DNA from: Chloranthus sessilifolius
Lineage: Eukaryota; Streptophyta; Magnoliopsida; Chloranthales; Chloranthaceae
Direction: 5' to 3'
Assembly (NCBI GenBank): GCA_021018995.1
Contig: CM037598.1
Location: 63,630,671-63,694,670, forward strand
DNA length: 64,000 bases
In this document: positions 1 to 64,000 of the stretch, in pieces
Layout: the number at the start of each line of letters is the position of its first letter
Numbering within the stretch: position 1 is the first letter of the stretch
The notes under the pieces: model-generated
What the model was told of the DNA's origin: nothing
Databases searched by the model: none
The model's input: the letters and a program-made list of their open reading frames with translations, nothing else
Translations under genes and position numbers: made by a program

Positions 1-1073
1 ACAAAGCCTCCCCTGCCTGATAGTATAGCAAGTACTGGCACAGTAGTCAATCGTTTCTTGAGTTCCTGAAAACTTTGCTCACACTGCTCTGTCCAATCAA
101 ATTTAGTATTCTTCTTCATAAGTTGTGTAAGAGGACCTAATATGTTGGAGAAGCCCTCCACAAACCTTCTGTAGTATCCTGCCAAACCGAGGAAACTAAG
201 AACCTCCATAACGGTCTTTGGTTATTCCTAATTCATCACTGACTCAATCTTTGCTGGGTCAACTGTAATACCGGTCTCAGAGATAGCATGGCCTATGAAA
301 CTGACCTGCTCAAGCCAAAACTCACACTTACTAAGTTTTGCATATAACTAATGGTCTCTGAGGGTTTGTAGAGCCACTCGCAGATGCTGCTCATGTTCTT
401 CTCGCGTCTTTGAATAGATGAGGATGTCATCTACAAAAGCTACTACAGACTTGTCCAAATGTGATTTGAATATTCGGTTCATCAAGTCCATAAATGATGC
501 GGGTGCATTTGTCAATCCAAATGGCATGACCAAGAACTCGTAGTGCCCATATCGGGTTTTGAACGCTATCTCCTGAATGTCTTCAGACGTAACTTTCAAC
601 TGATGGTAGCCTGACCTCAAGTCAATCTTCGAGAAGAACTTTGCTCCTTATAATTGATCAAACAGATCATCAATTCTTGGAAGTGGATAACGATTCTTAA
701 TTGTCAACTTATTTAGCTGGCGGTAATCAATGCAAAGCCGCATTAAACCGTCTTTCTTCTTTATAAATAGAATCGGTGCTCCCCAGGGTGACACACTCGG
801 TCTGATAAAGCACTTATGTAGCAGTTCCTAAAGCTGCTCCTTCAACTCTTTCAATTCTGTAGGTGCCATTCGATACAGAGATTTTGATACTGGTTCCGTA
901 CCCGACGCTAACTCAATCGCAAACTCAATCTCCCTGTTAGGTGGTAATCCAGGTAGATCTTTAGGAAAAACATCTAGATACTCACAAGCAATCGTAATAT
1001 CTGCGATATTTTTCTTCTCCTCCTTATGATCTTGTAAGTATGCAAGATAACCACAACACCCGTTCCTCATCAT
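1..1073 (-). pseudogene. E1 pol remnant: reverse transcriptase, N-terminal half
   Basis: Broken remnant of a Ty3/gypsy reverse transcriptase. Visible blocks, in element order: the protease-RT linker with DVFPKDLPGLPP (about 1000-960), the CIDYRQLN-type block (about 720-760), the block GYHQLK (about 600), [12 protein letters not shown] (about 490-540), and the catalytic box [10 protein letters not shown] (about 410-445), the YxDD-type motif with Phe in the first place. RNase H and integrase would lie left of the window. The order and spacing are those of plant chromovirus pol. It is the catalytic core of a retroelement and has no host role. Confidence 0.85.
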
Positions 1074-1082
1074 ACGGTCTTC

Positions 1083-1480
1083 TCAAATGGCAGAGATAAA
1101 TGGTGTCACACAAGATTTGACTCCGCAAAATCGAAAAGATTTTCTCTTCGGTAGGCGGAATGTCACAATCTTTCGAAGACAATCCACACTCGCATGGTAA
1201 GTAGATAACCAATCCATCCCTAGTATCATGTAGAACCCTTCCATGCTTAAAATGATCAAATCAGCTACTGTCTCGTGGTCTTCGATCATCACAATCACTG
1301 ATTGACACATGGTATTGGTGCTCACTGAGTTACCAGTAGGAATTGACACTACCAAGATGAAATCAAGGGCCTTGGGAATGATGCCCAACTTCTCAGCGAA
1401 CAACGGAGTGATAAAAAATATGTAGACCCGGGGTCTATCAACACTCGCGCTTCGATTTTGCTTACATCACTCCCCCGATG
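1083..1480 (-). pseudogene. E1 retropepsin-like protease region
   Basis: Between gag and RT on the minus strand, with the plant gypsy protease C-terminal signature ILGMDWLSTYHA followed by a VDC-type segment. In this family that sequence directly follows the aspartic protease fold and leads into the RT linker. Position and signature support the call. The segment is part of a broken polyprotein, and I did not place the catalytic Asp with confidence. Confidence 0.7.
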
Positions 1481-1615
1481 CATAAAAAGGGTACCTTAGT
1501 TTAGACAAGCGTTTCAATTAAAATTTTCTAAGCATGTGTGTTCATCCATAACTTATTAACAAAATTTATTATATACCAAGCAATTATATATAAACAAATA
1601 GAATAAGAAGACATC

Positions 1616-2931
1616 TCAACTTTTAATAATACCTTCGATCACGTCGTTCGATGTTCCGGCTTCCTGAGCCGTCACGGCATAAACTCGACCTTGAATAGTA
1701 GGTCGAGTCGATTTCTGAGTAGAAGCTGAACCAGTTCTTCCCTTGTCCTCCTGAGGACAATCCTTAACCATGTGTCTGATTGCGCCACACCGAAAACACG
1801 CTCTAGTGTTCCTCCTGCAATCCTCGGTCTTGTGTGGTTTCCCACACCTTAGGCACGTAGTGACCGAAACAAAAGATGGTGCATGAGAGGATCCCTGTGC
1901 CACTGAAGCTCCACTAGCCATATAACCCGCTGGTCGTACGGATTGGTCAGGTGATAATGCTGCCGATCTCTGATAAGGGGTCGGTCCAGAAGAAAATGTT
2001 GGTCTAGAAAATGCAGGTTGAATAAGGTTCACTGGCGGCTTTGTAAACTTGGCCCTCTTATTCTCATAAGTACCTGACTGCCCTTGTACAACCACATCCT
2101 TGTTAATTGGCCGCTTCTCAAGAACCGCTTTTGAATTTCTTCCTCAGCTATGAGGGCCTTTGACAGTACTCCTCCATATGTTTCCATTTCTCACATAGCC
2201 ACGCTCTCCATTATACTCGGCCTAAGACCCAGCTGAAATTTTCTGGCCTTCATCATATCGGTGGCCACATGCTGAGATGCAAACCTCGAAAGTCGCATGA
2301 ACTAATCTCCATACTCACGCACTGACATTGTCCCTTGCTTTAGCTTGATGAACTGAACTTCTATCTGATGCCTAACAATCTTGGGAAAGTACTGATCATT
2401 GAACGCCTCGATAAACTCAACCCATGTCCAAGGAGTATTGGGAAACTCCTGCTCCCTGTGTCTAGCCACAGACTTCCACCATGGTCCAACCTGTCCGTTA
2501 AGTTTGAAGGTTGCCCATCTAACCTTCTCGACATCGGTGCACTGAAGCACGTCGACGATCTTTTCCATCTCATCCAACCAACCTTCGGCTTCCATCGGGT
2601 CAGTCTGTCCAGAAAAATTTGGGGGTCTCATCCTCCTGAATTTGGTAAATCCTGATGATTGTTGTTGTTGTCCAGTAGAAATCAGCTCCGCTTGCTGGGC
2701 GATTGCAACAGTCTGCTCAGCCATAGATTCGGTCTGCTGAGCAATGTTGGTGGCCAGTTTTTCCAACACTTGTTCCATTCTTTCACCCTGACCTCTATCA
2801 ACTTCGGCTCCTATAGGGACTGCATTAGAACCGGTTGTGAAGGCAACTCCCCTCGATGTACCGACACCTTCAGGAATGTCCTCTAAAGGCACCGTCCTAC
2901 CTCTACCTCTGCCTCTAAATCTTGGGGCCAT
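1616..2931 (-). pseudogene. E1 gag remnant with CCHC zinc knuckles
   Basis: The Gag start is MAPRFRGRGRGR at 2931, followed by a Gln-rich low-complexity stretch and then the Retrotrans_gag core (PPNFSGQTDP, WATFKLNGQVGPWW, FNDQYFPKIVRHQ, about residues 100-205). The C-terminal half (1616-2095) holds a Cys/His pair of knuckles, CLRCGKPHKTEDC and CFRCGAIRHMVKDC, which bind nucleic acid in active relatives. The arrangement is normal for chromovirus Gag. The remnant is interrupted. The start is chosen at the Met lying about 155 bases inside the primer site, as in related elements. Confidence 0.85.
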
Positions 2932-3086
2932 ATTGATCTATCATTGTGAACACCACAACATCAGTCAACATTGATTGTAAAGACAATCACACACAGTACT
3001 AGTGGTTCTGGACCTAACGACATAACTCTGATGCGAACTGTACTGGGTCACGGTTGGGTTCTCACGGGTCCTTAGAGAATCTAAAA

Positions 3087-3103
3087 CCATAGCTCTGATA
3101 CCA
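3087..3103 (-). other. E1 primer binding site (tRNA-iMet type)
   Basis: On the minus strand the sequence TGGTATCAGAGCTATGG begins two bases after the LTR end. This is the initiator-Met-tRNA complement used by many plant gypsy and copia elements. It fixes the inner LTR boundary and shows that 3106-5502 is the 5' LTR. Confidence 0.92.
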
Positions 3104-3105
3104 AC

Positions 3106-5502
3106 TGTGACGACCCGACTTTTCCAATCCCTCAGGAATAGGAAAGGCCGGTTCGCCAACCTATCGAATAAACGATAAGCCGGACAAACAGGGCACATAT
3201 CAGAGTAAAGCGCAATAAATATCCATAGCTAAAATAAATACGGAAGCAATAAAAAGTAAAGAACCACCGATGATGGCCGACCATCATCGAAACATGGTTC
3301 AAAACAAAAATCAAAATCAAGTATAAAACTATGATATCCAACTAAAATGGGCCCACAAATTCAAGTATAACTCTCACCACAAGTAAGAAAATCAGTAAGT
3401 TCTATACTGGGAAAAACTCCTCAGGAGGAACCTCAAGCTCTTCCTCAGGTACGTAGTCAGGATCAGTCTCACAACTCTGAACAGCCACGTCAGTACCTGG
3501 ACCTGTGACGTATAGTCGGAGTGAGCTAACCAACAAAGCTCAATAGAAGAAAGACATCTACGGCATTTTACTTTAACTAACATGGTTTCAAAATAAATAC
3601 CGGAATATAGCTTGTCAAACATATAAGCAGATAATAAACAGAATTTAGGTGCGGAAATCATATGTAAGATTTATTTCTAAATGTGTGAAAACAGTTTCAA
3701 GAATGATCTGATGTTTGGTGTCTTAGTTTCTCTAACTTCTATATGCAAAGTTCAGTAATTCATGACTTAATCCTCAACTTAAATACCTCCCGAGTAAACT
3801 ATATCTCGAGAGCAGGAATATAGCCGATGGGAACCCCTACCTACCATTGTCATTCATGAACCCTTTTTCAGGATGCAACAAGCCCCTGCGTAATGAGGGA
3901 AACTTGTGCCAGGATGTTGTTCAAAAATTTTTGAGGGGTCATTCAGGTCAATCATAAAACAAATGCAGATACTAATATAAATGAGATGCAAGTCTCTTAT
4001 ACATAGTTCAGGTTCTTGATTTTAGATTTTCAGAGCTTAAGCAGATTCAGGTTTTAGGATTCAGGTAGATTTAGATTTTCAGTCATTCATATCAATTTCA
4101 GTTTACAGATGTGATTTCAATGGCATGTGCAAGTTCAAAGATTTTAATTCAAAATATCCATGCGAATTAAAATAAAATACTGTAAAGATGAGATTCTCCT
4201 ACCAAAACTCGGAGTTACGCGAAGTCAAGCAAAGTTCTATTGATGGCCTCTCACCCTCAATCTACATCACAATATACGTTCATGCATTAAGATTAACTCT
4301 AATCACTAATAATATAGACCTATTAAAGTGTTTCCTCAAAAACAAGTCAAAACAGGCAAGTTGTGCCAATCCTAGAATTTGACGTAACCTTCTCATATAT
4401 TTTTTACTATCAAGACGATTGCTTCACGAGTTGGTCAAAATAGGAAAGTTGTAGATTTTTCTGTTAGCTTTCCAAGGCAAAATGAATCGTCTCAATCGGA
4501 GTTCGGGATAAAACATTTTGACTAAAATACTAAGATAGTATCGGAGTTCAGCGATACCTCGCTCGAGCGATGATAATAGCTCGCTCGAGCGAGATCCTTC
4601 AGAAATTTCTCACTCGAGCGATGACTTAAGCTTGCTCGAGTGAGGGTAGGGAACACCTATTCGAGTATAAGACTATTAAAGTCAAACTTTTGGTGTATCC
4701 TTGCTCGAGTGATGATAATAGCTCGCTCGAGCGACCTACAGCGACGCGATTTCGCTCGTTTTCACCAGAATCGAAACCCATACATCCCAAAGCAAAACCC
4801 ATGGCTAATCTAATGATTTTAATCAATAAATTTAATTAAAACATACCTTTAGTCTAAGGATTCCTTGATTAGAAACAAGTCACGCGAACGGAGCTTCGGA
4901 ACGAAACCGGCGGGTTTCCTCGACGATTCGCGCTGCGATCGATCCCACGAGTTCACAGAGACAACTCCAACATGTCCCCAATGATCTCAACCTCTCCCAA
5001 ATGCCAACTACGAATCCAAGGTTGATTCAAGTTCTTTCTAAGGTTTAAGGGCGTTCAATAAAGAGGGTTCTAGAGGAGGAGGTTTTCTAAACCGATCTCT
5101 TACGATGATTAAAGAAGAGAGAAGACGGAGTTTCGCACGCTTGGGTAACTATCAAACGGCTACAGTTCTTCACGGCACTCACGTCTCTTCCTCTCTTAAC
5201 AAAACCTAGTATAATACGGGAATGCAATTCCTTCTTATAATAGGATTGCTCGCAAAGTTAAGCACACACACACCTCTTGTGTGTTATATACACTTCTAAT
5301 TTTAAAACTCAAGCCCGGTGTTGAGTGGCCACACCGACGTCGGTGGACAACTTTCGCACGAGGGTCCAAATAGGCTCTAAATCCAAATCTGTCTGCACAA
5401 TCACATCTAGATAAAAATCCAAAACAAATGGTGACGTCGGTCACCGAGTCGAATACACACACGGGGTCAGTCTAACTCGGGTTCAAAATACGGGTCTTTA
5501 CA
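3106..5502 (-). repeat. E1 5' LTR (2397 bp)
   Basis: Minus-strand LTR beginning TGTAAAGACCCG (5502) and ending CGGGTCGTCACA (3106). The ends are bounded by TG/CA, and the PBS follows. A cluster of palindromic motifs lies at 4556-4750. The segment 3400-3900 resembles 62560-62940 of E9, including the GTGAGCTA-type and 'gacttaa...aacttaaat' blocks, so E1 and E9 belong to related families. No gene of its own. The 3' LTR is outside the window, so no age can be given. Confidence 0.88.
4556..4750 (-). promoter_or_regulatory. E1 palindromic motif cluster (CTCGCTCGAGCGA)
   Basis: Six or more imperfect copies of a CTCGAG-centred palindrome (CTCGCTCGAGCGA and variants with ACTCGAGCGA or GCTCGAGTGA), several followed by the same TGATAATAG spacer. 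The cluster sits about 1.45 kb from the 3106 end of the LTR. It corresponds in position to the TTCGAA cluster of E9. Role unknown; probably a U3 cis-element. Confidence 0.7.
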
Positions 5503-5759
5503 GATATCATATATTTCATCTACTATGATTGTATATGATAAGTTTTATTGACTCGCTTTTCTATCGACACGTCCCATGGATACATTCTTATTCTTGAAGT
5601 TCTTTAATATGCACTGAGAGGGTAGTTGTTCTATGGGATTGTCAAGATGAACCGATGATTGTCTCCTTTCCTACAGAAATATAGGAAAAATAAATGAAAT
5701 GATTGATATTCAATAATGATATGAGGTAAATTATAAATTTTGATTGGACAAATAAATTT

Positions 5760-6970
5760 TTACCTGATAAAAAGAACTCAATTGATCACTTGAATGAATC
5801 ATATGTGATCCATGAGAACTATCATATCTTGGAAATGCATTGAATTTCACCTCAAGCACCTTACATGCCTTAGAATCCTCATCAAGTCGTCGCATAATTG
5901 CTTCATAGTTCGACTCCACACTTTCACGTGCTCTCTTCTCTCGTGAAGCTATTTCCCTAGAAGGAGCTGATGAGAAAAAAGTTGTCTTCGATATACTTCT
6001 ACCCATACCTCGTACATAACCTCTTCTATCATGACCAAAAACCTAGGATACAATTTTATTTATAATTATAATATTGATTTAAAGCGTAATAATTCCATCA
6101 TCTAATTTGAGAGGAAGGTATTTACATGTGCAACAGGGTCATCATCTAAAATTGCTTCTCCTTCAACCGGATTATCTTCAATCATTTTCTTAATTTCATC
6201 CTATAAAAAATAAATAGTGATAAAATATTATAATGATAAAGTCTCACACTCCTGTGTAATTATTGAAGTTTATGAAATTAACTATAACATATAGGAGCAC
6301 ACCAATTTTTCAATCATAAATTGTGAAGGGCATGTCCCGTCTTTCTTGGTATGTGTGGCTATAAATAGTTCTATCCTGGTAACTATACCATTAAGATTTT
6401 ACATTTTTTGTACAATTCAATGATCATAAGTAAACATTATTTCTTTAGAAAATTATACTAAAGTAATATTTTAGTGATATCCCCGTCGACCAGTGGTTTG
6501 TGGGTTTATCATCTTTTCTCTAGAACTTCTCCCATTTTCTCGATGTGCGGCATATTCTTTGGTAGAGCATATGTGAATAAATGTCTTCCAATATTCCAAC
6601 TTCACACATTTTGGTGGATGTTTTTTCCGCTCTACATCCATCTCATATTCATCATATTTTTTTTGGAAGCTCATGCTTCCATTGCTTCCAACATCCGTTA
6701 GCTTTCGATAATACTATAGCTTTGTGTTGAATTTCAATATCATATTCATCCTGTAATAATATAAAGGTAAGTTAAAATCATGGAGGAAATCAGCCCGAAA
6801 ATAGTATAAGTAAATGATATATGTACTCACCAAGATAGTGTTCCATATCTTATCATTCACATTTTTTGGCACATCATGCCATGTCATGTATGTAGGTGGA
6901 CAATGTGTCCTTACCACCTGACCTATTAACGTCGACAAACTTGATGAATATGTTCCAATTGGCTGCCCAT
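5760..6970 (-). pseudogene. Transposase_24-type (Ptta/En-Spm) protein, several exons
   Basis: Second gene of the CACTA element. Recognisable exons, in order: about 6970-6835 (KFNEHGQPIGTYSSSLSTLIGQVVR, PPTYMTWHDVP, KIWNTIL then a GT donor); about 6720-6475 (KYDEYEMDVERKKHPP, YWKTF, AAHRENGRSSREK); about 6385-6305 (ELFIATHTKKDGTCPSQFMIEKL then GT); about 6200-6125 (an acidic stretch, IEDNPVEGEAILDDDP); about 6045-5765 (VFGHDRRGYVRGMGRS followed by a coiled-coil-like Glu/Arg-rich tail). These blocks and their order fit PF03004-type CACTA accessory proteins. I cannot tell from this copy whether it is still expressed; with TNP2 broken it is probably inactive. Confidence 0.72.
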
Positions 6971-7404
6971 GTTCATTAAACTTAACTTGCTTCCGTATGC
7001 CTAGACAAAATTTATGTTATTAGCAATACATCTAAATAGCGATTATTAAAAAAAGAATAGATTAAAAAAAAAATGATTGAACAAACCTTTCTCAGCAGTC
7101 TCACTTTGTCCTAAACCACTTGATTGAGGTTCATATGTTTCCATGCGCAATTCTGTACTAAAAATAAGTAAATAGTATTTGCCATAACCATGTAATGTAT
7201 TAAGACATGTCAAAATCATGTTCATTAGTAAAAATAGAGTACATCTTCCAATGGTAATTACAAAAGCATGTAGAGAGAACATAGAGTGGATCACATGAGT
7301 TTTTCAAAGGCATGAAGAGGGAACAAAATTGTAACAAAAAAGAGAATTGTGTTTTAGTATTCATCATCTTCCAATGGTAATTACAAAAAAAATGAGAAAT
7401 GTAT

Positions 7405-9172
7405 TTTAGTACTCATCATCTTCCACAACATCAGCGACCAATGGTAATGCTAAAGTATCTGCATTAGTTCTTGCCTCAAATACTAATGGATCTTCATAAG
7501 CATCTACATCCTGAGTCTATCTCTTTGGAGCATCTAAGACCACATACCAATCAGCTCTAGTTTGATCTTTGCAATAGAAGACTTGGGTGGCTTGGGAGGC
7601 AAGAATAAATGGCTCGTCATCTTCATATGAACTCCTCATAAGCCTCCCAAGATTAACAAAAATTAAGCCTGTTTCTAGATCAACAACACATCCATTCGTT
7701 TTATCTTCTATACGTACCCAATCACAATAAAAGACTGTTTCTTTAAAGTTACCATAATTCAGTTCAAGTATTTATTTAAGGATGCCATAATAAGTGACTT
7801 ATTCTTTCACAAGGTTCTTATCTTTGACACTAGCCCTAAAATTAGTTAAAGCCTTCATGGAGACTCCACTATTCTGCATGCTTGTACTCATTTCTAACTC
7901 CGTCGTACAAAAAAGATATCCATTAACCACGTAAGAATTATACGATATGGCTTTGAAGTCTGGACCATCAACAAGACTCTTCATGGTAGAAGACTTTTCT
8001 TTTTCTAATTGTTGTCTTAACCAAGGAATGTAGTTGCCCCTCAGATGTTTATCACATGACTTGTGGCCTTGGAGGTTAGATTGGTACTTCCTATAAATGT
8101 TAAGTGTTAATTAGATAAAGTATTTCAATATTAATTGAGAAAAAATAATGACAATATTTAAAAATATTACTTACATCTCCCATTCAACATTTTCTGGAGA
8201 ATGTGTGAGAATCCATTTACACGCTTGTTGGTATTGCAAGTTTTGAAGGTAAAAGACTTTTCCTCTTTTATCGAGAGGGTAACCACGTGTAACATCATAA
8301 TCCATGAATATTGTATCTCCCCGCTTATGCCCTCTTTCATTATCGTTTGGCATATACTCCATACAATACCTCATGCATTCTTCCATTAGATATTGCTTTG
8401 TAATAGACCCGTCTAGATAAGTCTGATTTTTTACATAATGCTTGTAAGTCTTCATCATCCTACACAATTTTCTTTAATTAGATATCAATAATACTAGTAA
8501 AAAGAAATACTTTAATAGTCCAATTATGAAGGTTTACCTTTTGAATAGTTACATCCATCGATATTGAACAGGACCACATGTTAGCACCACATCCGCCAAG
8601 TGAACAACAAGGTGTATCATAGAAACAAAAAATGAAGGCGGGAAGTACTTTTCAAACATGCACAGTGCTACGACAATGCATCTCCTCATGTTTATAAGCT
8701 CAACTCGATCTATAACTTTGGAACATAGGGCATTAAAAAATATTGACATTTGTCGGATAGCTGCTCTCAATGACTTTTCTTTCTTGAATGCATGCATCAA
8801 CAACACGGGTAGTAGTTGTTGCATGAGGATGTGATAGTTATATGATTTCATGCCTTTCAGTTGAAAATTCTCCAAACTTACGTTATACTTCCAATTTGCA
8901 CTATATCCAATGGGAACTTTCAAATAATACAATGTTTCACAAATTAGTTTTCTTTTATCTCGAGATATGACAAATGGAGCTTTAGGGCAATACACCTTGT
9001 CATTTTTCTATACAATCCACAAATTTTTCTTTATCTTCATATCTTTAAGATCATATCGGGCCTCAATTCCATCCTTACTTTTACCTTTTGTATCCATAAT
9101 CGTTGTAATTAAATTTTCCGTAACATTCTTTTCCACGTGCATTACATCCAAATTATGACGAACGGGAAGATC
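7405..9172 (-). pseudogene. TNP2-like CACTA transposase, C-terminal portion (DUF4218 and DUF4216)
   Basis: Exons on the minus strand. 9172-9000 has DLPVRHNLDVMHVEKNV, the TNP2 domain end (usual NLDVMHIEKNV). 8995-8545 is the DUF4218 domain (LKGMKSYNYHILMQ, LPVLL, CSKVIDRVEL, PPSFFVSMIHLVVHLA, GPVQYRWM). 8460-8174 has MMKTYKHYVKNQ, GSITKQYLMEECMRYC. 8095-7410 is the DUF4216 region (YNSYVVNGYLF, QNSGVS, VFYCDWV, VDLETGLIFVNLGRL, FYCKDQTRADWYVVLDAP). The N-terminal TNP2 catalytic part is missing; it would lie right of 9172, where E2 now begins. In-frame stops (for example near 9010 and near 7800-7760) show a pseudogene. Confidence 0.85.
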
Positions 9173-9261
9173 CTATATTTATAAAGTAAAAAATTAGTAT
9201 TCAAACAAAGTTTATTGGAGATCACATAATAAAATAAAAGAAATTTTTTTTATTAGCTGCT

Positions 9262-10088
9262 AGAAAGGCATACTTTAAAGATTTTGGGAGCTGCTTTAGC
9301 TCCACATCTAGGGGACTGATGAGTGAAGGCAATAGGGGTGCCTTAGAAGGTGGAGGAAGAGATAACAAAGCTGTTTTCCCTGGGTGATGCTTTGCTGGTC
9401 CATTTTAGAATTTACAGTTTGCACTTGCTCAAGCTTAGATGTGGAGACTTTCTCATCCACAGTTTCATTCCAAACTTCATCAAAAACATCAAACAAATCA
9501 TTACTATGTAGCAGTTGGGGCAGAGTTTCTTCTACCAACTTATCTAACAACTCAATGAAAAAATAATCCTTATTATCGAAATGGGGCTGATGAGCTGTAT
9601 TGTAAACATTCAATTTAACTTTCATATTATCAAAAGTTACTTCTATGACCCCTGATCTGCATTGTATGCATGCATTAGCAGTGGTCAAAAATGGCCTGCC
9701 CAAAATCACAAGGATGGAAGTAGCACACTTGCTTGGTGTAAAGATCTTTTAAAAACTTGGCATAAGCCGGCACTTGCTTGATTGCATCAAGTAAAGGCAA
9801 GTTGATCTTTACTTGCTTAAAGGTTTCCACCATTTCCTCTACTTTGACAGTCCCTTCATTAAAAGGAGAAGCTACTTTTAAAGTATTGGGAAATGGCAAA
9901 TAGGGAGCTGGCCTCTCATTTGCAGCCTTAACCAACTCATCTATTTTTTCTTTGCTTTTATTTTCAATTTTTTTTTTTTCAATTTTCTGTTAGGGAGTAT
10001 TAACATCCCCCTTAATCAAAATGGGCTGCTCCTACTGTACATTCTTTGGAACTGCTTCATTTTCTTTCTCTGAATTTTTCAAAGGCCC
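9262..10088 (-). pseudogene. E2 gag C-terminus and protease remnant
   Basis: In element order: PAPYLPFPNTL and ETFKQVKINLPLLDAIKQVP (end of Athila/Tat Gag), then a protease end signature ILGRPFLTTANACIQC, then an acidic spacer, and at the left edge VELKQLPKSLKYAFL, the usual junction into RT. Each block has a close counterpart in E8 (45600-44995). The remnant is interrupted in several places. No function remains. Confidence 0.8.
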
Positions 10089-10093
10089 ACAGC
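10089..10093. repeat. E4 target site duplication, left copy
   Basis: The five bases ACAGC directly precede the E4 5' LTR and recur directly after the 3' LTR at 16979-16983. This marks a standard LTR-retrotransposon integration into the E2 gag region. Confidence 0.9.
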
Positions 10094-10374
10094 TGTTGAG
10101 AACGGGAAAATACCATTTTTCACCCCTTAATCTGGGATTTGATAGACCCTTGAGAGAACTAAATAAGTGTTTTAAGTGCCTATGTTGAAGCTAACAATAA
10201 AGACAGGCTTAACCATAAAACCAGCTTAAAAGTGCCAAAAAGATGACAATCCATGTCAGTCCAAAGAAAGGAAGTGAAGAAACAACCTCATCAGCTGTTG
10301 AAAGGTCTAAAGTAAAGAGGCAAAGACCTGTAGGCGAAGCAGGGAACAATTCAAACAGAGAAATGCACTACAGA

Positions 10375-10640
10375 GTTCTTTTTGCAAAGAACCTGCACTT
10401 TTCGTAAAGAACCTTGAACTCTGCGAAAAGGACTAAAACTCCAGGCATAGCTTTCGAAGAGCATCTGAACTCCTCGAAGAGAAGAATGAACTTTGCGAAA
10501 AGGTCCCCAAGCTTTGCGAATAGATCTCCAGAAGTCACAGTTCTTTGCGAAAAGGTCTCCAATCTGTGCGAAAAGAGCTTCAGAAGTCACAGCACTTTGC
10601 GAAAAGACCCTTAAGCTCTGCGAAAAGGTATTCTGGAGAT
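10375..10640 (+). promoter_or_regulatory. E4 5' LTR quasi-palindrome cluster (CTTTGCGAAAAGG)
   Basis: About eleven sites built on TTTGCGAAAAG, or its reverse CTTTTCGCAAAG, with two CTTCGAAGAG-type variants, spaced about 20-30 bp. They lie 350-600 bp upstream of the TATA box, so in U3. The same cluster is at 15347-15630 in the 3' LTR, where it has gained one 20-21 bp unit, and in both LTRs of E8. Confidence 0.75.
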
Positions 10641-10848
10641 TCGCCGCTTTAACAAGGGCAATTCAGTAATCTGTTGTACGCGTCCCAATGTGTTTTAAAA
10701 CCCAGGGACATTTTAGAATATTCTGAGCATGAACCAAAGGCATATTCCACCCCATGTGAACACCCAAAGATGAAATTACTTGGCGGGAACTTCTAGAAGC
10801 TCAAACAGATTTTTGAATTACATAACAGAATTGATGCCTCTATTTCCT

Positions 10849-10990
10849 GATTGGCTGAACCAGATCAAGCATTTCTGATTGGCCAGAACAAATCTGGATC
10901 CTGGTGCTCGACTCCTATTGGTTGATACAGATCTATCCAATTCTGATTGGTTGATACACATCTGAGCTGGCTTAGGGAAAACTATAAATA
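10849..10990 (+). promoter_or_regulatory. E4 LTR core promoter: ATTGG (inverted CCAAT) array and TATA box
   Basis: Four ATTGG boxes (about 10852, 10879, 10916, 10943) precede TATAAATAG at 10983. The four-fold box array just upstream of TATA is repeated in the 3' LTR (15840-15983) and, in CCAAT orientation, in E8 LTRs (35909-36050). This fits an NF-Y-type CCAAT promoter, inferred from the boxes alone. Confidence 0.75.
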
Positions 10991-11425
10991 GACGAACCAT
11001 TTGCCCAATTTGGGTATCCAGATTTTGAGTTTCATTTCTAACCCCCCCATTTCCCAGCCAGACAACTTGTCTGTAATCCCTGTAATAGCTTCACTTTGAC
11101 TAGCAATTGAGAGCTGTGAGATATTTCTGTAATTCAAAAGGGAGTTGTATTCAAGACTGCAAATCTGAGAGCTGTTTAAGCTGCGCTCTGTAATTGTAAT
11201 GTTGGATTTTAAAAGGTTGTTGTAAACTATGCATTCTCCATTGGACTCATGTCAAGGGTTCCCTCTGATCTCCTCAGTACATTAGACTCCTTTAGATTCA
11301 TTGTTTTGCATGCAATTTCCCTTGATTCATTAATCCTGTGAGAATTAGTGTTGGTAACCTAATCTCTCACGGCATTTGTAGTGATGCTTCTTGTTCTAAA
11401 CTAAGGCTTTGGATTAAAGACTGTT

Positions 11426-11464
11426 GGATGATTTGTGGCCATTAAAGTGGACAGACCATAGCCA
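11426..11464 (+). other. Conserved LTR hairpin, E4 5' LTR copy
   Basis: Stem arms ATGATTTGT and ACAGACCAT around a CCATTAAAGTGG centre (8 of 9 pairs). It lies downstream of the TATA box, hence in the transcript leader. It belongs to the hairpin family described in the findings; the 3' LTR copy is at 16418-16456 (9 of 9 pairs). Confidence 0.65.
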
Positions 11465-11992
11465 TAAGCTTAAACCTAATCCTTAAATTAGATTTATCAC
11501 TCTTACATCTGTGCTTGTAGCCAGATGAAGATTGAATCACCTCTGTTGAGCTGCAGTTATTCTCATCAGATTTCAAGGGCCAAATCAAAGTTAGATATTA
11601 CTTCTCCATTCTTTGTATAAGTTTACCTCAAATGTTTCCCCAACTCAGATCTGGATCATTTAGTTTAACTCTTTACTTTTATCATTTAGTAAACGTGACA
11701 AATTCAACCTCCCATCTTATGTGCTTTGTAGATAGGATCAGAGGCCAGATCTGGTAGCTCAGATCTGGAGGTTTATCTTAAATTTTAAATCAATTCCCTG
11801 TGGACGATCTTTTACTCACTTACATTTAAAACTTGCTACAATTGGCCCTGATCTTGCAGGCTAATTCGCTTCTATCTGTGCTGATATTTCTTTACTCTTT
11901 TTAATATTCTAGATTCATTATAACTTAGCAGTTGCAAACCTGTTTTCAAAACTCACATAAATCAAGCACACTAAGATTGAACAACAAGTTTT

Positions 11993-12010
11993 TGGCGCCG
12001 TTGCCGGGGA
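11993..12010 (+). other. E4 primer binding site (tRNA-Asp type)
   Basis: TGGCGCCGTTGCCGGGGA, the primer site typical of plant Athila/Tat elements, lies six bases inside the 5' LTR end. Confidence 0.93.
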
Positions 12011-15000
12011 ATAGATTTTAAAATTGGTAGACCTAAGTTTTTCAATTTTGTAGATTTGATTTTCATTTTAATTTTTGCTTTAAACCTGCACTTTGCATTC
12101 CAAGTGCTTGATTAAATGTCTACTGCAGTTTTGTATAGAAAACCTGTTTTACTGCAGCAGAATTTTTTTTATTTTTCTGAGTTTTTTCTTTGCCTTCTAG
12201 TTATTTGAATAAGGTACTGCTGCAGTTTTTGGATTTTTGCAGATCTGGAGCAGCCGTCCAACAAGGAGCATCTGGACCAAAGCTGGAGCAGATCTGCTTG
12301 AGTTTGCATCCCCTTCTCCTTTGCATTCATTTTCTATTTTTAAATTTTTGAGAACCAAAGTAGCTCATGTGTTTAATGTTTGTTTTGATTATAATTTCTC
12401 ATTGTCTTTTAGGCATGCTGATTTTATTTTTATTTTTCTGAAATAAAAGAAAATGAAAACACAAATAGAAAATCTCGAGTTGTTTCTCATTATTTTCAGA
12501 AGAGTAAATACGGGCTCTTGTTGAGCGGCTGATCAAAACAAGTAAAAAAAAAATAGAAAATTATAAAACAAAAAATATATATATATATATAGATATCTTA
12601 GGATGGGTAATGTTTTTCTCCATTTGCATCCACTTTTCCCATCTGGACCTGCTGAGATCATTTTTTCTTTTTTAGGAATCATGTAGGATAATGAGTAGTG
12701 AATCATAGGCTGTTTTGAATATTCAATGGACCCACTGATTTTATTTTCCTTCGAGATTTCTTCATCATAAATGGGTCTCAGCTGTGTGTGAACCCTGTTT
12801 TTAATATGTGCTCCCATGCTTCATTAATTTTTTTTTTTCATACACATCATCAACAAAGGGGTCAGTCTTATGAATCTTGCTTTTCACTATATATTATTCC
12901 TGCTAATTATTTTTATAATCACTTAGATTCATAAGTATCTCAGGCTTTTGGGTTTGTTTCTTTGGGCTTAGGATGTATCATTTGGCATTAGATTTTCTGT
13001 TTTAGGAATTTTAGTTTCAAATTCTGTTTTTAGATCGCTGATTTGTTTTTCTTTCTTAGGTTAATGTGTCCTCGTTTTACTAATTTTCGTCATTTTTCTG
13101 TGAGTAAAGTTAGTTTCTAACTTTGTTTCCCTATTTTACATTCACAAATTCTATTTTTGTATCAACACTTTTCTATTTTTTTTAACTTTATATTCAGTCC
13201 CTTACCTTGTTTTTACTGTTTCTCTGTTATTAGCATTAGTTTCCTTCCATTTGCATAGTAATCCTTCTATTTTTTAGATTTTATTTAGTAGTTCTAGCGT
13301 TGGTTTGTTGATTTTTCTTGCATTTGTATATCATGTTTTCCATTTCCTTGCTCATATCTTCAGTTTTACATTTTTTTTTCTGCTGCATATAGTTTAGATT
13401 TTTTCTGTTCTTAGTTTTTCTTTCTTCTTTTACCTCACGCCTAGTCTCTTATTGTCTAGAACATTGAGGACAATGTTCATCTTAGGTTTGGGGTATGGCG
13501 GTATGCCAATTAAATAAGTTAATGCTTGGTGCGACTTATGATCGTGAGAATTTTTGAAAATGAAGTAATCTCACACTGTTGTTTTGAAAAATGAGGAAGT
13601 TAAAACTTTTAAAATTAATTTCTAGTGTAATTCTAATACTTTCATGAAGTGAATGTCAAAAATTTCCAAAATAAAATTGATGTTTTAGTAAACCTAAAAG
13701 AGAGAAACAAGTGATGATATACCTCAAGAATTTGATAGAAAACCACACCCAAAGAGATTTGGGCTCTTTGAAATGTATTCTTTGGAGGTATGAATTGGCA
13801 ATTTTTTACGCTCTAGGAATTTGTTTGAACCTGCTTGTTATCACTAGAAGTTACACATATCCAAGTTCAAATAGCTTGACAGCAATCATGATATTAAAGA
13901 CGTGATGTAAGGCCTCCTTTTGGACAGTTTGAACTTCAAAAAGTCCAACCTTTTGAAACTGCCCTTGATACACACCAATTGAGCTTTATAAATCCAAGAT
14001 TTCTTTGAAACCTCATCAACCTCATTTAACCTAACCCTCACTCTGAGAATTTAGAAGGTAAAGGAAAGAAAGCTGAAGAAAGGTGAGTTAGGTAACAGTT
14101 TGGTAAAAGAAAAAGAAAAATAATTGAAGGCAATGATGTATCAGCAGAAGAAATGTGGCATTCCAGTCAATGTTGATTTAAAAAAAAGAAAAAAAAAAGA
14201 AAAAGAGAAGGCATTTCATTGGAAGTTTGAAAAAGAAAGAGAAAAAGATGGCCACTTTGGCTCTGAAAATTCAAAGAAGAAGATGAAATTATGCTGAATT
14301 GAAGAAGGTGTGTCTATCACCTCCTTACCTTGACTGACTTTTCAATTTTGAACTCCATTCCCCCCCTTTATTCTTGATAAATTTCACCCATAAGCCACAT
14401 TACAACCCACGTTAAAGTCCTTACTGATCAATGATGGATTGAGCTATCACATGGAGATAAGGATTTGTGTAATCTATGGAGAAAAAAGTAGTAAATTCAG
14501 AACTGAAAAGCAATGCCTATGCTCCTGCTTACATTCCTATTTGAGGACTGTAATTGCTCTTGAGCTGTGTGAAATAGTGCAACCCTCATATTTGTATGGT
14601 GAGTGAAAACTTTGGTGAGAGTTGAGTTTGAAATCAAATTATTTGGGGTAACATCAAAACTGAATTTTCAAATAGAAGGCAAGCTTTTCATTAATTTTTC
14701 TTGTAAAAACTTTTTGACACCAACTGAGTGAATGGTAAAGGAATTACAGCATAATTTTAGTTTTGAACTGATGTTTTCTTGAAAATCTTCTTACAACCTG
14801 ACTGATGCAGGTGTGAATAATCTGATTGGATGAAAGTTTGCTTTAACAGAACTGCATTGATCTTAACTGATTTATTGGAGAAGTTTGTGGGTACCTTCAC
14901 TGAAAACCCTCAGGAGACTTCACTCCTCCACTAGGGATCACCTAGGGGTTTAAAAGGCTTGTTGCATATGCTAAATGCAACTGTGCTCCCTACAAAAATG

Positions 15001-15045
15001 GCTTTTCATTCTATTTTTAAATTTTGTCTTTGCTCAGGGACTAGC
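12011..15045 (+). other. E4 internal region, non-coding
   Basis: About 3 kb, T-rich, with no gag, protease, RT or integrase sequence and only short chance reading frames. At 13460-13477 there is an inverted repeat AACATTG AGGA CAATGTT, followed by the purine-rich tract TTAGGTTTGGGG (about 13482). From about 13500 onward the sequence aligns with the 3' non-coding part of E8 (38390 down to 36790). The first half (12011-13440) has no counterpart that I recognise in this window. Confidence 0.8.
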
Positions 15046-15065
15046 AAAGCTTAGGTTTGGGGGTG
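15046..15065 (+). other. E4 polypurine tract
   Basis: A purine-rich run including TTAGGTTTGGGGGTG ends directly at the 3' LTR start. It is the usual plus-strand primer. The same sequence type occurs at 36774-36790 in E8. Confidence 0.85.
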
Positions 15066-16978
15066 TGTTGAGAACTAGAAAATACCATTTTTCACCCCTT
15101 AATCTGGGCCTTGATAGACCCTTGAGAGAACTAAATAAGTGTTTTAAGTGCCTATGTTGCAGCTAACAATAAAGACAGGCTTAACCATAAAAGCAGCTTA
15201 AAAGTGCCAAAAAGATGACAATCCATGTCAGTCCAAAGAAAGGAAGTGAAGAAACAACCTCATCAGCTGTTGAAAGGTCTAAAGTAAAGAGGCAAAGACC
15301 TGTAGGCGAAGCAGGGAACAATTCGAACAGAGAAATGCACTACAGAGTTCTTTTCGCAAAGAACCTGCACTTTTCGTAAAGAACCTTGAACTCTGCGAAA
15401 AGGACTAAAACTCCAGGCATAGCTTTCGAAGAGCATCTGAACTCCTCGAAGAGAAGAATGAACATTGCGAAAAGGTCCCCAAGCTTTGCGAATAGATCTC
15501 CAGAAGTCACAGTTCTTTGCGAAAAGGTCTCCAATCTGTGCGAAAAGAGCTTCAGAAGTCACAGCACTTCGCGAAAAGACCCTTAAGCTTCGCGAAAAGA
15601 CCCTTAAGCTCTGCGAAAAGGTATTCTGGAGATTCGCCGCTTTAACAAGGGCAATTCAGTAATCTGTTGTATGCGTCCCAATGTGTTTTAAAACCCAGGG
15701 ACATTCCGAAAGATTCTGAGCACGAACCAAAGGCATATTCCACCCCATGTGAACACCCAAAGATGAAATTACTTGGCGGGAATTTCTAGAAGCTCAAACA
15801 GATTTTTGAATTACTTAACAGAATTGATGCCTCTGTTTCCTGATTGGCTGAACCAGATCAAACATTTCTGATTGGCCAGAACAGATCTGGATCCTGGTGC
15901 TCGACTCCTATTGGTTGATACAGATCTATCCAATTCTGATTGGTTGATACACATCTGAGCTGGCTTAGGGAAAACTATAAATAGACGAACCATTTGCCCA
16001 ATTTGGGTATCCAAATTTTGAGTTTCATTTCTAACCCCCCATTTCCCGGCCAGACAGCTTGTCTGTAATCCCTGTAATAGCTTCACTTTGACTAGCAATT
16101 GAGAGCTGTGAGATATTTCTGTAATTCAAAAGGGAGTTGTATTCAAGACTGCAAATCTGAGAGCTGTTTAAGCTGCGCTCTGTAATTGTAATGGTGGATT
16201 TTAAAAGGTTGCTGTAAACTATGCATTCTCCATTGGACTCATGTCAAGGGTTCCCTCTGATCTCCTCAATACATTAGACTCCTTTAGATTCATTGTTTTG
16301 CATGCAATTTCCCTTGATTCATTAATCCTGTGAGAATTAGTGTTGGTAACCTAATCTCTCACGGCATTTGTAGTGATGCTTCTTGTTCTAAACTAAGGCT
16401 TTGGATTAAAGACTGTTGGATGGTTTGTGGCCATTAAAGTGGACAGACCATAGCCATAAGCTTAAACCTAATCCTTAAATTAGATTTATCACTCTTACAT
16501 CTGTGCTTGTAGCCAGATGAAGATTGGATCACCTCTGTTGAGCTGCAGTTATTCTCATTAGATTTCAAGGGCCAAATCAAAGTTAGATATTACTTCTCCA
16601 TTCTTTGTATAAGTTTACCTCAAACGTTTCCCCAACTCAGATCTGGATCATTTAGTTTAAATCTTTACTTTTATCATTTAGTTAACGTGACAAATTCAAC
16701 CTCCCATCTTATGTGCTTTGTAGATAGGATCAGAGGCCAGATCTGGTAGCTAAGATCTGGAGGTTTATCTTAAATTTTAAATCAATTCCTTGTGGACGAT
16801 CTTTTACTCACTTACATTTAAAACTTGCTACAATTGGCCCTGATCTTGCAGGCTAATTCGCTTCTATCTGTGCTGATATTTCTTTACTCTTTTTAATATT
16901 CTAGATTCATTATAACTTAGCAGTTGCAAACCTGTTTTCAAAACTCACATAAATCAAGCACACTAAGAAGCAACAACA
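15066..16978 (+). repeat. E4 3' LTR (1913 bp)
   Basis: Begins TGTTGAGAAC and ends CAACAACA before the ACAGC target repeat. It contains the motif cluster (15347-15630), ATTGG boxes, TATA (15976-15983) and hairpin (16418-16456). It is 20 bp longer than the 5' LTR, mainly because one motif unit near 15580-15605 is duplicated. Confidence 0.93.
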
Positions 16979-16983
16979 ACAGC
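16979..16983. repeat. E4 target site duplication, right copy
   Basis: ACAGC, identical to 10089-10093. Confidence 0.9.
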
Positions 16984-18420
16984 CTACTTGATTGTTGACC
17001 AACCTTCCACTTCTTAATGTAGTGACAGATTTGGCTTCCTCATGGGAAGAAGAGACTTCACCTTCCACATATTATCTCTTTGGATTGTTCATGGGCTGAC
17101 TAGGCAGCCTACCTTCCTCCCTCTTTGTCAATGCATTAGATAGTTGACCAAGTTGGTCTTTTGTCTTTTTAATGCTTTGACTATGAGAGTGGATAGTTTG
17201 GGAGAATGGGCTAAGTTTTAAAATGAGGGCAGAACTTGTTCTTCAAAAGAGGGTGTTCTAGAAGCTAGAGTTGAGGCATTTTGTTGCATAGGCTGAACCA
17301 TAGGCTGAGCCATAGGTTGCTGGTATTGGGTCCTTAGAATAAATTTTTGTTGGTAGGTCTCGGGAGCAAGTTTAAAAGGCATTTAATGTGGTTGCTGATA
17401 GAACTGTGGTTGGAACTACTACTGTTGGTTTTGATTTTGAACACTGTCTTGCTTCCACCTTAGGTTAGGGTGGCTTCTCCAAGAATAACCAGCAGTAGAC
17501 TACTGACCAAAAGACTGGGCAGCATTCACATGTTTCATCACCAGTTCTGAAAACTGCTCAACAGAGGGGCAATCCTGAATGGGATGAGTGGGAGATTGAC
17601 AGATGGGACATGCCTCTCCCACATTAGCAACCATTGGAGACTGCCTTTCTTCCATCATTTTATCCAACCTTTGAGTTTCGCTAGCTACATTTCTTTTCAA
17701 ATCATTATACCCTCCAATCTCATACATTTTACCTCTTGTTGTATTCTCCTTCAACATTCCTCATAGGGTGTCCACATCTCTAGCAAGAGACTCTTACTGT
17801 AATGAGTTTTCACCAATGACATCAAATAATTCCCATGCTTCCTCAGCTGTTTTATGAAGGTATGTACTTCAACAAGAAGCATCCACCATATTTCTACTCA
17901 TGGAGTCAATTCCTTGATAGAAACTTTGGATGAGTTGTCATTCAAGAATTTTATGGTTGGGGCACTGCCTCAACAGCTCCTTGAATCTCTCCCATACCTC
18001 TTGGAACCCTTCAGTTGGGAATTGAGAAAATGAGAGGATACTCTTCCTCAACTGACTGGTTTTAGACATGGGAAAGAATTTAGCTAGGAATTGGCTTTGC
18101 ATGTCATCCCAAGAGTTGATACTATTAGGGGGAAGCAAGGATAACCAGGCCCTGGATTTGTCCTTTTATGAAAAAGGAAATAGCCTAAGCTTGGTGGCTT
18201 CTGGCCCTAGACCTATAATGTTAAAGGTGGTACACAAGGCAAGGAATTTATCAACATGCTTGTATGGGTCCTCTTTACTCAAACCATGAAAAGAAGGCAA
18301 CATCTAAATGGTTGAAGACTTGATTTCATAATTAATTTCCACAATAGAAAACTATATGCAAAAAGGGGAATTATATGCACCAGGTGCATAGTAATCCTTC
18401 AACAACAACCTTGCTTGGTC
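16984..18420 (-). pseudogene. E2 gag remnant, N-terminal and middle part
   Basis: Athila/Tat Gag blocks in order: DDMQSQFLAKFFPMSKTSQL and ERFKELLRQCPNHKI (Retrotrans_gag core, 18138-17938), KGKMYEIGGYNDLKR-type linker, and a single CCHC knuckle CPICQSPTHPIQDCP (about 17610-17560). They closely parallel E8 (47067-46333). Broken fossil; the C-terminal continuation is on the other side of E4 at 10088-9709. Confidence 0.82.
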
Positions 18421-18875
18421 ACCCATTCAACAGATTCAGTTGCAGCAGATGTAGGTGGGGTTTGTGTGGGTCTAAGAATCCTTTCAACCTCTAGATTAAA
18501 TGGCACAATCTGAGGGTTTAGAGTTCTTCTTCCAAATATACACCACTCACAATCTCAATGCACACTTATACAAATTACAGTTCAAGTTTAATACAACAAA
18601 TAGGAATAAGCATAAACAACTAATAAAGCTATAAATCACAGATCAGGAAAAACAAAAGGAGTAGAGGGATACAAACTTTAGCACAACCTCTAGCACAATG
18701 CTCCTCGGAGCACCACAGATCCAGCTCTGAAAAGAAAATTAGGCTACAAAATACAACAGGAGCAATTACTCAAGCACTTAACAGGAAATCACAATTATAA
18801 ATCTAAAAATTAGAAAAAAACATAGATCTACCAAGTGTAGATCACAGATCCCTGGTAGCGGCTACAAAAACTTAT
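18421..18875 (-). other. E2 leader and primer site (degenerate tRNA-Asp type)
   Basis: Non-coding stretch between LTR and gag. At about 18849-18866 the minus strand reads TGTAGCCGCTACCAGGGA, resembling the Asp-tRNA primer site TGGCGCCGTTGCCGGGGA with several differences. Its position next to the LTR end supports the assignment. Confidence 0.6.
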
Positions 18876-19403
18876 TGTGGAAATGGAGTGTGCTGATTTA
18901 TTATGTAATGGTAAAAGTAAAATAAAATCAAATTAAAACAAAGTGTGAATTCAACACAACTACAATCTCCTAGACCTACAAGACACAGGGCTGTTGTAGC
19001 AAGTTTTTATAGGTAAGTAAGGGTATGTCCAGAGGGAAATGTGAGTAAACTTTTGATAAATCTCCATATCTACAATAGATTTGGCACTCTATCCTAATTT
19101 AAGCTACACTAAAATAGGAAAGAGGAGAGGTTTTGGGTTTTTGTCACTACAAACTATAGAAATTAAATGCAGTTGATCCCGATTTTAAGAAAATACAGAA
19201 GTGAAGGGAAATGGATTAAAAATTAAAGGATGGAGGGTAGCAGCTAGGGATTTGGTCTTTCACTGAAAATTAAATGAAATAAAGGCAATGCTTAGATCAG
19301 ATCTACAACAATCCTTCGTCTGGCTACAAGCTCCCCAGGTTTGACCCTGGCAAATGCATGGTATAAGGATCTGATCTTAACCAAAGAATCAGAGCAATCC
19401 TAA

Positions 19404-19441
19404 GGCTATGACCTGTCCACTTGAATGGTCACATATCATCC
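19404..19441 (-). other. Conserved LTR hairpin, E2 copy
   Basis: In element sense the arms are ATGATATGT and ACAGGTCAT around CCATTCAAGTGG (8 of 9 pairs counting one G-U). It lies about 430 bp downstream of TATA. Confidence 0.6.
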
Positions 19442-20059
19442 AAGAGATTGTCTTCAGCCAATGATCTTGATTAGAATAGGTTAACCATTGTAGATGCTGT
19501 GAATGTCAGGCTAAAAGCTTCCCATTTCTGGCTGGCCCACAGGAGTATCCAAACTAGGAAAATCAAATACGAATAAATGAAGTATAGCTCAAAATTAACT
19601 CTAAATCTCACAATTCTATTACAATGTTACTGCTTACAATGTTGTGCTCAGATCTACAATCTAGGCAGCATCTAATCCCTTACAAGATTCTGAAACTCTT
19701 AATTATAGCTCATAACCTCACCCTAGCTACTAGAGAAGTTTTAGCCAATCATAATTGGCTAGAAAAGAAGAAGAAGAAGAGGGGAAAGAGAGGGAAAAAT
19801 TAGAGGGAAAATGAATTCGTACTTGACTCTTGCCCTCTCAATTTTGGGATTCCTTTTCAATGTGATTGCTCCTATATTTATACCTTCTTCTCAGATCAGT
19901 TTCAGCCAGTCAAAACTCAAAAGAATAATGTAGTTAGGCTGATGTGGCTGATCCTTCTTCTAAAAGCTTTTCTCTTATTAGTTCACAACTAACAAGTACA
20001 TGTGAGGTAGTTAGAGTTCCCGCTCATGTTCAGTTGAATACCAAAAATACCCTTTAGGG

Positions 20060-20600
20060 GTTGCTGTCGTGCCTTGGATCGTGTGCACAAAATCCGAAAG
20101 TTATAGCTGCTGAAGAAGGGTCGTGAGAAGTTCCCAAAATGAATGTCGAGAGGTTCATGGAACTTCTCAACAGGTTTTTAGTCTGCTTGCTCTATATTTC
20201 GATAGGTTTGGGGAACCTCCCATTGCGTTGAAGTGCACAAGTCGATAGGATTGGCATATCTTGACAGGATTGAAGTGGCCCTCGATACCTTCTATTCAGT
20301 TCTTCATTCATCCTGTCGATAGGTTATAATCAACCTGTCAACTTGGTGAAGTGTTCGATAGGTTGGGTATCATCTCTACAAGTTCTAGAAGGTCCTGTCG
20401 AAAGCTTCTCTCGATCTACTTGATAGGTTCAGTTGAACCTCGCGACTTCCCCTGCACCTTTAGGTAAGGTGTCGACGGGATTCTTTTACTCCAAGCACAA
20501 CCTATCGACAAGCAACTAGAACCTTGTGATAACTTAATGGATCCTCTCGGCAGCTCAGCATTTGAGCTTCAGAACTTCTCGACAGCTTTTGCCTTGAGTT
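20060..20600 (-). promoter_or_regulatory. E2 U3 motif cluster (CCTGTCGATAGGTT type)
   Basis: About fifteen variants of a TCGA-cored motif (GTCGATAGG, CTCGACAG, CCTATCGACA), mostly 25-40 bp apart, upstream of the LTR TATA box. Same placement as the other families' clusters but a different core sequence. Confidence 0.65.
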
Positions 20601-22115
20601 TCCTCAGCTAGCACATATCTTTGGTGTGTTATCTTCCATCTGTTAGCACTCAGCAACCTCTTGGTGGGTTCAATCTGTCTTCTTTGCAACTGTGCTTGGT
20701 ATCAAGCATGCCTTGTTGATCCCATGACCTTCTCATGAATTTATAAAGCTCTGATTGCGTGATTGACAGGCCTTTGGGATGTTGTGAACACATGATGAGA
20801 AGCAGATTGCTTCTTTGACCTTTTTAGGTGGATATCTGCACTAAGGCTGGATTTTATTGCTTATCTATAAAACATACTTAAAACACCTTATTAGTCAACT
20901 CAAGGGATCAACAGAGGTCAGGTTAGGAGGTGAAAAATGGTTTTTTTCACTGCTCTACACTAGGCCATTTTTGGCATATTTTTGTCTGGCATGTATAATA
21001 CACACGCCTGGCAAAAACTAGCCTTCTTCCTCACAAACAGAGCCCCTCGACGGGCTCTAAACTTCTCGAGATACTATGAACATGCTTGGTGTGTGTAATA
21101 CAAATGCCAAGCTTAGCTACAGTAACTGAGGGTTTTTGCTTAAATTTTACTTTTGGGGTTTGACTTGTTGACTATCTCAATATTTAGGGTAGGTTTTATT
21201 AGGACTGTTGCACCCCTGTTTACCCTTTTTGCAACACTCTAGTCACTTAAAACCTCACCCTACCATCTACCATTGAAACCCATTGCCCACATTTCCAAGC
21301 TCTTAAAATCCTAGAAAAACTTAGAAAGAAGATTACCTAATTGCTAACCCTAATTAGCTCTTAAATACCTTCCTAACCTACCCTTTTCCTATAAATAGAG
21401 AGGCACCCCTCCCTTTACAAAGGCTTGAAAATTTTTCCAAGAGAGAAAAAGATTAAGAGAGAAGCTTTTCCTCCCTTTGGTGCATCTTTTCCATACAAAT
21501 TCCAGAATTCAAAAGTGACCCCTTAGACCCCATATTTCATCCAAAAAGTCTTGAGTTAGGAGAGAACTACCCCCTAGCCTTCTTCCTCTACCTATTAGCC
21601 ATTAAGCCCTAGGAGCTAGAACTCTTCAATCAACCATCCAATCTATCGAAAGCTCATTGAAGTGCCCTCACGCGAAGGACCACAGTGGCGCTACAAGGGC
21701 CCGAGAGCTCCGACTCTCCCCTCTACTCCTCTACCTTCTTAGCTTTTGTTCTATCCTTGAATTTGTGCCGTTACGTCGCCGAAATCTCGATAATTATGGA
21801 GGGGTATGAATAGGATCAAAGTGTCTTAGCATAAGAGGAAGTGCTCTTTCCTTCTTTATTTTTCTTTTATTTTTGGCCATCAGTAGAGACCGCTTTTGAG
21901 CTGGTTGATCGAGTGCCTAACACCTTTCCGATCGATAACTGAAGCCCCTACCCAAGAGCCTTTGGCGTAGACCGGTGAATCAGAGTCATATCTGGCACTT
22001 CGATGCATTTAATATTGATTTGAGGTTTCCCGGGACACCAAAAGCTTCGGGAGGTGACTCTATAATTTTTCACGAAAAGATCATCACGATGGGATTGTCA
22101 AAATCCTTTGGTAGA

Positions 22116-22133
22116 TGGTGACTCCACTGGAGA
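22116..22133 (+). other. E3 primer binding site (tRNA-Arg-like)
   Basis: TGGTGACTCCACTGGAGA resembles the TGGCGACTC-type site of Ogre/Tat elements and sits at the end of the LTR homology. Confidence 0.65.
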
Positions 22134-22280
22134 GTTCTTGTAAAGCTTCTCCTTGAAGTTTTGGCCTTTTTTCGTTGCATATATTTTTTATTTTTACTAA
22201 CTTTTTGTTCATTTCTTGATTACTTACCCCTACGATTCCATCAATTTCTTACTTACCCCTACATTTTCGCCATTTACAAG

Positions 22281-22430
22281 CCTTAGCTGATTGGCAGGCC
22301 TACTTGAGCCCTTTACGACCTTAGCCGATTGGCGGGTTTCTTTTTTGTCATTTAAATGCCTTAGCTGATTGGCAGGCTTACTTCTGCATTTACAAGCCTT
22401 AGCCATTTGGCGGGCCTACTTAAGCTTTTA
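22281..22430 (+). repeat. Tandem repeat in E3 leader (period about 38-40 bp, 4 copies)
   Basis: Four copies of CCTTAGCTGATTGGCAGGC (variants CCGATTGGCGGG, CCATTTGGCGGG) start at 22281, 22319, 22359 and 22397, each followed by a T-rich TACTT stretch. They lie downstream of the primer site, in the untranslated leader. Confidence 0.85.
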
Positions 22431-22522
22431 TATTTTTGCAATCATATTCTAACAGTGGACACCGGCCCGTAGAGGCGGCACGAGATCATCACAACCCATT
22501 TTTGAATAATAAGCAAACTCCC

Positions 22523-23385
22523 TGTAACGTCCTAAAAATTTTTGGCCTTTGAAATAGTTACCTCGGGGTGCGTGCTATCAGATCATGTGCCTGACCTTGT
22601 GAAGAATTTTGATAAGTCATGATAGGTCATATGTTGAGTGAAAATAAGAGTGAGTAAAACTATGTATGAGCCTTTATGAGAGTTTAGATATACCCAGTAT
22701 GGGTATATGTGCTTAACACCCAAGACTAGACTTGATATAAGAAAAGAAAACCTAAAGGGAAGTTATTTCTCTTATCCGAGGTTGGTGAGTGAGTTATTGA
22801 GAAAGACAAAGAGAAGTAAAGAGAGATTAAAATGGTTGTGTGAATGTGTACCCAGAGAGTAAGAGCTGCACATTAATTTCGAGGTTCGATCGTGTGGAAT
22901 TCAAAAAAAAAAAATTCCTAGGTACAAAGACTAGCGTGGAGTGTGAAGGCTTGGATCGAAGAATCGATTGATTTAAAGGTAAGACTTTATGTGAATTATG
23001 TGAATTGTGTGTAGAATATATGAGTAGTCTAAATATGTATATGAGTGAAGATATTTAGAAAGAAAGAGAGAGAATTGAAGGAAAATAGGTTTATGAAGAA
23101 CAAACCCATGTTGGGTGAAATCTGTCGAAAGCCGACCGATCAATTTTGTCATGGTATGGAGTCTGAAGGTCTTAGTGCGATTTCGACCGGTCGAATGGAA
23201 TTCCACTAGTCGATTTTGAAAATCGGACGGTCGAAAGTGATTCGACTGGTTGATTTTCATGAAACAGGGATGTGAGAAATATAGTTTTGGGAAATCTGAC
23301 CGATCGAATGGAAACTGACCAGTCGATTTTGGAATCCGACCAGTCGATTTGAGAATCGACTGGTCGATTCTTGTGTGTGTGTGTG
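22523..23385 (+). repeat. E10: chromovirus-type LTR fragment
   Basis: Starts TGTAACGTCCTAAAAATTT, a typical plant gypsy LTR start, and runs to a (TG)7 tract where E6 begins. A cluster of CGACCGGTCGA / CGACTGGTCGATT palindromes lies at 23110-23370. Only the first 860 bp or so of the LTR is present. No coding sequence. Confidence 0.7.
23110..23370 (+). promoter_or_regulatory. E10 palindrome cluster (AATCGACTGGTCGATT)
   Basis: Roughly ten sites of the type AATCGACTGGTCGATT, CGACCGGTCGA and GACCGATCGA, spaced 15-35 bp. This is the same architecture as the other LTR clusters with yet another core (CYGGTC/GACCRG). Confidence 0.7.
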
Positions 23386-23399
23386 AAGGTAGCGGTGGA

Positions 23400-25302
23400 C
23401 TTGTATCACTTTGAAGTAACTTTTCTCTGCTTGGTGTTGCTTCTCTTCTTGGGAGATGGTTCAGGCTTTGATGGTGGCTCCATGAAGTTGATTCCAGGCT
23501 TCATCTTTTTGGGCTCTCGGGGTTTAGTAGCAGTTGCCCTTGGAGGTGCCCTTACATTGAAGAGAGATGCAGCAACAACTGCTAAATCTCTGCCCCCAAT
23601 AACAGATAAGGTCTACTACAATACTGTAGCAGTCCTAGAATAATCATTAGCCCTCTCTTCATTGTATTTTAGTGATGTTTCTCTCCAACCATGCTTGATC
23701 TTTTTCTCCATCTTGTGAGTGAGTTCCAAAAATTTGATTTGATCTAGGAGTGGCTGCTTAACTGAAGTTCTGAGGTCAACCATGCCTTTAATTATATCTC
23801 TCTTGACATAGGCAATTTCTTTCATTGCTATTAGGAGGGTGGAGTATGGAGGCATGGGGTTGAAAGAGGCAGGTAGTATGGGTTGATAAGCATTTGAAGA
23901 AGGGCCAGCTAGAAATTGGGGAGGTGTGGATAAAGATGAAGGTATGAATGATGGAATGGGTAGGGTGGAGGTAGAGGGTATAGGCTAGGGGACTTTAGAT
24001 TTTGGTTGGTTAGGGTCTATTACCTAATGGTCTGTTTGGGAGGCTTTGGAGGAAGTGGGGAACACGTCATCCACATCTTTGGTAGCATCAGTTGTTGCTA
24101 CTGCAAGTGGGGTTACAAGTTGGGGTTGTGGGTAAGTGAGTTCCAAAGGTGGGGCAATAATGGGCGGCTGGATAGGGTCAGGTTGAGGTTCAGGGTCAGT
24201 TAGGATGGAGGCAGTGATGAAGGTAATTGGAGGGGCTTCCTGAACAGGTTCAATGGGTGTAACAACAACTGTTGTTACTGCTAAGGTTAAGGGTTTGGGA
24301 GATGGGGGTGGTGTAGGTATATGGGTAGGTGGAGGGATAAATGGCTGTTGGGAAGGCTGAGTTAAGGTTGATTGGATGGCTTATAAACTGGTTTGAAGGG
24401 GAGGCCTAGTTTTGGAGGGTGGAGTTCATGTCTCGAAGGTTGGCCCTTATGGATGTTTGGATTTGGGTGTTTGCCATTATTTGGGCTTGAAAGGAAAGGA
24501 GGAGGTTAAGGATTTGGGATAGGGGATCAAGTATGATACGGGTTGTTGGTTGGGTGGTTGGAATTGGTTCAAATGGTGAAGTGTGTGCATGATGGAAGTT
24601 AGTTGGCTGTGGTGAAGTAGGGGTAGGGGTAAAGTGATGGGGTTGTGGTGAATCTGGGAGAGGGGTGAACTCATAATTGATGTCCCCTATAATAGTGTCC
24701 ATCATAGCTGAGTATCCCTATGATGAGGAGGGGTCTTGGTCATGGAAAGGGGAAAAAGGAATGGGTTGGCCCAAGGGTTCAGTTTCAGTTTCATTGTGTG
24801 TAGAGGGTTCAATGGGTTGAGGTGAGGTTACTAGGGAGCTGTGAGGGATGGTAGCGATTTGAGGCTCAGGTTCAGCATGGTGGACTCGGGAGGCTTGGGC
24901 TGGTAAGGGTGGTTGTATGTCAGTGGTTGTGTCTAGAATGGTTGTGGTTGTAGGGATAGTGATAGGTTGGGAGATATAGGTGGGTTCGGATTCAGCGGGG
25001 GCTTTGATTGGTTTCCTTTTTATATATGTGACTTTAACAGGTGGACTAGGGTGGGCAATGTAAGTAGGTGTAGGCTGAGTCGGTGGAGGTACTGATATAT
25101 TCACATCAAGTATGGTAGGTGTTGATGAGGCTGTGGTGGTTGTGGTAATGGGTAAAATTGGTTGAGGTAGAGATGAGGTAACTATAGAGGGTTGTGGAAT
25201 TGGGATGGTAGTAGTGGCTGGCATGGAAATGGAGGTGAGTGTGGAAGTAGTGCTGATAGCTGATGATGGTGAACTGGGTATGGTAGGGATGGCTTGCACC
25301 AT
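23400..25302 (-). pseudogene. E6 extra ORF: Pro/Thr/Ser-rich tail and coiled end
   Basis: Low-complexity coding-like region rich in Thr, Pro and Ser (24718-25302), followed by a charged segment PPYSTLLIAMKEIAYVKRD and DQIKFLELTHKMEKKIK (about 23855-23650). The charged end is conserved with E8 (RYATLLKAMEDNPYIRRD, QIRKLEIFMKFEREKMK), so it was under selection in ancestral copies. No signal peptide or membrane segment is evident. Interrupted fossil; function unknown. Confidence 0.6.
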
Positions 25303-25469
25303 GGAAGTGGCTACTTAGAGTTAGCAGCAGAGCTGGCGCAGCAGCTGAGGCAGATGTGACTGCTGCAGCGGTGGCCACAGGGTAACAACAACTTCCTCTT
25401 GAATTATGGGGGCTACTTGAGCTAGAAGCTCGTCGTTTTTTTCTCAATCAAAGTGCCATTGGTTCCCCA

Positions 25470-26621
25470 CTACTTCTTACCACATTTTCTGGGGGCCAGG
25501 TTGATAGTTTCTTCAATCATATGCAAGTAGTAACCTCCTAGTTGCAACAGGGCTATAATGAGCTTACAGTAGGGCAAGGAATGGGGCTTCTGCTCCCTCT
25601 TCATCTTCTCATGTATATCTTTCATTCCTTCATAAATGAGCTTTGCAGCATTAATATAGTGGTTCAAGGAGATGGAATAAAGGGCATCAGCAATTGGGGA
25701 CCTCCTCTCTTTTTGGTGCCCTAAGCAGTAGACATTCTTTCTTAAAACACCATCCATAAATCTCAATCTGGGAGGCATGTCTCTCTTCCTAATTGATACC
25801 CTTGAGGCTATGATCTGTCCTGTGATTTCTTTGGCAATTTCAGGAATTGTGGTTGTCAATGGTGAACCCAAACCACACTCTGGGCTGTATGCTGTTCAAA
25901 TCCTAAGAATCTTAGCAATTGCTGCTTGGTTAAACAACATCTCAAAGTTATGAATCAGAACCAGCAATGCAGGGTTTCCATCATCCCTAGTCTTCACCCT
26001 AATATTGTGGTAAAATAACTGCACTAGTCTAAGGAAGACTAGCTGTAGTGGGGGCCTGAGAAGGGGTAATAGTGAGGCTTTGGTATGGTATTCAATTGAA
26101 GCAGCAGTCTCTAGCTTCTCCTCAAAGAATGCCTTATCAAAGGCAGTTTCAGCTTCAAGCTTGATTGTAGCCACAAACTTAGAGGGAATTCTGAGTGACT
26201 CATCATATGATTCATCCTCTTGGGCAACCTCAGGGACCTCAGGGGCCACTTCCTTACCCTTCTTATGTTTTTTCTTTGGTTTCTCAGGATTTTTAGCAGG
26301 TGGGTGGGCTCTGGCCCTCTTCTTAGAGGCTACTTTCTTCTTGACCACAGAGGCATCAAAGGCTACAGCCTTGGCCTTCTTCACAAGGGCAGCTATCTTC
26401 TTTGTTTGTTCCACTTGGGGCTCAACATTTTGTGGAGGTACCTCAGAGGTCACCATAGTCGAGGCCTCTGTAATCCTCACAGATTTTCGTGTGGCCATAG
26501 GTCTGCCAGTATGGGAAGGGTTCAGCATGGCAGCCAAGAGATCGATAAATTTAGAACCCATGACCATGGCTACACCAACTCTCAAAAATTTGGTCTTTAA
26601 ACACACAGATGGGGAGTTCAC
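25470..26621 (-). pseudogene. E6 extra 3' ORF ('env-like'/plant transposon-protein type)
   Basis: Lies downstream of integrase, as does the so-called env-like ORF of Athila elements. The N-terminal half has a basic, NLS-like run (KKVASKKRARAHPPAK, KPKKKHKKGKE, about residues 110-145). The middle part has VQLFYHNIRV and IHNFEMLFNQAAIAKIL, and then PPRLRFMDGVLRKNVYCLGHQ, ERRSPIADALYSIS and KPHSLPYCKLIIALLQL (25871-25470), which match E8 at 40560-40547 and below. It has the look of a nuclear, plant-transposon-domain protein and not a glycoprotein. Broken in a few places. Confidence 0.65.
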
Positions 26622-26639
26622 ACTCTAAAAAATGTTTTA

Positions 26640-27430
26640 CCCAACAAATTCTCTCTACTCAATCTATACTATAGCAGATAAATCAAACCAAATGGAAGGA
26701 TGAGAACACTTACTGCAAAAATGCTAGGGTTCCACTTTAAATGTTGCACTGTGGATCAAATTTCTCCAAATAAGGTGAAAAATAACCGGGAGTTGTCGTG
26801 AAACACAATAGTAAGAGCAGAGTGCCTAGGCTGGAGTTGTATGGGTAGTGAAGGAGAAAGGATGGAGAAGGAAGCTTGGTGGGAGGTAGGGCAAAGAGAA
26901 AATGAATGAAAAATTGAAAAATTCACAGGGTATAAGCATGTGACCCCGTGCCTCATGCGGTTCTCGCCAGGTACTCGCGGAGCACATTCTTCTCGCACAA
27001 CTCAAAAGGGATCTCACGAGAATTGCAGTCTTGAAGAAGAACATTGCCTCGCGAGGAAAGTATTTTAAGAGTCCCTGGAGTCTCACGAGATCAATCGCGG
27101 AGCTGACTGGGGTCTGAGCGTGCGAGAGGACATTTGTGTTTTTCGTGTAGCTGAGCTTTTAGACTCATGAGACTCATAGATTCAGAGCATCAAGGCCCTC
27201 GTGGGGCTGTTAGAAGTGTAGGCTTCAAAAATTCTCTCGTGAGGCTCTCGCAAGGTACAAAATGCATGCCTTGAAATTGTCGCACAGCTCAATGTCATAG
27301 AGAAGAAATAGCCTCACGAGGTTCAATCATTGACTTTTTTCAGGAAATTCGCTCGTGAGGCTCTAGCGAGGTAACACAGTTCATTTAGAGCCTCGCGAGA
27401 TACCTCAAAAATGGCTCGCGAGTGTAAAAT
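26640..27430 (-). promoter_or_regulatory. E6 putative internal promoter: TCGCGAG cluster, TATA-like box, CT-rich leader
   Basis: Upstream of the extra ORF, about fifteen TCGCGAG / CTCGTGAGG / CTCACGAG sites lie between 26940 and 27430, about 25-40 bp apart. Downstream in element sense come CTTATACC (near 26935) and a CT-rich stretch (26840-26900) leading toward the ORF start at 26621. The same motif type forms the U3 cluster of E6's own LTR (31185-31800). The promoter reading is inference from layout. Confidence 0.5.
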
Positions 27431-27880
27431 AGAGTCCCTTAAGCCACGCGACGAAGCAGAATTCAAACTTTCTCAGTGCTGCACATTGGCCTGTGTATCC
27501 ATACTGACATGCACCTAGCTATTGTGCACCAGCACCAACTTTCTTCACATTTAATCCATTTCATCATGATAATTTCATGACTATTACCAACCTATGCACA
27601 GGGTAAGTATTCTAGCGTTCAAATGATCTTAAATTTGCAACAGACTCATGCACATTTAAATGACAACACATCAACCATACAATGACAACAAAACATACAC
27701 ATCAACATCAAGTTCATGCACATTAATTTCAGATGACAAAACATGCACCTCAATGGTAACAACAAGACAAAACATGCACATCAACACACAACACAAACAA
27801 CACATGCAAAATTTTTAAACAAAACAATACAAAAATCACAAAGTATGGTACACAGTGTATAGAGCTATGGATCACTAATT
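27431..27880 (-). other. E6 spacer between integrase and motif cluster
   Basis: AT-rich, with repeated 'catgcacatcaa'-like words (27650-27800). No coding sequence or known signal seen. Confidence 0.6.
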
Positions 27881-28716
27881 AGTGGGAGGTACATGCAGGT
27901 GAATGGCCTAAGTAGGCTCTACAGAATTTTCTACACAAATTTTTAGCCTTTGACCATTCACTTTCATGATCTTCCCAGACATGGGATCCAAGATCTCCAC
28001 ATCACCATATGGGAAGGCATGGATGATAGTCTAAGGTTCATCCCATCTGAAATTTAACTTCCCTGGAAAGAATTTTAATTTGGAGTTAAAAAGCCAAACT
28101 TTGGTACCAGCATTGAAGTTCTTCCTCATGAGTTTCTTGTCAAAAGATGCCTTGGACCTTTCGTTGTAAATTCTTGCATTTGTATAGGCCTCCAGTCTTA
28201 GCACATCAAGTTCTGACATTTGCAATTTCCTGTGAGAACCAGCAGTAGTTAGATCAAAATTCAGTGTTTTAATAGTCCAGTATGCTCTATGTTCCAACTC
28301 TACTGGCAGGTGACGGGCCTTGTCATAGACCAGCCTAAAAGGGGGCATACCGATAGGGGTCTTATAGGTAGTCCTGTAAGCCCACAAAGTATCATTCATT
28401 TTCTGTGCCCAATCCTTCCTATCTGCCCTCAGAGTCTTCTCCAAGATGTGCTTGATTTCCCTATTAGAAATTTGGTCTGTGGGTGGTAGGGAGTTACAAT
28501 CCTATGTGTAATAGAGTACTCTTTGAGCAGATTCTCAAAAGGTCTGTTACAGAAGTGACTCCCCTCATCACTAATGATAGCTCTCGGGGTGCCAAATCTA
28601 GAAAAAATATTATCCTTTAAAAATTTAAGGACAACTATGTGGTTATTGGTTCTTGTAGCAATGACTTCTACCCATTTGGACACATAGTCCATTGCCACAA
28701 GTATAATGTTGAAACC
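27881..28716 (-). pseudogene. E6 integrase remnant
   Basis: Athila/Tat integrase core and C-terminus. MAMDYVSKWVE, GTPRAIISDEGSHFCN and YHPQT belong to the DDE core (28698-28490). Then come KDWAQKMNDTLWAYRTTYKTPIG-type blocks, [34 protein letters not shown], and a VNGQRLK-like end near 27950. Close to E8 at 42700-41855. Interrupted fossil. Confidence 0.85.
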
Positions 28717-28770
28717 TGTAATATCCCGAATATTTTAGACCTGATTTCGGTTACCTCGATAAGCATGCCT
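28717..28770 (+). repeat. Short chromovirus LTR-start fragment inside E6
   Basis: TGTAATATCCCGAATATTTT followed by a Tekay-like continuation is a typical LTR start. Only about 55 bp remain, lying between the integrase and gag remnants of E6. It looks like the trace of a former insertion. Confidence 0.6.
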
Positions 28771-29130
28771 GAATTGATCAATGTGGTGCAAAGTGCCAAC
28801 AATGTTAAATGCAGTGCAAAGTGCCAAGAATTGATCAATGTGCTTATAAGGATCTTCCTTACTGAGCCCATGAAAAGATTGCAACATGTTAATGGTGGAC
28901 TTAATTTGATATTTTCCCTCAATTGAAGGAAATTGTATGCAAAAGGGAGTTGTGTAATCCTCAGGTGCATTGTATTATTTCAGAGTTTTTTGCCTCTCAG
29001 CCATCACAGCTGGCTAAGTGCTAACAATAGGGGCTTGTGTGGTGTTTCTCAGTCTAAGGACCCTTTCAACCTTAGGATTTGGAGGTTCCAACTCAGGGTT
29101 AAGTGACCTTCTACCAAGCATACACACACA
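28771..29130 (-). pseudogene. E6 gag N-terminal remnant
   Basis: Element-sense coding traces of Gag N-terminus (a HGLSKEDPYKHI-type segment near 28870-28840, as in E8 at 47067). The words GAATTGATCAATGTG and GTGCAAAGTGCCAA each occur twice within 28770-28840, a local duplication. Fossil fragment. Confidence 0.6.
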
Positions 29131-29438
29131 AAACATCAGGTAAAGAAAATGCTCACAGCACAAAAACAATTTACAAACAAAATTTACAACTAAACAGATT
29201 TATGACTAAACTATTGACAGGAAAATCAACATAAATGGAATGAGTTTTAGGGCAAAGGAAGTGCAAACAAAGCTAGTTAAACTCCAGCTGCAGCTTTAGC
29301 TTTACCCTGCTGCTAATGTCCAAATCTGGAAAAATTCGAATAAAAATCAGTAGTACTTTTTATTCTATTAAAGGCACCGCTACAAAGAATTTTATATACT
29401 AAATTACAATACAACGCAGTTCTACTAAAAAGATCAAG

Positions 29439-29456
29439 ATCCCCGAAGCGGCACCA
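29439..29456 (-). other. E6 primer binding site (tRNA-Asp type)
   Basis: Minus strand reads TGGTGCCGCTTCGGGGAT, close to the Athila/Tat Asp-tRNA complement, about ten bases inside the LTR end. The stretch 29131-29438 is untranslated leader without other signals. Confidence 0.85.
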
Positions 29457-29987
29457 AAAAGTTATTGGTTACTTTCAGGTGCTGTAATGTTATTGGTGAG
29501 AAAACAGTGGTGAAGAAAAACAAATCAAAAAGTGAAGAGATGGAAATTGGTTAAAACGATAAGTCTAAAATACACAACCTGTAAAATAAAGGGCTATTGT
29601 AGAAAGTTTTGAGTAAGTAAGAGTTTGTCCCATAGAGAAATTGATCTAGAACCCAAAATGGGTTATATTAGTAGGCCTCCAGATCTGGTTACAGATCTAA
29701 CAATCCTAAAGAAAGAGAGTTGGGTGTCACAACTACACTAACCTATCACTAAAAGGTGGGAATGAAAGTGCAGTACTACCTTAAAGAAAAGATTATGAAG
29801 AAGGTGGTGATGAGGTGTGTTAAAATAAAGACAAAAATGATGGGAAATAGGCAATTAAGTTAAGGTTAATTCAACTATGTAACTTAGACTTAGGGTTGTC
29901 TCTGCAGTAATCCCTCAGATGGCTATGAGCACATCTACAAGGAGGAGGTATTTAACTCAACTCTTATGGTTTGACCTGGTATCTTAA

Positions 29988-30528
29988 GGCTATAACCTAT
30001 CCACTTCAATGGTCATAAGCTATCCACTAGGGAGGATCAAACCACATGAATTATTCAGAAAATTAGTCTGATCTAATGGAATAAACTAATCTTAAGGCTA
30101 TAACCTGTCCACTTAAATGGTCACAGATTATCCAATAGACCCTTCCATCCAATGGATCAAATTAGAACATTAAAATCATTGCAAACATCATGTTTGTCAG
30201 GCTGCAAGCACAGACATCCATGGGGGCAAATAGCTCTTAAAAAACTAGTAGAAATCACAGTTGTTTAAAGTCTATTTGGGGACTTAAATGCAACTGATCA
30301 TTGTTACAAAAAGCTTTCAATGACTCAGCTCACAAGTTTACAATCTCTACAGAGAAATTAGATCTAACATCTGATGTTGGTTAAGTAAAATTGAGGGGAG
30401 CTTGTTCCTGCAACAATCTCTCACAAGGCTACTAGCTCAAGTGCAGGGGAAAAGAATCCCTCTCAGATATGTGGCTTAGAATCACCCTAGGGCTATAGTC
30501 TGTCCACTTGAATGGTCACTGACTATTC
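29988..30528 (-). other. Three conserved LTR hairpins, E6 copies
   Basis: In element sense, arms ATAGTCAGT/ACAGACTAT (30491-30528, 8 of 9 pairs), ATAATCTGT/ACAGGTTAT (30096-30133, 9 of 9 with one G-U) and ATAGCTTAT/ATAGGTTAT (29988-30025, 9 of 9 with two G-U). Several columns change on both sides together, so pairing appears maintained. Confidence 0.65.
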
Positions 30529-31184
30529 ACAGAGATTATCCCCACCATAGGGGACTGAGATGGAACATGAAAATTATTGCTGCCACCATGGTTACAGGGC
30601 TACAAGCTCAAGCTTTCATGGGGTTTTCAAATCAGCTCAAGTCCAAGATGTATGGCATAGATTGAACAAAACTGTAGACAAATAGGAAAATAACAGATTG
30701 AATAAGCATTTAAAATACAAATTTTATTGATCAAACAATACTTACAATGAAATTTCTCAAGGCAGCAGCCTTGTGCCTAACAGCTCTCACAAAATCCCAA
30801 AGGTTTCAAGACCCATTATAAAATTTGAATAAAACTAAACCTAATTGCTTACAGAGGATATAGCCAGCAAGTGCTAGACTAAGGAAGAAGAAAAAATTGA
30901 AAAAGAGGTGATCAAACCCTAACCTTAATCGGCTCGAGCTTCCAGCTGACTAACGTTGAAGGAGAGATATTTTTCTAAGTTTAAATTATAGCTTATATAA
31001 TCAGTCACTAATGACATCGACAAGAGAAGATTAAACCCTAATTTGCTAGCAGACATGGCTTGGTTACAACCGTTGGATGCCTTGGGATGTGTCCATCGAA
31101 ATCAAGGCCTCGGGATGTGTACCCTGGACCTGGGGAAATCCCCAAAAGGTCCCTGAGTAAAGATTGAGAAGTGGAGAGCCCGAG

Positions 31185-31800
31185 CTTCGCGGGGCTTACT
31201 TTGGATTTTTAATTCATTCGCGAAGTTGCAAAGTGCTCGCAAGGGTAGATTTGGCTTGGAAAGCTCCTTGCTCGCACAACAAGATTTTAACTTGTCGCGC
31301 AGTTGCTCTGCCATGCCATCCTGTCGCGAGGTAGAGTTTGCACACTTTGGCTTTGCTCGCATACTAGAGCTTTAGAACTTTCGATCGTGAGGGTCTCACA
31401 TGGAAGAATTTACCTTTCACTTGTGTCCATGTGCATTGCATTGTTCCGCTCGCTAGTTAAAGGGTTAAGCTTCTACGCGCGCGAGAGCTGTGCGGGAGAA
31501 TTTTTGGAGCTCTCTCTTCTCTTGAGCTATGCGAGAGCTGCGCGAGCTGGCTTGAATCCTTTATGGAAATTGGCCTCGTGAGATTGTGCGCGTGGCTAAT
31601 AAGAGATTTGTTCCTCGGGAGAGCTTCGCTAGCAGGATTTCTAAAGGCTTTAGTGCGCGACTACTGTGTGAAGCCTTAGAGTGTTGAAAGCAACTCAAGT
31701 GCGTGACTACTACGCAAAGTAGCTCTTTGAGATTATTTCCTTCTCCCAGAGCGCGAGTTATTTTCGAGTTCAGCTTTCACTGCAGATATTGACTTCGCGA
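31185..31800 (-). promoter_or_regulatory. E6 U3 motif cluster (TCGCGAG type)
   Basis: About sixteen sites such as TTCGCGAAG, TGTCGCGAGG, CGCGCGAGAG, GCGCGAGC, upstream of the TATA-like box. They are similar in core to the cluster upstream of E6's extra ORF. Confidence 0.65.
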
Positions 31801-32191
31801 GGAGGCTGCTGTGGATTTGAATAGTGTGAGGCAGCACTTCGGATTGTGTGAGATTTCACCTCTGCTCCTCTGCTGCACTACAGGTGCTACTGTTGCACCT
31901 CTCTCCACTCTTATCCACTCTTCTCTCATTTGCTTCACTTCTTGGGTCCACCTTAGCATGCAAAATAGTCATCATGGTATGTACCAGAATGATGTTTTAT
32001 CAGTCCTTGCCCCAGTAGTCATCTTTGGTTTGAATTCTTTCTCTTTTTGGCATCAAAAGCATGGACTTTGTATTAAGTTGCACAATTATTACTAACTACA
32101 AAATAAGCTAAACACAGAGTTATTAGACAGCTCCAAAGTCTAGTAAAGGCTAGGTTAAGAAGTGAAAATTGGTACTTTTATGTGAAAAACA

Positions 32192-34438
32192 CCATTCAAG
32201 TGGTAAAGCAGTTGCATTGAAGCACATGAGCTGTAAACTGGCATATTTGGCATAGTGGAGCAGTGTATAGGCTGAAAGCATTCTGTCGAACAACTGTTGT
32301 GCGCACTCGAGCAGTTGCGGTACATTCTCAAGCAGTTCTACTGAACCCCACGAGCTGCAGACTCGAAGTTGAGTGGTGTAGAGCTAAAAAATATAGACAT
32401 TTGAGTTGTTCTGCTGCTGGAGCATTTTGTTGAATAGGTGCAGTGCAGAAATATATTGTAAATGTACCTTGCGAGGCTGAAAATCAATCTATTGCGAGGC
32501 TGGAAATGAGCCTTACGAGGCTGGAAATGAACTTAGCAAGGTTGTTTTGAGCCTGGCGAGAGCCTAGAGAGATGAAAATGCTGAAGCATTTCAGCCCAGG
32601 GAGATCCTAGCAAGATTAAACTTCTGAAGCTGCAGCCCAGCGATATCCTAGCGAGATCTCAGTGAGGTGCATATATGAAGTTGCCATCTATGCAAGGCAC
32701 GAATTCCTGCAGCCTATTTCAGCACCCAAGGATATTTTAGGCATTTCACACCTTCTAGAGCATGCATCCCATTGTCCCACACTTCCCAAAGCATTCAAGG
32801 GCCACAGTTGGGCCACAAAATCAACTCCACACATCCTCACCCTTGCATCTAGGGCACACCAAGGTCTATGGATTGCATAAATAGAACTTTAATCCTGTTT
32901 TGTAATTTTTATCCAGGGTTAGCCTGAGATCCCCTTTTGGATTATACCTTTTTAGGGTTAGGGTTAGGGTTTAGTTTCCTCTTTCTTTTCCCTTTTTCTT
33001 CTTGCCTTAGCACAGTAGCAATGTTGGGCTATGTTCTTTGTAATCAGCTAGTTTCATTTCAGTTTTGTAATGGGCATTGTGTTGAACCTTGGGAGTTGAT
33101 TTGAGCTTGTGCACAGGCTGTTGCCTTTGAGGGCAAGGATTGTAAGATTCTTTTATAATTTTGTCAGTTTTATTGCTTTAATTAAATCTATTTTTTTTCT
33201 TATGTGGCACTCATAGTGTACTTTGACCTATTCCTCCCACATCGGATTTTAAGATTTGATACTCCCATTGTTGTTCGAGCTGTTTTGCCTTGCAATAATG
33301 GTGGGAACAACAATTTTCTTATTTCATTCTCATCCTCTGTGAGTAGATAGCCTCTATGGATAGCCTGTGACCATTCAAGTGGACAGACAATAGCCCTAAG
33401 GCAGGTCTAAGGCTCAAAGCTGAGATGGATTCTTCTTCTCTACACATTAGCTGGTAAGCCTTGTGATAGATTGTGCAGAGCCAAACTCTCCTCTATTTTG
33501 CAATGCCATAATCAGTGTTTAGATTTAAGCTTTTGTAGAGATTGCAGACTTGTGAGTTGAGTCATTGCAGGCCTTTTATAGCAATGACCAGCTGAATCTA
33601 AGTCCCCATTCAGCCTGAGATTTCCTGTGTTTTATACATGATCTTCATGGGTTGTTTACTCCTATGGATGCACGAGCTTGTAGCCTTGCAAATATAGTGT
33701 CCTCAATGGTATTAATGTTCTAAGTTAACTCATCGAATAGAGGAAATCCCTTGGATAGTCTGTGACCATTTAAGTGGATAGGCTATAGCCTTAAGATCAA
33801 TCCATTCCCTTTGATTAGGTTAGATTTCTGATTTAATCAATGGGATTCGATCATCTCCCTTGGATAGTCTGTGACCATTTAACTAGACAGATTATAGCCT
33901 TAAGAGGGATCTAAATAGCATGGGTTGATTTGGATTCTTCTATCTTGCAGATGAGCTTGTAGCCATCTGAAGGACTTCTGTAAATCCTGTTATAACAATG
34001 AGTTGGATAACTGGTTTAATCTTAGTTGCCTACTTCTCCATATTTTATCTTTATTTTACTACACACACATCATCATCCTTCTTTATTCCCTTCTTTAGTT
34101 ATAGATTTATTTATGTTTTTTTTATTAGTTTTATTTTTATTTTATTTTAGTTTAATATAGCTTCGTGACACTTAAACTCCCTTCCTTTAGGATTGCCAGA
34201 TCTATAGCCAAATCTAGAGATTACTATACACCTTTGTGGTATCAGATTACTACTCCCTGTGGGACAAACTCTTACTTTTCAAAACTTGCTACAACACGCC
34301 ATGGATCTTGCAAGTTTGTGTGTATTTTAGACTTGCTATTTTGTGTTTTTCAATCCACCTTTGATTTATTTCTATTAACACATTCTTACCACTGTTTTCA
34401 AATAAAGTTAACAGTAAGCATCTGAAAATACACCAACA
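32192..34438 (+). repeat. E7: LTR of the E6 family, inverted relative to E6
   Basis: Plus-strand LTR ending CACCAACA at 34438, with U3 motif cluster (32280-32660: GCGAGGCTGGAAATGA and CTCGAGCAGTT types), TATA-like ATAAATAG (about 32877), three conserved hairpins (33358-33395, 33753-33790, 33862-33899) and GAGCTTGTAGCC boxes (33672, 33953). The segment 33340-33620 reads as the reverse complement counterpart of E6 30240-30520. Its start is missing where E6 begins. No primer site follows its end, so it is a solo or 3' LTR remnant. Confidence 0.7.
33358..33899 (+). other. Three conserved LTR hairpins, E7 copies
   Basis: Arms ATAGCCTGT/ACAGACAAT (7 of 9), ATAGTCTGT/ATAGGCTAT (9 of 9 with two G-U) and ATAGTCTGT/ACAGATTAT (9 of 9 with one G-U), each around a CCATTNAAGTGG-like centre. 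Confidence 0.65.
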
Positions 34439-34941
34439 GACATGCCCAATTGACCATTGGATCCCCAAAGTTGAAAATCACTGTGCCTTCTTCTATTTTG
34501 CAAAGGAGGCAATTTTGCTCAAAAGAAATAGTCAGGACCCCACCATTGGTTTGGGATGAGGAACTTGCCACGAAACGTCTTAATTACGTTATCCATAACC
34601 CTTGGGGATCATTCCTTCACCCATTCAGTTCCCAACATCCTAAGTCATTCACCGCCCGTAAGTTAAATTCCACCATTCCTTCTATTCCAAAATCAGTCAG
34701 CTCAGTAAACCCAAGGTTATTTATCCCCCTAAGGATGAAATCATTTTCACTCAGCAGCCTAAAATCGTTCACATCCATCCTCTCAAAGCCATGCGAATCA
34801 TCCTCATTCACCATTATGAACCTGGGACTAGTGATGCCACTCCCATCATCAATGGTTATTTTTAAGTCAAGGACATTTAACCTTTCTTTCAATAACTCAT
34901 GGACCGAGCTCTCCAAGTCGTTCCCCCCTTTTCTGGGTAAA
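34439..34941. other. Unidentified island between E7 and E8
   Basis: About 500 bp with balanced composition. A plus-strand frame runs from 34450, and an open minus frame of 99 codons lies at 34617-34916 (begins MESSVHELLKERLNVLDLK). Neither translation matches a family I know. E8's target duplication shows this island was contiguous with 49287 onward before E8 inserted, so it is likely part of the same old element as E5 (Ogre-like). Confidence 0.4.
34937..34941. repeat. E8 target site duplication, left copy
   Basis: GTAAA immediately before the E8 LTR at 34942, repeated at 49282-49286 immediately after the other LTR. Confidence 0.9.
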
Positions 34942-36773
34942 TGTTGTTGCTTCTTAGTGTGCTTGATTTATGTGTGTTTTGAAAACAGATTTATAGCTGC
35001 TAAATTACCTATATAAAAAAATAAAGAAATATCAAAGATAGTTAGAAGAGAATTAGCCTGCAAGATCGTGGCCAATTGTAGCAAGTTTTAAAAGTAAGTG
35101 AGTGAAAGATCGTCCACGTAGAATTTATCTAAAATGTAAGATAAACCTCCGGATCTGAGCTACGGATCGACTTCTTATCCTATCTAGAAAGCTGATAAGA
35201 TGAGAGGTTTGAATTTGTCACGTTTAACTAACTAAAACAAAGAAAAATTTAAACTAAATGATCCGAGATCCGAGTTGGGGAATGATTGAAACAAAGATGG
35301 AAGTAATATCTAAATCTGATTTGGTCTTTGAAATCTAATGAGAATAATCTGACTCAGAGGTGATCCAATCTTCATCTGGTTACAAGCATAGATGTAAGAG
35401 AGATAAATCTAATTCAAGGATTAGGCTTACACTTATGGCTATGGTCTGTCCACTTTAATGGCCACAAACCATCCAATAGTCTTTAATCCAAATCCTCAAT
35501 TCAGAACAAGAAACACCACTGCAAATGCTGTAACAGACTAGGTTACAAACACTAATTCTCACAGGATTAATGAATCAAGGGAAATTGCATGCAAAACAAT
35601 GAATCTAAAGGAGTCAAATGTACTGAGGAGATCAGAGGGATCCCTTGACATGAGTCCAATGGAGAATGCAGAGTTTACAGCAACCTTTTAAAATTCATCT
35701 TTACAATTTACAGAGCACGGCTTAACAGCTCTCGGATTTGCAGTCTTGGATGCAATCTCTCCTTTGAGTTACAGCAGTATCTCATAGCTCTCAATGCAAG
35801 TACAAAGTAGGCTATTACAAGGATTGCGGACAAGCTGTCTGGCTGGGAAATGGGGGATTAGAAATGAAACTCAAAATCTGGATGCCCCAATTGGGCAAAT
35901 GCTTCGTCTATTTATAGCTTTCCCCAGGTCCAGCTCAGATGTGTATCAACCAATCAGAGGTTCTCAGATCTGTATTGACCAATGGTAGTCGAGCACGGGG
36001 ATCCAGATCTGTTCTGGCCAATCAGAATTCCTCGATCTAGTTCAGCCAATCAGGTGAAAAAGGCATCAATTCTGTTATGCATTTTGAAAGTTTGTTAGAG
36101 TTTCTAGAAGTTCCCGCCAAGTTATTCCCTCTCTAGGTGCTCACGTGGGGTGGAATATTCCTTCGCTTCATGCTTAGAACCCTCTGGAATGTCCCTAGGT
36201 TTTAAAATGCATTGGGACGCGTGCAACAGATTACTGAATTGCCCTTGTTAAAGCTGCGAATCTCCAGAATGCCTCTTCGCACAGCTTAGGGGCCTTTTCG
36301 CAAAGTGTTGTGACTCCTGAAGCTCTTTTCGCAATGTTCTGGTTCTGTTTGAATTGTGTTTTCTTCTTTTCGCAAAGTTCAATCCTCTCTTCGAACAGTT
36401 CAGATGCTCTTCGAATGCTACGCCTGGAGTTTTATTCTTTTTCGTAGAGTTTCAGGTTCTTTGCGAAAAGTACAGGTTCTTTGCGAAAAGGACTCTGTAG
36501 TGCATTTTTCTGTTCGAATTGTTCCATACTTCTCTTCCAGGTCTTTGCTTCTTCTATTCAGACCTTTCAACAGCTGATGAGGTTGTTTCTTCACTTTCTT
36601 CCTTTGGATTGACATGGATTGTCATCTTATTGGCACTTTTAAGCTGCTTTTATGGTTAAGCCTGTCTTTATTGTTAGCTGCAACATAAGCACTTAAAACA
36701 CTTATTTAGTTCTCTCAAAGGTCAATCAAGACTCAAGTTCAGGGGTGAAAATGGTATTTTTCACTTGTCAACA
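34942..36773 (-). repeat. E8 3' LTR (1832 bp)
   Basis: Element-sense start TGTTGACAAGTG at 36773 and end GCAACAACA at 34942. It contains the motif cluster (36270-36500: TTTTCGCAAAG, CTCTTCGAA), four CCAAT boxes (35950-36050), TATA (35909-35916) and a hairpin (35437-35474; arms ATGGTTTGT/ACAGACCAT, 9 of 9 with one G-U). Very close in plan and sequence to the E4 LTR. Confidence 0.93.
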
Positions 36774-36790
36774 CACCCCCAGACCTAAGC
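36774..36790 (-). other. E8 polypurine tract
   Basis: Element-sense GCTTAGGTCTGGGGGTG directly abuts the 3' LTR. Confidence 0.85.
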
Positions 36791-38789
36791 TTTGCTAGTC
36801 CCTGAGCAAAGACAAAATAAAAAATAAAAAATAAAAAAAACAAAGTAAAGAGCCACTTTTGTAGGGAGCACAGTTGCATTTAGCATATGCAACAAGCCTT
36901 TTAAACCCCTAGGTGATCCCTAGTGGAGGAGTGAAGTCTCCTGAGGGTTTTCAGTGAAGGTACCCACAAACTTCTTCAATAAGTTAGTTAAGATCACTGC
37001 AGTTATGTTACAACCACTTTCCTCAATTGATTATTCACACCTGCATCAGTTATTTTATAAGAAGGTTTTTCAAGAAAGATATCAGTTTAAAATTAAAATT
37101 CTACAGTAATTCTTGTTACTACTCAGTCGATTTATGTCAGAGGCCATTTACAAGGAAAATTAACGAACAACTAGCCTTTGATTTAGGAATCCAGCTTCGA
37201 TGTTGCCCTAATCAGTTGATTTTAAACCCAATTCTCACCAGGATTTTCACTCAATAAGCAAATGAGAGGGTTGTACCATTTCACACAAATTAAGAGCGAT
37301 TCTGATCCTCAAATAGGACTGTAAGCAGGAGCATAGGCATTGCTTTTAGTTATAAATTCACTACTCCTTTCACCATAGATTACACAAATTCTTATCGCCA
37401 TGTGATAGCTCAATCCATCATTGATCAGTAAGGACTTTTACTTGGGTTTTATTGTGGCTTATGGGTGAAATTTCTCAAAAGGGTTGGAATGGTGTTCATA
37501 TTTGAGAAGTCAGTCAACGTCAGGAGGTTATATACAAACCCACTCTTCTTCAGCATAGTTTCATCTTCTTCTTTTGAATTTCCAGAGCCAAAGTGGCCAT
37601 CTTTTTCTCTTTCTTTTTCAAACTTCCAATGAAAATGCCTTCTTTCTTTTGTTTTGCTCAAATATTTTTCTTTTCTTTTTCGAATTAGCATTGACTGCAT
37701 GCCACATTCCCTCTGCTATTTCATCATTGCCTTCAACTTTTACCCTTCTTTTGCTATTAAATTGTTACTCAATTCTCCTTCCTCAGCTTCCTTCCCTTTA
37801 TCTTCGCCTTCTAAAGGTAGGGTTAGGCTAAATGAGGTTGATGAGGTTTATTGGGGAGATTTCAAAGGAATCATAGATTTATTTAGCTCAAATGGTGTGT
37901 ATCAAGGCGGTTTCAAAAGGTGGGGCTTTGTAAGGTTCAAAGCTGTCCAAAAGGAGGCCTTACATCATGTCTTTAATATCATGAGTGCTATCAAATTATT
38001 TGATTTGGATATGTGTAACTTCTAGTGTAAGTAAGCAGATTCATAGTCCCAAAAAGCGTAAAAGATTGCCAAAGCATACCTCCAAATAATACATTTCAGG
38101 CCCAAACCTCACTGGGTGTGGTTTTATATCAACTTCTTGAGATATATCTTCACTGTTTTCCTTCATTTTAGGTTTACTAAAACATCAATTTTCTTTTGGA
38201 AATTTCCTGACATTTACTTCATGAAAGTCTTTTAGAATTACACAGGAAAGTAATTTTAAAGAGTTTTTTTTTTTTTAACTTCTTAATATATTTCAAAACA
38301 ACAGGTGTGAAAAATATATAAAAAAAAAATTGCTGATCCAAAACTGTACTGATGTTAACTCCTTTATTGATTATTGCTATTTCTGTCACACCCCCAAACC
38401 AAAGGGTAGCAGGGTCCACACTGGTCCAAAACAGAGGAAAAATATATGCAAGAAAGAAAAACAACAAAAGTAATGATGGCAAGAAGACAGACAGAAATGC
38501 ACAGTAGTATACACAAAACAGAATTTTCTATTACAACTTTATAACACAAAAAGTACAATGAGAGCTAATAACTGGGGTCAAAATCTGTATCATAGGTTGG
38601 TTCAATCGAGTCACTATCGTAATCGAGCTAGAGTCGGTGTTGAGTCCGAACTTGATTGAGCTTTATCCTAATGGTGTTTTGTAGCTCAGTATACTCCTCA
38701 AATTTGATCTTTTTGGTGAGGCCAAGGTATTTGCTAAGGCTAGTGGTCTTCAATTTTTCTTGGTCAAGTTGGGCTTGCAACATGGACAC
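36791..38789 (-). other. E8 3' non-coding region with second purine tract
   Basis: About 2 kb without coding sequence. From 38390 down to 36790 it aligns with E4 13500-15065, for example the shared block with TTTCATGAAGT near 38220 and 13643. At 38391-38404 the element sense reads GGTTTGGGGGTGTG, a second polypurine-like tract about 1.6 kb upstream of the terminal one; E4 has an equivalent at about 13482. The segment 38405-38790 is AT-rich and has no other signal. Confidence 0.7.
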
Positions 38790-40040
38790 CTTATGTTGCT
38801 CAGTCCTCACCAAATGTTTGACCCAAAGAGTCCTTCATTTTCTCTCTTTCAAATTTCATAAAGATCTCTAACTTTCGAATCTGGTTTTCATAAGGGGTAC
38901 GGATGTAAGCTTGTAAATCAGCTAGTCCCTTTTGAACATCTCTGCGGATATAGGGATTATCTTCCATGGCTTTGAGGAGGGTGGCGTATCGGGGGAGGGG
39001 AATGGAATGGTAGGGGACCAAAGGGTGTGGGGGGGAAGAAGTGTCTAGAAGGTTGACAGCAGGGTCTGTCTGAGTGGCTTGCTCAGAGAAAATGGGGAGT
39101 GGTGGAGGGGATGCAACCAAGGGGACTTCAGGTTCAGTTTGTGTTGCATGGGTAGTAGTGGTGGGGGTGGTTAGATCAACCAATAATATCTCTGGGTCAG
39201 TTTGGGTGGCCTGGAAATCAACAATAGGTATAGGGGTAATGGTGGTTGTTTGGGATGTGGAAGCTAAGGTTTGGAGCAGTTCATTGGTTACAGACTGGTT
39301 GTCTGTGTTGATTTGGAGTTGGGCTTGGATGGATTGGAGGTAGGTAAGAATTTGGGAAATGGATGCAGGTGTGGGAGAGGTGGGCATGGCATGGACTGGG
39401 ATAATTGATGTGGAGGGTGGAGGTGCAATGGGCAGAAGGGAGAGGTAGGGAAGTGAGTGAAGTGATGAGGAGGAGGTATAGGGGTAGGTTCAAGTTCCAT
39501 GGATTCAAAAATAGAACCCATTAAGGAAGAGTAGGCCTCTATAGTGAAGGGCGCAGTTGTGTGTATGGGAGACCTCGGTGTGTGGGGTGAATGAGGGGAA
39601 GGTGAGGGGCTTTGGAGGCAGAGGAGTGCAGGAGATGGGGCAATAAAATTTGTAGCTAACCTCTAAAACCTCGGCATTGGAGGGCAAAATTGGTGGTGTG
39701 AGAATGGTTGGAGTGGTTGGTGTAGAGGGGGAATCCACAATTGGAATGATGGAGGGTGTGGGAGATGGGACAGCTGGGATAGGTGAAATGTCAAGGGCTG
39801 GAGTAGGGGAGTAGGGTGCAAGGCCAACGTCCTCCAGAGTAGGTGCAGTTGAAGAGCTGATCACCAAAGGAAGGGGATTTTTATCAACAATGGGTGCAGC
39901 TAAGGACCTGGTCACCAAAGGGATAGGCAGAGTTGGTTTAAGAAGTGGTGTAGCTAAAGAGCTAGTCACCACAGGAGTTGGAAAAACTGGATCTGGCAAA
40001 GTTGATTCTGACAAAATTGGATCTGGCAAAATTGAAGGGC
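38790..40040 (-). pseudogene. E8 extra ORF: Pro/Thr/Ser-rich tail and coiled end
   Basis: Two stretches (40029-39505 and 39387-38800) rich in Pro, Thr and Ser with little hydrophobic content, ending in a charged, probably helical segment (RYATLLKAMEDNPYIRRDV, QIRKLEIFMKFEREKMK). The end resembles E6 at 23855-23650. No membrane segment was noticed. Interrupted fossil. Confidence 0.6.
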
Positions 40041-40214
40041 CAGGCTCAGTGTGCTCTCTTCAGATTGCAGGTGGATGGGTTCAGTGTGCTCATCTCAGAG
40101 GGATGGGTTCTGCTCATTCACACCGTAGGATAGGTTCACTCCACACTGCAGTTCGCAGCAGGGGCATGTGCAGGTTCACCTGCCTCTCTCATCCTTCTTA
40201 GCATAGCTTGGCTT

Positions 40215-41210
40215 GTAGTTCAAGCCTTTTTCCCAAAATTGTGAGGGGTAATGACTTCAAATGGCTCCGCACTATCAATGTCAAATTTGGCTCTGAGGAG
40301 GGCTGTGATCAATCTGCCAAATGGTAGGCCAGCTAGCTTCTGCTCCTTCTTCAACTTGGCACTAATGTACCATGGCGAAAATTAGCATAGGGGCATTGAA
40401 AAATTGCCCCTTGGAGAAATGAAAGAGGGCCTCTAAAATTGGTGTTCTCCTCTCTTGGCTGTGCCCAGTGACATAGAAGCTTCCCCTTAAAATGGAATCC
40501 ATTAATAAAAATTGGGGGGCAAGGTCTCTTCTCATGATGGTGCCCACAATACCACAGGGTTAAATGTCCATCTCTCTAAAGGAGGTCAAGCTTCGGGCAG
40601 CCAAAGGACCAGAGGGATCAAATTGGAATGGTATCCCTAAAGCATTCCCTATGTCTTCAAATGTCACAGTAAGATCGCAATCATCAATGAAAATGACTAG
40701 GGTAGGGACATCAGCATCTCTTTCGGTGACCTTGATTAGGTTTTGGTACCATAACTTCACCATTCTTGGGTAAATTTTCTCTGGCAAGGGGTTAAGGATA
40801 TTGCTTAGTGAAGCCTCTCTAATGTATCTTAAGGATGGTAAGCAATCTGGTTTGGTGACGAAAAAAGTTTCATCCACCATCAGCTCAGGTATTAGTTTCT
40901 GAGCTTCAATGAAGGGGTTAGGTAAGACCAAATGAATGGGCAGAGGAGGAAGCTCAGGCTCAGGGCTAGTAGCAGCAGGGATGGGTTCCTCATGTCTAAT
41001 TTTCTTTCCTTTCTCCACCCTATCTGCTTTATCCATAGATAGTTTTCGTTTAGCTAAAGTTTTGGCTTTTCCTTTTGCTTTTGGGGTTGATTTGCTCACT
41101 TTCTTAGCAGAGGATTTGGGGAACATAGCAGCCAATGATTTCTCTGCTTTTCCCATTCTAGATTGATGTATAAAAATGCCCAAAATAGATGCTGACACAG
41201 ATTCAAATTA
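40215..41210 (-). pseudogene. E8 extra 3' ORF ('env-like'/plant transposon-protein type)
   Basis: The part at 41198-40560 begins with a Lys-rich stretch (SAKKVSKSTPKAKGKAKTLA, residues about 30-50, NLS-like), then a conserved core (PRMVKLWYQNLIKVTERD, LVIFIDDCDLTVTFEDIGNA, LGIPF). The following part (40547-40362) has RRDLAPQFLLMDSILRGSFY and ERRTPILEALFHFS. The core resembles the LGIP-type plant transposon domain found after pol in Athila elements. Position and sequence match E6. I see no signal peptide, so the 'envelope' label is doubtful. Broken fossil. Confidence 0.7.
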
Positions 41211-41795
41211 CTAAATGCTAACCAGAGAGAATGGGCAGAGAAATACTGAGATCTAGGGTTTATGTTTGAACGAGTTGTTTGCTTGCAGAAATTCCCCAAA
41301 TTAAAAGATGAAATCCTTCTCTGCAAATGCAAATGATCGAACAACAGAGACAAAAGTGTAGTAAGCTTCTTAAATCGTGCAAGGAAAGAACGAAGTAGGG
41401 TTTCAGTGGAAAGAGTCGCTCTGCAGAGAGAGTTTGAAATGAAACCCCACCGTCGAAAGGGTTTAAATATACTCAAAGTTAATATCGCAAAGTGCCTTTA
41501 AGTTTTCGAAAAGTTCCAAAAGAGACCTTTTTACAATTGTGAATGGCATCAGTACCATTCGACAAGTTAACGGCAACAGAAACATTATTTCGCAAAGGAA
41601 TTAGCTTCAGAACTATCTTTTCGAAAAGAAAATGGCTTCAGCACCAACTATTCGAAAAGCAAATCCTTGCTTTCGAGCAGTTCCTCACAGATCCAGAGTC
41701 TATTCGAAAAGTAAATTGGACTTTGCGAAAAGAGAATTATTACTTTGCGACTTAACTTTGAGCATGTTTAAACTATGCGAAAAGAGATAAAAGCA
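41211..41795 (-). promoter_or_regulatory. E8 putative internal promoter: TTCGAAAAG cluster, TATA box, CT-rich leader
   Basis: Nine or ten TTCGAAAAG / TTTGCGAAAAG / TTCGCAAAG sites at 41485-41790, the same motif type as in E8's LTR, are followed in element sense by TATATTTAAA (41471-41462) and a CT-rich untranslated-leader-like stretch with CAAACTCTCTCTGCAG (near 41430). The extra ORF starts at about 41198, some 260 bp after the TATA box. The promoter function is inferred from layout only. Confidence 0.55.
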
Positions 41796-41854
41796 GAAAC
41801 AGAGAAAATAAGCAAAAACTATGATATACAAACATAATGTACAGTTTTCTACCA

Positions 41855-43688
41855 TCAGATTTTTGGAGATTCGTGATGATAGATGGGCAGCACAGGCTCC
41901 TGGGTATTTTCAATGCATGGTTTGAGCCTCTGACCATTTACCTTTATGATTCTTCCATTACTTGGATCAAGGATGTCAACAGCTCCCGAAGGGGCTGCCT
42001 GAATGACAGTGTATGGCCCTTCCCATCTGGATCTCAGTTTTCCTGGGAAAAACTTGAGCTTTGAGTTAAATAACCATACCTTAGAACCAGCTGTGAACTC
42101 TTTTCTCAATAAATTTTTATCATGAAAAGTTTTGGCTTTCTCTTTATACAATCTTGAATTTGTGTATGCATCCATTCGCAGTTCTTCTAACTCAGCAAGT
42201 TGCAGTTTCCTGTGATTTCCAGCAGTAGTTAGATCCATGTTCAATGTTTTAATGGCCCAAAAGGCTTTATATTCTAACTCTACTGGTAAATGGCATGCTT
42301 TGCCATAGACCAACCTAAATTGGGGTTTTATAGGCTGTCCTATATGCCCACAATGCATTATTCAGCTTAAAGGACCAATCCTTTCTGTCCTTCTTCACAG
42401 TCTTTTCCAAAATATGTTTGATTTCTCTATTGGAAATCTCCACTTGTCCACTGGTTTGTGGATGATATGGAGTGGCTACTCTATGAGTCACAGAGTATTT
42501 CTTCAACAAAGTTTCAAAATGTCTATTACAAAAATGGCTTCCCCCATCACTGATAATGGCTCTGGGAAAACCAAACCTGGAAAAAATGTGATCCTTAAGA
42601 AATTTCAGAACCACTTTGTGATCATTTGTTTTAGTAGCTGTGGCTTTAATCCATTTGGATACATAATCCACAGCTACTAAAATGGAGTTATTCCCATTGG
42701 AAGGAGGGAAGGGACCTATGGAGTCTATCCCCCACACATCAAACAACTCAACTACCAAAATAGGTTGTAAAGGCATTGAGTTTCTCTTAGAAATGCTACC
42801 CAATTTTTGACAGTTTTGGCAGGACTTACAATGCTGCAGGGCATCCTTGAAAAGTGTAGGCCAATAAAATCCACACTGCAAAACTTTTGCAGGAGTTTTG
42901 TTCCCACTAAAATGACCTCCACAGGCTTGTTCATGACACATAGAAAGTATTCTATGAAATTCTTGGTTAGGGACACATTTCCTTATTATTTGGTTTGCAC
43001 AACTCTTGAATAGATGAGGATCTCCCCAGATGAAGTGTTTAACCTTTGCGAAGAAAAGATCTTTATCCATTTTATTCCAATGTTGATGAATTCTTCCAGT
43101 AGCCAAAAAGTTGACTATGTTTGCAAACCAAGGAGTGTGTATACTAATGGCAAAAAGTTGCTCATCAGGGAAAGATTCATTGATAGGTAGCCTATCAATC
43201 TCAGCAGTTAAAATTCTAGACAGGTGATCAACCACCACATTCTCCACCCCCTTTTTATCTTTGATCTGTAAATCAAGTTCCTGTAATAGGAGAATCCACC
43301 TGATTAATCTTGGTTTGGTGTCCTTCTTAGACAGAAGGTATTTCAAAGCAGAGTGGTCAGTGAACACCACTATTTGTGAACCCAAGACATATGACCTGAA
43401 TTTTTCTAAAGCAAAAATAATTGCCAGCAGCTCCTTCTCAGTTGTTGTGTAATTGAGCTGTGCATCAATCATTGATCTACTAGCATAAGCTATGACATGA
43501 GGCAGCTTTTCTTTTCTCTGTCCAAGGATAGCTCCCAAAGCATAATCTGATGCATCACACATCAGTTCAAAAGGTAATGAATAATCTGAAGACTGCAATA
43601 TTGGAGCTGAAATCAAACAATTTTTTAGGAATTCGAAAGCTTTCATGCATTTATTATTAAAAACAAAAGGGACATCTTGACACAGCAA
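41855..43688 (-). pseudogene. E8 RNase H and integrase remnant
   Basis: RNase H blocks: [38 protein letters not shown] and [12 protein letters not shown]. Integrase: HHCC part with [14 protein letters not shown] and CKSCQNC, DDE core with [52 protein letters not shown], then [31 protein letters not shown]-type C-terminus lies at 42358-41855. Order and spacing are standard for Athila/Tat pol. A long uninterrupted stretch of 457 codons survives, but the whole is broken. Confidence 0.9.
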
Positions 43689-44560
43689 ATGACAAAGAGG
43701 TTTGGTTATTTTACTGAAGTCCTTGATGAACCTTCTGTAAAATCCAAAGATGTCCCGTAAAACTTGATTTGTTTAATGATCTTGGGAGGTGGTAAATGTG
43801 CAATTAAATCAATTTTGCTCTCTGTCCACCTCAATGCCCTTGTGAGAAACAACATGGCCAAGGACAATGCCTTGGGTGACCATGAAATGGCTCTTTTCCT
43901 CGAACTAGATTGGTTTCTTCACATCTCGCAATACCAATTTGAGATGATATAAACACCGAAAAAGCTGTCATAGATTGAAAAATCATCCATAAAAATCTCC
44001 ATAAATTGGTCAATCATATCAGAAAAAATGGAATACATGCATCTTTGAAAGGTAGCAGGAGCATTACAAAGACCAAAAGGCATTCTCCTATAGGCAAAAG
44101 TGCCGAAAGGGAAAGTGAATGTGGTCTTTTCACGATCTTGTGGGTACAGAATCTGGTTGTAACCGAGTAACCATCAAGAAAAGCGAATATGCTTTTCCTG
44201 CTAGCTTATCTAAGATCTGATCAATGAATGGGAGGGGGAAATGGTCTTTTCTGGTCATTGCATTTAATTTTCTGTAATCAATACAGACTCTCCATCCAGA
44301 TGTTTGTCTGGTTGACATAAGCTCACCAGAATCTGAGGTTACAATAGTGATTCCAGATTTCTTAGGTACCACCTGTGTAGGTGCCACCCAAGCTGAATCT
44401 GAAATGGGGTAAATGACCCCTGCATCCAACAACTTAACAACCTCTTTCATGACCACATCTTGCATATGAGGGTTCAACCTCCTTTGCATTTCCCTAGAAG
44501 GCTTTGCATCTTCTTCCAAGTGAATTTTGTGCATGCAAACAGCTGGACTGATTCCTCCTA
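43689..44560 (-). pseudogene. E8 reverse transcriptase remnant
   Basis: N-terminal RT: MHKIHLEEDAKPSREMQRRL, AGVIYPISDSAWVAPTQVVP, GWRVCIDYRKLNAMTRKD and FPLPFIDQILDKLAG (44534-44200), followed by interrupted traces of the palm domain with a MPFGL-type block near 44080 and FMDDFS-like sequence near 43990. Fossil. Confidence 0.82.
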
Positions 44561-44726
44561 AATCAGCAATAGTCTAGCCAATTGCCCTTTTATGTTCTTT
44601 CAAGACTATCAACAGCTCTTCCTCTTGCTCCTTTGTGAGAGAGGAAGAAATAATGGCAGGCAATGATTTATGATTACCTAAGAACACATACTTCAAATTT
44701 TAAACTGCTTTAGCTTTAGTTCAAAT

Positions 44727-47070
44727 TTACAAAGGTACCCTAGACGTTTGTGGAAGGGGGAGAGTAGCAGGTTTCCAAGAAGAGAAACTTGCTGATTGAT
44801 TAAGAGTTCCTTGCACAACATTTATTTCCTCAGAATTTGAGATACAACTTGCTTCTTTTTCAACATATCCCCAAGCATCTTTAACATACATGGTGAAGTC
44901 TTCACCTGAGAAATTGTTGTAAAGTCCCTTCCACAAGTTCATCCTATAGATCAACATGAAAACATTCTTCAAAGTCTGAATTGAGGTGTGTGCATTATAA
45001 ACATTTAATTTTACCTTCATGTTTCCAAATGAGATTTCCATAATACGGACTGCATTGAATGCAAGCATTTGTTGTAGCCAGGAATGGTCTTCCCAAAATG
45101 ACAGGGATGGAAGTTTTGCTTTTGGTTGGTTCCATATCCAAAACTAGAAAATCAGCAGGATAGAAGAATTTATCTACTCCCACCAATACATCTTCACTCA
45201 TCCCTACTGGCTTTCTTTCAGATCTGTCTGCTAGTTGTAACACCACATGAGTGGGTTTTAATTCTCCCAAACCTAGTTTCTCATATATAGAATATGGAAG
45301 TAGGTTGACACTAGCACCCAGATCTAATAAAGCCTTTTCAATGGTGTGTTCCCCAATAATGCAAGGCATTGTGGGGATTCCAGGATCTTGAAGTTTAGGA
45401 GGTGTAGCAATGGATAACACCTGGTTAATTCTTTCCACAGCAAAGACCTTCTTGGACAACTGTATCCTAGATTGTCTTTTGTGAGTGCAAACATCTTTCA
45501 AAAATTTTGCATATGCTGGAATTTGTTTGATAGCCTCAAGCAAAGGTAAATTTATCTTGACTTGCTTGAAAGTCTCCATCATGTCATCTATTTTTGTGTT
45601 TCCTTTATCAAAAGAGGATACAGATTTCATTGCATGAGGAAATGGTAAATGAGGAACTAATCTTTCATCTACAGCTTTAGAAGTATTTTCAGAAATTTTT
45701 TGAATTTTCTGTTTTTCATTTTTTCGGTTTTTCTGAGGTACATCAGCAATCCCACTGCTATCACTATGCTGCTCTTGCTGCATATCTTTATCCTCTTCCT
45801 CATTTTTTTCTTCTTCAATACCCACTTTGTTATCTATCATTTTTCCTCTTCTCAAAGTGGTGACAGTTTTTACTTCTTCATGTGAATTAGAAGCTTCTCC
45901 AAGCATGAACTGTCCTTTGGGATTGTTCAAAGGTTGGCTGGGTAACTTTCCTTCCTCTCTTTTTGCCAAGGTATTTGAAAGCTGTCCCAATGTTTCTTCA
46001 ATCTTCTTTATGCTCTGGCTGTGAAAGTTCATAGTCTGAGTTAAAGATCCTAAATTTTGAAGTGAATTTAGGACTTGATCTTCAAAAGAAAGGGACCTGG
46101 AGGGGGTTTTGAATCCATCGCACGAGTTGTTGTGGAATGGGTCTTGAAAGTTTGGTTTGACATAAAATTTCGATAAGGCATGCGCTTTTGAAAGGCATTT
46201 GATTCTTTGGTTGTTGCTGTTGTTGGGATTAGTAATTCCCTTGGTTCCACCTCAAATTGGGGTGTGCTCTCCATGGATATTCATTTGACTGCATCTGTCC
46301 AAATGATTGAGCAACATGAGCTTGTTCCACCATTAAATCTGGGGACATTGGTCAATTGAATGAGTAGGGGACTGGCATATCAGACATGCCTCCTCTACTC
46401 TTGAAACATTTGAATTTTTAAGTGAGTCTATCAATCTATCAAACTTTGTGGTTAGATTGTCCATCTTTCTTTCCAACTCATTCACCTCATAGATCTTCCC
46501 TTTGGTGGGTTGGTGATTGTTCAACCTAGCAGGATTTTCAATTTCTCTTGACAGAGATTCCTGCTGAGTTGAGTTTTCACCAATCACTTCAAATAAGTCC
46601 CAAACCTCTTCAACTATTTTTTGCAAGTAAGTGCCTCCACAGGAGGCATCCACCATATTTTTGCCTTTTTGATCAATTCCTTGATAGAAGCTTTGAACTA
46701 GCTGCCATCTAGGAATTTGATGATGAGGACATTGCCTTAAAAGTTCCTTAAATCTTTCCCATGCTTCATGGAAAGTTTCAGTTGAGTTTTGGGAGAATGA
46801 AATGATACTTTGTCTCAATTGGCTTGTTTTAGACATTGGGAAATATTTGGCTAAAATTAACCGCAAATCATTCCAAGAAGTGATCTTGTTTGGTGCTAAC
46901 ATGGATAACCATGCTCTAGCTTTATCCTTTAATGAAAAAGGAAGGAGCCTAAGCTTGGTTGCTTCTTGACCAAGTCCAGCTATGTTGAATGTGGTGCAAA
47001 GAGCCAAGAATTCATCCACATGTTTGTATGGATCTTCCTTACTCAACCCATGGAAGGAAGGAAGCATTTG
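44727..47070 (-). pseudogene. E8 gag and protease remnant
   Basis: Gag core from MLPSFHGLSKEDPYKHVDEF (47067) through KDKARAWLSMLAPNKITSW, FPMSKTSQLRQSI and ERFKELLRQCPHHQI to a CCHC knuckle CLICQSPTHSIDQCP (about 46390-46345). The next long segment (46032-44995) carries the Gag C-terminus (ETFKQVKINLPLLEAIKQIP) and an aspartic protease: DLGASVNLLPYSIYEKLGL, FLVLDMEP and IPVILGRPFLATTNACIQC. An acidic spacer then leads toward RT. Standard Athila/Tat order; interrupted. Confidence 0.88.
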
Positions 47071-47472
47071 GATAGTTGATGACTTGATCTCATAATTTCC
47101 TTCAACAAGAGGGAAATTGAATGCAAAGGAGAGTTATAAGCACCGGTGCAAAGTAATCCCTCAAAAGTCGAGGTTCTTCACCCATAGTAGCGAGAATTAC
47201 GTGTTGTTTGTTTGGTTCGTAGTAGCCTTTCAACTTCTAAATTCAAGGACAATCTCGTAATGAGAGTCCTCCTACCAAACATACAACTCGTAACAAAAAA
47301 TCGATTATTCACAAAGAAACCTTCATAATTTCTTTTAAGTAGTTTCCTTCTTCAAAATTGGACATGAATAACTGCACAGGTTTAAACAATAGAATAGTTT
47401 AGTAATGATATATAAAAAAAATAAAGGTAAAAATTTAGCCCTACCTATTTTAGATCAAATTTCCTAAAAACT
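47071..47472 (-). other. E8 leader between 5' LTR and gag
   Basis: Untranslated leader. Unlike E2, E4 and E6, no tRNA-Asp-type primer site is recognisable next to the LTR; the element sense reads TTTTTAGGAAATTTGATC there. This stretch is also part of a block with unusual small differences (see findings). Confidence 0.6.
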
Positions 47473-49281
47473 TGTTGTTGCTTCTTAGTGTGCTTGATTT
47501 ATGTGTGTTTTGAAAAACAGTTTATAGTCGCTAAATTACGGTGGCTCTAGACTATATAAAAAAATAAAGAAATATCAGACATTAGAAGAGAGTTAGCCTG
47601 CAAGATCAGGGCCAATTGTAGCAAGTTTTAAAAGTGAGTGAGTGAAGATCGGCCACAGAGACTTTGTCTAAAATGTAAGATAAACCTTCAGATCTGAGCT
47701 ACCAGACCTGGCTTCTTATCCTATCTAGAAAACTGATAAGATGAGAGGTTTGAATTTGTCACGTTTAACTAACTAAAACAAAGAAAAATTTAAACTAAAT
47801 GATCCAGATCCGAGTTGGGGAATGATTGAAACAAAGATGGAGAAGTAATATCTAAATCGATTTGGTCTTTGAAATCTAATGAGAATAATCGCACTCAACA
47901 GAGGTGATCCAATCTTCATCGGCTACAAGCACGGATGTAAGAGAGATAAATCTAATTCAAGGATTAGGATAACACCTATGGCTATGGTGTGACCACTTCA
48001 ATGGCCACAAACCATCCAATAGTCTTTAATCCAAATCCCCAATACAAAACAAGAAACAACACTACAAATCTGTAGAGACTAGGTTACAAACACTAATTCT
48101 CACAGGATTAATGAATCAAGGAAATTGCATGCAAAACAATGAATCTAAAGGAGTCTAATGTCGAGGAGATCGGAGGAACCCTTGACATGAGTCCAATGGA
48201 GAATGCATAGTTTACAACCTTTTAAAATTCATCTTTACAATTTACGAGCACGCGGCTTAATGACTCTCGGTAGTCTTGGATGCAAACTCTCCTTTGAGTT
48301 ACTGCAGATCTCACGACTCTCAAATGCAAGTACAAAGTAGGCTATTATAAGGATTGCAGACAAGCATGTCTGGTGGAAATGGGGATTAGAAATGAAACTC
48401 AAAATCTGGATGCCCCAATTGGGCAAATGCTTTCTATTTATAGCTTTCCCAGTCCATTTCGGATGTGTATCAACCAATCGAGGTTCTCGGATCTGTATTG
48501 ACCAATGGTAGTCGAGCACGGGATCCAAATCTGTTCGCCAATCGTAATTCCTCATCTGGTTCACCAATTGAAAAAGGCATCAATTTATTATTGAAAGTTT
48601 GTTAGAGTTTCTAGAAGTTCTCGCCAAGTTATTCCCTCTCTAGGTGCTCACGTGGGGTGGAATATTCCTTCACTTCATGCTTAGAACCCTCTGGAATGTC
48701 CCTAGGTTTTAAAATGCATTGGGAAGCATGCAACAGATTACTGAATTGCCCTTGTTAAAGCTGTGAATCTCCAGAATGCCTCTTCGCACAGCTTAGGGGC
48801 CTTTTCGCAAAGTGTTGTGACTCCTGAAGCTCTTTTCACAATGTTCTGGTTCTGTTTGAATTGTGTTTTCTTCTTTTCGCAAAGTTCAATCCTCTCTTCG
48901 AACATTTCAGATGCTCTTCGAATGCTACGCCTGGAGTTTTATTCTTTTTCGCAGAGTTTCAGGTTCTTTGCGAAAAGTACAGGTTCTTTGCGAAAAGGAC
49001 TCTGTAGTGCATTTTTCTGTTCGAATTGTTCCATACTTCTCTTCCAGGTCTTTGCTTCTTCTATTCAGACCTTTCAACAACTGATGAGGTTGTTTCTTCA
49101 CTTTCTTCCTTTGGATTGACATGGATTATCATCTTATTGGCACGTTTAAGCTGCTTTTATGGTTAAGCCTGTCTTTATTGTTAGCTGCAACATAAGCACT
49201 TAAAACACTTATTTAGTTCTCTCAAAGGTCTATCAAGACTCAAGTTTAGGGGTGAAAAATGGTATTTTTCACTTGTCAACA
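47473..49281 (-). repeat. E8 5' LTR (1809 bp)
   Basis: Bounded by TGTTGACAAGTG (49281) and CAACAACA (47473), with target repeat GTAAA outside at 49282. Same parts as the 3' LTR: motif cluster 48780-49000, TATA 48435-48442, hairpin region 47980-48017. It differs from the 3' LTR more than expected in 47.1-48.6 kb, mainly by tiny gaps, while 48.6-49.28 kb is nearly identical. Confidence 0.92.
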
Positions 49282-49286
49282 GTAAA
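49282..49286. repeat. E8 target site duplication, right copy
   Basis: GTAAA, identical to 34937-34941. Confidence 0.9.
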
Positions 49287-49739
49287 CCAACAGGCCGTAT
49301 CAGTAATCTTTTGCGAAGGTTCAATGCTTGTAAATACCACTCAGTACAAAGATCCCTGCCTATCCAAATGAATGGCCATGCCTCTACGACACTAAATTTC
49401 CCACAGGTAGGTAGCAAAGGTGTGGTTCCATTAGGGTAATTTGTCCCACCCATCATCCAGGAGGCACTTTGTCAGGATCAAAATGCGTCAGGTCATGTGA
49501 TATTTTGAAGAGCCCGTGGCAGGCAATACCCTGTATATAAAGAGATCCGCCTTGCTAAGGGCCCACTCTGAAGAAAAAGCAAAATCCAAAAAATAAAAGA
49601 AATACAAAATAATCCAAAAAACAATTTCTTTCAAAATTCACGAGAAAATCAAAGAAAATTATGCTTTAACAGATAGGTCTGTCCCATGTGAAATCAACCC
49701 CTTTCCTGTAGAAATACAAGAATAGGTACGAGTCACGAG

Positions 49740-50010
49740 TCTTGACGAGGAAATCCCTACTGAGGAGCTCCCCAATGAGCTCCTTGACCGATTCGCCAAT
49801 TTTGAGCATGGCCCTACGATCGGCCCTATGTCGATCATTGAAGAAACTGAAGATGTCAATTTGGGTACTGAGGAGGTTCCTAGAATCACTAAGATCAAAA
49901 TATCGTTGTCTCCCATGGAAAGAAAAAACATGATTGATTTCCTACGGTCATACCAAGACGTCTTTGCATGGTCATACAGTACATGCCTGGTTTAGATACC
50001 AATTTGGTCG
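49740..50010 (+). pseudogene. E5 reverse transcriptase start remnant
   Basis: Plus-strand traces NELLDRFANFEHGP, EDVNLGTEEVPRITKIKIS and MIDFLRSYQDVFAWSY. The last is the conserved entry to RT in Ogre/Tat elements (DVFAWSYxDMPGLD type). Fossil fragment. Confidence 0.7.
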
Positions 50011-50109
50011 AGCACGAGCTACCTCTGTTTTGGTCACAAACCAATGAGGCCATAGAAGTGGCTAGCAAACTAATTATCCGCATTCTTGAGAAAATGGTCG
50101 TCACCTATT

Positions 50110-50605
50110 GAGATTGGAGTGAAATGTCACCATTTGCATTATGGGCCTATAGAACGCTATAGGGGCAACACCATTCTCCCTTGTGTATGGAACTGAGGCC
50201 ATCCTACCTGTCAAGGTTGAAGTACCTTCACTCTGCATCTTCATCAAATCTGGTCTACCAGAAGTTGAAAGAGAGAGGTCTCACTTTGACCAATTGAGCC
50301 TACTAGATAAGGAAAGGCTCCTAGCCTTATGTCACACCCTGGCCTATCAAGGGTGAATCGCACGCGCTTACATCAAACGTGTTCATTGTTGAGATTTGAA
50401 AGTGGAGACATTGTACTCAGGAAAATCTTCCCATCCCTCCACGCTGATCCAAGAGGGAAGTTCAAGCCTAACTAGAAAAGACCCTTCATCATTCAAGAAA
50501 TACTCCCTAGATATGCGATCTGCCTCGCCACCATAGATAGAGATCACTTTCTTGAGCCCATCAATACTAGATGTGTTCGACCATTCTACTCCTAGTCTCC
50601 CACAG
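50110..50605 (+). pseudogene. E5 integrase C-terminal remnant
   Basis: ATPFSLVYGTEAILPV, VEVPS, ERSHFDQLSLLDKERLLAL, a KVGDIVLRK-like segment, GKFKPN and an ending RCVRPFYS resemble the C-terminal part of Tat/Ogre integrases. Interrupted fossil. Confidence 0.75.
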
Positions 50606-53600
50606 TAAGGTAAGTATTGAAAATAATGGAAACGTGATTGCTTAAGGACCCCGTAAAGGAGGTCATCATTTCAAAACCATATAGCCACAAAATCATCCCT
50701 GAACACTTAAACCCTTGCTACACCTATTGAGCCATAGGCCTTTCTTTCATAAACCTCTCCCTAGAAAAGAAAAGGTAAAAATGTATATACCAAACAAAAA
50801 GAGAGGGAAGAGAAAAGAGTTACCGTCAAATCCAAAGAAAGTTAGAAAAGCAAACTCCAAAAAAAATGGAGGTTTGAAAAGAAAGCAAAAGGAAAAAGAG
50901 ATAGAAAAGAAAAAGTGGGGCATGTACAGTCGGAAACCCCCAAGGAAGAAGAGTATTACGGCAACTGGAACCCTATTAAGGAAACCTTCTTAACCCAATA
51001 ATACCTTCAAAAATTTCTAACCTATCCCATGGCCAAGATATATCCCTAAAGGAAGCCCTGTTTAAGTTCTACGAGCAGTCACAGTATCCATTGAGTTAGC
51101 ATGAGCCAAGCTAAGAGACGACAAAAGAATTTCATCCAGCCGGCTATGACGGAGTCGACGTCCATGTCGTGGCCTTTGAAAAAAGAAAAAAAGAAAAGAA
51201 ATGAAAGTACACGCTCGAAGCAAAATGGATGTGGTGAAAACCAGAAAGGGCGCCACGGGTAAAAAAAGTGACCTTTTGCAGACTAGGCGAAAACCTGAAA
51301 GGGTGTCTGGGGTAAAAATACATACCCATGGACGTAGTGAAAACTTGAAAGGGTGTCATGGGTAAAAGAGAGGGAGATAATGGGCATGGCATAAACCAGT
51401 GTTCGGCACTGTGAGTAAAAATGTTCAAAGGAAAAAGAAAAAGAAAATCTTCAGGTACTCCCTTGTTTAAATTTTGAATTTTTTGGTTGCCTCCTGGGCC
51501 GCTCATGTAAGCTCAAATCTGATTTTGATCAGGTGTATCTTTAGACCACACTATCAAATGTATGACCCAAGGAAATGATAAAGGGTTAATTCGATCCAAA
51601 GGGATTGATGTTCTAACCTTGGTAAAATTCTAAACCTCACTCAAGTCAAACCTCATGATCGGGTTCAGCTATGCTCAAAAGCGAACCCGTCACCTCATCC
51701 CATGATTAAGGCATCAAACAAAAAGGAGAGGAGAGAAGGCCACTCTTGTAAAAGATAATAAATTTTCCTTTCCCATTTTCATGCCCGCACTATAAAAATG
51801 ATGATCAGGATAACACCTAGTCTCTCCCTTTTACAGGCTTCAAAAGAAAGAGCAACAAAAACAAAAAAAATCAATCAAAGGAAAAATTACTTTTTGTAAA
51901 ATAATAGATTTCCTTTTTCCATTTACATGACTATTCTTTGTTTGCACCACATCTCAAAAGATATTCGATGAAAAGCCTTGCTTCCCCTTTAAAAAATTAG
52001 AAAAATAGCAAAAATAAGAAATCCAGAAAATTCTAAAAAAAAAGTAATAAAAAATATAAATACTTCTTCTATATACATATTTACAGCATCGTACTTTCAT
52101 TTTAAAAATAAAGAAAAAGAATAAAAAAATCTCTGAAAATAAAAATCCAAACATATATATATATATATATATATATATAAATCTTCAAAATTTTAAATGT
52201 GTAGATAATGGTTGGATTCTCCTTCTGTTAATTAGGATGCATATTGTTACCTGTAGAAATAAAAAAGGGACTGACGTTTTCTCAAAAATGTGCAGGAACA
52301 TCAAATGTTCTGAAGCCTCGAAGCAAGCAACCTCTCAGCGATGGACAGATCAGATGAAGCATCTCACCTCCGACATCTAGTCTATTCTAAAAAAAGAAGA
52401 AAGAAAATTATTTTGAAAAAGATAAAAGAAATATGTGTTTTCATTGAACTTTTTATACACAGCTACGCACATGCGTGTTTCAATACGATAAAATGTCAAT
52501 ATTTTATCTGTAATGTAGCTATGTTAAATTAATGTCTTCAGTCTGTGGTTCATTTGGATCTTTGGGAGCAACGGTATCAATCCCGATCAAGCGGTTAATG
52601 TTTCGATCAGATTGATTCTACTGCTAAATCTTCGAGCTAAGCGCTTCGTCTTTGGATTTATGTGAACATGAGTGTCTAACTTTAGATTCATCATCAACTT
52701 TTTCGGAGGTGTAGACTCTTGGTCTGCACTGTCTGGGCTTGCGCTTTTCAAGGTTTGAGGTCCGAGTAACTCCGTTTTGAAAAAGGTCAATTGCCGGTTA
52801 AAACTAACCTGTGAAAAAAGGAAATTACCTATCCAACGATTATGTTCAAATATGCATTCTAAAAGGCTCATTCTAGGGTGCAGGCTTAAAACCTGTAGTT
52901 GTACGTTATTCCTGTAAAGTGTACGCCTTGCATCTGGGTATCCGTTGGATGGTCATTTATTCCCGTAAATAGTATCTGGACGGGTTTTGGGTTGGGACTT
53001 TCATTCCCCTTTGTTTTTATTTTTCCACTGATGAGTGTAAGTTTTTGTATAATTGTTCGATAGTAAGATCATCGTTGACGGAGACCAAGATTGAGTACCT
53101 CATTCGGTAGGCACCAAATTTTGGCCGAACCTGTTCAATATTATTTAAAGTTGGGTACTCCAGGTCATGATTGATTTGGAGCACACTATCAAAAAAGGGC
53201 ACGCACTCTCAAAAAGCGTTGCGACATCGATTCACTCCGCTCAGGTAGTCGTGCTAAATCAACTTTGAGATCAATGGGTTCGCCCAATGACCTCGAATCC
53301 TGCTTCAAGCAGGGGCACCCATGACCGGTCAAATGAGGCAATCAATGCCTTGTATGATTGGACACAACTTGTGGACCTTCACGTATTTGTCTCGCGCCTG
53401 TCTTTAGGTATGGGTCGATCACTCACTCACGGAGTTGTTTCATTCAGAATGAAACTTGAACATCAAACATCTTCAATCATCTCGAGAAGTGGATATTTTT
53501 TTCAGCATATTAGGCTTTCGCAACTTGTACCATCTCGATTATACCCAGTAATGTCACTAAGTGCTTGGGGATCGATAGCCTTGATTAGCGAACGTTTTTC

Positions 53601-53746
53601 CTGACATATAGGGCTTCTGTTTACTTACCATGTTACCCACCTAAAGTTTGAGGTTCGTTTTGAATACAGCGATCCCGTAAGTGCTGTGTTGGGCCTCTTC
53701 GAATGTCTCTTGTTTTTGTCATTCGATCATTAGTGATTAGATATCA
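50606..53746 (+). other. E5 3' untranslated region
   Basis: About 3.1 kb between integrase end and purine tract. A Lys-rich frame at 50715-50993 (92 codons, purine-rich DNA) looks like composition only. Three imperfect repeats of a 'GTGAAAACCTGAAAGGGTG...GGGTAAAA' unit lie at 51234-51372. An (AT)14 tract lies at 52153-52180. Nothing else recognisable; long 3' untranslated regions are normal for Ogre-type elements. Confidence 0.55.
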
Positions 53747-53756
53747 AAGAGGGGCA

Positions 53757-54896
53757 TCCGTAGACACCAAAAATTGGCCAAAGGCCCGATCGAAACATAC
53801 TTCAAGAAGGGCGCACCCCTGAGCTTCCGAAAGCATTCCCCAAACCCTTATGAGTTATTCCAAAACCCTTAGGAGCCATCTTAAAATCCTTAGGAATCGT
53901 CCTGAACCCTTAGGAACCAACCCTAGCCTTCTCAGACCCATTAGAACCCTTCTCGAGCCAGTTTCGAACCCTCCTGAGCAGTGGTTAAACAGAGGAGTGC
54001 CAAATTTTACACAAACCTCTATTGAAGCTTTCCAACAAGGTAAAAAATGCCTCAATCGGAGTCATATATCAAAAGTTTTGGCGATTTTAATTCAGGGAGT
54101 TTTGCAAGGATCTTGCCTGGCGTGGGTAATACACACACCAAGCCATTTTGGCTGAATTTGCCTGGCATGGATAATAGACACTCCAGGCCATTTTTGACAT
54201 ATTTTGTCCTGGCATGTATAATACACACGCCAGGCAAAAACTGGCCTTCTTCCTCCCAAACAAAGCCCCTCGATGGGCTTTGAACTTCTCGAGATACTGT
54301 AGGCATGCTTGGTGTGTGTAGTACACACGCCAGGCTTACCTATAGTAACTGGGGGTTTTTGCTCGAATTTTACTTTTGAGGTTTGACTTGTTGAGCATCC
54401 CAATGTTTAGGGTGGGTTTCATTAGGATTGTTGGCCCCTGTTTACCCTATTTGCAACCCTCTAGTCACTTGAAACCTCACCCTATCATCTACCATTGAAG
54501 CCCATTGCCCACATTTCCAAGCTGTTGAAACCTAGAAGAACTTAGATCAGAAGATTACCTAATTGCTAATCCTAATTAGCTCTTAAGTACCCTCCTAACC
54601 TATCCTTTTCCTATAAATAGAGACGCACCCCTCCCTTTACAAAGGCTTGAAAAATTTTCCAGGAGAGACCACTTTTGAGCGGGTTGATCGGGTACCTAAC
54701 ACCTTCCCGATTGATAACCGAAGCCCCTACCCAAGAGCCTTTGGCGTAGACCGGTGAATCAGAATTATTTGGCACTTCGATGCATTTAATATTGATTTGA
54801 GGTTTCTCGGGACACCAAAAGTTTCGGGTGGTGACTCTATATTTTTTCACTAGTGCGCATTGTCGCGACTTGATCGCCAAAAATCCCACGGTTGCA
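53757..54896 (+). repeat. E5 3' LTR (about 1.14 kb)
   Basis: Starts just after the purine tract with GTAGACACCAAAAATTGGCC, typical of Tat-type LTR starts. It contains a short tandem array of ACCCTTAGGAACC-like words (53838-53960), four palindromes TGGCGTGT...ACACGCCA (54113-54335), a TATA box TATAAATAG (54612) and the block shared with E3. The right end, near 54896, is uncertain. Confidence 0.65.
54113..54335 (+). promoter_or_regulatory. E5 LTR palindrome cluster (CCTGGC...GCCAGG)
   Basis: Four palindromes of about 25-27 bp with arms CCTGGCATGT / ACACGCCAGG and a TATAAT or GTAATA centre, at about 54113, 54158, 54207 and 54305, 280-500 bp upstream of TATA. E3 keeps two (about 20980 and 21087). 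The same LTRs also have single CTTCTCGAGATACT and CCTCGAYGGGCT sites. Confidence 0.65.
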
Positions 54897-55044
54897 CAGT
54901 TCTTATAAAAAACAAAATAAAATTATGCTATCAATGCATCTAACACAAAAAAGCAACTTTTTGTCTACAATTAAGTGAGTAATTAGATACTAATATTTTA
55001 TTTTCTAGCTAATTACTTGAAGCTCAAATTGAGGATTTAGGATT
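54897..55044. other. Short AT-rich spacer
   Basis: About 150 bp between E5 and a CACTA terminus. AT-rich; nothing recognised. Confidence 0.5.
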
Positions 55045-55345
55045 CACTACAAAAAAAAATACTTTTGGAGACCGGTATTGGAGACGGCTTTTCGAAGCCG
55101 TCTCTAATAACCATTTATTAGAGATGATCATTTCGAAGGCCGTCTCGAATCCTTTTATTAGAGACGGCTATAACCGTCTCCCTAGATAAAATAATATATA
55201 GAGTAGGTATCCATGAGGTTTACTTCATGTATAGGCAGGTGGAACCTTTAGAGACTACTTGAAAAATGGTCTCATAATGTCTCAATAACACTAATAGAGA
55301 CGACTTCAAGCCGTAGAGCCGTCTGTAAAGGATCTAGCTTGCTCT
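55045..55345 (+). mobile_element. CACTA-type transposon terminus with subterminal hairpins
   Basis: Begins CACTACAAAAAAAAA, the standard CACTA terminal repeat. Subterminal palindromes follow: GAGACGGCTT-TTCG-AAGCCGTCTC at 55081-55104 (perfect 10-bp arms), GAGACGG-CTATAA-CCGTCTC at 55161-55180, and partial copies to 55333. The opposite terminus (TTTGTAGTG) was not found in the window, so this is a single end of a truncated or very long element. It differs in orientation and position from the minus-strand CACTA at 5503-9255. Confidence 0.75.
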
Positions 55346-55439
55346 TTAGCGTATAGTGGAATATAGGTGATTATATTTTTGCAGCTGCAAATAACCTAAC
55401 TCAGCCAAGCCTTATAAATAGGCAACAATAACAAATTTA

Positions 55440-55695
55440 TTTCAATTCTGCAACTGGTCGTAAGGTAGTCTTGTTCGCTCCGATCTCCTGAGAGGAAAAC
55501 CCAAGCGAAACCCTTTCTCGCCGGTCTTTGAAATCATGAATCTCTAATCGATCTCCCAATTTTTCTACCTAATCTCTTTCTCCAATCTCCCGCTCTCTTA
55601 AATCTGCAATCAGATTCACCATCTCGGCTCAACTTCATTTCAGATCTGTTCGAAGAAATGGAAAAAGCTAGCGTGTTCTAATTGCTTGAATCGGA
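55440..55695 (+). other. CT-rich 5'-leader-like exon, unidentified
   Basis: A CT-rich stretch with TCTCCTGAGAGGAAAACCC and repeated 'aatctc' words, without long frames, ending GGATG|GTAAGT-like (GATGTAAGTAAATC near 55697). It looks like an untranslated first exon followed by an intron. It lies 400 bp inside the CACTA end, so it could be that element's promoter and first exon, or a host gene's. No product can be assigned. Confidence 0.35.
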
Positions 55696-58385
55696 TGTAA
55701 GTAAATCTAGGGGAATATGATGCTCGAGTGATCTTGATTTCAGTGCCCTAGCAGTTTGAATCAGATCCAAAAAAGCGAACTCTAATCGCTTAAATCTGAG
55801 TCAGGCAAAGTTCAGAACTAAGGTGTGGTTCAATTTTGTTTCTCATAAATTCTGATCTCATTTTTTTTGTTAAAGAAGCGTGCAAGTTTTTGTTCATTTC
55901 TGTTGATTTGAGCTGTGAAAGTTTAAAAATGTTGTCAATTTCAGCTTTATTAGATGATTCATTAGAAAGATTTGGATGGGATTTAGTCGTGTATGAATTT
56001 GATGATGAAAACTGGAGAAAACCTAGATTTTTGGTTTTTTTTGTAGGTGATTTGTGTCCGAGATTTTATTCATATTCAACTGTATAGTTGAATTTTGTAT
56101 ATGACAATGAACTTTTGTTAGTGTTTTTTGGATGGTTCAGGAGGGAGAGAAATTGCTCTTTGAATATTTTTTAGGCTGATTTGAGGTTGTTTATGCTGCT
56201 ATATGGACCTACAATGGTAGCATGATGGATAGTGATTCCATTATTTTTCGACAATATTTTTCCTAGTTCTGGAGTTGTATTTGGTGTGGCTATTTGTTTG
56301 GTATGGTTGAATTGTCATCTTCATCATCACAACCTTGTTCGAGCTATTTGCAAAAATATGATATGCTATACCAGGATATCCTCATACTTTGAACAAAGTA
56401 ATATTGCGATCTATTTTCGTGCAAATTCACGTGGTAAAATTTGAAAACCAGGATATGGTTCGGATTTGTTCCTAGTAGGATTCTTTAAAAGCTTTGTTAT
56501 TTTAAACAAGATATTATGTTAGGTGTCATGTGTCATGTCTAGCTTATGGGCTTTGGGCAAAATGGAGTTTTAATCCCTACAATTATGATGGCATTTATAT
56601 ATTATTTTTAATTAAGAGAATGTTTGGCAGCAATTAATGTAACTATATTGAATTAGATTAAATTTTAAAAGTAATTGACATTAAACTAGGATAAATTCTA
56701 GTCCAACCCAAATTTATCCCACTTTCATTTCTTTCGCTTAAAAAACTCAAGGCGTGTGGAATAAGTTGGGAAAAGAGAAAGGAACCGACTCTCAAAGCTT
56801 GTCTATTCTCCCATATGCTCCCACATCTGTAATCCGAATCCCAAACCTCTTTTAGGCCTTCGGCTCCAAGCTTATTCTTTGTAACTAAAGCTTTGGTTCT
56901 TGTGTGTTGATCTGTAGCAGAGTAGATACTTTCAGATGATGCTCCTTAAATATGGTGTTCCTACTTGCATGCTCCTTAAATAACACAACAACGATCCATT
57001 AAACTGATAATAGGAGCATCAGCCCAACCATCTATAATCAATATTATTTTTCTTTCATCAGCATCAGTTATCAATGAATCATTCAACATCAAATTTAATT
57101 AATTTTATAATTACATGAAGACTAAATCTGATAGTAAAAAATAGAGTAAATTTGCTTCCTTCGTTTTATATATTTAAAGAGAGGTGCTCGACCTTCAGCT
57201 TTTGTCTTTAGTTTATGTATTAATTCTTTGGTAACTATACATTATTTTTTATTTATGCTACAATGGTTTTTTATATGCGTTAGGCTAGAAAATATGATCT
57301 ATAATCAATAGAGAATTTCAGTTACGTTTTGCAGATGATTTACTGATTAGGGCTTCTTGATTTCAAGGACAACTACAATAGGTCATTATTTCACAAAATT
57401 ACTTTCCTTAGCAATATATCTAATTTAGGAATAAAATTTTAGCATAAAGATGATTCCCATGGAATGTGTTGAGATTCCCCAACCAAATTAGTTTGAGTTT
57501 AATTGGAGCCTCCAAACAACTCATGCAAATTTAAAACAAACAACTTGTCAGTAATGTAGTGCCACCAAACAGGACACATGTGAATAGCAATATAAATCTC
57601 AATTTAGATGAATTTAAAATTTGATTAAACTTTAATTGGATAACTTAAATTTATGCAGATGTAACATCCACACACACCCTAAGTGAGTCACATGACCTCT
57701 TATGTGAGCAATCCTTAAGGCTATCTGACCTTCTTAATTAAGGTCCATTGAGTCTCTTACTGAGACTCTTTCTTCTCTCCTTCTGTAGCCTTTTTAAATC
57801 TATAAAAACTAGGCAATTTTCAGCTCCCTTTTATCTCTAATTTCATGACTAAACCAGCCCTGAAACTGCCATGCTTCAATACTGGCATAATTAAAAAGTG
57901 CCAAGTGTTGTATTGTTATGAAAGAACATAGTATATAGTTGTCACTATCACTGTGTAGAGCTATTGCTTGGTACATGTATATAGACTTGTTGGAAGAGTA
58001 TTTTGGTCCACAGCATGTCAAATCAAAAATGATTTGACTTTTTGTTACCTCCACGAAGGGTTTTAGTCCACCATTTATCAAGTTAAGTTTCCCTAGAGTT
58101 GGTCCACCATTGGGGTATATAAGATATTAATGCACCTATTAAATTAAGTTCACCATTGACACTATAATTTTCCCATCAAATGGTTGAACATCATATAGTT
58201 CAACATGCATTCAAATCTATTGTATCTGATGATATGAGCTATTTTTTCCCCAAATGGCTGATAGCCTAGTGGCCGGATATTCTGTTTAGTGATATTTCAA
58301 ATGGGAAAATAATCTACGTCATGCCCATTTCATTGACTTCATGATTAGTTACCACTTCTCTATCATCCAAGTGATTTTCTATTAG
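55696..58385 (+). other. Intron-like or intergenic stretch
   Basis: AT-rich with short chance frames only, such as 55836-56087 (83 codons, Phe-rich, no known match). I see no gene, LTR or clear repeat end in it. It would be intron if the leader at 55440 belongs to the gene at 58386. Confidence 0.4.
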
Positions 58386-58579
58386 TTGGGAATCTAGAAG
58401 CTGAATTTGTAGAGGCTCTTTGCTCCAATGACGATATTGTTCTTGTTGAGCTTATGTATAGAACAAGCCCTGTTCTGGAATGGCTGTCTCATGAGACGGT
58501 CAGTGAAATTCTTAACACCATAGTAGCATTCTTCCTGGATCAAAGGTTTCAAGACTTCATAATCCCATGGTTACAACAG
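58386..58579 (+). CDS. TORTIFOLIA1/SPIRAL2-like C-terminal domain, penultimate exon
   Basis: Frame reads GNLEAEFVEALCSNDDIVLV, ELMYRTSPVLEWLSHETVSE and FLDQRFQDFIIPWLQQ, then a GTGATC donor at 58580. This resembles the C-terminal helical domain of plant TORTIFOLIA1/SPIRAL2 proteins, HEAT-repeat microtubule-associated proteins that control cortical microtubule dynamics and helical growth (family blocks of the type 'LVELxDRTGPVLExLS' and 'IIPWLQQ'). The exon start is set at an AG (58384-58385). No stops inside. The upstream HEAT-repeat exons are not in the window nearby, so the gene is partial here or extends through a long intron. Confidence 0.6.
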
Positions 58580-58981
58580 GTGATCTACTGCAATCTCTAG
58601 CAAAGAGCATAAATTCTTTTACATATTTTTGGCATTCACATTTTGTCAAAATTTTCTACACTGTATTTTAAATTTGGGTACAGAGCTTCTTCTAATGTAA
58701 GCTTGTCAGCTTGACGAATTATTCAATCATGGTACTCTTTTATGTTGTATATTTGAAGGCAGTTTATATTTTTCCTTCTTTTATTAGTCTCGTAATTAAA
58801 TGAATTAGTCTTGGATGGCTTACCTAGTGCATTTAAACTTTAAGCCCATTAATGTAAGGTAATGATATGAATTACTCCCTTTTTTATCGGTAACTTTAAG
58901 TTCAACTTTAGAAGTTCATTAGAGAAAAGATACTTTGATCACAATCTAATTATGGTAATGTTGCCATTATTCTTAATATAG

Positions 58982-59188
58982 GCGGTGGACCTAACCACTA
59001 CTTTTGAACCATTTCACCTTCTTCAGTCTGTGAAAGGAAGGAAGGAGTTCTTAAGATCAATACAAGAAGCGACAACCATGGATTTCTTTGATCTAGTAGA
59101 CAAGAGATCAGTTAGACAGCTAGCATTGAAGTTGCGCCATATCTGGGGTGAGGCCACTTGTAGTAACTCAAACCTCTGTATATGCTAA
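58982..59188 (+). CDS. TORTIFOLIA1/SPIRAL2-like C-terminal domain, last exon
   Basis: After an AG acceptor (58980-58981) the frame continues in phase from the previous exon: AVDLTTTFEPFHLLQSVKGR, KEFLRSIQEATTMDF, DKRSVRQLALKLRHIWGEAT, and stops at 59186-59188. The end (LRHIWG plus a short tail) fits the C-terminus of TOR1-like proteins. The 402-bp intron between the exons is AT-rich. Neither exon has a stop or frameshift, so this may be a live gene or a recent fragment. A GGTGAG near 59142 could be an alternative donor. Confidence 0.6.
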   Translation, partial: AVDLTTTFEPFHLLQSVKGRKEFLRSIQEATTMDFFDLVDKRSVRQLALKLRHIWGEATCSNSNLCIC

Positions 59189-60603
59189 TTATCTTTGTTT
59201 CTCAGCTACTGAACGAATAGCATAGAATCTATCAGATTGAGGGAATGGCAAAATGTAAATATTCTCTACATAATGGGGACCATAGTAATGATTGTGGGAA
59301 AAACATATCTAGAAGTAAAAAATCAGCTTTTGTACAAAAAGATAACAAAATAGGAAAAAGAGAGGGGTGGGGGATGGGGAATGGATTACCAAATTTTTAC
59401 TAGTTTACAAGCACTAACCAAAACTCAGCTAATCTCTTTTACACTCTAAGGAGCTGATCACAAAGAGTGAGAGAAGGAGAGTGTCATCTATTGGTTTGTC
59501 AATTTCCACTAGAGATATTATGCTCCATATCGTCTTTTTTTCCTTGCATATTCTGATGTACATGGAAATTTTCTATTGATATTTTTATTTGTTTATAAAA
59601 TTATTGCTTTGGACAGTGCACATTTTACAATTCTTGTTTTATTCACATACATTTAAGTTTCATGTTTGGCTTATCAAATGAAGAAAACTCTAATTTTGAT
59701 GCTTATATCTAATCTTGACTTTTGGAGACTCAATATTTTCACCATTGCATTTGGAAAAAATAAGCATGATGATATGATGGATGTTGATATCATGGCGTGT
59801 TTTTTGCAAATACCTTTCACTAGACTTGCCTATATTCATGATAACATGACATGTTTTTATTTTGTGGGTGCTTCTAGCTATCCCTAAATGTTCAACTTTT
59901 GAATTATGTCTCTCATATGCCAGGCAGAGGTGCTTCAACCGAAAATGGTATATCTAATCCAGCATTCAAGAAGCTCTCAACAGCAGTGACTGGACAACAC
60001 ACAAAGCCTCTTCCATGGTGGATCATTGTTTGGGTCTTTGAAGACTTCCTGCATTCTTCCCTTGAACTTTGTCACTTTGACGAGGTCAATGTGAATCAAA
60101 AATCTCTACTTTTGATGAAATTTGCTTCTGATGAGGCAAGAAAATATATTGTGTTTTGTGGTGATTGATACTCTGACACATTATTTGCCAATTGTTAGGC
60201 TTGAGTAACAACTCTGACACAAGTCGTATAACTGTCAAACACTATAAGGAAAAGCGACCAGACCACGTAGAGCATAGACAAATGAAAGCAAATGAGATAA
60301 AATGAGCAAGACATGCAATTAATTGATAAGTCTAAAAAAGGAGAAACATCATCATTGCATTGAACTCCACGTTATGATTATATATACAAGTTCAAATTAT
60401 GCATGCTATCATTGAATGTTTTAAACTGTCATTATAAGTTCACATTGAAGGTATTGGTAGCCTTGTTTAATATTGAACATTTTTTTTTCCACTTTGAGTT
60501 TGTAGAATGTTAGAATCACTCACTGATGATTTCATACACCACCTATGTTAGATTGGGGTGATCTTTCTTTACCCCCCACTAAGTTATTCATATAACTTAT
60601 TGG

Positions 60604-60608
<5 letters not shown>
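59189..60608. other. Intergenic, no gene recognised
   Basis: AT-rich. A plus frame at 59899-60168 (89 codons; contains KPLPWWIIVWVFEDFL) has no family I recognise and no clear start context. Nothing else supported. Confidence 0.4.

Positions 60609-60672
<64 letters not shown>
60609..60672. repeat. (TA)n microsatellite, about 32 units
   Basis: Uninterrupted TA repeat of about 64 bp, preceded by GTGTG. Confidence 0.98.
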
Positions 60673-60673
<1 letters not shown>

Positions 60674-61906
60674 GCAGGTCACATTTGGGTGTTAAAGTTA
60701 GAATGAATCAACCACTACAAAAGTTACCCAAGCCTTAACTAGAATGAATGTCTTATTAAGTAAACAATTGTGCACATAGATGATGAGTGTTTTGTTATAC
60801 ATGTTTAAACTCTTAAGTAAGCCTGCTACATATGTTATATTAATCAAGGTAAACTTTTAGACTTGTAATTTTTAAGGACTCACAATCACATTAAGTCAAG
60901 TAAGACAATTATGTCAGCTAATTAATGCATTGGGATGTATGCATATCACAATTCAAAATTTTGTGGGGAGGTAAGATTTTTCAAGGCGGGACTAATGAGG
61001 TGGGCTTAGACCCAGGATTTTCACCCTTTTTCTAGGGAAGCTATCTGACTATGACATTTTAGACTAGTATTAGGTCCAATTTGTCAGCTTGATCAGTAAA
61101 TAGACCAACAGCATTGAAAAAGAGGCCCATATAAAGTCCAACCCATGACACCCTTAAGCCCAAGGGACCTTAGCCATCATGCCATGAAAGGGACTTTTTT
61201 CGAGCTACGCAGACCACTTCAGGCCCATTGACGGGGTCCAAAGTGAAACATGGCATTGACACATTAGCAGCTAGACGACATGTATGCTCGCGACGTGGAT
61301 TTCGTGTGCCACTGTGTATCTCCGTCTCACAGATCGCGACGTGGCTAACGACAACAGGGTGTGAACAAGTCCTATGTACCATCCATGTGAACCTTGTAGA
61401 TACCAAAGTTGAAATCATCAATTAATATTATTTACAGCTATTCTTTATGTAGCTCTATAACCATTTGGGCCCCCTTACTTTGTCATTCTATACCATATAG
61501 ATGGCTTGAATCCACATCAACAACCTTCCAAGATAGAGACACATAAATTAACCATTGAGAAGATCGACTTTTGTCTTAGGCTTAGTGCTGTTTCTATTTC
61601 TTGTGTTTATAAGTTCAAAAGTCAACAGTGTATCTTACACTAAGCGATATGAAAAGTGCCAAATGTAAAAAAAGAAGTTGTTTTTATGATTGGAACCTCT
61701 CATCATATATTCAAGACCTCTCAAATGAGAATGTCACTACAAAAATAAGTGAAACCACTGAGAGATTCAGTCATACTGGCTCTACAATTTTGGTGAAGTC
61801 TTCCATGCTCAGATTCCCCTGAAACTTCAGAAACAGGTGGACACAAATAAAGGTTTCATTAACTCGTCAGTCAAAATTTGTTAAAATATTATTGTATTTG
61901 AAATAT
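60673..61906. other. Intergenic, no gene recognised
   Basis: Mostly AT-rich. 61190-61410 is distinctly richer in G and C and holds two TCGCGACGTGG-like words (61287, 61326; the first reads CTCGCGACGTGG), possibly an eroded element. No coding sequence supported. Confidence 0.4.
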
Positions 61907-62029
61907 GGGAGCAACTTCTGGCACACAAAAGTTTTGTCTTTGCATAGGGAAATGTAAAAAATTTCCCTTTCAAATGCCCAATTTCCATGTGCAAAGGCTG
62001 TAATTATGTGTTCAAATAGTTGCTCCTTA
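61907..62029. mobile_element. Small foldback element (MITE-like)
   Basis: Imperfect inverted repeat of about 120 bp: left arm GGAGCAACTTCTGG ... CTTTGCATAGGGAAAT (to 61953) and right arm ATTTCCATGTGCAAAG (61981-61996) ... AGTTGCTCC (about 62019-62027). The inner arms match at about 13 of 16 positions. No coding capacity; superfamily not clear. Confidence 0.55.
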
Positions 62030-62119
62030 TAGTTCATTAGAATTTATTCATTGATCTCACACCAAATTTTCTCCACTAAGCTATGTCGGATTGCTATTTG
62101 GAGTCAAAGAGCAGCCCAC

Positions 62120-62150
62120 TTAAAAGAGCAAGTTTAAATTGCTCTTTTAA
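62120..62150. repeat. Perfect 11-bp inverted repeat beside E9
   Basis: TTAAAAGAGCA (62120-62130) and TGCTCTTTTAA (62140-62150) around AGTTTAAAT, ending two bases before the E9 LTR start. Could be a tiny foldback at the insertion site. Confidence 0.6.
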
Positions 62151-62152
62151 AG

Positions 62153-64000
62153 TGTGACAGCCCAGATTTCACCAACCCGAAACCCGTGCCATCGGCACAG
62201 CCCTCGAGGTCGTGCCCCATAATGTACGTGTGGAACACTTGGTACATCCCATTCATAATATTAGACACAAGAAAATAAAGCAAAATAAATCTCCATTTCA
62301 GCAGTACGTTAATCCAAAATACATGTCCAAAAGATAGTTCTGATTTCATGACTTCGCATGAACAAAAGAACCAACCCGAACCATCAGTGCCATAGCTATG
62401 GTTACTCTCAATGGTTCGACAAAAGAATATTACAGATACGTTTACCCTTTCAAAAAAAATAAGGTTGGACGTACCAAGCTGTAATTCTCTTTCTTTTTAC
62501 AAAATACACAGCGAAAATCTTCTAAATGAATCTCTCTGGAGGAGGCTCCGACACCTCCCTAGGAAAGTACTCGAAATCGCCGGGATCACCTTTGCCGGTG
62601 GTAGCTCCTACATCATCATCAATTCCTACACCTTCGCCTATGACATATATTCAAAGGGTGAGCTACATCCTAGCTCAATAGGGCAATATCACAGCAAGTA
62701 TATCCATTTTACAAACATATATTTCATGACCAGAATAAAACATGCACTCATAGATATGTCGTTTCTTGAAAAATAACTTTAAGATGTGATGAAATAATTT
62801 AACTACCTTTATTACTCTAATCATATATTTCTTTCACTGACTACTAGTTCACTTAGTTGCAACCAGGCTGAAATCATGACTTAAATCCTAACTTAAATAA
62901 TCCCCGAGCAATATAGCATCGAGCCCCGATGGAATACCCTCCATTGTTGTCTAATCAGACTATTTTTCTTGAAATTGTCTTCGTCCCTGTCTCTTAGGCA
63001 ACGAGCATATTACTACGATACATCCCTGTGATGTCTGCTGGTGTACGGATTAGCCGCCGAACCGGTCACGGATATCTTGCCGAGTCGGTCACGATTATCC
63101 CGCCGCGTCGGTTGTGTATTCTCTGAACCTTAAAACCAAATTGTGCAATAAATATAGTTATTCACCGTGAATTTGTGCTAATAGATAGTAATACTCAGCC
63201 CATGCATTCATGTTTATTGTTTATCACTTTAACATGGATCTTTACATCCACCTCACATCCCTAGGATGTCACATTGTCTATTGCATCTCTACGATGCCTG
63301 TGTGTTCTTACATCCCTGGGATGATTCTTCTCTTAACAATTTCCACTTTTATTTATGTAGACACATACACCATTGCTATTTGCATTACTCTTTGCATTAA
63401 CAATAACTCAAAACAAAATTTAAAGAAGCATGCATCCTACACTATCACTACATATGGGTTCGTAATACAGTATACTAGTTAGATATTCCCCTACCTTACA
63501 TGCGTCTCGAACCTTCGAATCCTCTAACCCGATCCTACTACGAGTAACTCAACGGTCCGGCTTAACCTAGGTATGATCAACGCATGAAAAATATTACTAC
63601 AATGTTTAAATAGTGGGTCAAGAAGCCTGGGTTCAATTATAATTCATTTACAAACTAAACTAGGCTCCAAAGCCTAAATGTACTCAAATCGATCGAATGA
63701 TTTCCAAATCGTTCGAACGGTTTCTAAATCGTTCGAACGAATTTCATATCGTTCGAACAATTTTTATTTCGTTCGAACGAATTCTCCTTTTACCTTTTTC
63801 TCTTCTGAGCAAACCGTTCGATCGATTTTTATTTCGATCAAACGGTTTCCAAAATAGAAAGAATGAATTCCAAATCGTTCGATCGATTTTTATTTCGATC
63901 AAACGGTTTCCAAAATAGAAAGAATGAATTCCAAATCGTTCGATCGATTTACTCAGAAACCTTCTCTTATTCAACTCTTCTCCTCTGGCCAAATTTGTTC
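62153..64000 (-). repeat. E9: chromovirus-type LTR, cut by window edge
   Basis: The edge at 62153 (plus strand TGTGACAGCCC) parallels the E1 LTR edge TGTGACGACCC. 62560-62700 and 62880-62940 parallel E1 3410-3560 and 3760-3830. Left of 62153 there is no primer site, so this is a 3' or solo LTR in minus orientation. Tandem words 'TCGGTCACG' lie near 63060-63100, and a palindrome cluster lies at 63690-63960. No coding sequence. Confidence 0.7.
63690..63960 (-). promoter_or_regulatory. E9 palindrome cluster (AAATCGTTCGAACGATTT) with 61-bp tandem unit
   Basis: About eleven sites, TTCGAACGA or TTCGATCGA cored, spaced 15-30 bp. The stretch 63815-63936 is two copies of a 61-bp unit. The distance from the 62153 edge (about 1.54 kb) is close to that of the E1 cluster from its edge (1.45 kb), but the core differs. 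Confidence 0.75.

What the first reader, a model, noticed from the sequence alone, without database searches (positions are those of the whole stretch)
26640..41795. Family-specific motif clusters occur twice in autonomous Athila/Tat-like elements: in the LTR U3 and just before the extra 3' ORF
E8 carries TTTGCGAAAAG/TTCGAAAAG sites in its LTRs (36270-36500, 48780-49000) and again at 41485-41790. E6 carries TCGCGAG sites in its LTR (31185-31800) and again at 26940-27430. In each element the second cluster lies between integrase and the extra ORF. In E8 it is followed in order by TATATTTAAA (41471-41462), a CT-rich leader and the ORF start. The motif differs between families but is the same in the two places within a family. 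This layout suggests an internal promoter that gives the extra ORF its own transcript, controlled by the same factor as the LTR. The ORF has a Lys-rich NLS-like start and no obvious signal peptide, so one hypothesis is an element-encoded nuclear factor recognising its own family's motif, loosely comparable to the VANC/VANDAL anti-silencing systems. The binding idea is speculation; the paired clusters are visible.
Basis: partly seen in the sequence, partly recalled or inferred. Interest (0 to 1): 0.88.

Follow-up and report, generated by a model that had tools for sequence, protein, structure and literature searches.

The report
Matched motif arrays in retrotransposon promoters
In this genome families of LTR retrotransposons carry the same family-specific DNA motif array in two places, the main promoter and just before an extra gene of unknown function, which suggests that the extra gene's protein may recognise and switch on its own family.

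Summary
In E8 (CTTTNCGNAAAG sites) and E6 (CTCGCGAG sites) the cluster between integrase and the extra 3' ORF uses the same motif as that family's LTR U3, not the other family's. The host genome is held, so other copies could be read: 30 of 30 E6-like and 30 of 30 E8-like aORF loci (window copies included) carry the upstream array. Words learned from internal arrays mark only LTRs of their own or a related family. E8 sites lie whole helical turns apart (20/21, 31, 41, 52 bp) in both arrays, whose spacers are unrelated; E6 sites are not phased. The aORFs match Pfam PF20167 (Transposase_32). Sirevirus-like elements of the same genome encode this domain behind ACGGACGTCCGT arrays. Bousios et al. 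2010 (PMC2829016) described this layout in Sireviruses; the Athila case, the shared protein family and the phasing are not in the papers I searched. Best reading: two co-regulated promoters bound by a family-specific dimeric factor, more likely the aORF protein than a host factor. Binding and transcription are untested. 'Autonomous' is wrong for E6, which lacks most of pol.

The parts
47473..49281 (-). E8 5' LTR
   Evidence: 92% identical to 34942-36773, begins TG
48785..49022 (-). E8 5' LTR U3 array of CTTTNCGNAAAG sites, gaps 21,72,21,51,21,20,31
46336..47133 (-). E8 gag
   Evidence: PF03732 E 4.7e-21
44998..46251 (-). E8 protease region
   Evidence: PF13650 E 2e-4, just below its cut-off
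42318..43772 (-). E8 RNase H and integrase
   Evidence: PF17917, PF17921, PF00665; no second RNase H domain reported
41858..42361 (-). E8 integrase C-terminal part
   Evidence: open frame after integrase without Pfam hit; similar to 27885-28698 of E6
41486..41778 (-). E8 internal array between integrase and aORF, gaps 21,53,31,31,31,52,21,52
   Evidence: upstream array in 30 of 30 E8-like loci
41462..41471 (-). TATA box TATATTTAAA of the putative internal promoter
   Evidence: TATA-like box near this place in 27 of 30 loci
40563..41156 (-). E8 aORF, first open piece, Lys-rich N terminus
   Evidence: open copies L064/L065 hit PF20167 at E 4e-7 and 9e-8, below the curated cut-off
38803..40059 (-). 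E8 aORF proline-rich C-terminal pieces, broken by stops
   Evidence: open frames, no Pfam hit
34942..36773 (-). E8 3' LTR
36278..36515 (-). E8 3' LTR U3 array, gaps 21,31,41,21,51,21,20,31
35909..35916 (-). E8 LTR TATA box (GCTATAAATAG)
29462..32154 (-). E6 5' LTR (ends approximate)
   Evidence: PBS-like TGGTGCCGCTTCGGGGATC beside it; similar to LTRs in L041 and L039
31218..31797 (-). E6 LTR U3 array of CTCGC/GCGAG and CGCGAG sites
30992..30999 (-). E6 LTR TATA box TATATAAG
26963..27418 (-). E6 internal array of CTCGCGAG sites and their CTCACGAG/CTCGTGAG forms
   Evidence: upstream array in 30 of 30 E6-like loci
26928..26936 (-). E6 TATA-like CTTATACCC after the array
25473..26567 (-). E6 aORF, two open pieces (25899-26567 and 25473-25895)
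   Evidence: PF20167 E 2e-5 for the second piece, below the cut-off
10094..16979 (+). N: short relative of E8 (LTRs 10094-11987 and 15066-16979) with LTR arrays 10403-10621 and 15324-15614, no aORF-sized frame and no E8-type site in its interior
32240..34342 (+). X: LTR-like relative of the E6 LTR carrying E6-type words
   Evidence: 0.002 of 500 shuffles reach it

Best explanation
Each family carries two copies of one cis-regulatory module. Shown: a cluster of near-palindromic, CpG-containing sites lies in the LTR U3 upstream of the LTR TATA box and again between integrase and the aORF, upstream of a TATA-like box and leader; the word is family-specific and the same in both places. Inferred: the second module is an internal promoter giving the aORF its own mRNA; both modules are bound, as an array on one face of the helix in E8-type and Sirevirus-like elements, by a family-specific dimeric DNA-binding protein; and that protein is most likely the aORF product (Transposase_32 domain, Lys-rich N terminus), forming a positive loop that keeps its own family's LTRs active or unsilenced. 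Short elements such as N keep only the LTR sites and would be served in trans. My odds: internal promoter co-regulated with the LTR about 0.8; binder is the aORF product rather than a host factor about 0.45-0.5.
For: 30 of 30 E6-like loci: 285 CGCGAG/CTCGCG word occurrences (178 distinct dyads, 2-9 per locus) in the 1.5 kb upstream, 0 in the aORF hit, 0 in 1.5 kb downstream; reversed words 5, 0, 1. 30 of 30 E8-like loci: 146 sites upstream (3-6 per locus), 0 in the hit, 20 downstream; reversed control 56, 6, 37, which includes a CpG-free word; the two CpG 7-mers alone give 51, 0, 0 against 0, 0, 1 reversed. Family specificity: E6 words enriched in 3 of 3 E6-type LTRs and in X; E8 words in 4 of 4 E8/N LTRs; Sirevirus words in 2 of 2 Sirevirus-like LTRs (0.026 and 0.000 of shuffles); no off-family cell below 0.09. 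Phasing: E8 LTR, N2 LTR and E8 internal sites are coherent at 10.3-10.4 bp, reached by 0, 0 and 1 of 2000 random placements; 45 of 45 gaps in five arrays lie within 1.3 bp of a multiple of 10.35, a tolerance set after seeing them and met by about 1 in 4 random gaps (four of the five are homologous LTRs). LTR and internal arrays share no detectable spacer homology with sites masked (0.245 of 200 shuffles reach it), unlike LTR versus N2 (0 of 200). First 100 of 5783 TTTGCGAAAAG pairs 13-43 bp apart fall only at 20-22, 28-33 and 41-43 bp; reversed control 0 pairs. CpG observed/expected 1.00 and 0.88 in arrays against 0.07-0.19 in aORF and integrase-side DNA. Same domain and layout in Sirevirus-like L073 and L074; array also in L077.
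Against: No transcription or binding data. E6 sites are not phased (12 of 50 pairs in phase against 0.29 expected), so one geometry does not cover all families. Phasing is imperfect elsewhere: 33 of 50 Sirevirus-word pairs within 1.6 bp of n x 10.4, and L006, L073 and L077 hold out-of-phase gaps. The 30 E8-like loci are close relatives, not independent. The array of L076 is thin (3 CGCGAG/CTCGCG matches). AlphaFold models were unusable (mean pLDDT 41.5 and 44.0), so no DNA-binding fold was shown. PF20167 matches of L064, L065 and L022 lie below the curated cut-off. Site words only partly exceed spacers in E8-N identity (one-sided Fisher 0.056, 0.002, 0.010, 0.22), and between the two N LTRs sites differ more than spacers (0.94 against 0.99), as CpG decay would give. 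Alignment columns near recurrent E6 sites are only slightly more conserved (0.83 against 0.79). The palindromes also raise RNA structure (z -1.4 to -7.1).
Confidence: 0.5

Rival explanations
1. Host transcription factors bind the arrays. Each family acquired sites for a different host factor in its LTR and re-used them for the aORF promoter; the aORF product does something else (packaging, movement, RNA-silencing suppression).
For: From general knowledge, LTR cis-arrays bound by host factors are common in plant retrotransposons. The Sirevirus-type word contains GACGTC, from memory a plant bZIP core, and the E8 word has inverted AAAG, from memory a Dof core. Bousios 2010 mainly recovered stress-related factor sites for RMs in PLACE.
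Against: Three unrelated words, all CpG-containing palindromes or near-palindromes, two of them set at whole helical turns, each sit before a PF20167 aORF and in that family's LTR. From memory the E6 core TCGCGA does not fit the CAMTA consensus vCGCGb.
Confidence: 0.33
2. The aORF is translated from a spliced genomic RNA, as reported for Bagy2, and the second array is not a promoter but an enhancer, insulator or relic.
For: Splicing of env-like RNA is reported for Bagy2 (PMC7264820, part 1 of 3 read); acceptor-like TGCAG sites lie in the E8 leader.
Against: Array, TATA-like box and leader recur in order in E8 (27 of 30 loci with TATA), E6 (22 of 30 with TTATA in one 54-bp window) and L073. Splicing does not need arrays directly before the ORF.
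Confidence: 0.15
3. The palindromes act in RNA (hairpins, dimerisation) or simply mark small-RNA hotspots.
For: RNA fold z -2.18, -1.42, -2.95, -7.08; palindrome clusters in maize Sirevirus LTRs are small-RNA hotspots (passages of PMC5311732 and PMC10760457).
Against: B-DNA helical spacing in E8-type and Sirevirus-type arrays is not expected of RNA hairpins; the E8 LTR array is not clearly structured (19 of 200 shuffles fold as well).
Confidence: 0.07
4. No function: arrays are unselected tandem-repeat expansion that keeps CpGs by chance.
For: Tandem duplication clearly contributes (a 21-bp unit gained in one N LTR, 83-bp units in L001).
Against: Matched words in two separate places with unrelated spacers, presence in 30 of 30 loci of each family, and CpG kept at o/e near 1 beside DNA at 0.07-0.19.
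Confidence: 0.03

Closest known systems
Sirevirus repeated motif (RM), Bousios et al. 2010, PMC2829016 (section 9 whole, other parts as passages)
   Same: Palindromic CpG-containing boxes in many copies, clustered in the LTR upstream of the TATA box and again upstream of the env-like gene; CpG islands; motif differs by element; internal promoter proposed.
   Different: Ty1/copia; CGG-CCG signature, which the Athila words lack. The parts I read mention neither helical spacing of the boxes nor the PF20167 domain, and call the motif Sirevirus-specific.
VANDAL/VANC anti-silencing (PMC5735166, passages)
   Same: Element-encoded factor recognising a short family-specific motif arrayed in the element's own non-coding DNA; related families use different motifs.
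   Different: DNA transposon; VANC proteins carry DUF1985, not found here. VANC21 arrays are same-orientation, non-palindromic YAGTATTAY; binding and demethylation shown there, not here.
Athila 3' aORF(+) with Transposase_32 and NLS, sunflower (PMC11728184, passages)
   Same: Same lineage, position, orientation and domain; predicted nuclear.
   Different: No cis-array or promoter described in the passages I read.
Grande accessory gene (Gomez-Orte et al. 2013; seen only as a reference title and in PMC7264820/PMC11963269; the paper is not held)
   Different: Antisense ORF of a maize element; no shared LTR motif known to me.
Retand TRP28 aORF with tandem arrays (PMC11963269, passages)
   Same: aORF with predicted DNA binding; [quoted passage not shown]
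   Different: Antisense ORFs, other domain (PF04195); repeats not reported as matching LTR sites in the passages I read.

Membership tests
Athila (Ty3/gypsy) | gag-protease-RT/RNase H-integrase order, gypsy type | tested here: met
   E8: PF03732, PF13650 (just below cut-off), PF17917, PF00665 in that order on the minus strand; the stretch expected to be RT, 44133-44573, gave no Pfam hit
Athila (Ty3/gypsy) | no additional RNase H (separates it from Tat-type elements) | tested here: met
   no second RNase H domain reported at E<=0.1 in 485 aa; absence of a hit only
Athila (Ty3/gypsy) | sense aORF between pol and 3' LTR with PF20167/PF03078-type domain | tested here: met
   PF20167 in L064, L065 and L022 at E 4e-7, 9e-8 and 4e-5, below cut-off; the hits just downstream of the E6-like upstream regions L075 and L076 score 56.9 and 55.4 bits, over the cut-off of 45
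Athila (Ty3/gypsy) | placement in a reverse-transcriptase tree | not tested
   no tree was built
Sirevirus RM system | palindromic multi-copy motif in LTR before TATA and again before the env-like ORF | tested here: met
   E8, E6. L073, L074: array before the ORF, but one or two sites before the TATA box of the inferred LTR
Sirevirus RM system | CGG-CCG core | tested here: not met
   E8 CTTTNCGNAAAG and E6 CTCGCGAG lack it; ACGGACGTCCGT of L073 has it
Sirevirus RM system | Ty1/copia Sirevirus element with multiple PPTs | tested here: not met
   E8 is gypsy type; repeated AGGGGGAG-type tracts were noted in L073/L074 and not counted in E8/E6; pol of L073/L074 was not examined
VANDAL/VANC | DUF1985-type VANC protein | tested here: not met
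   at E<=10 DUF1985 is not among the 9 families listed for 21 aORF sequences, PF20167 matches 14 of 21; weak-homology limits apply
VANDAL/VANC | family-specific motif array in own non-coding DNA | tested here: met
VANDAL/VANC | protein binds the motif and removes methylation | not testable with these tools
   needs protein and methylation data

The most novel reading that the evidence does not exclude
The PF20167 'env-like' proteins of Athila and of Sireviruses are not envelope proteins but a fast-evolving family of sequence-specific DNA-binding activators or anti-silencers, each paired with its own family's CpG-palindrome array, often set at whole helical turns, in LTR and aORF promoter. This would be a lock-and-key self-recognition system shared by two retrotransposon superfamilies and parasitised by short relatives that keep only the lock.
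Probability: 0.4. Interest if true: 0.92.

Novelty: new variant of a known kind. Interest (0 to 1): 0.74.

Why it matters
What the env-like extra ORFs of plant LTR retrotransposons do has been open for about two decades. A family-matched pair of arrays turns it into a direct in vitro test (does each aORF protein bind its own array and not the other's?). If it does, retrotransposons have their own VANC-like self-recognition, which would help explain how families escape silencing separately and why short relatives persist.

Tried and rejected
Relatives in viral contigs with the E8 aORF piece and the RNase H-integrase piece: none confirmed. Protein database search with residues 1-380 of the L064 aORF: 7995 candidates scored, none at E<=0.001. 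AlphaFold of an Athila and a Sirevirus-like aORF: too low in confidence, so no fold search was made. Solved-structure sequence search: best E 1.5, nothing significant. hhalign of Athila versus Sirevirus-like aORF alignments: E 0.0079 but probability 5%, profiles too shallow to count alone; the homology claim rests on both matching PF20167. Helical phasing of E6: tested and rejected. A duplicate origin of the two E8 arrays: not supported. Exact-palindrome scan of the window: too strict to see the imperfect E8 sites. In two of four regions fetched downstream of E6-like aORFs (L040, L042) the LTR match is inverted, so they were left out of the LTR test. The genome-wide spacing listings show only the first places on one contig and include related copies. 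The search for CGTTCGAACG pairs did not complete.
Full report
What was checked. E8 is a long Athila-type element on the minus strand (LTRs 34942-36773 and 47473-49281, 92% identical) with gag, protease, RNase H and integrase in gypsy order (the stretch expected to be RT gave no Pfam hit). E6 is a relative that lacks most of pol. N (10094-16979) is a short E8 relative with LTRs 97% identical to each other. Both E8 and E6 carry a sense ORF after integrase.

E8-type sites are CTTTNCGNAAAG, with the dyad at the CpG; E6 sites are CTCGCGAG and half sites. They cluster in the LTR U3s and again between integrase and aORF. The internal cluster is followed by a TATA-like box and a leader. In E8 a TATA-like box lies 250-277 nt before the search hit in 27 of 30 loci. 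In E6, TTATA lies at -352 to -298 in 22 of 30 loci, against 0 to 2 of 30 in nine other windows of that size.

Other copies. Searching G000 with the E6 aORF (150 scored of 28009 candidates) and the E8 aORF (150 scored of 37445) gave 30 loci each, the best-scoring ones, window copies included. All 30 E6-like and all 30 E8-like loci carry the upstream array. E6-like copies are diverse (upstream DNA median pairwise identity 0.73) with recurrent site positions; E8-like copies are closely related. In one search a perfect CTCGCGAG counts as two word occurrences; counted once, there are 178 dyads, 2 to 9 per locus. The reversed control is high (56 upstream) because it includes a CpG-free word; with the two CpG 7-mers alone it is 51 against 0.

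Family specificity. Words learned from internal arrays (29 E6-like and 29 E8-like copies, window copies left out, and two Sirevirus-like loci) were counted in LTR U3s against 500 shuffles. E6 words: 96, 75 and 69 bases covered in three E6-type LTRs (window, L041, L039; expected 32, 24, 19). E8 words: 87, 74, 77 and 97 in E8 and N LTRs (expected 11-17). Sirevirus words: 19 and 22 in two LTRs (expected 5 and 3); these are the same two elements the words were learned from, and their LTRs are inferred from position after polypurine tracts, not from a second LTR. X (32240-32680), whose LTR is related to that of E6, carries E6 words (0.002). No other off-family cell fell below 0.09. The test intervals were picked around visible CpG clusters.

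Helical phasing. E8-type dyads in the window are spaced 20/21, 31, 41, 51-53, 72 or 93 bp. Coherence at 10.3-10.4 bp is 0.97-0.99 in E8 LTR, N2 LTR and E8 internal arrays, reached by at most 1 of 2000 random placements. The LTR and internal arrays share no detectable spacer homology, so this is seen in two arrays that are not recent duplicates. E8 and N LTRs differ inside the array by a net 32 bp, and N2 from N1 by 21 bp, near three and two turns. Genome-wide, the first 100 of 5783 TTTGCGAAAAG pairs 13-43 bp apart lie only at 20-22 (19), 28-33 (56) and 41-43 (25). For the Sirevirus-type word, with 2002 pairs, the first 50 lie at 20-23 (37), 40 (12) and 33 (1), with several unrelated spacers. 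A further palindrome, TCGATTAATCGA, has 130379 pairs; of the first 77, 60 lie at 19-21 and 12 at 40-42. E6 sites are spread over 21-43 with no phase (50 listed of 1658). Related copies make these counts non-independent, and some arrays hold out-of-phase gaps (L006, L073, L077).

The protein. Open aORFs hit PF20167 (Transposase_32): L064 E 3.8e-7, L065 9.3e-8, L022 4.2e-5, all below the curated cut-off; Sirevirus-like L073 and L074 67 and 61 bits, above it. In the PF20167 genome search (150 scored of 13856) two hits whose upstream DNA (L075, L076) is E6-like Athila scored 56.9 and 55.4 bits, above the cut-off; L075 has a full CTCGCGAG array, L076 a thin one. L073 and L074 show repeated AGGGGGAG-type polypurine tracts, ACGGACGTCCGT arrays before the aORF, and the same palindrome before the TATA box of the inferred LTR; L077 also has the array. 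They are called Sirevirus-like on these features; their pol was not examined. So the array travels with the same protein domain in what look like two superfamilies.

CpG. Observed/expected CpG is 1.00 (E8) and 0.88 (E6) in arrays, 0.71 and 0.27 in leaders, and 0.07-0.19 in integrase-side and aORF DNA. In E8 arrays 199 CpGs fall in sites and 66 outside. This fits selection on sites, or protection of the promoter, or both.

What is known. Bousios et al. 2010 (PMC2829016; section 9 whole, other parts as passages) described palindromic RMs in Sirevirus LTRs and before the env-like gene, and argued for an internal promoter. The sunflower Athila aORF has Transposase_32 and an NLS (PMC11728184, passages). 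Neumann et al. 2019 (PMC6317226, passages) found an extra ORF in 74% of SIRE elements and no domain common to most. VANC motif arrays: PMC5735166, passages. A 2026 paper (PMC12844716, passages) raises whether ORFs of Tork and Athila affect their own methylation and leaves it open. I found no description of matched LTR/aORF arrays in Athila, of helical phasing, or of a link from PF20167 to the arrays in nine library searches, judged from listings and the passages read; the library lacks most subscription papers, and Bousios et al. 2016, Sasaki et al. 2022 and Gomez-Orte et al. 2013 are not held.

Verdict. The layout is real, conserved and family-specific. The two-promoter reading is likely. That the aORF protein is the binder is the most economical reading of the pattern but untested; host factors remain the main rival.

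Noticed in passing
window 63714-63774: Array of the palindrome CGTTCGAACG (one copy shortened) at exactly 20-bp steps, 4 copies, a further motif family in an unassigned element at the window edge.
   Followed up: partly
L001 1196-1757 (C1:227683-230693): Palindrome TCGATTAATCGA repeated, often at 19-21 bp; 130379 such pairs 13-43 bp apart genome-wide. Part of the array is an 83-bp tandem repeat that also holds TTTGCGAAAAG.
   Followed up: partly
window 10094-16979: Short E8 relative whose two LTRs, 97% identical, differ by one 21-bp array unit carrying a site.
   Followed up: partly
window 8552-9007: DUF4218 fragment (PF13960, E 1.9e-15) on the minus strand, probably from another kind of transposon.
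   Followed up: no
window 1086-2937: Gag, weak zinc-knuckle and RVP_2 protease pieces of a further Ty3-type element on the minus strand.
   Followed up: no
window 20957-22073 and 54180-54850: Direct repeats about 33 kb apart, possibly LTRs of an outer element into which others are nested.
   Followed up: no
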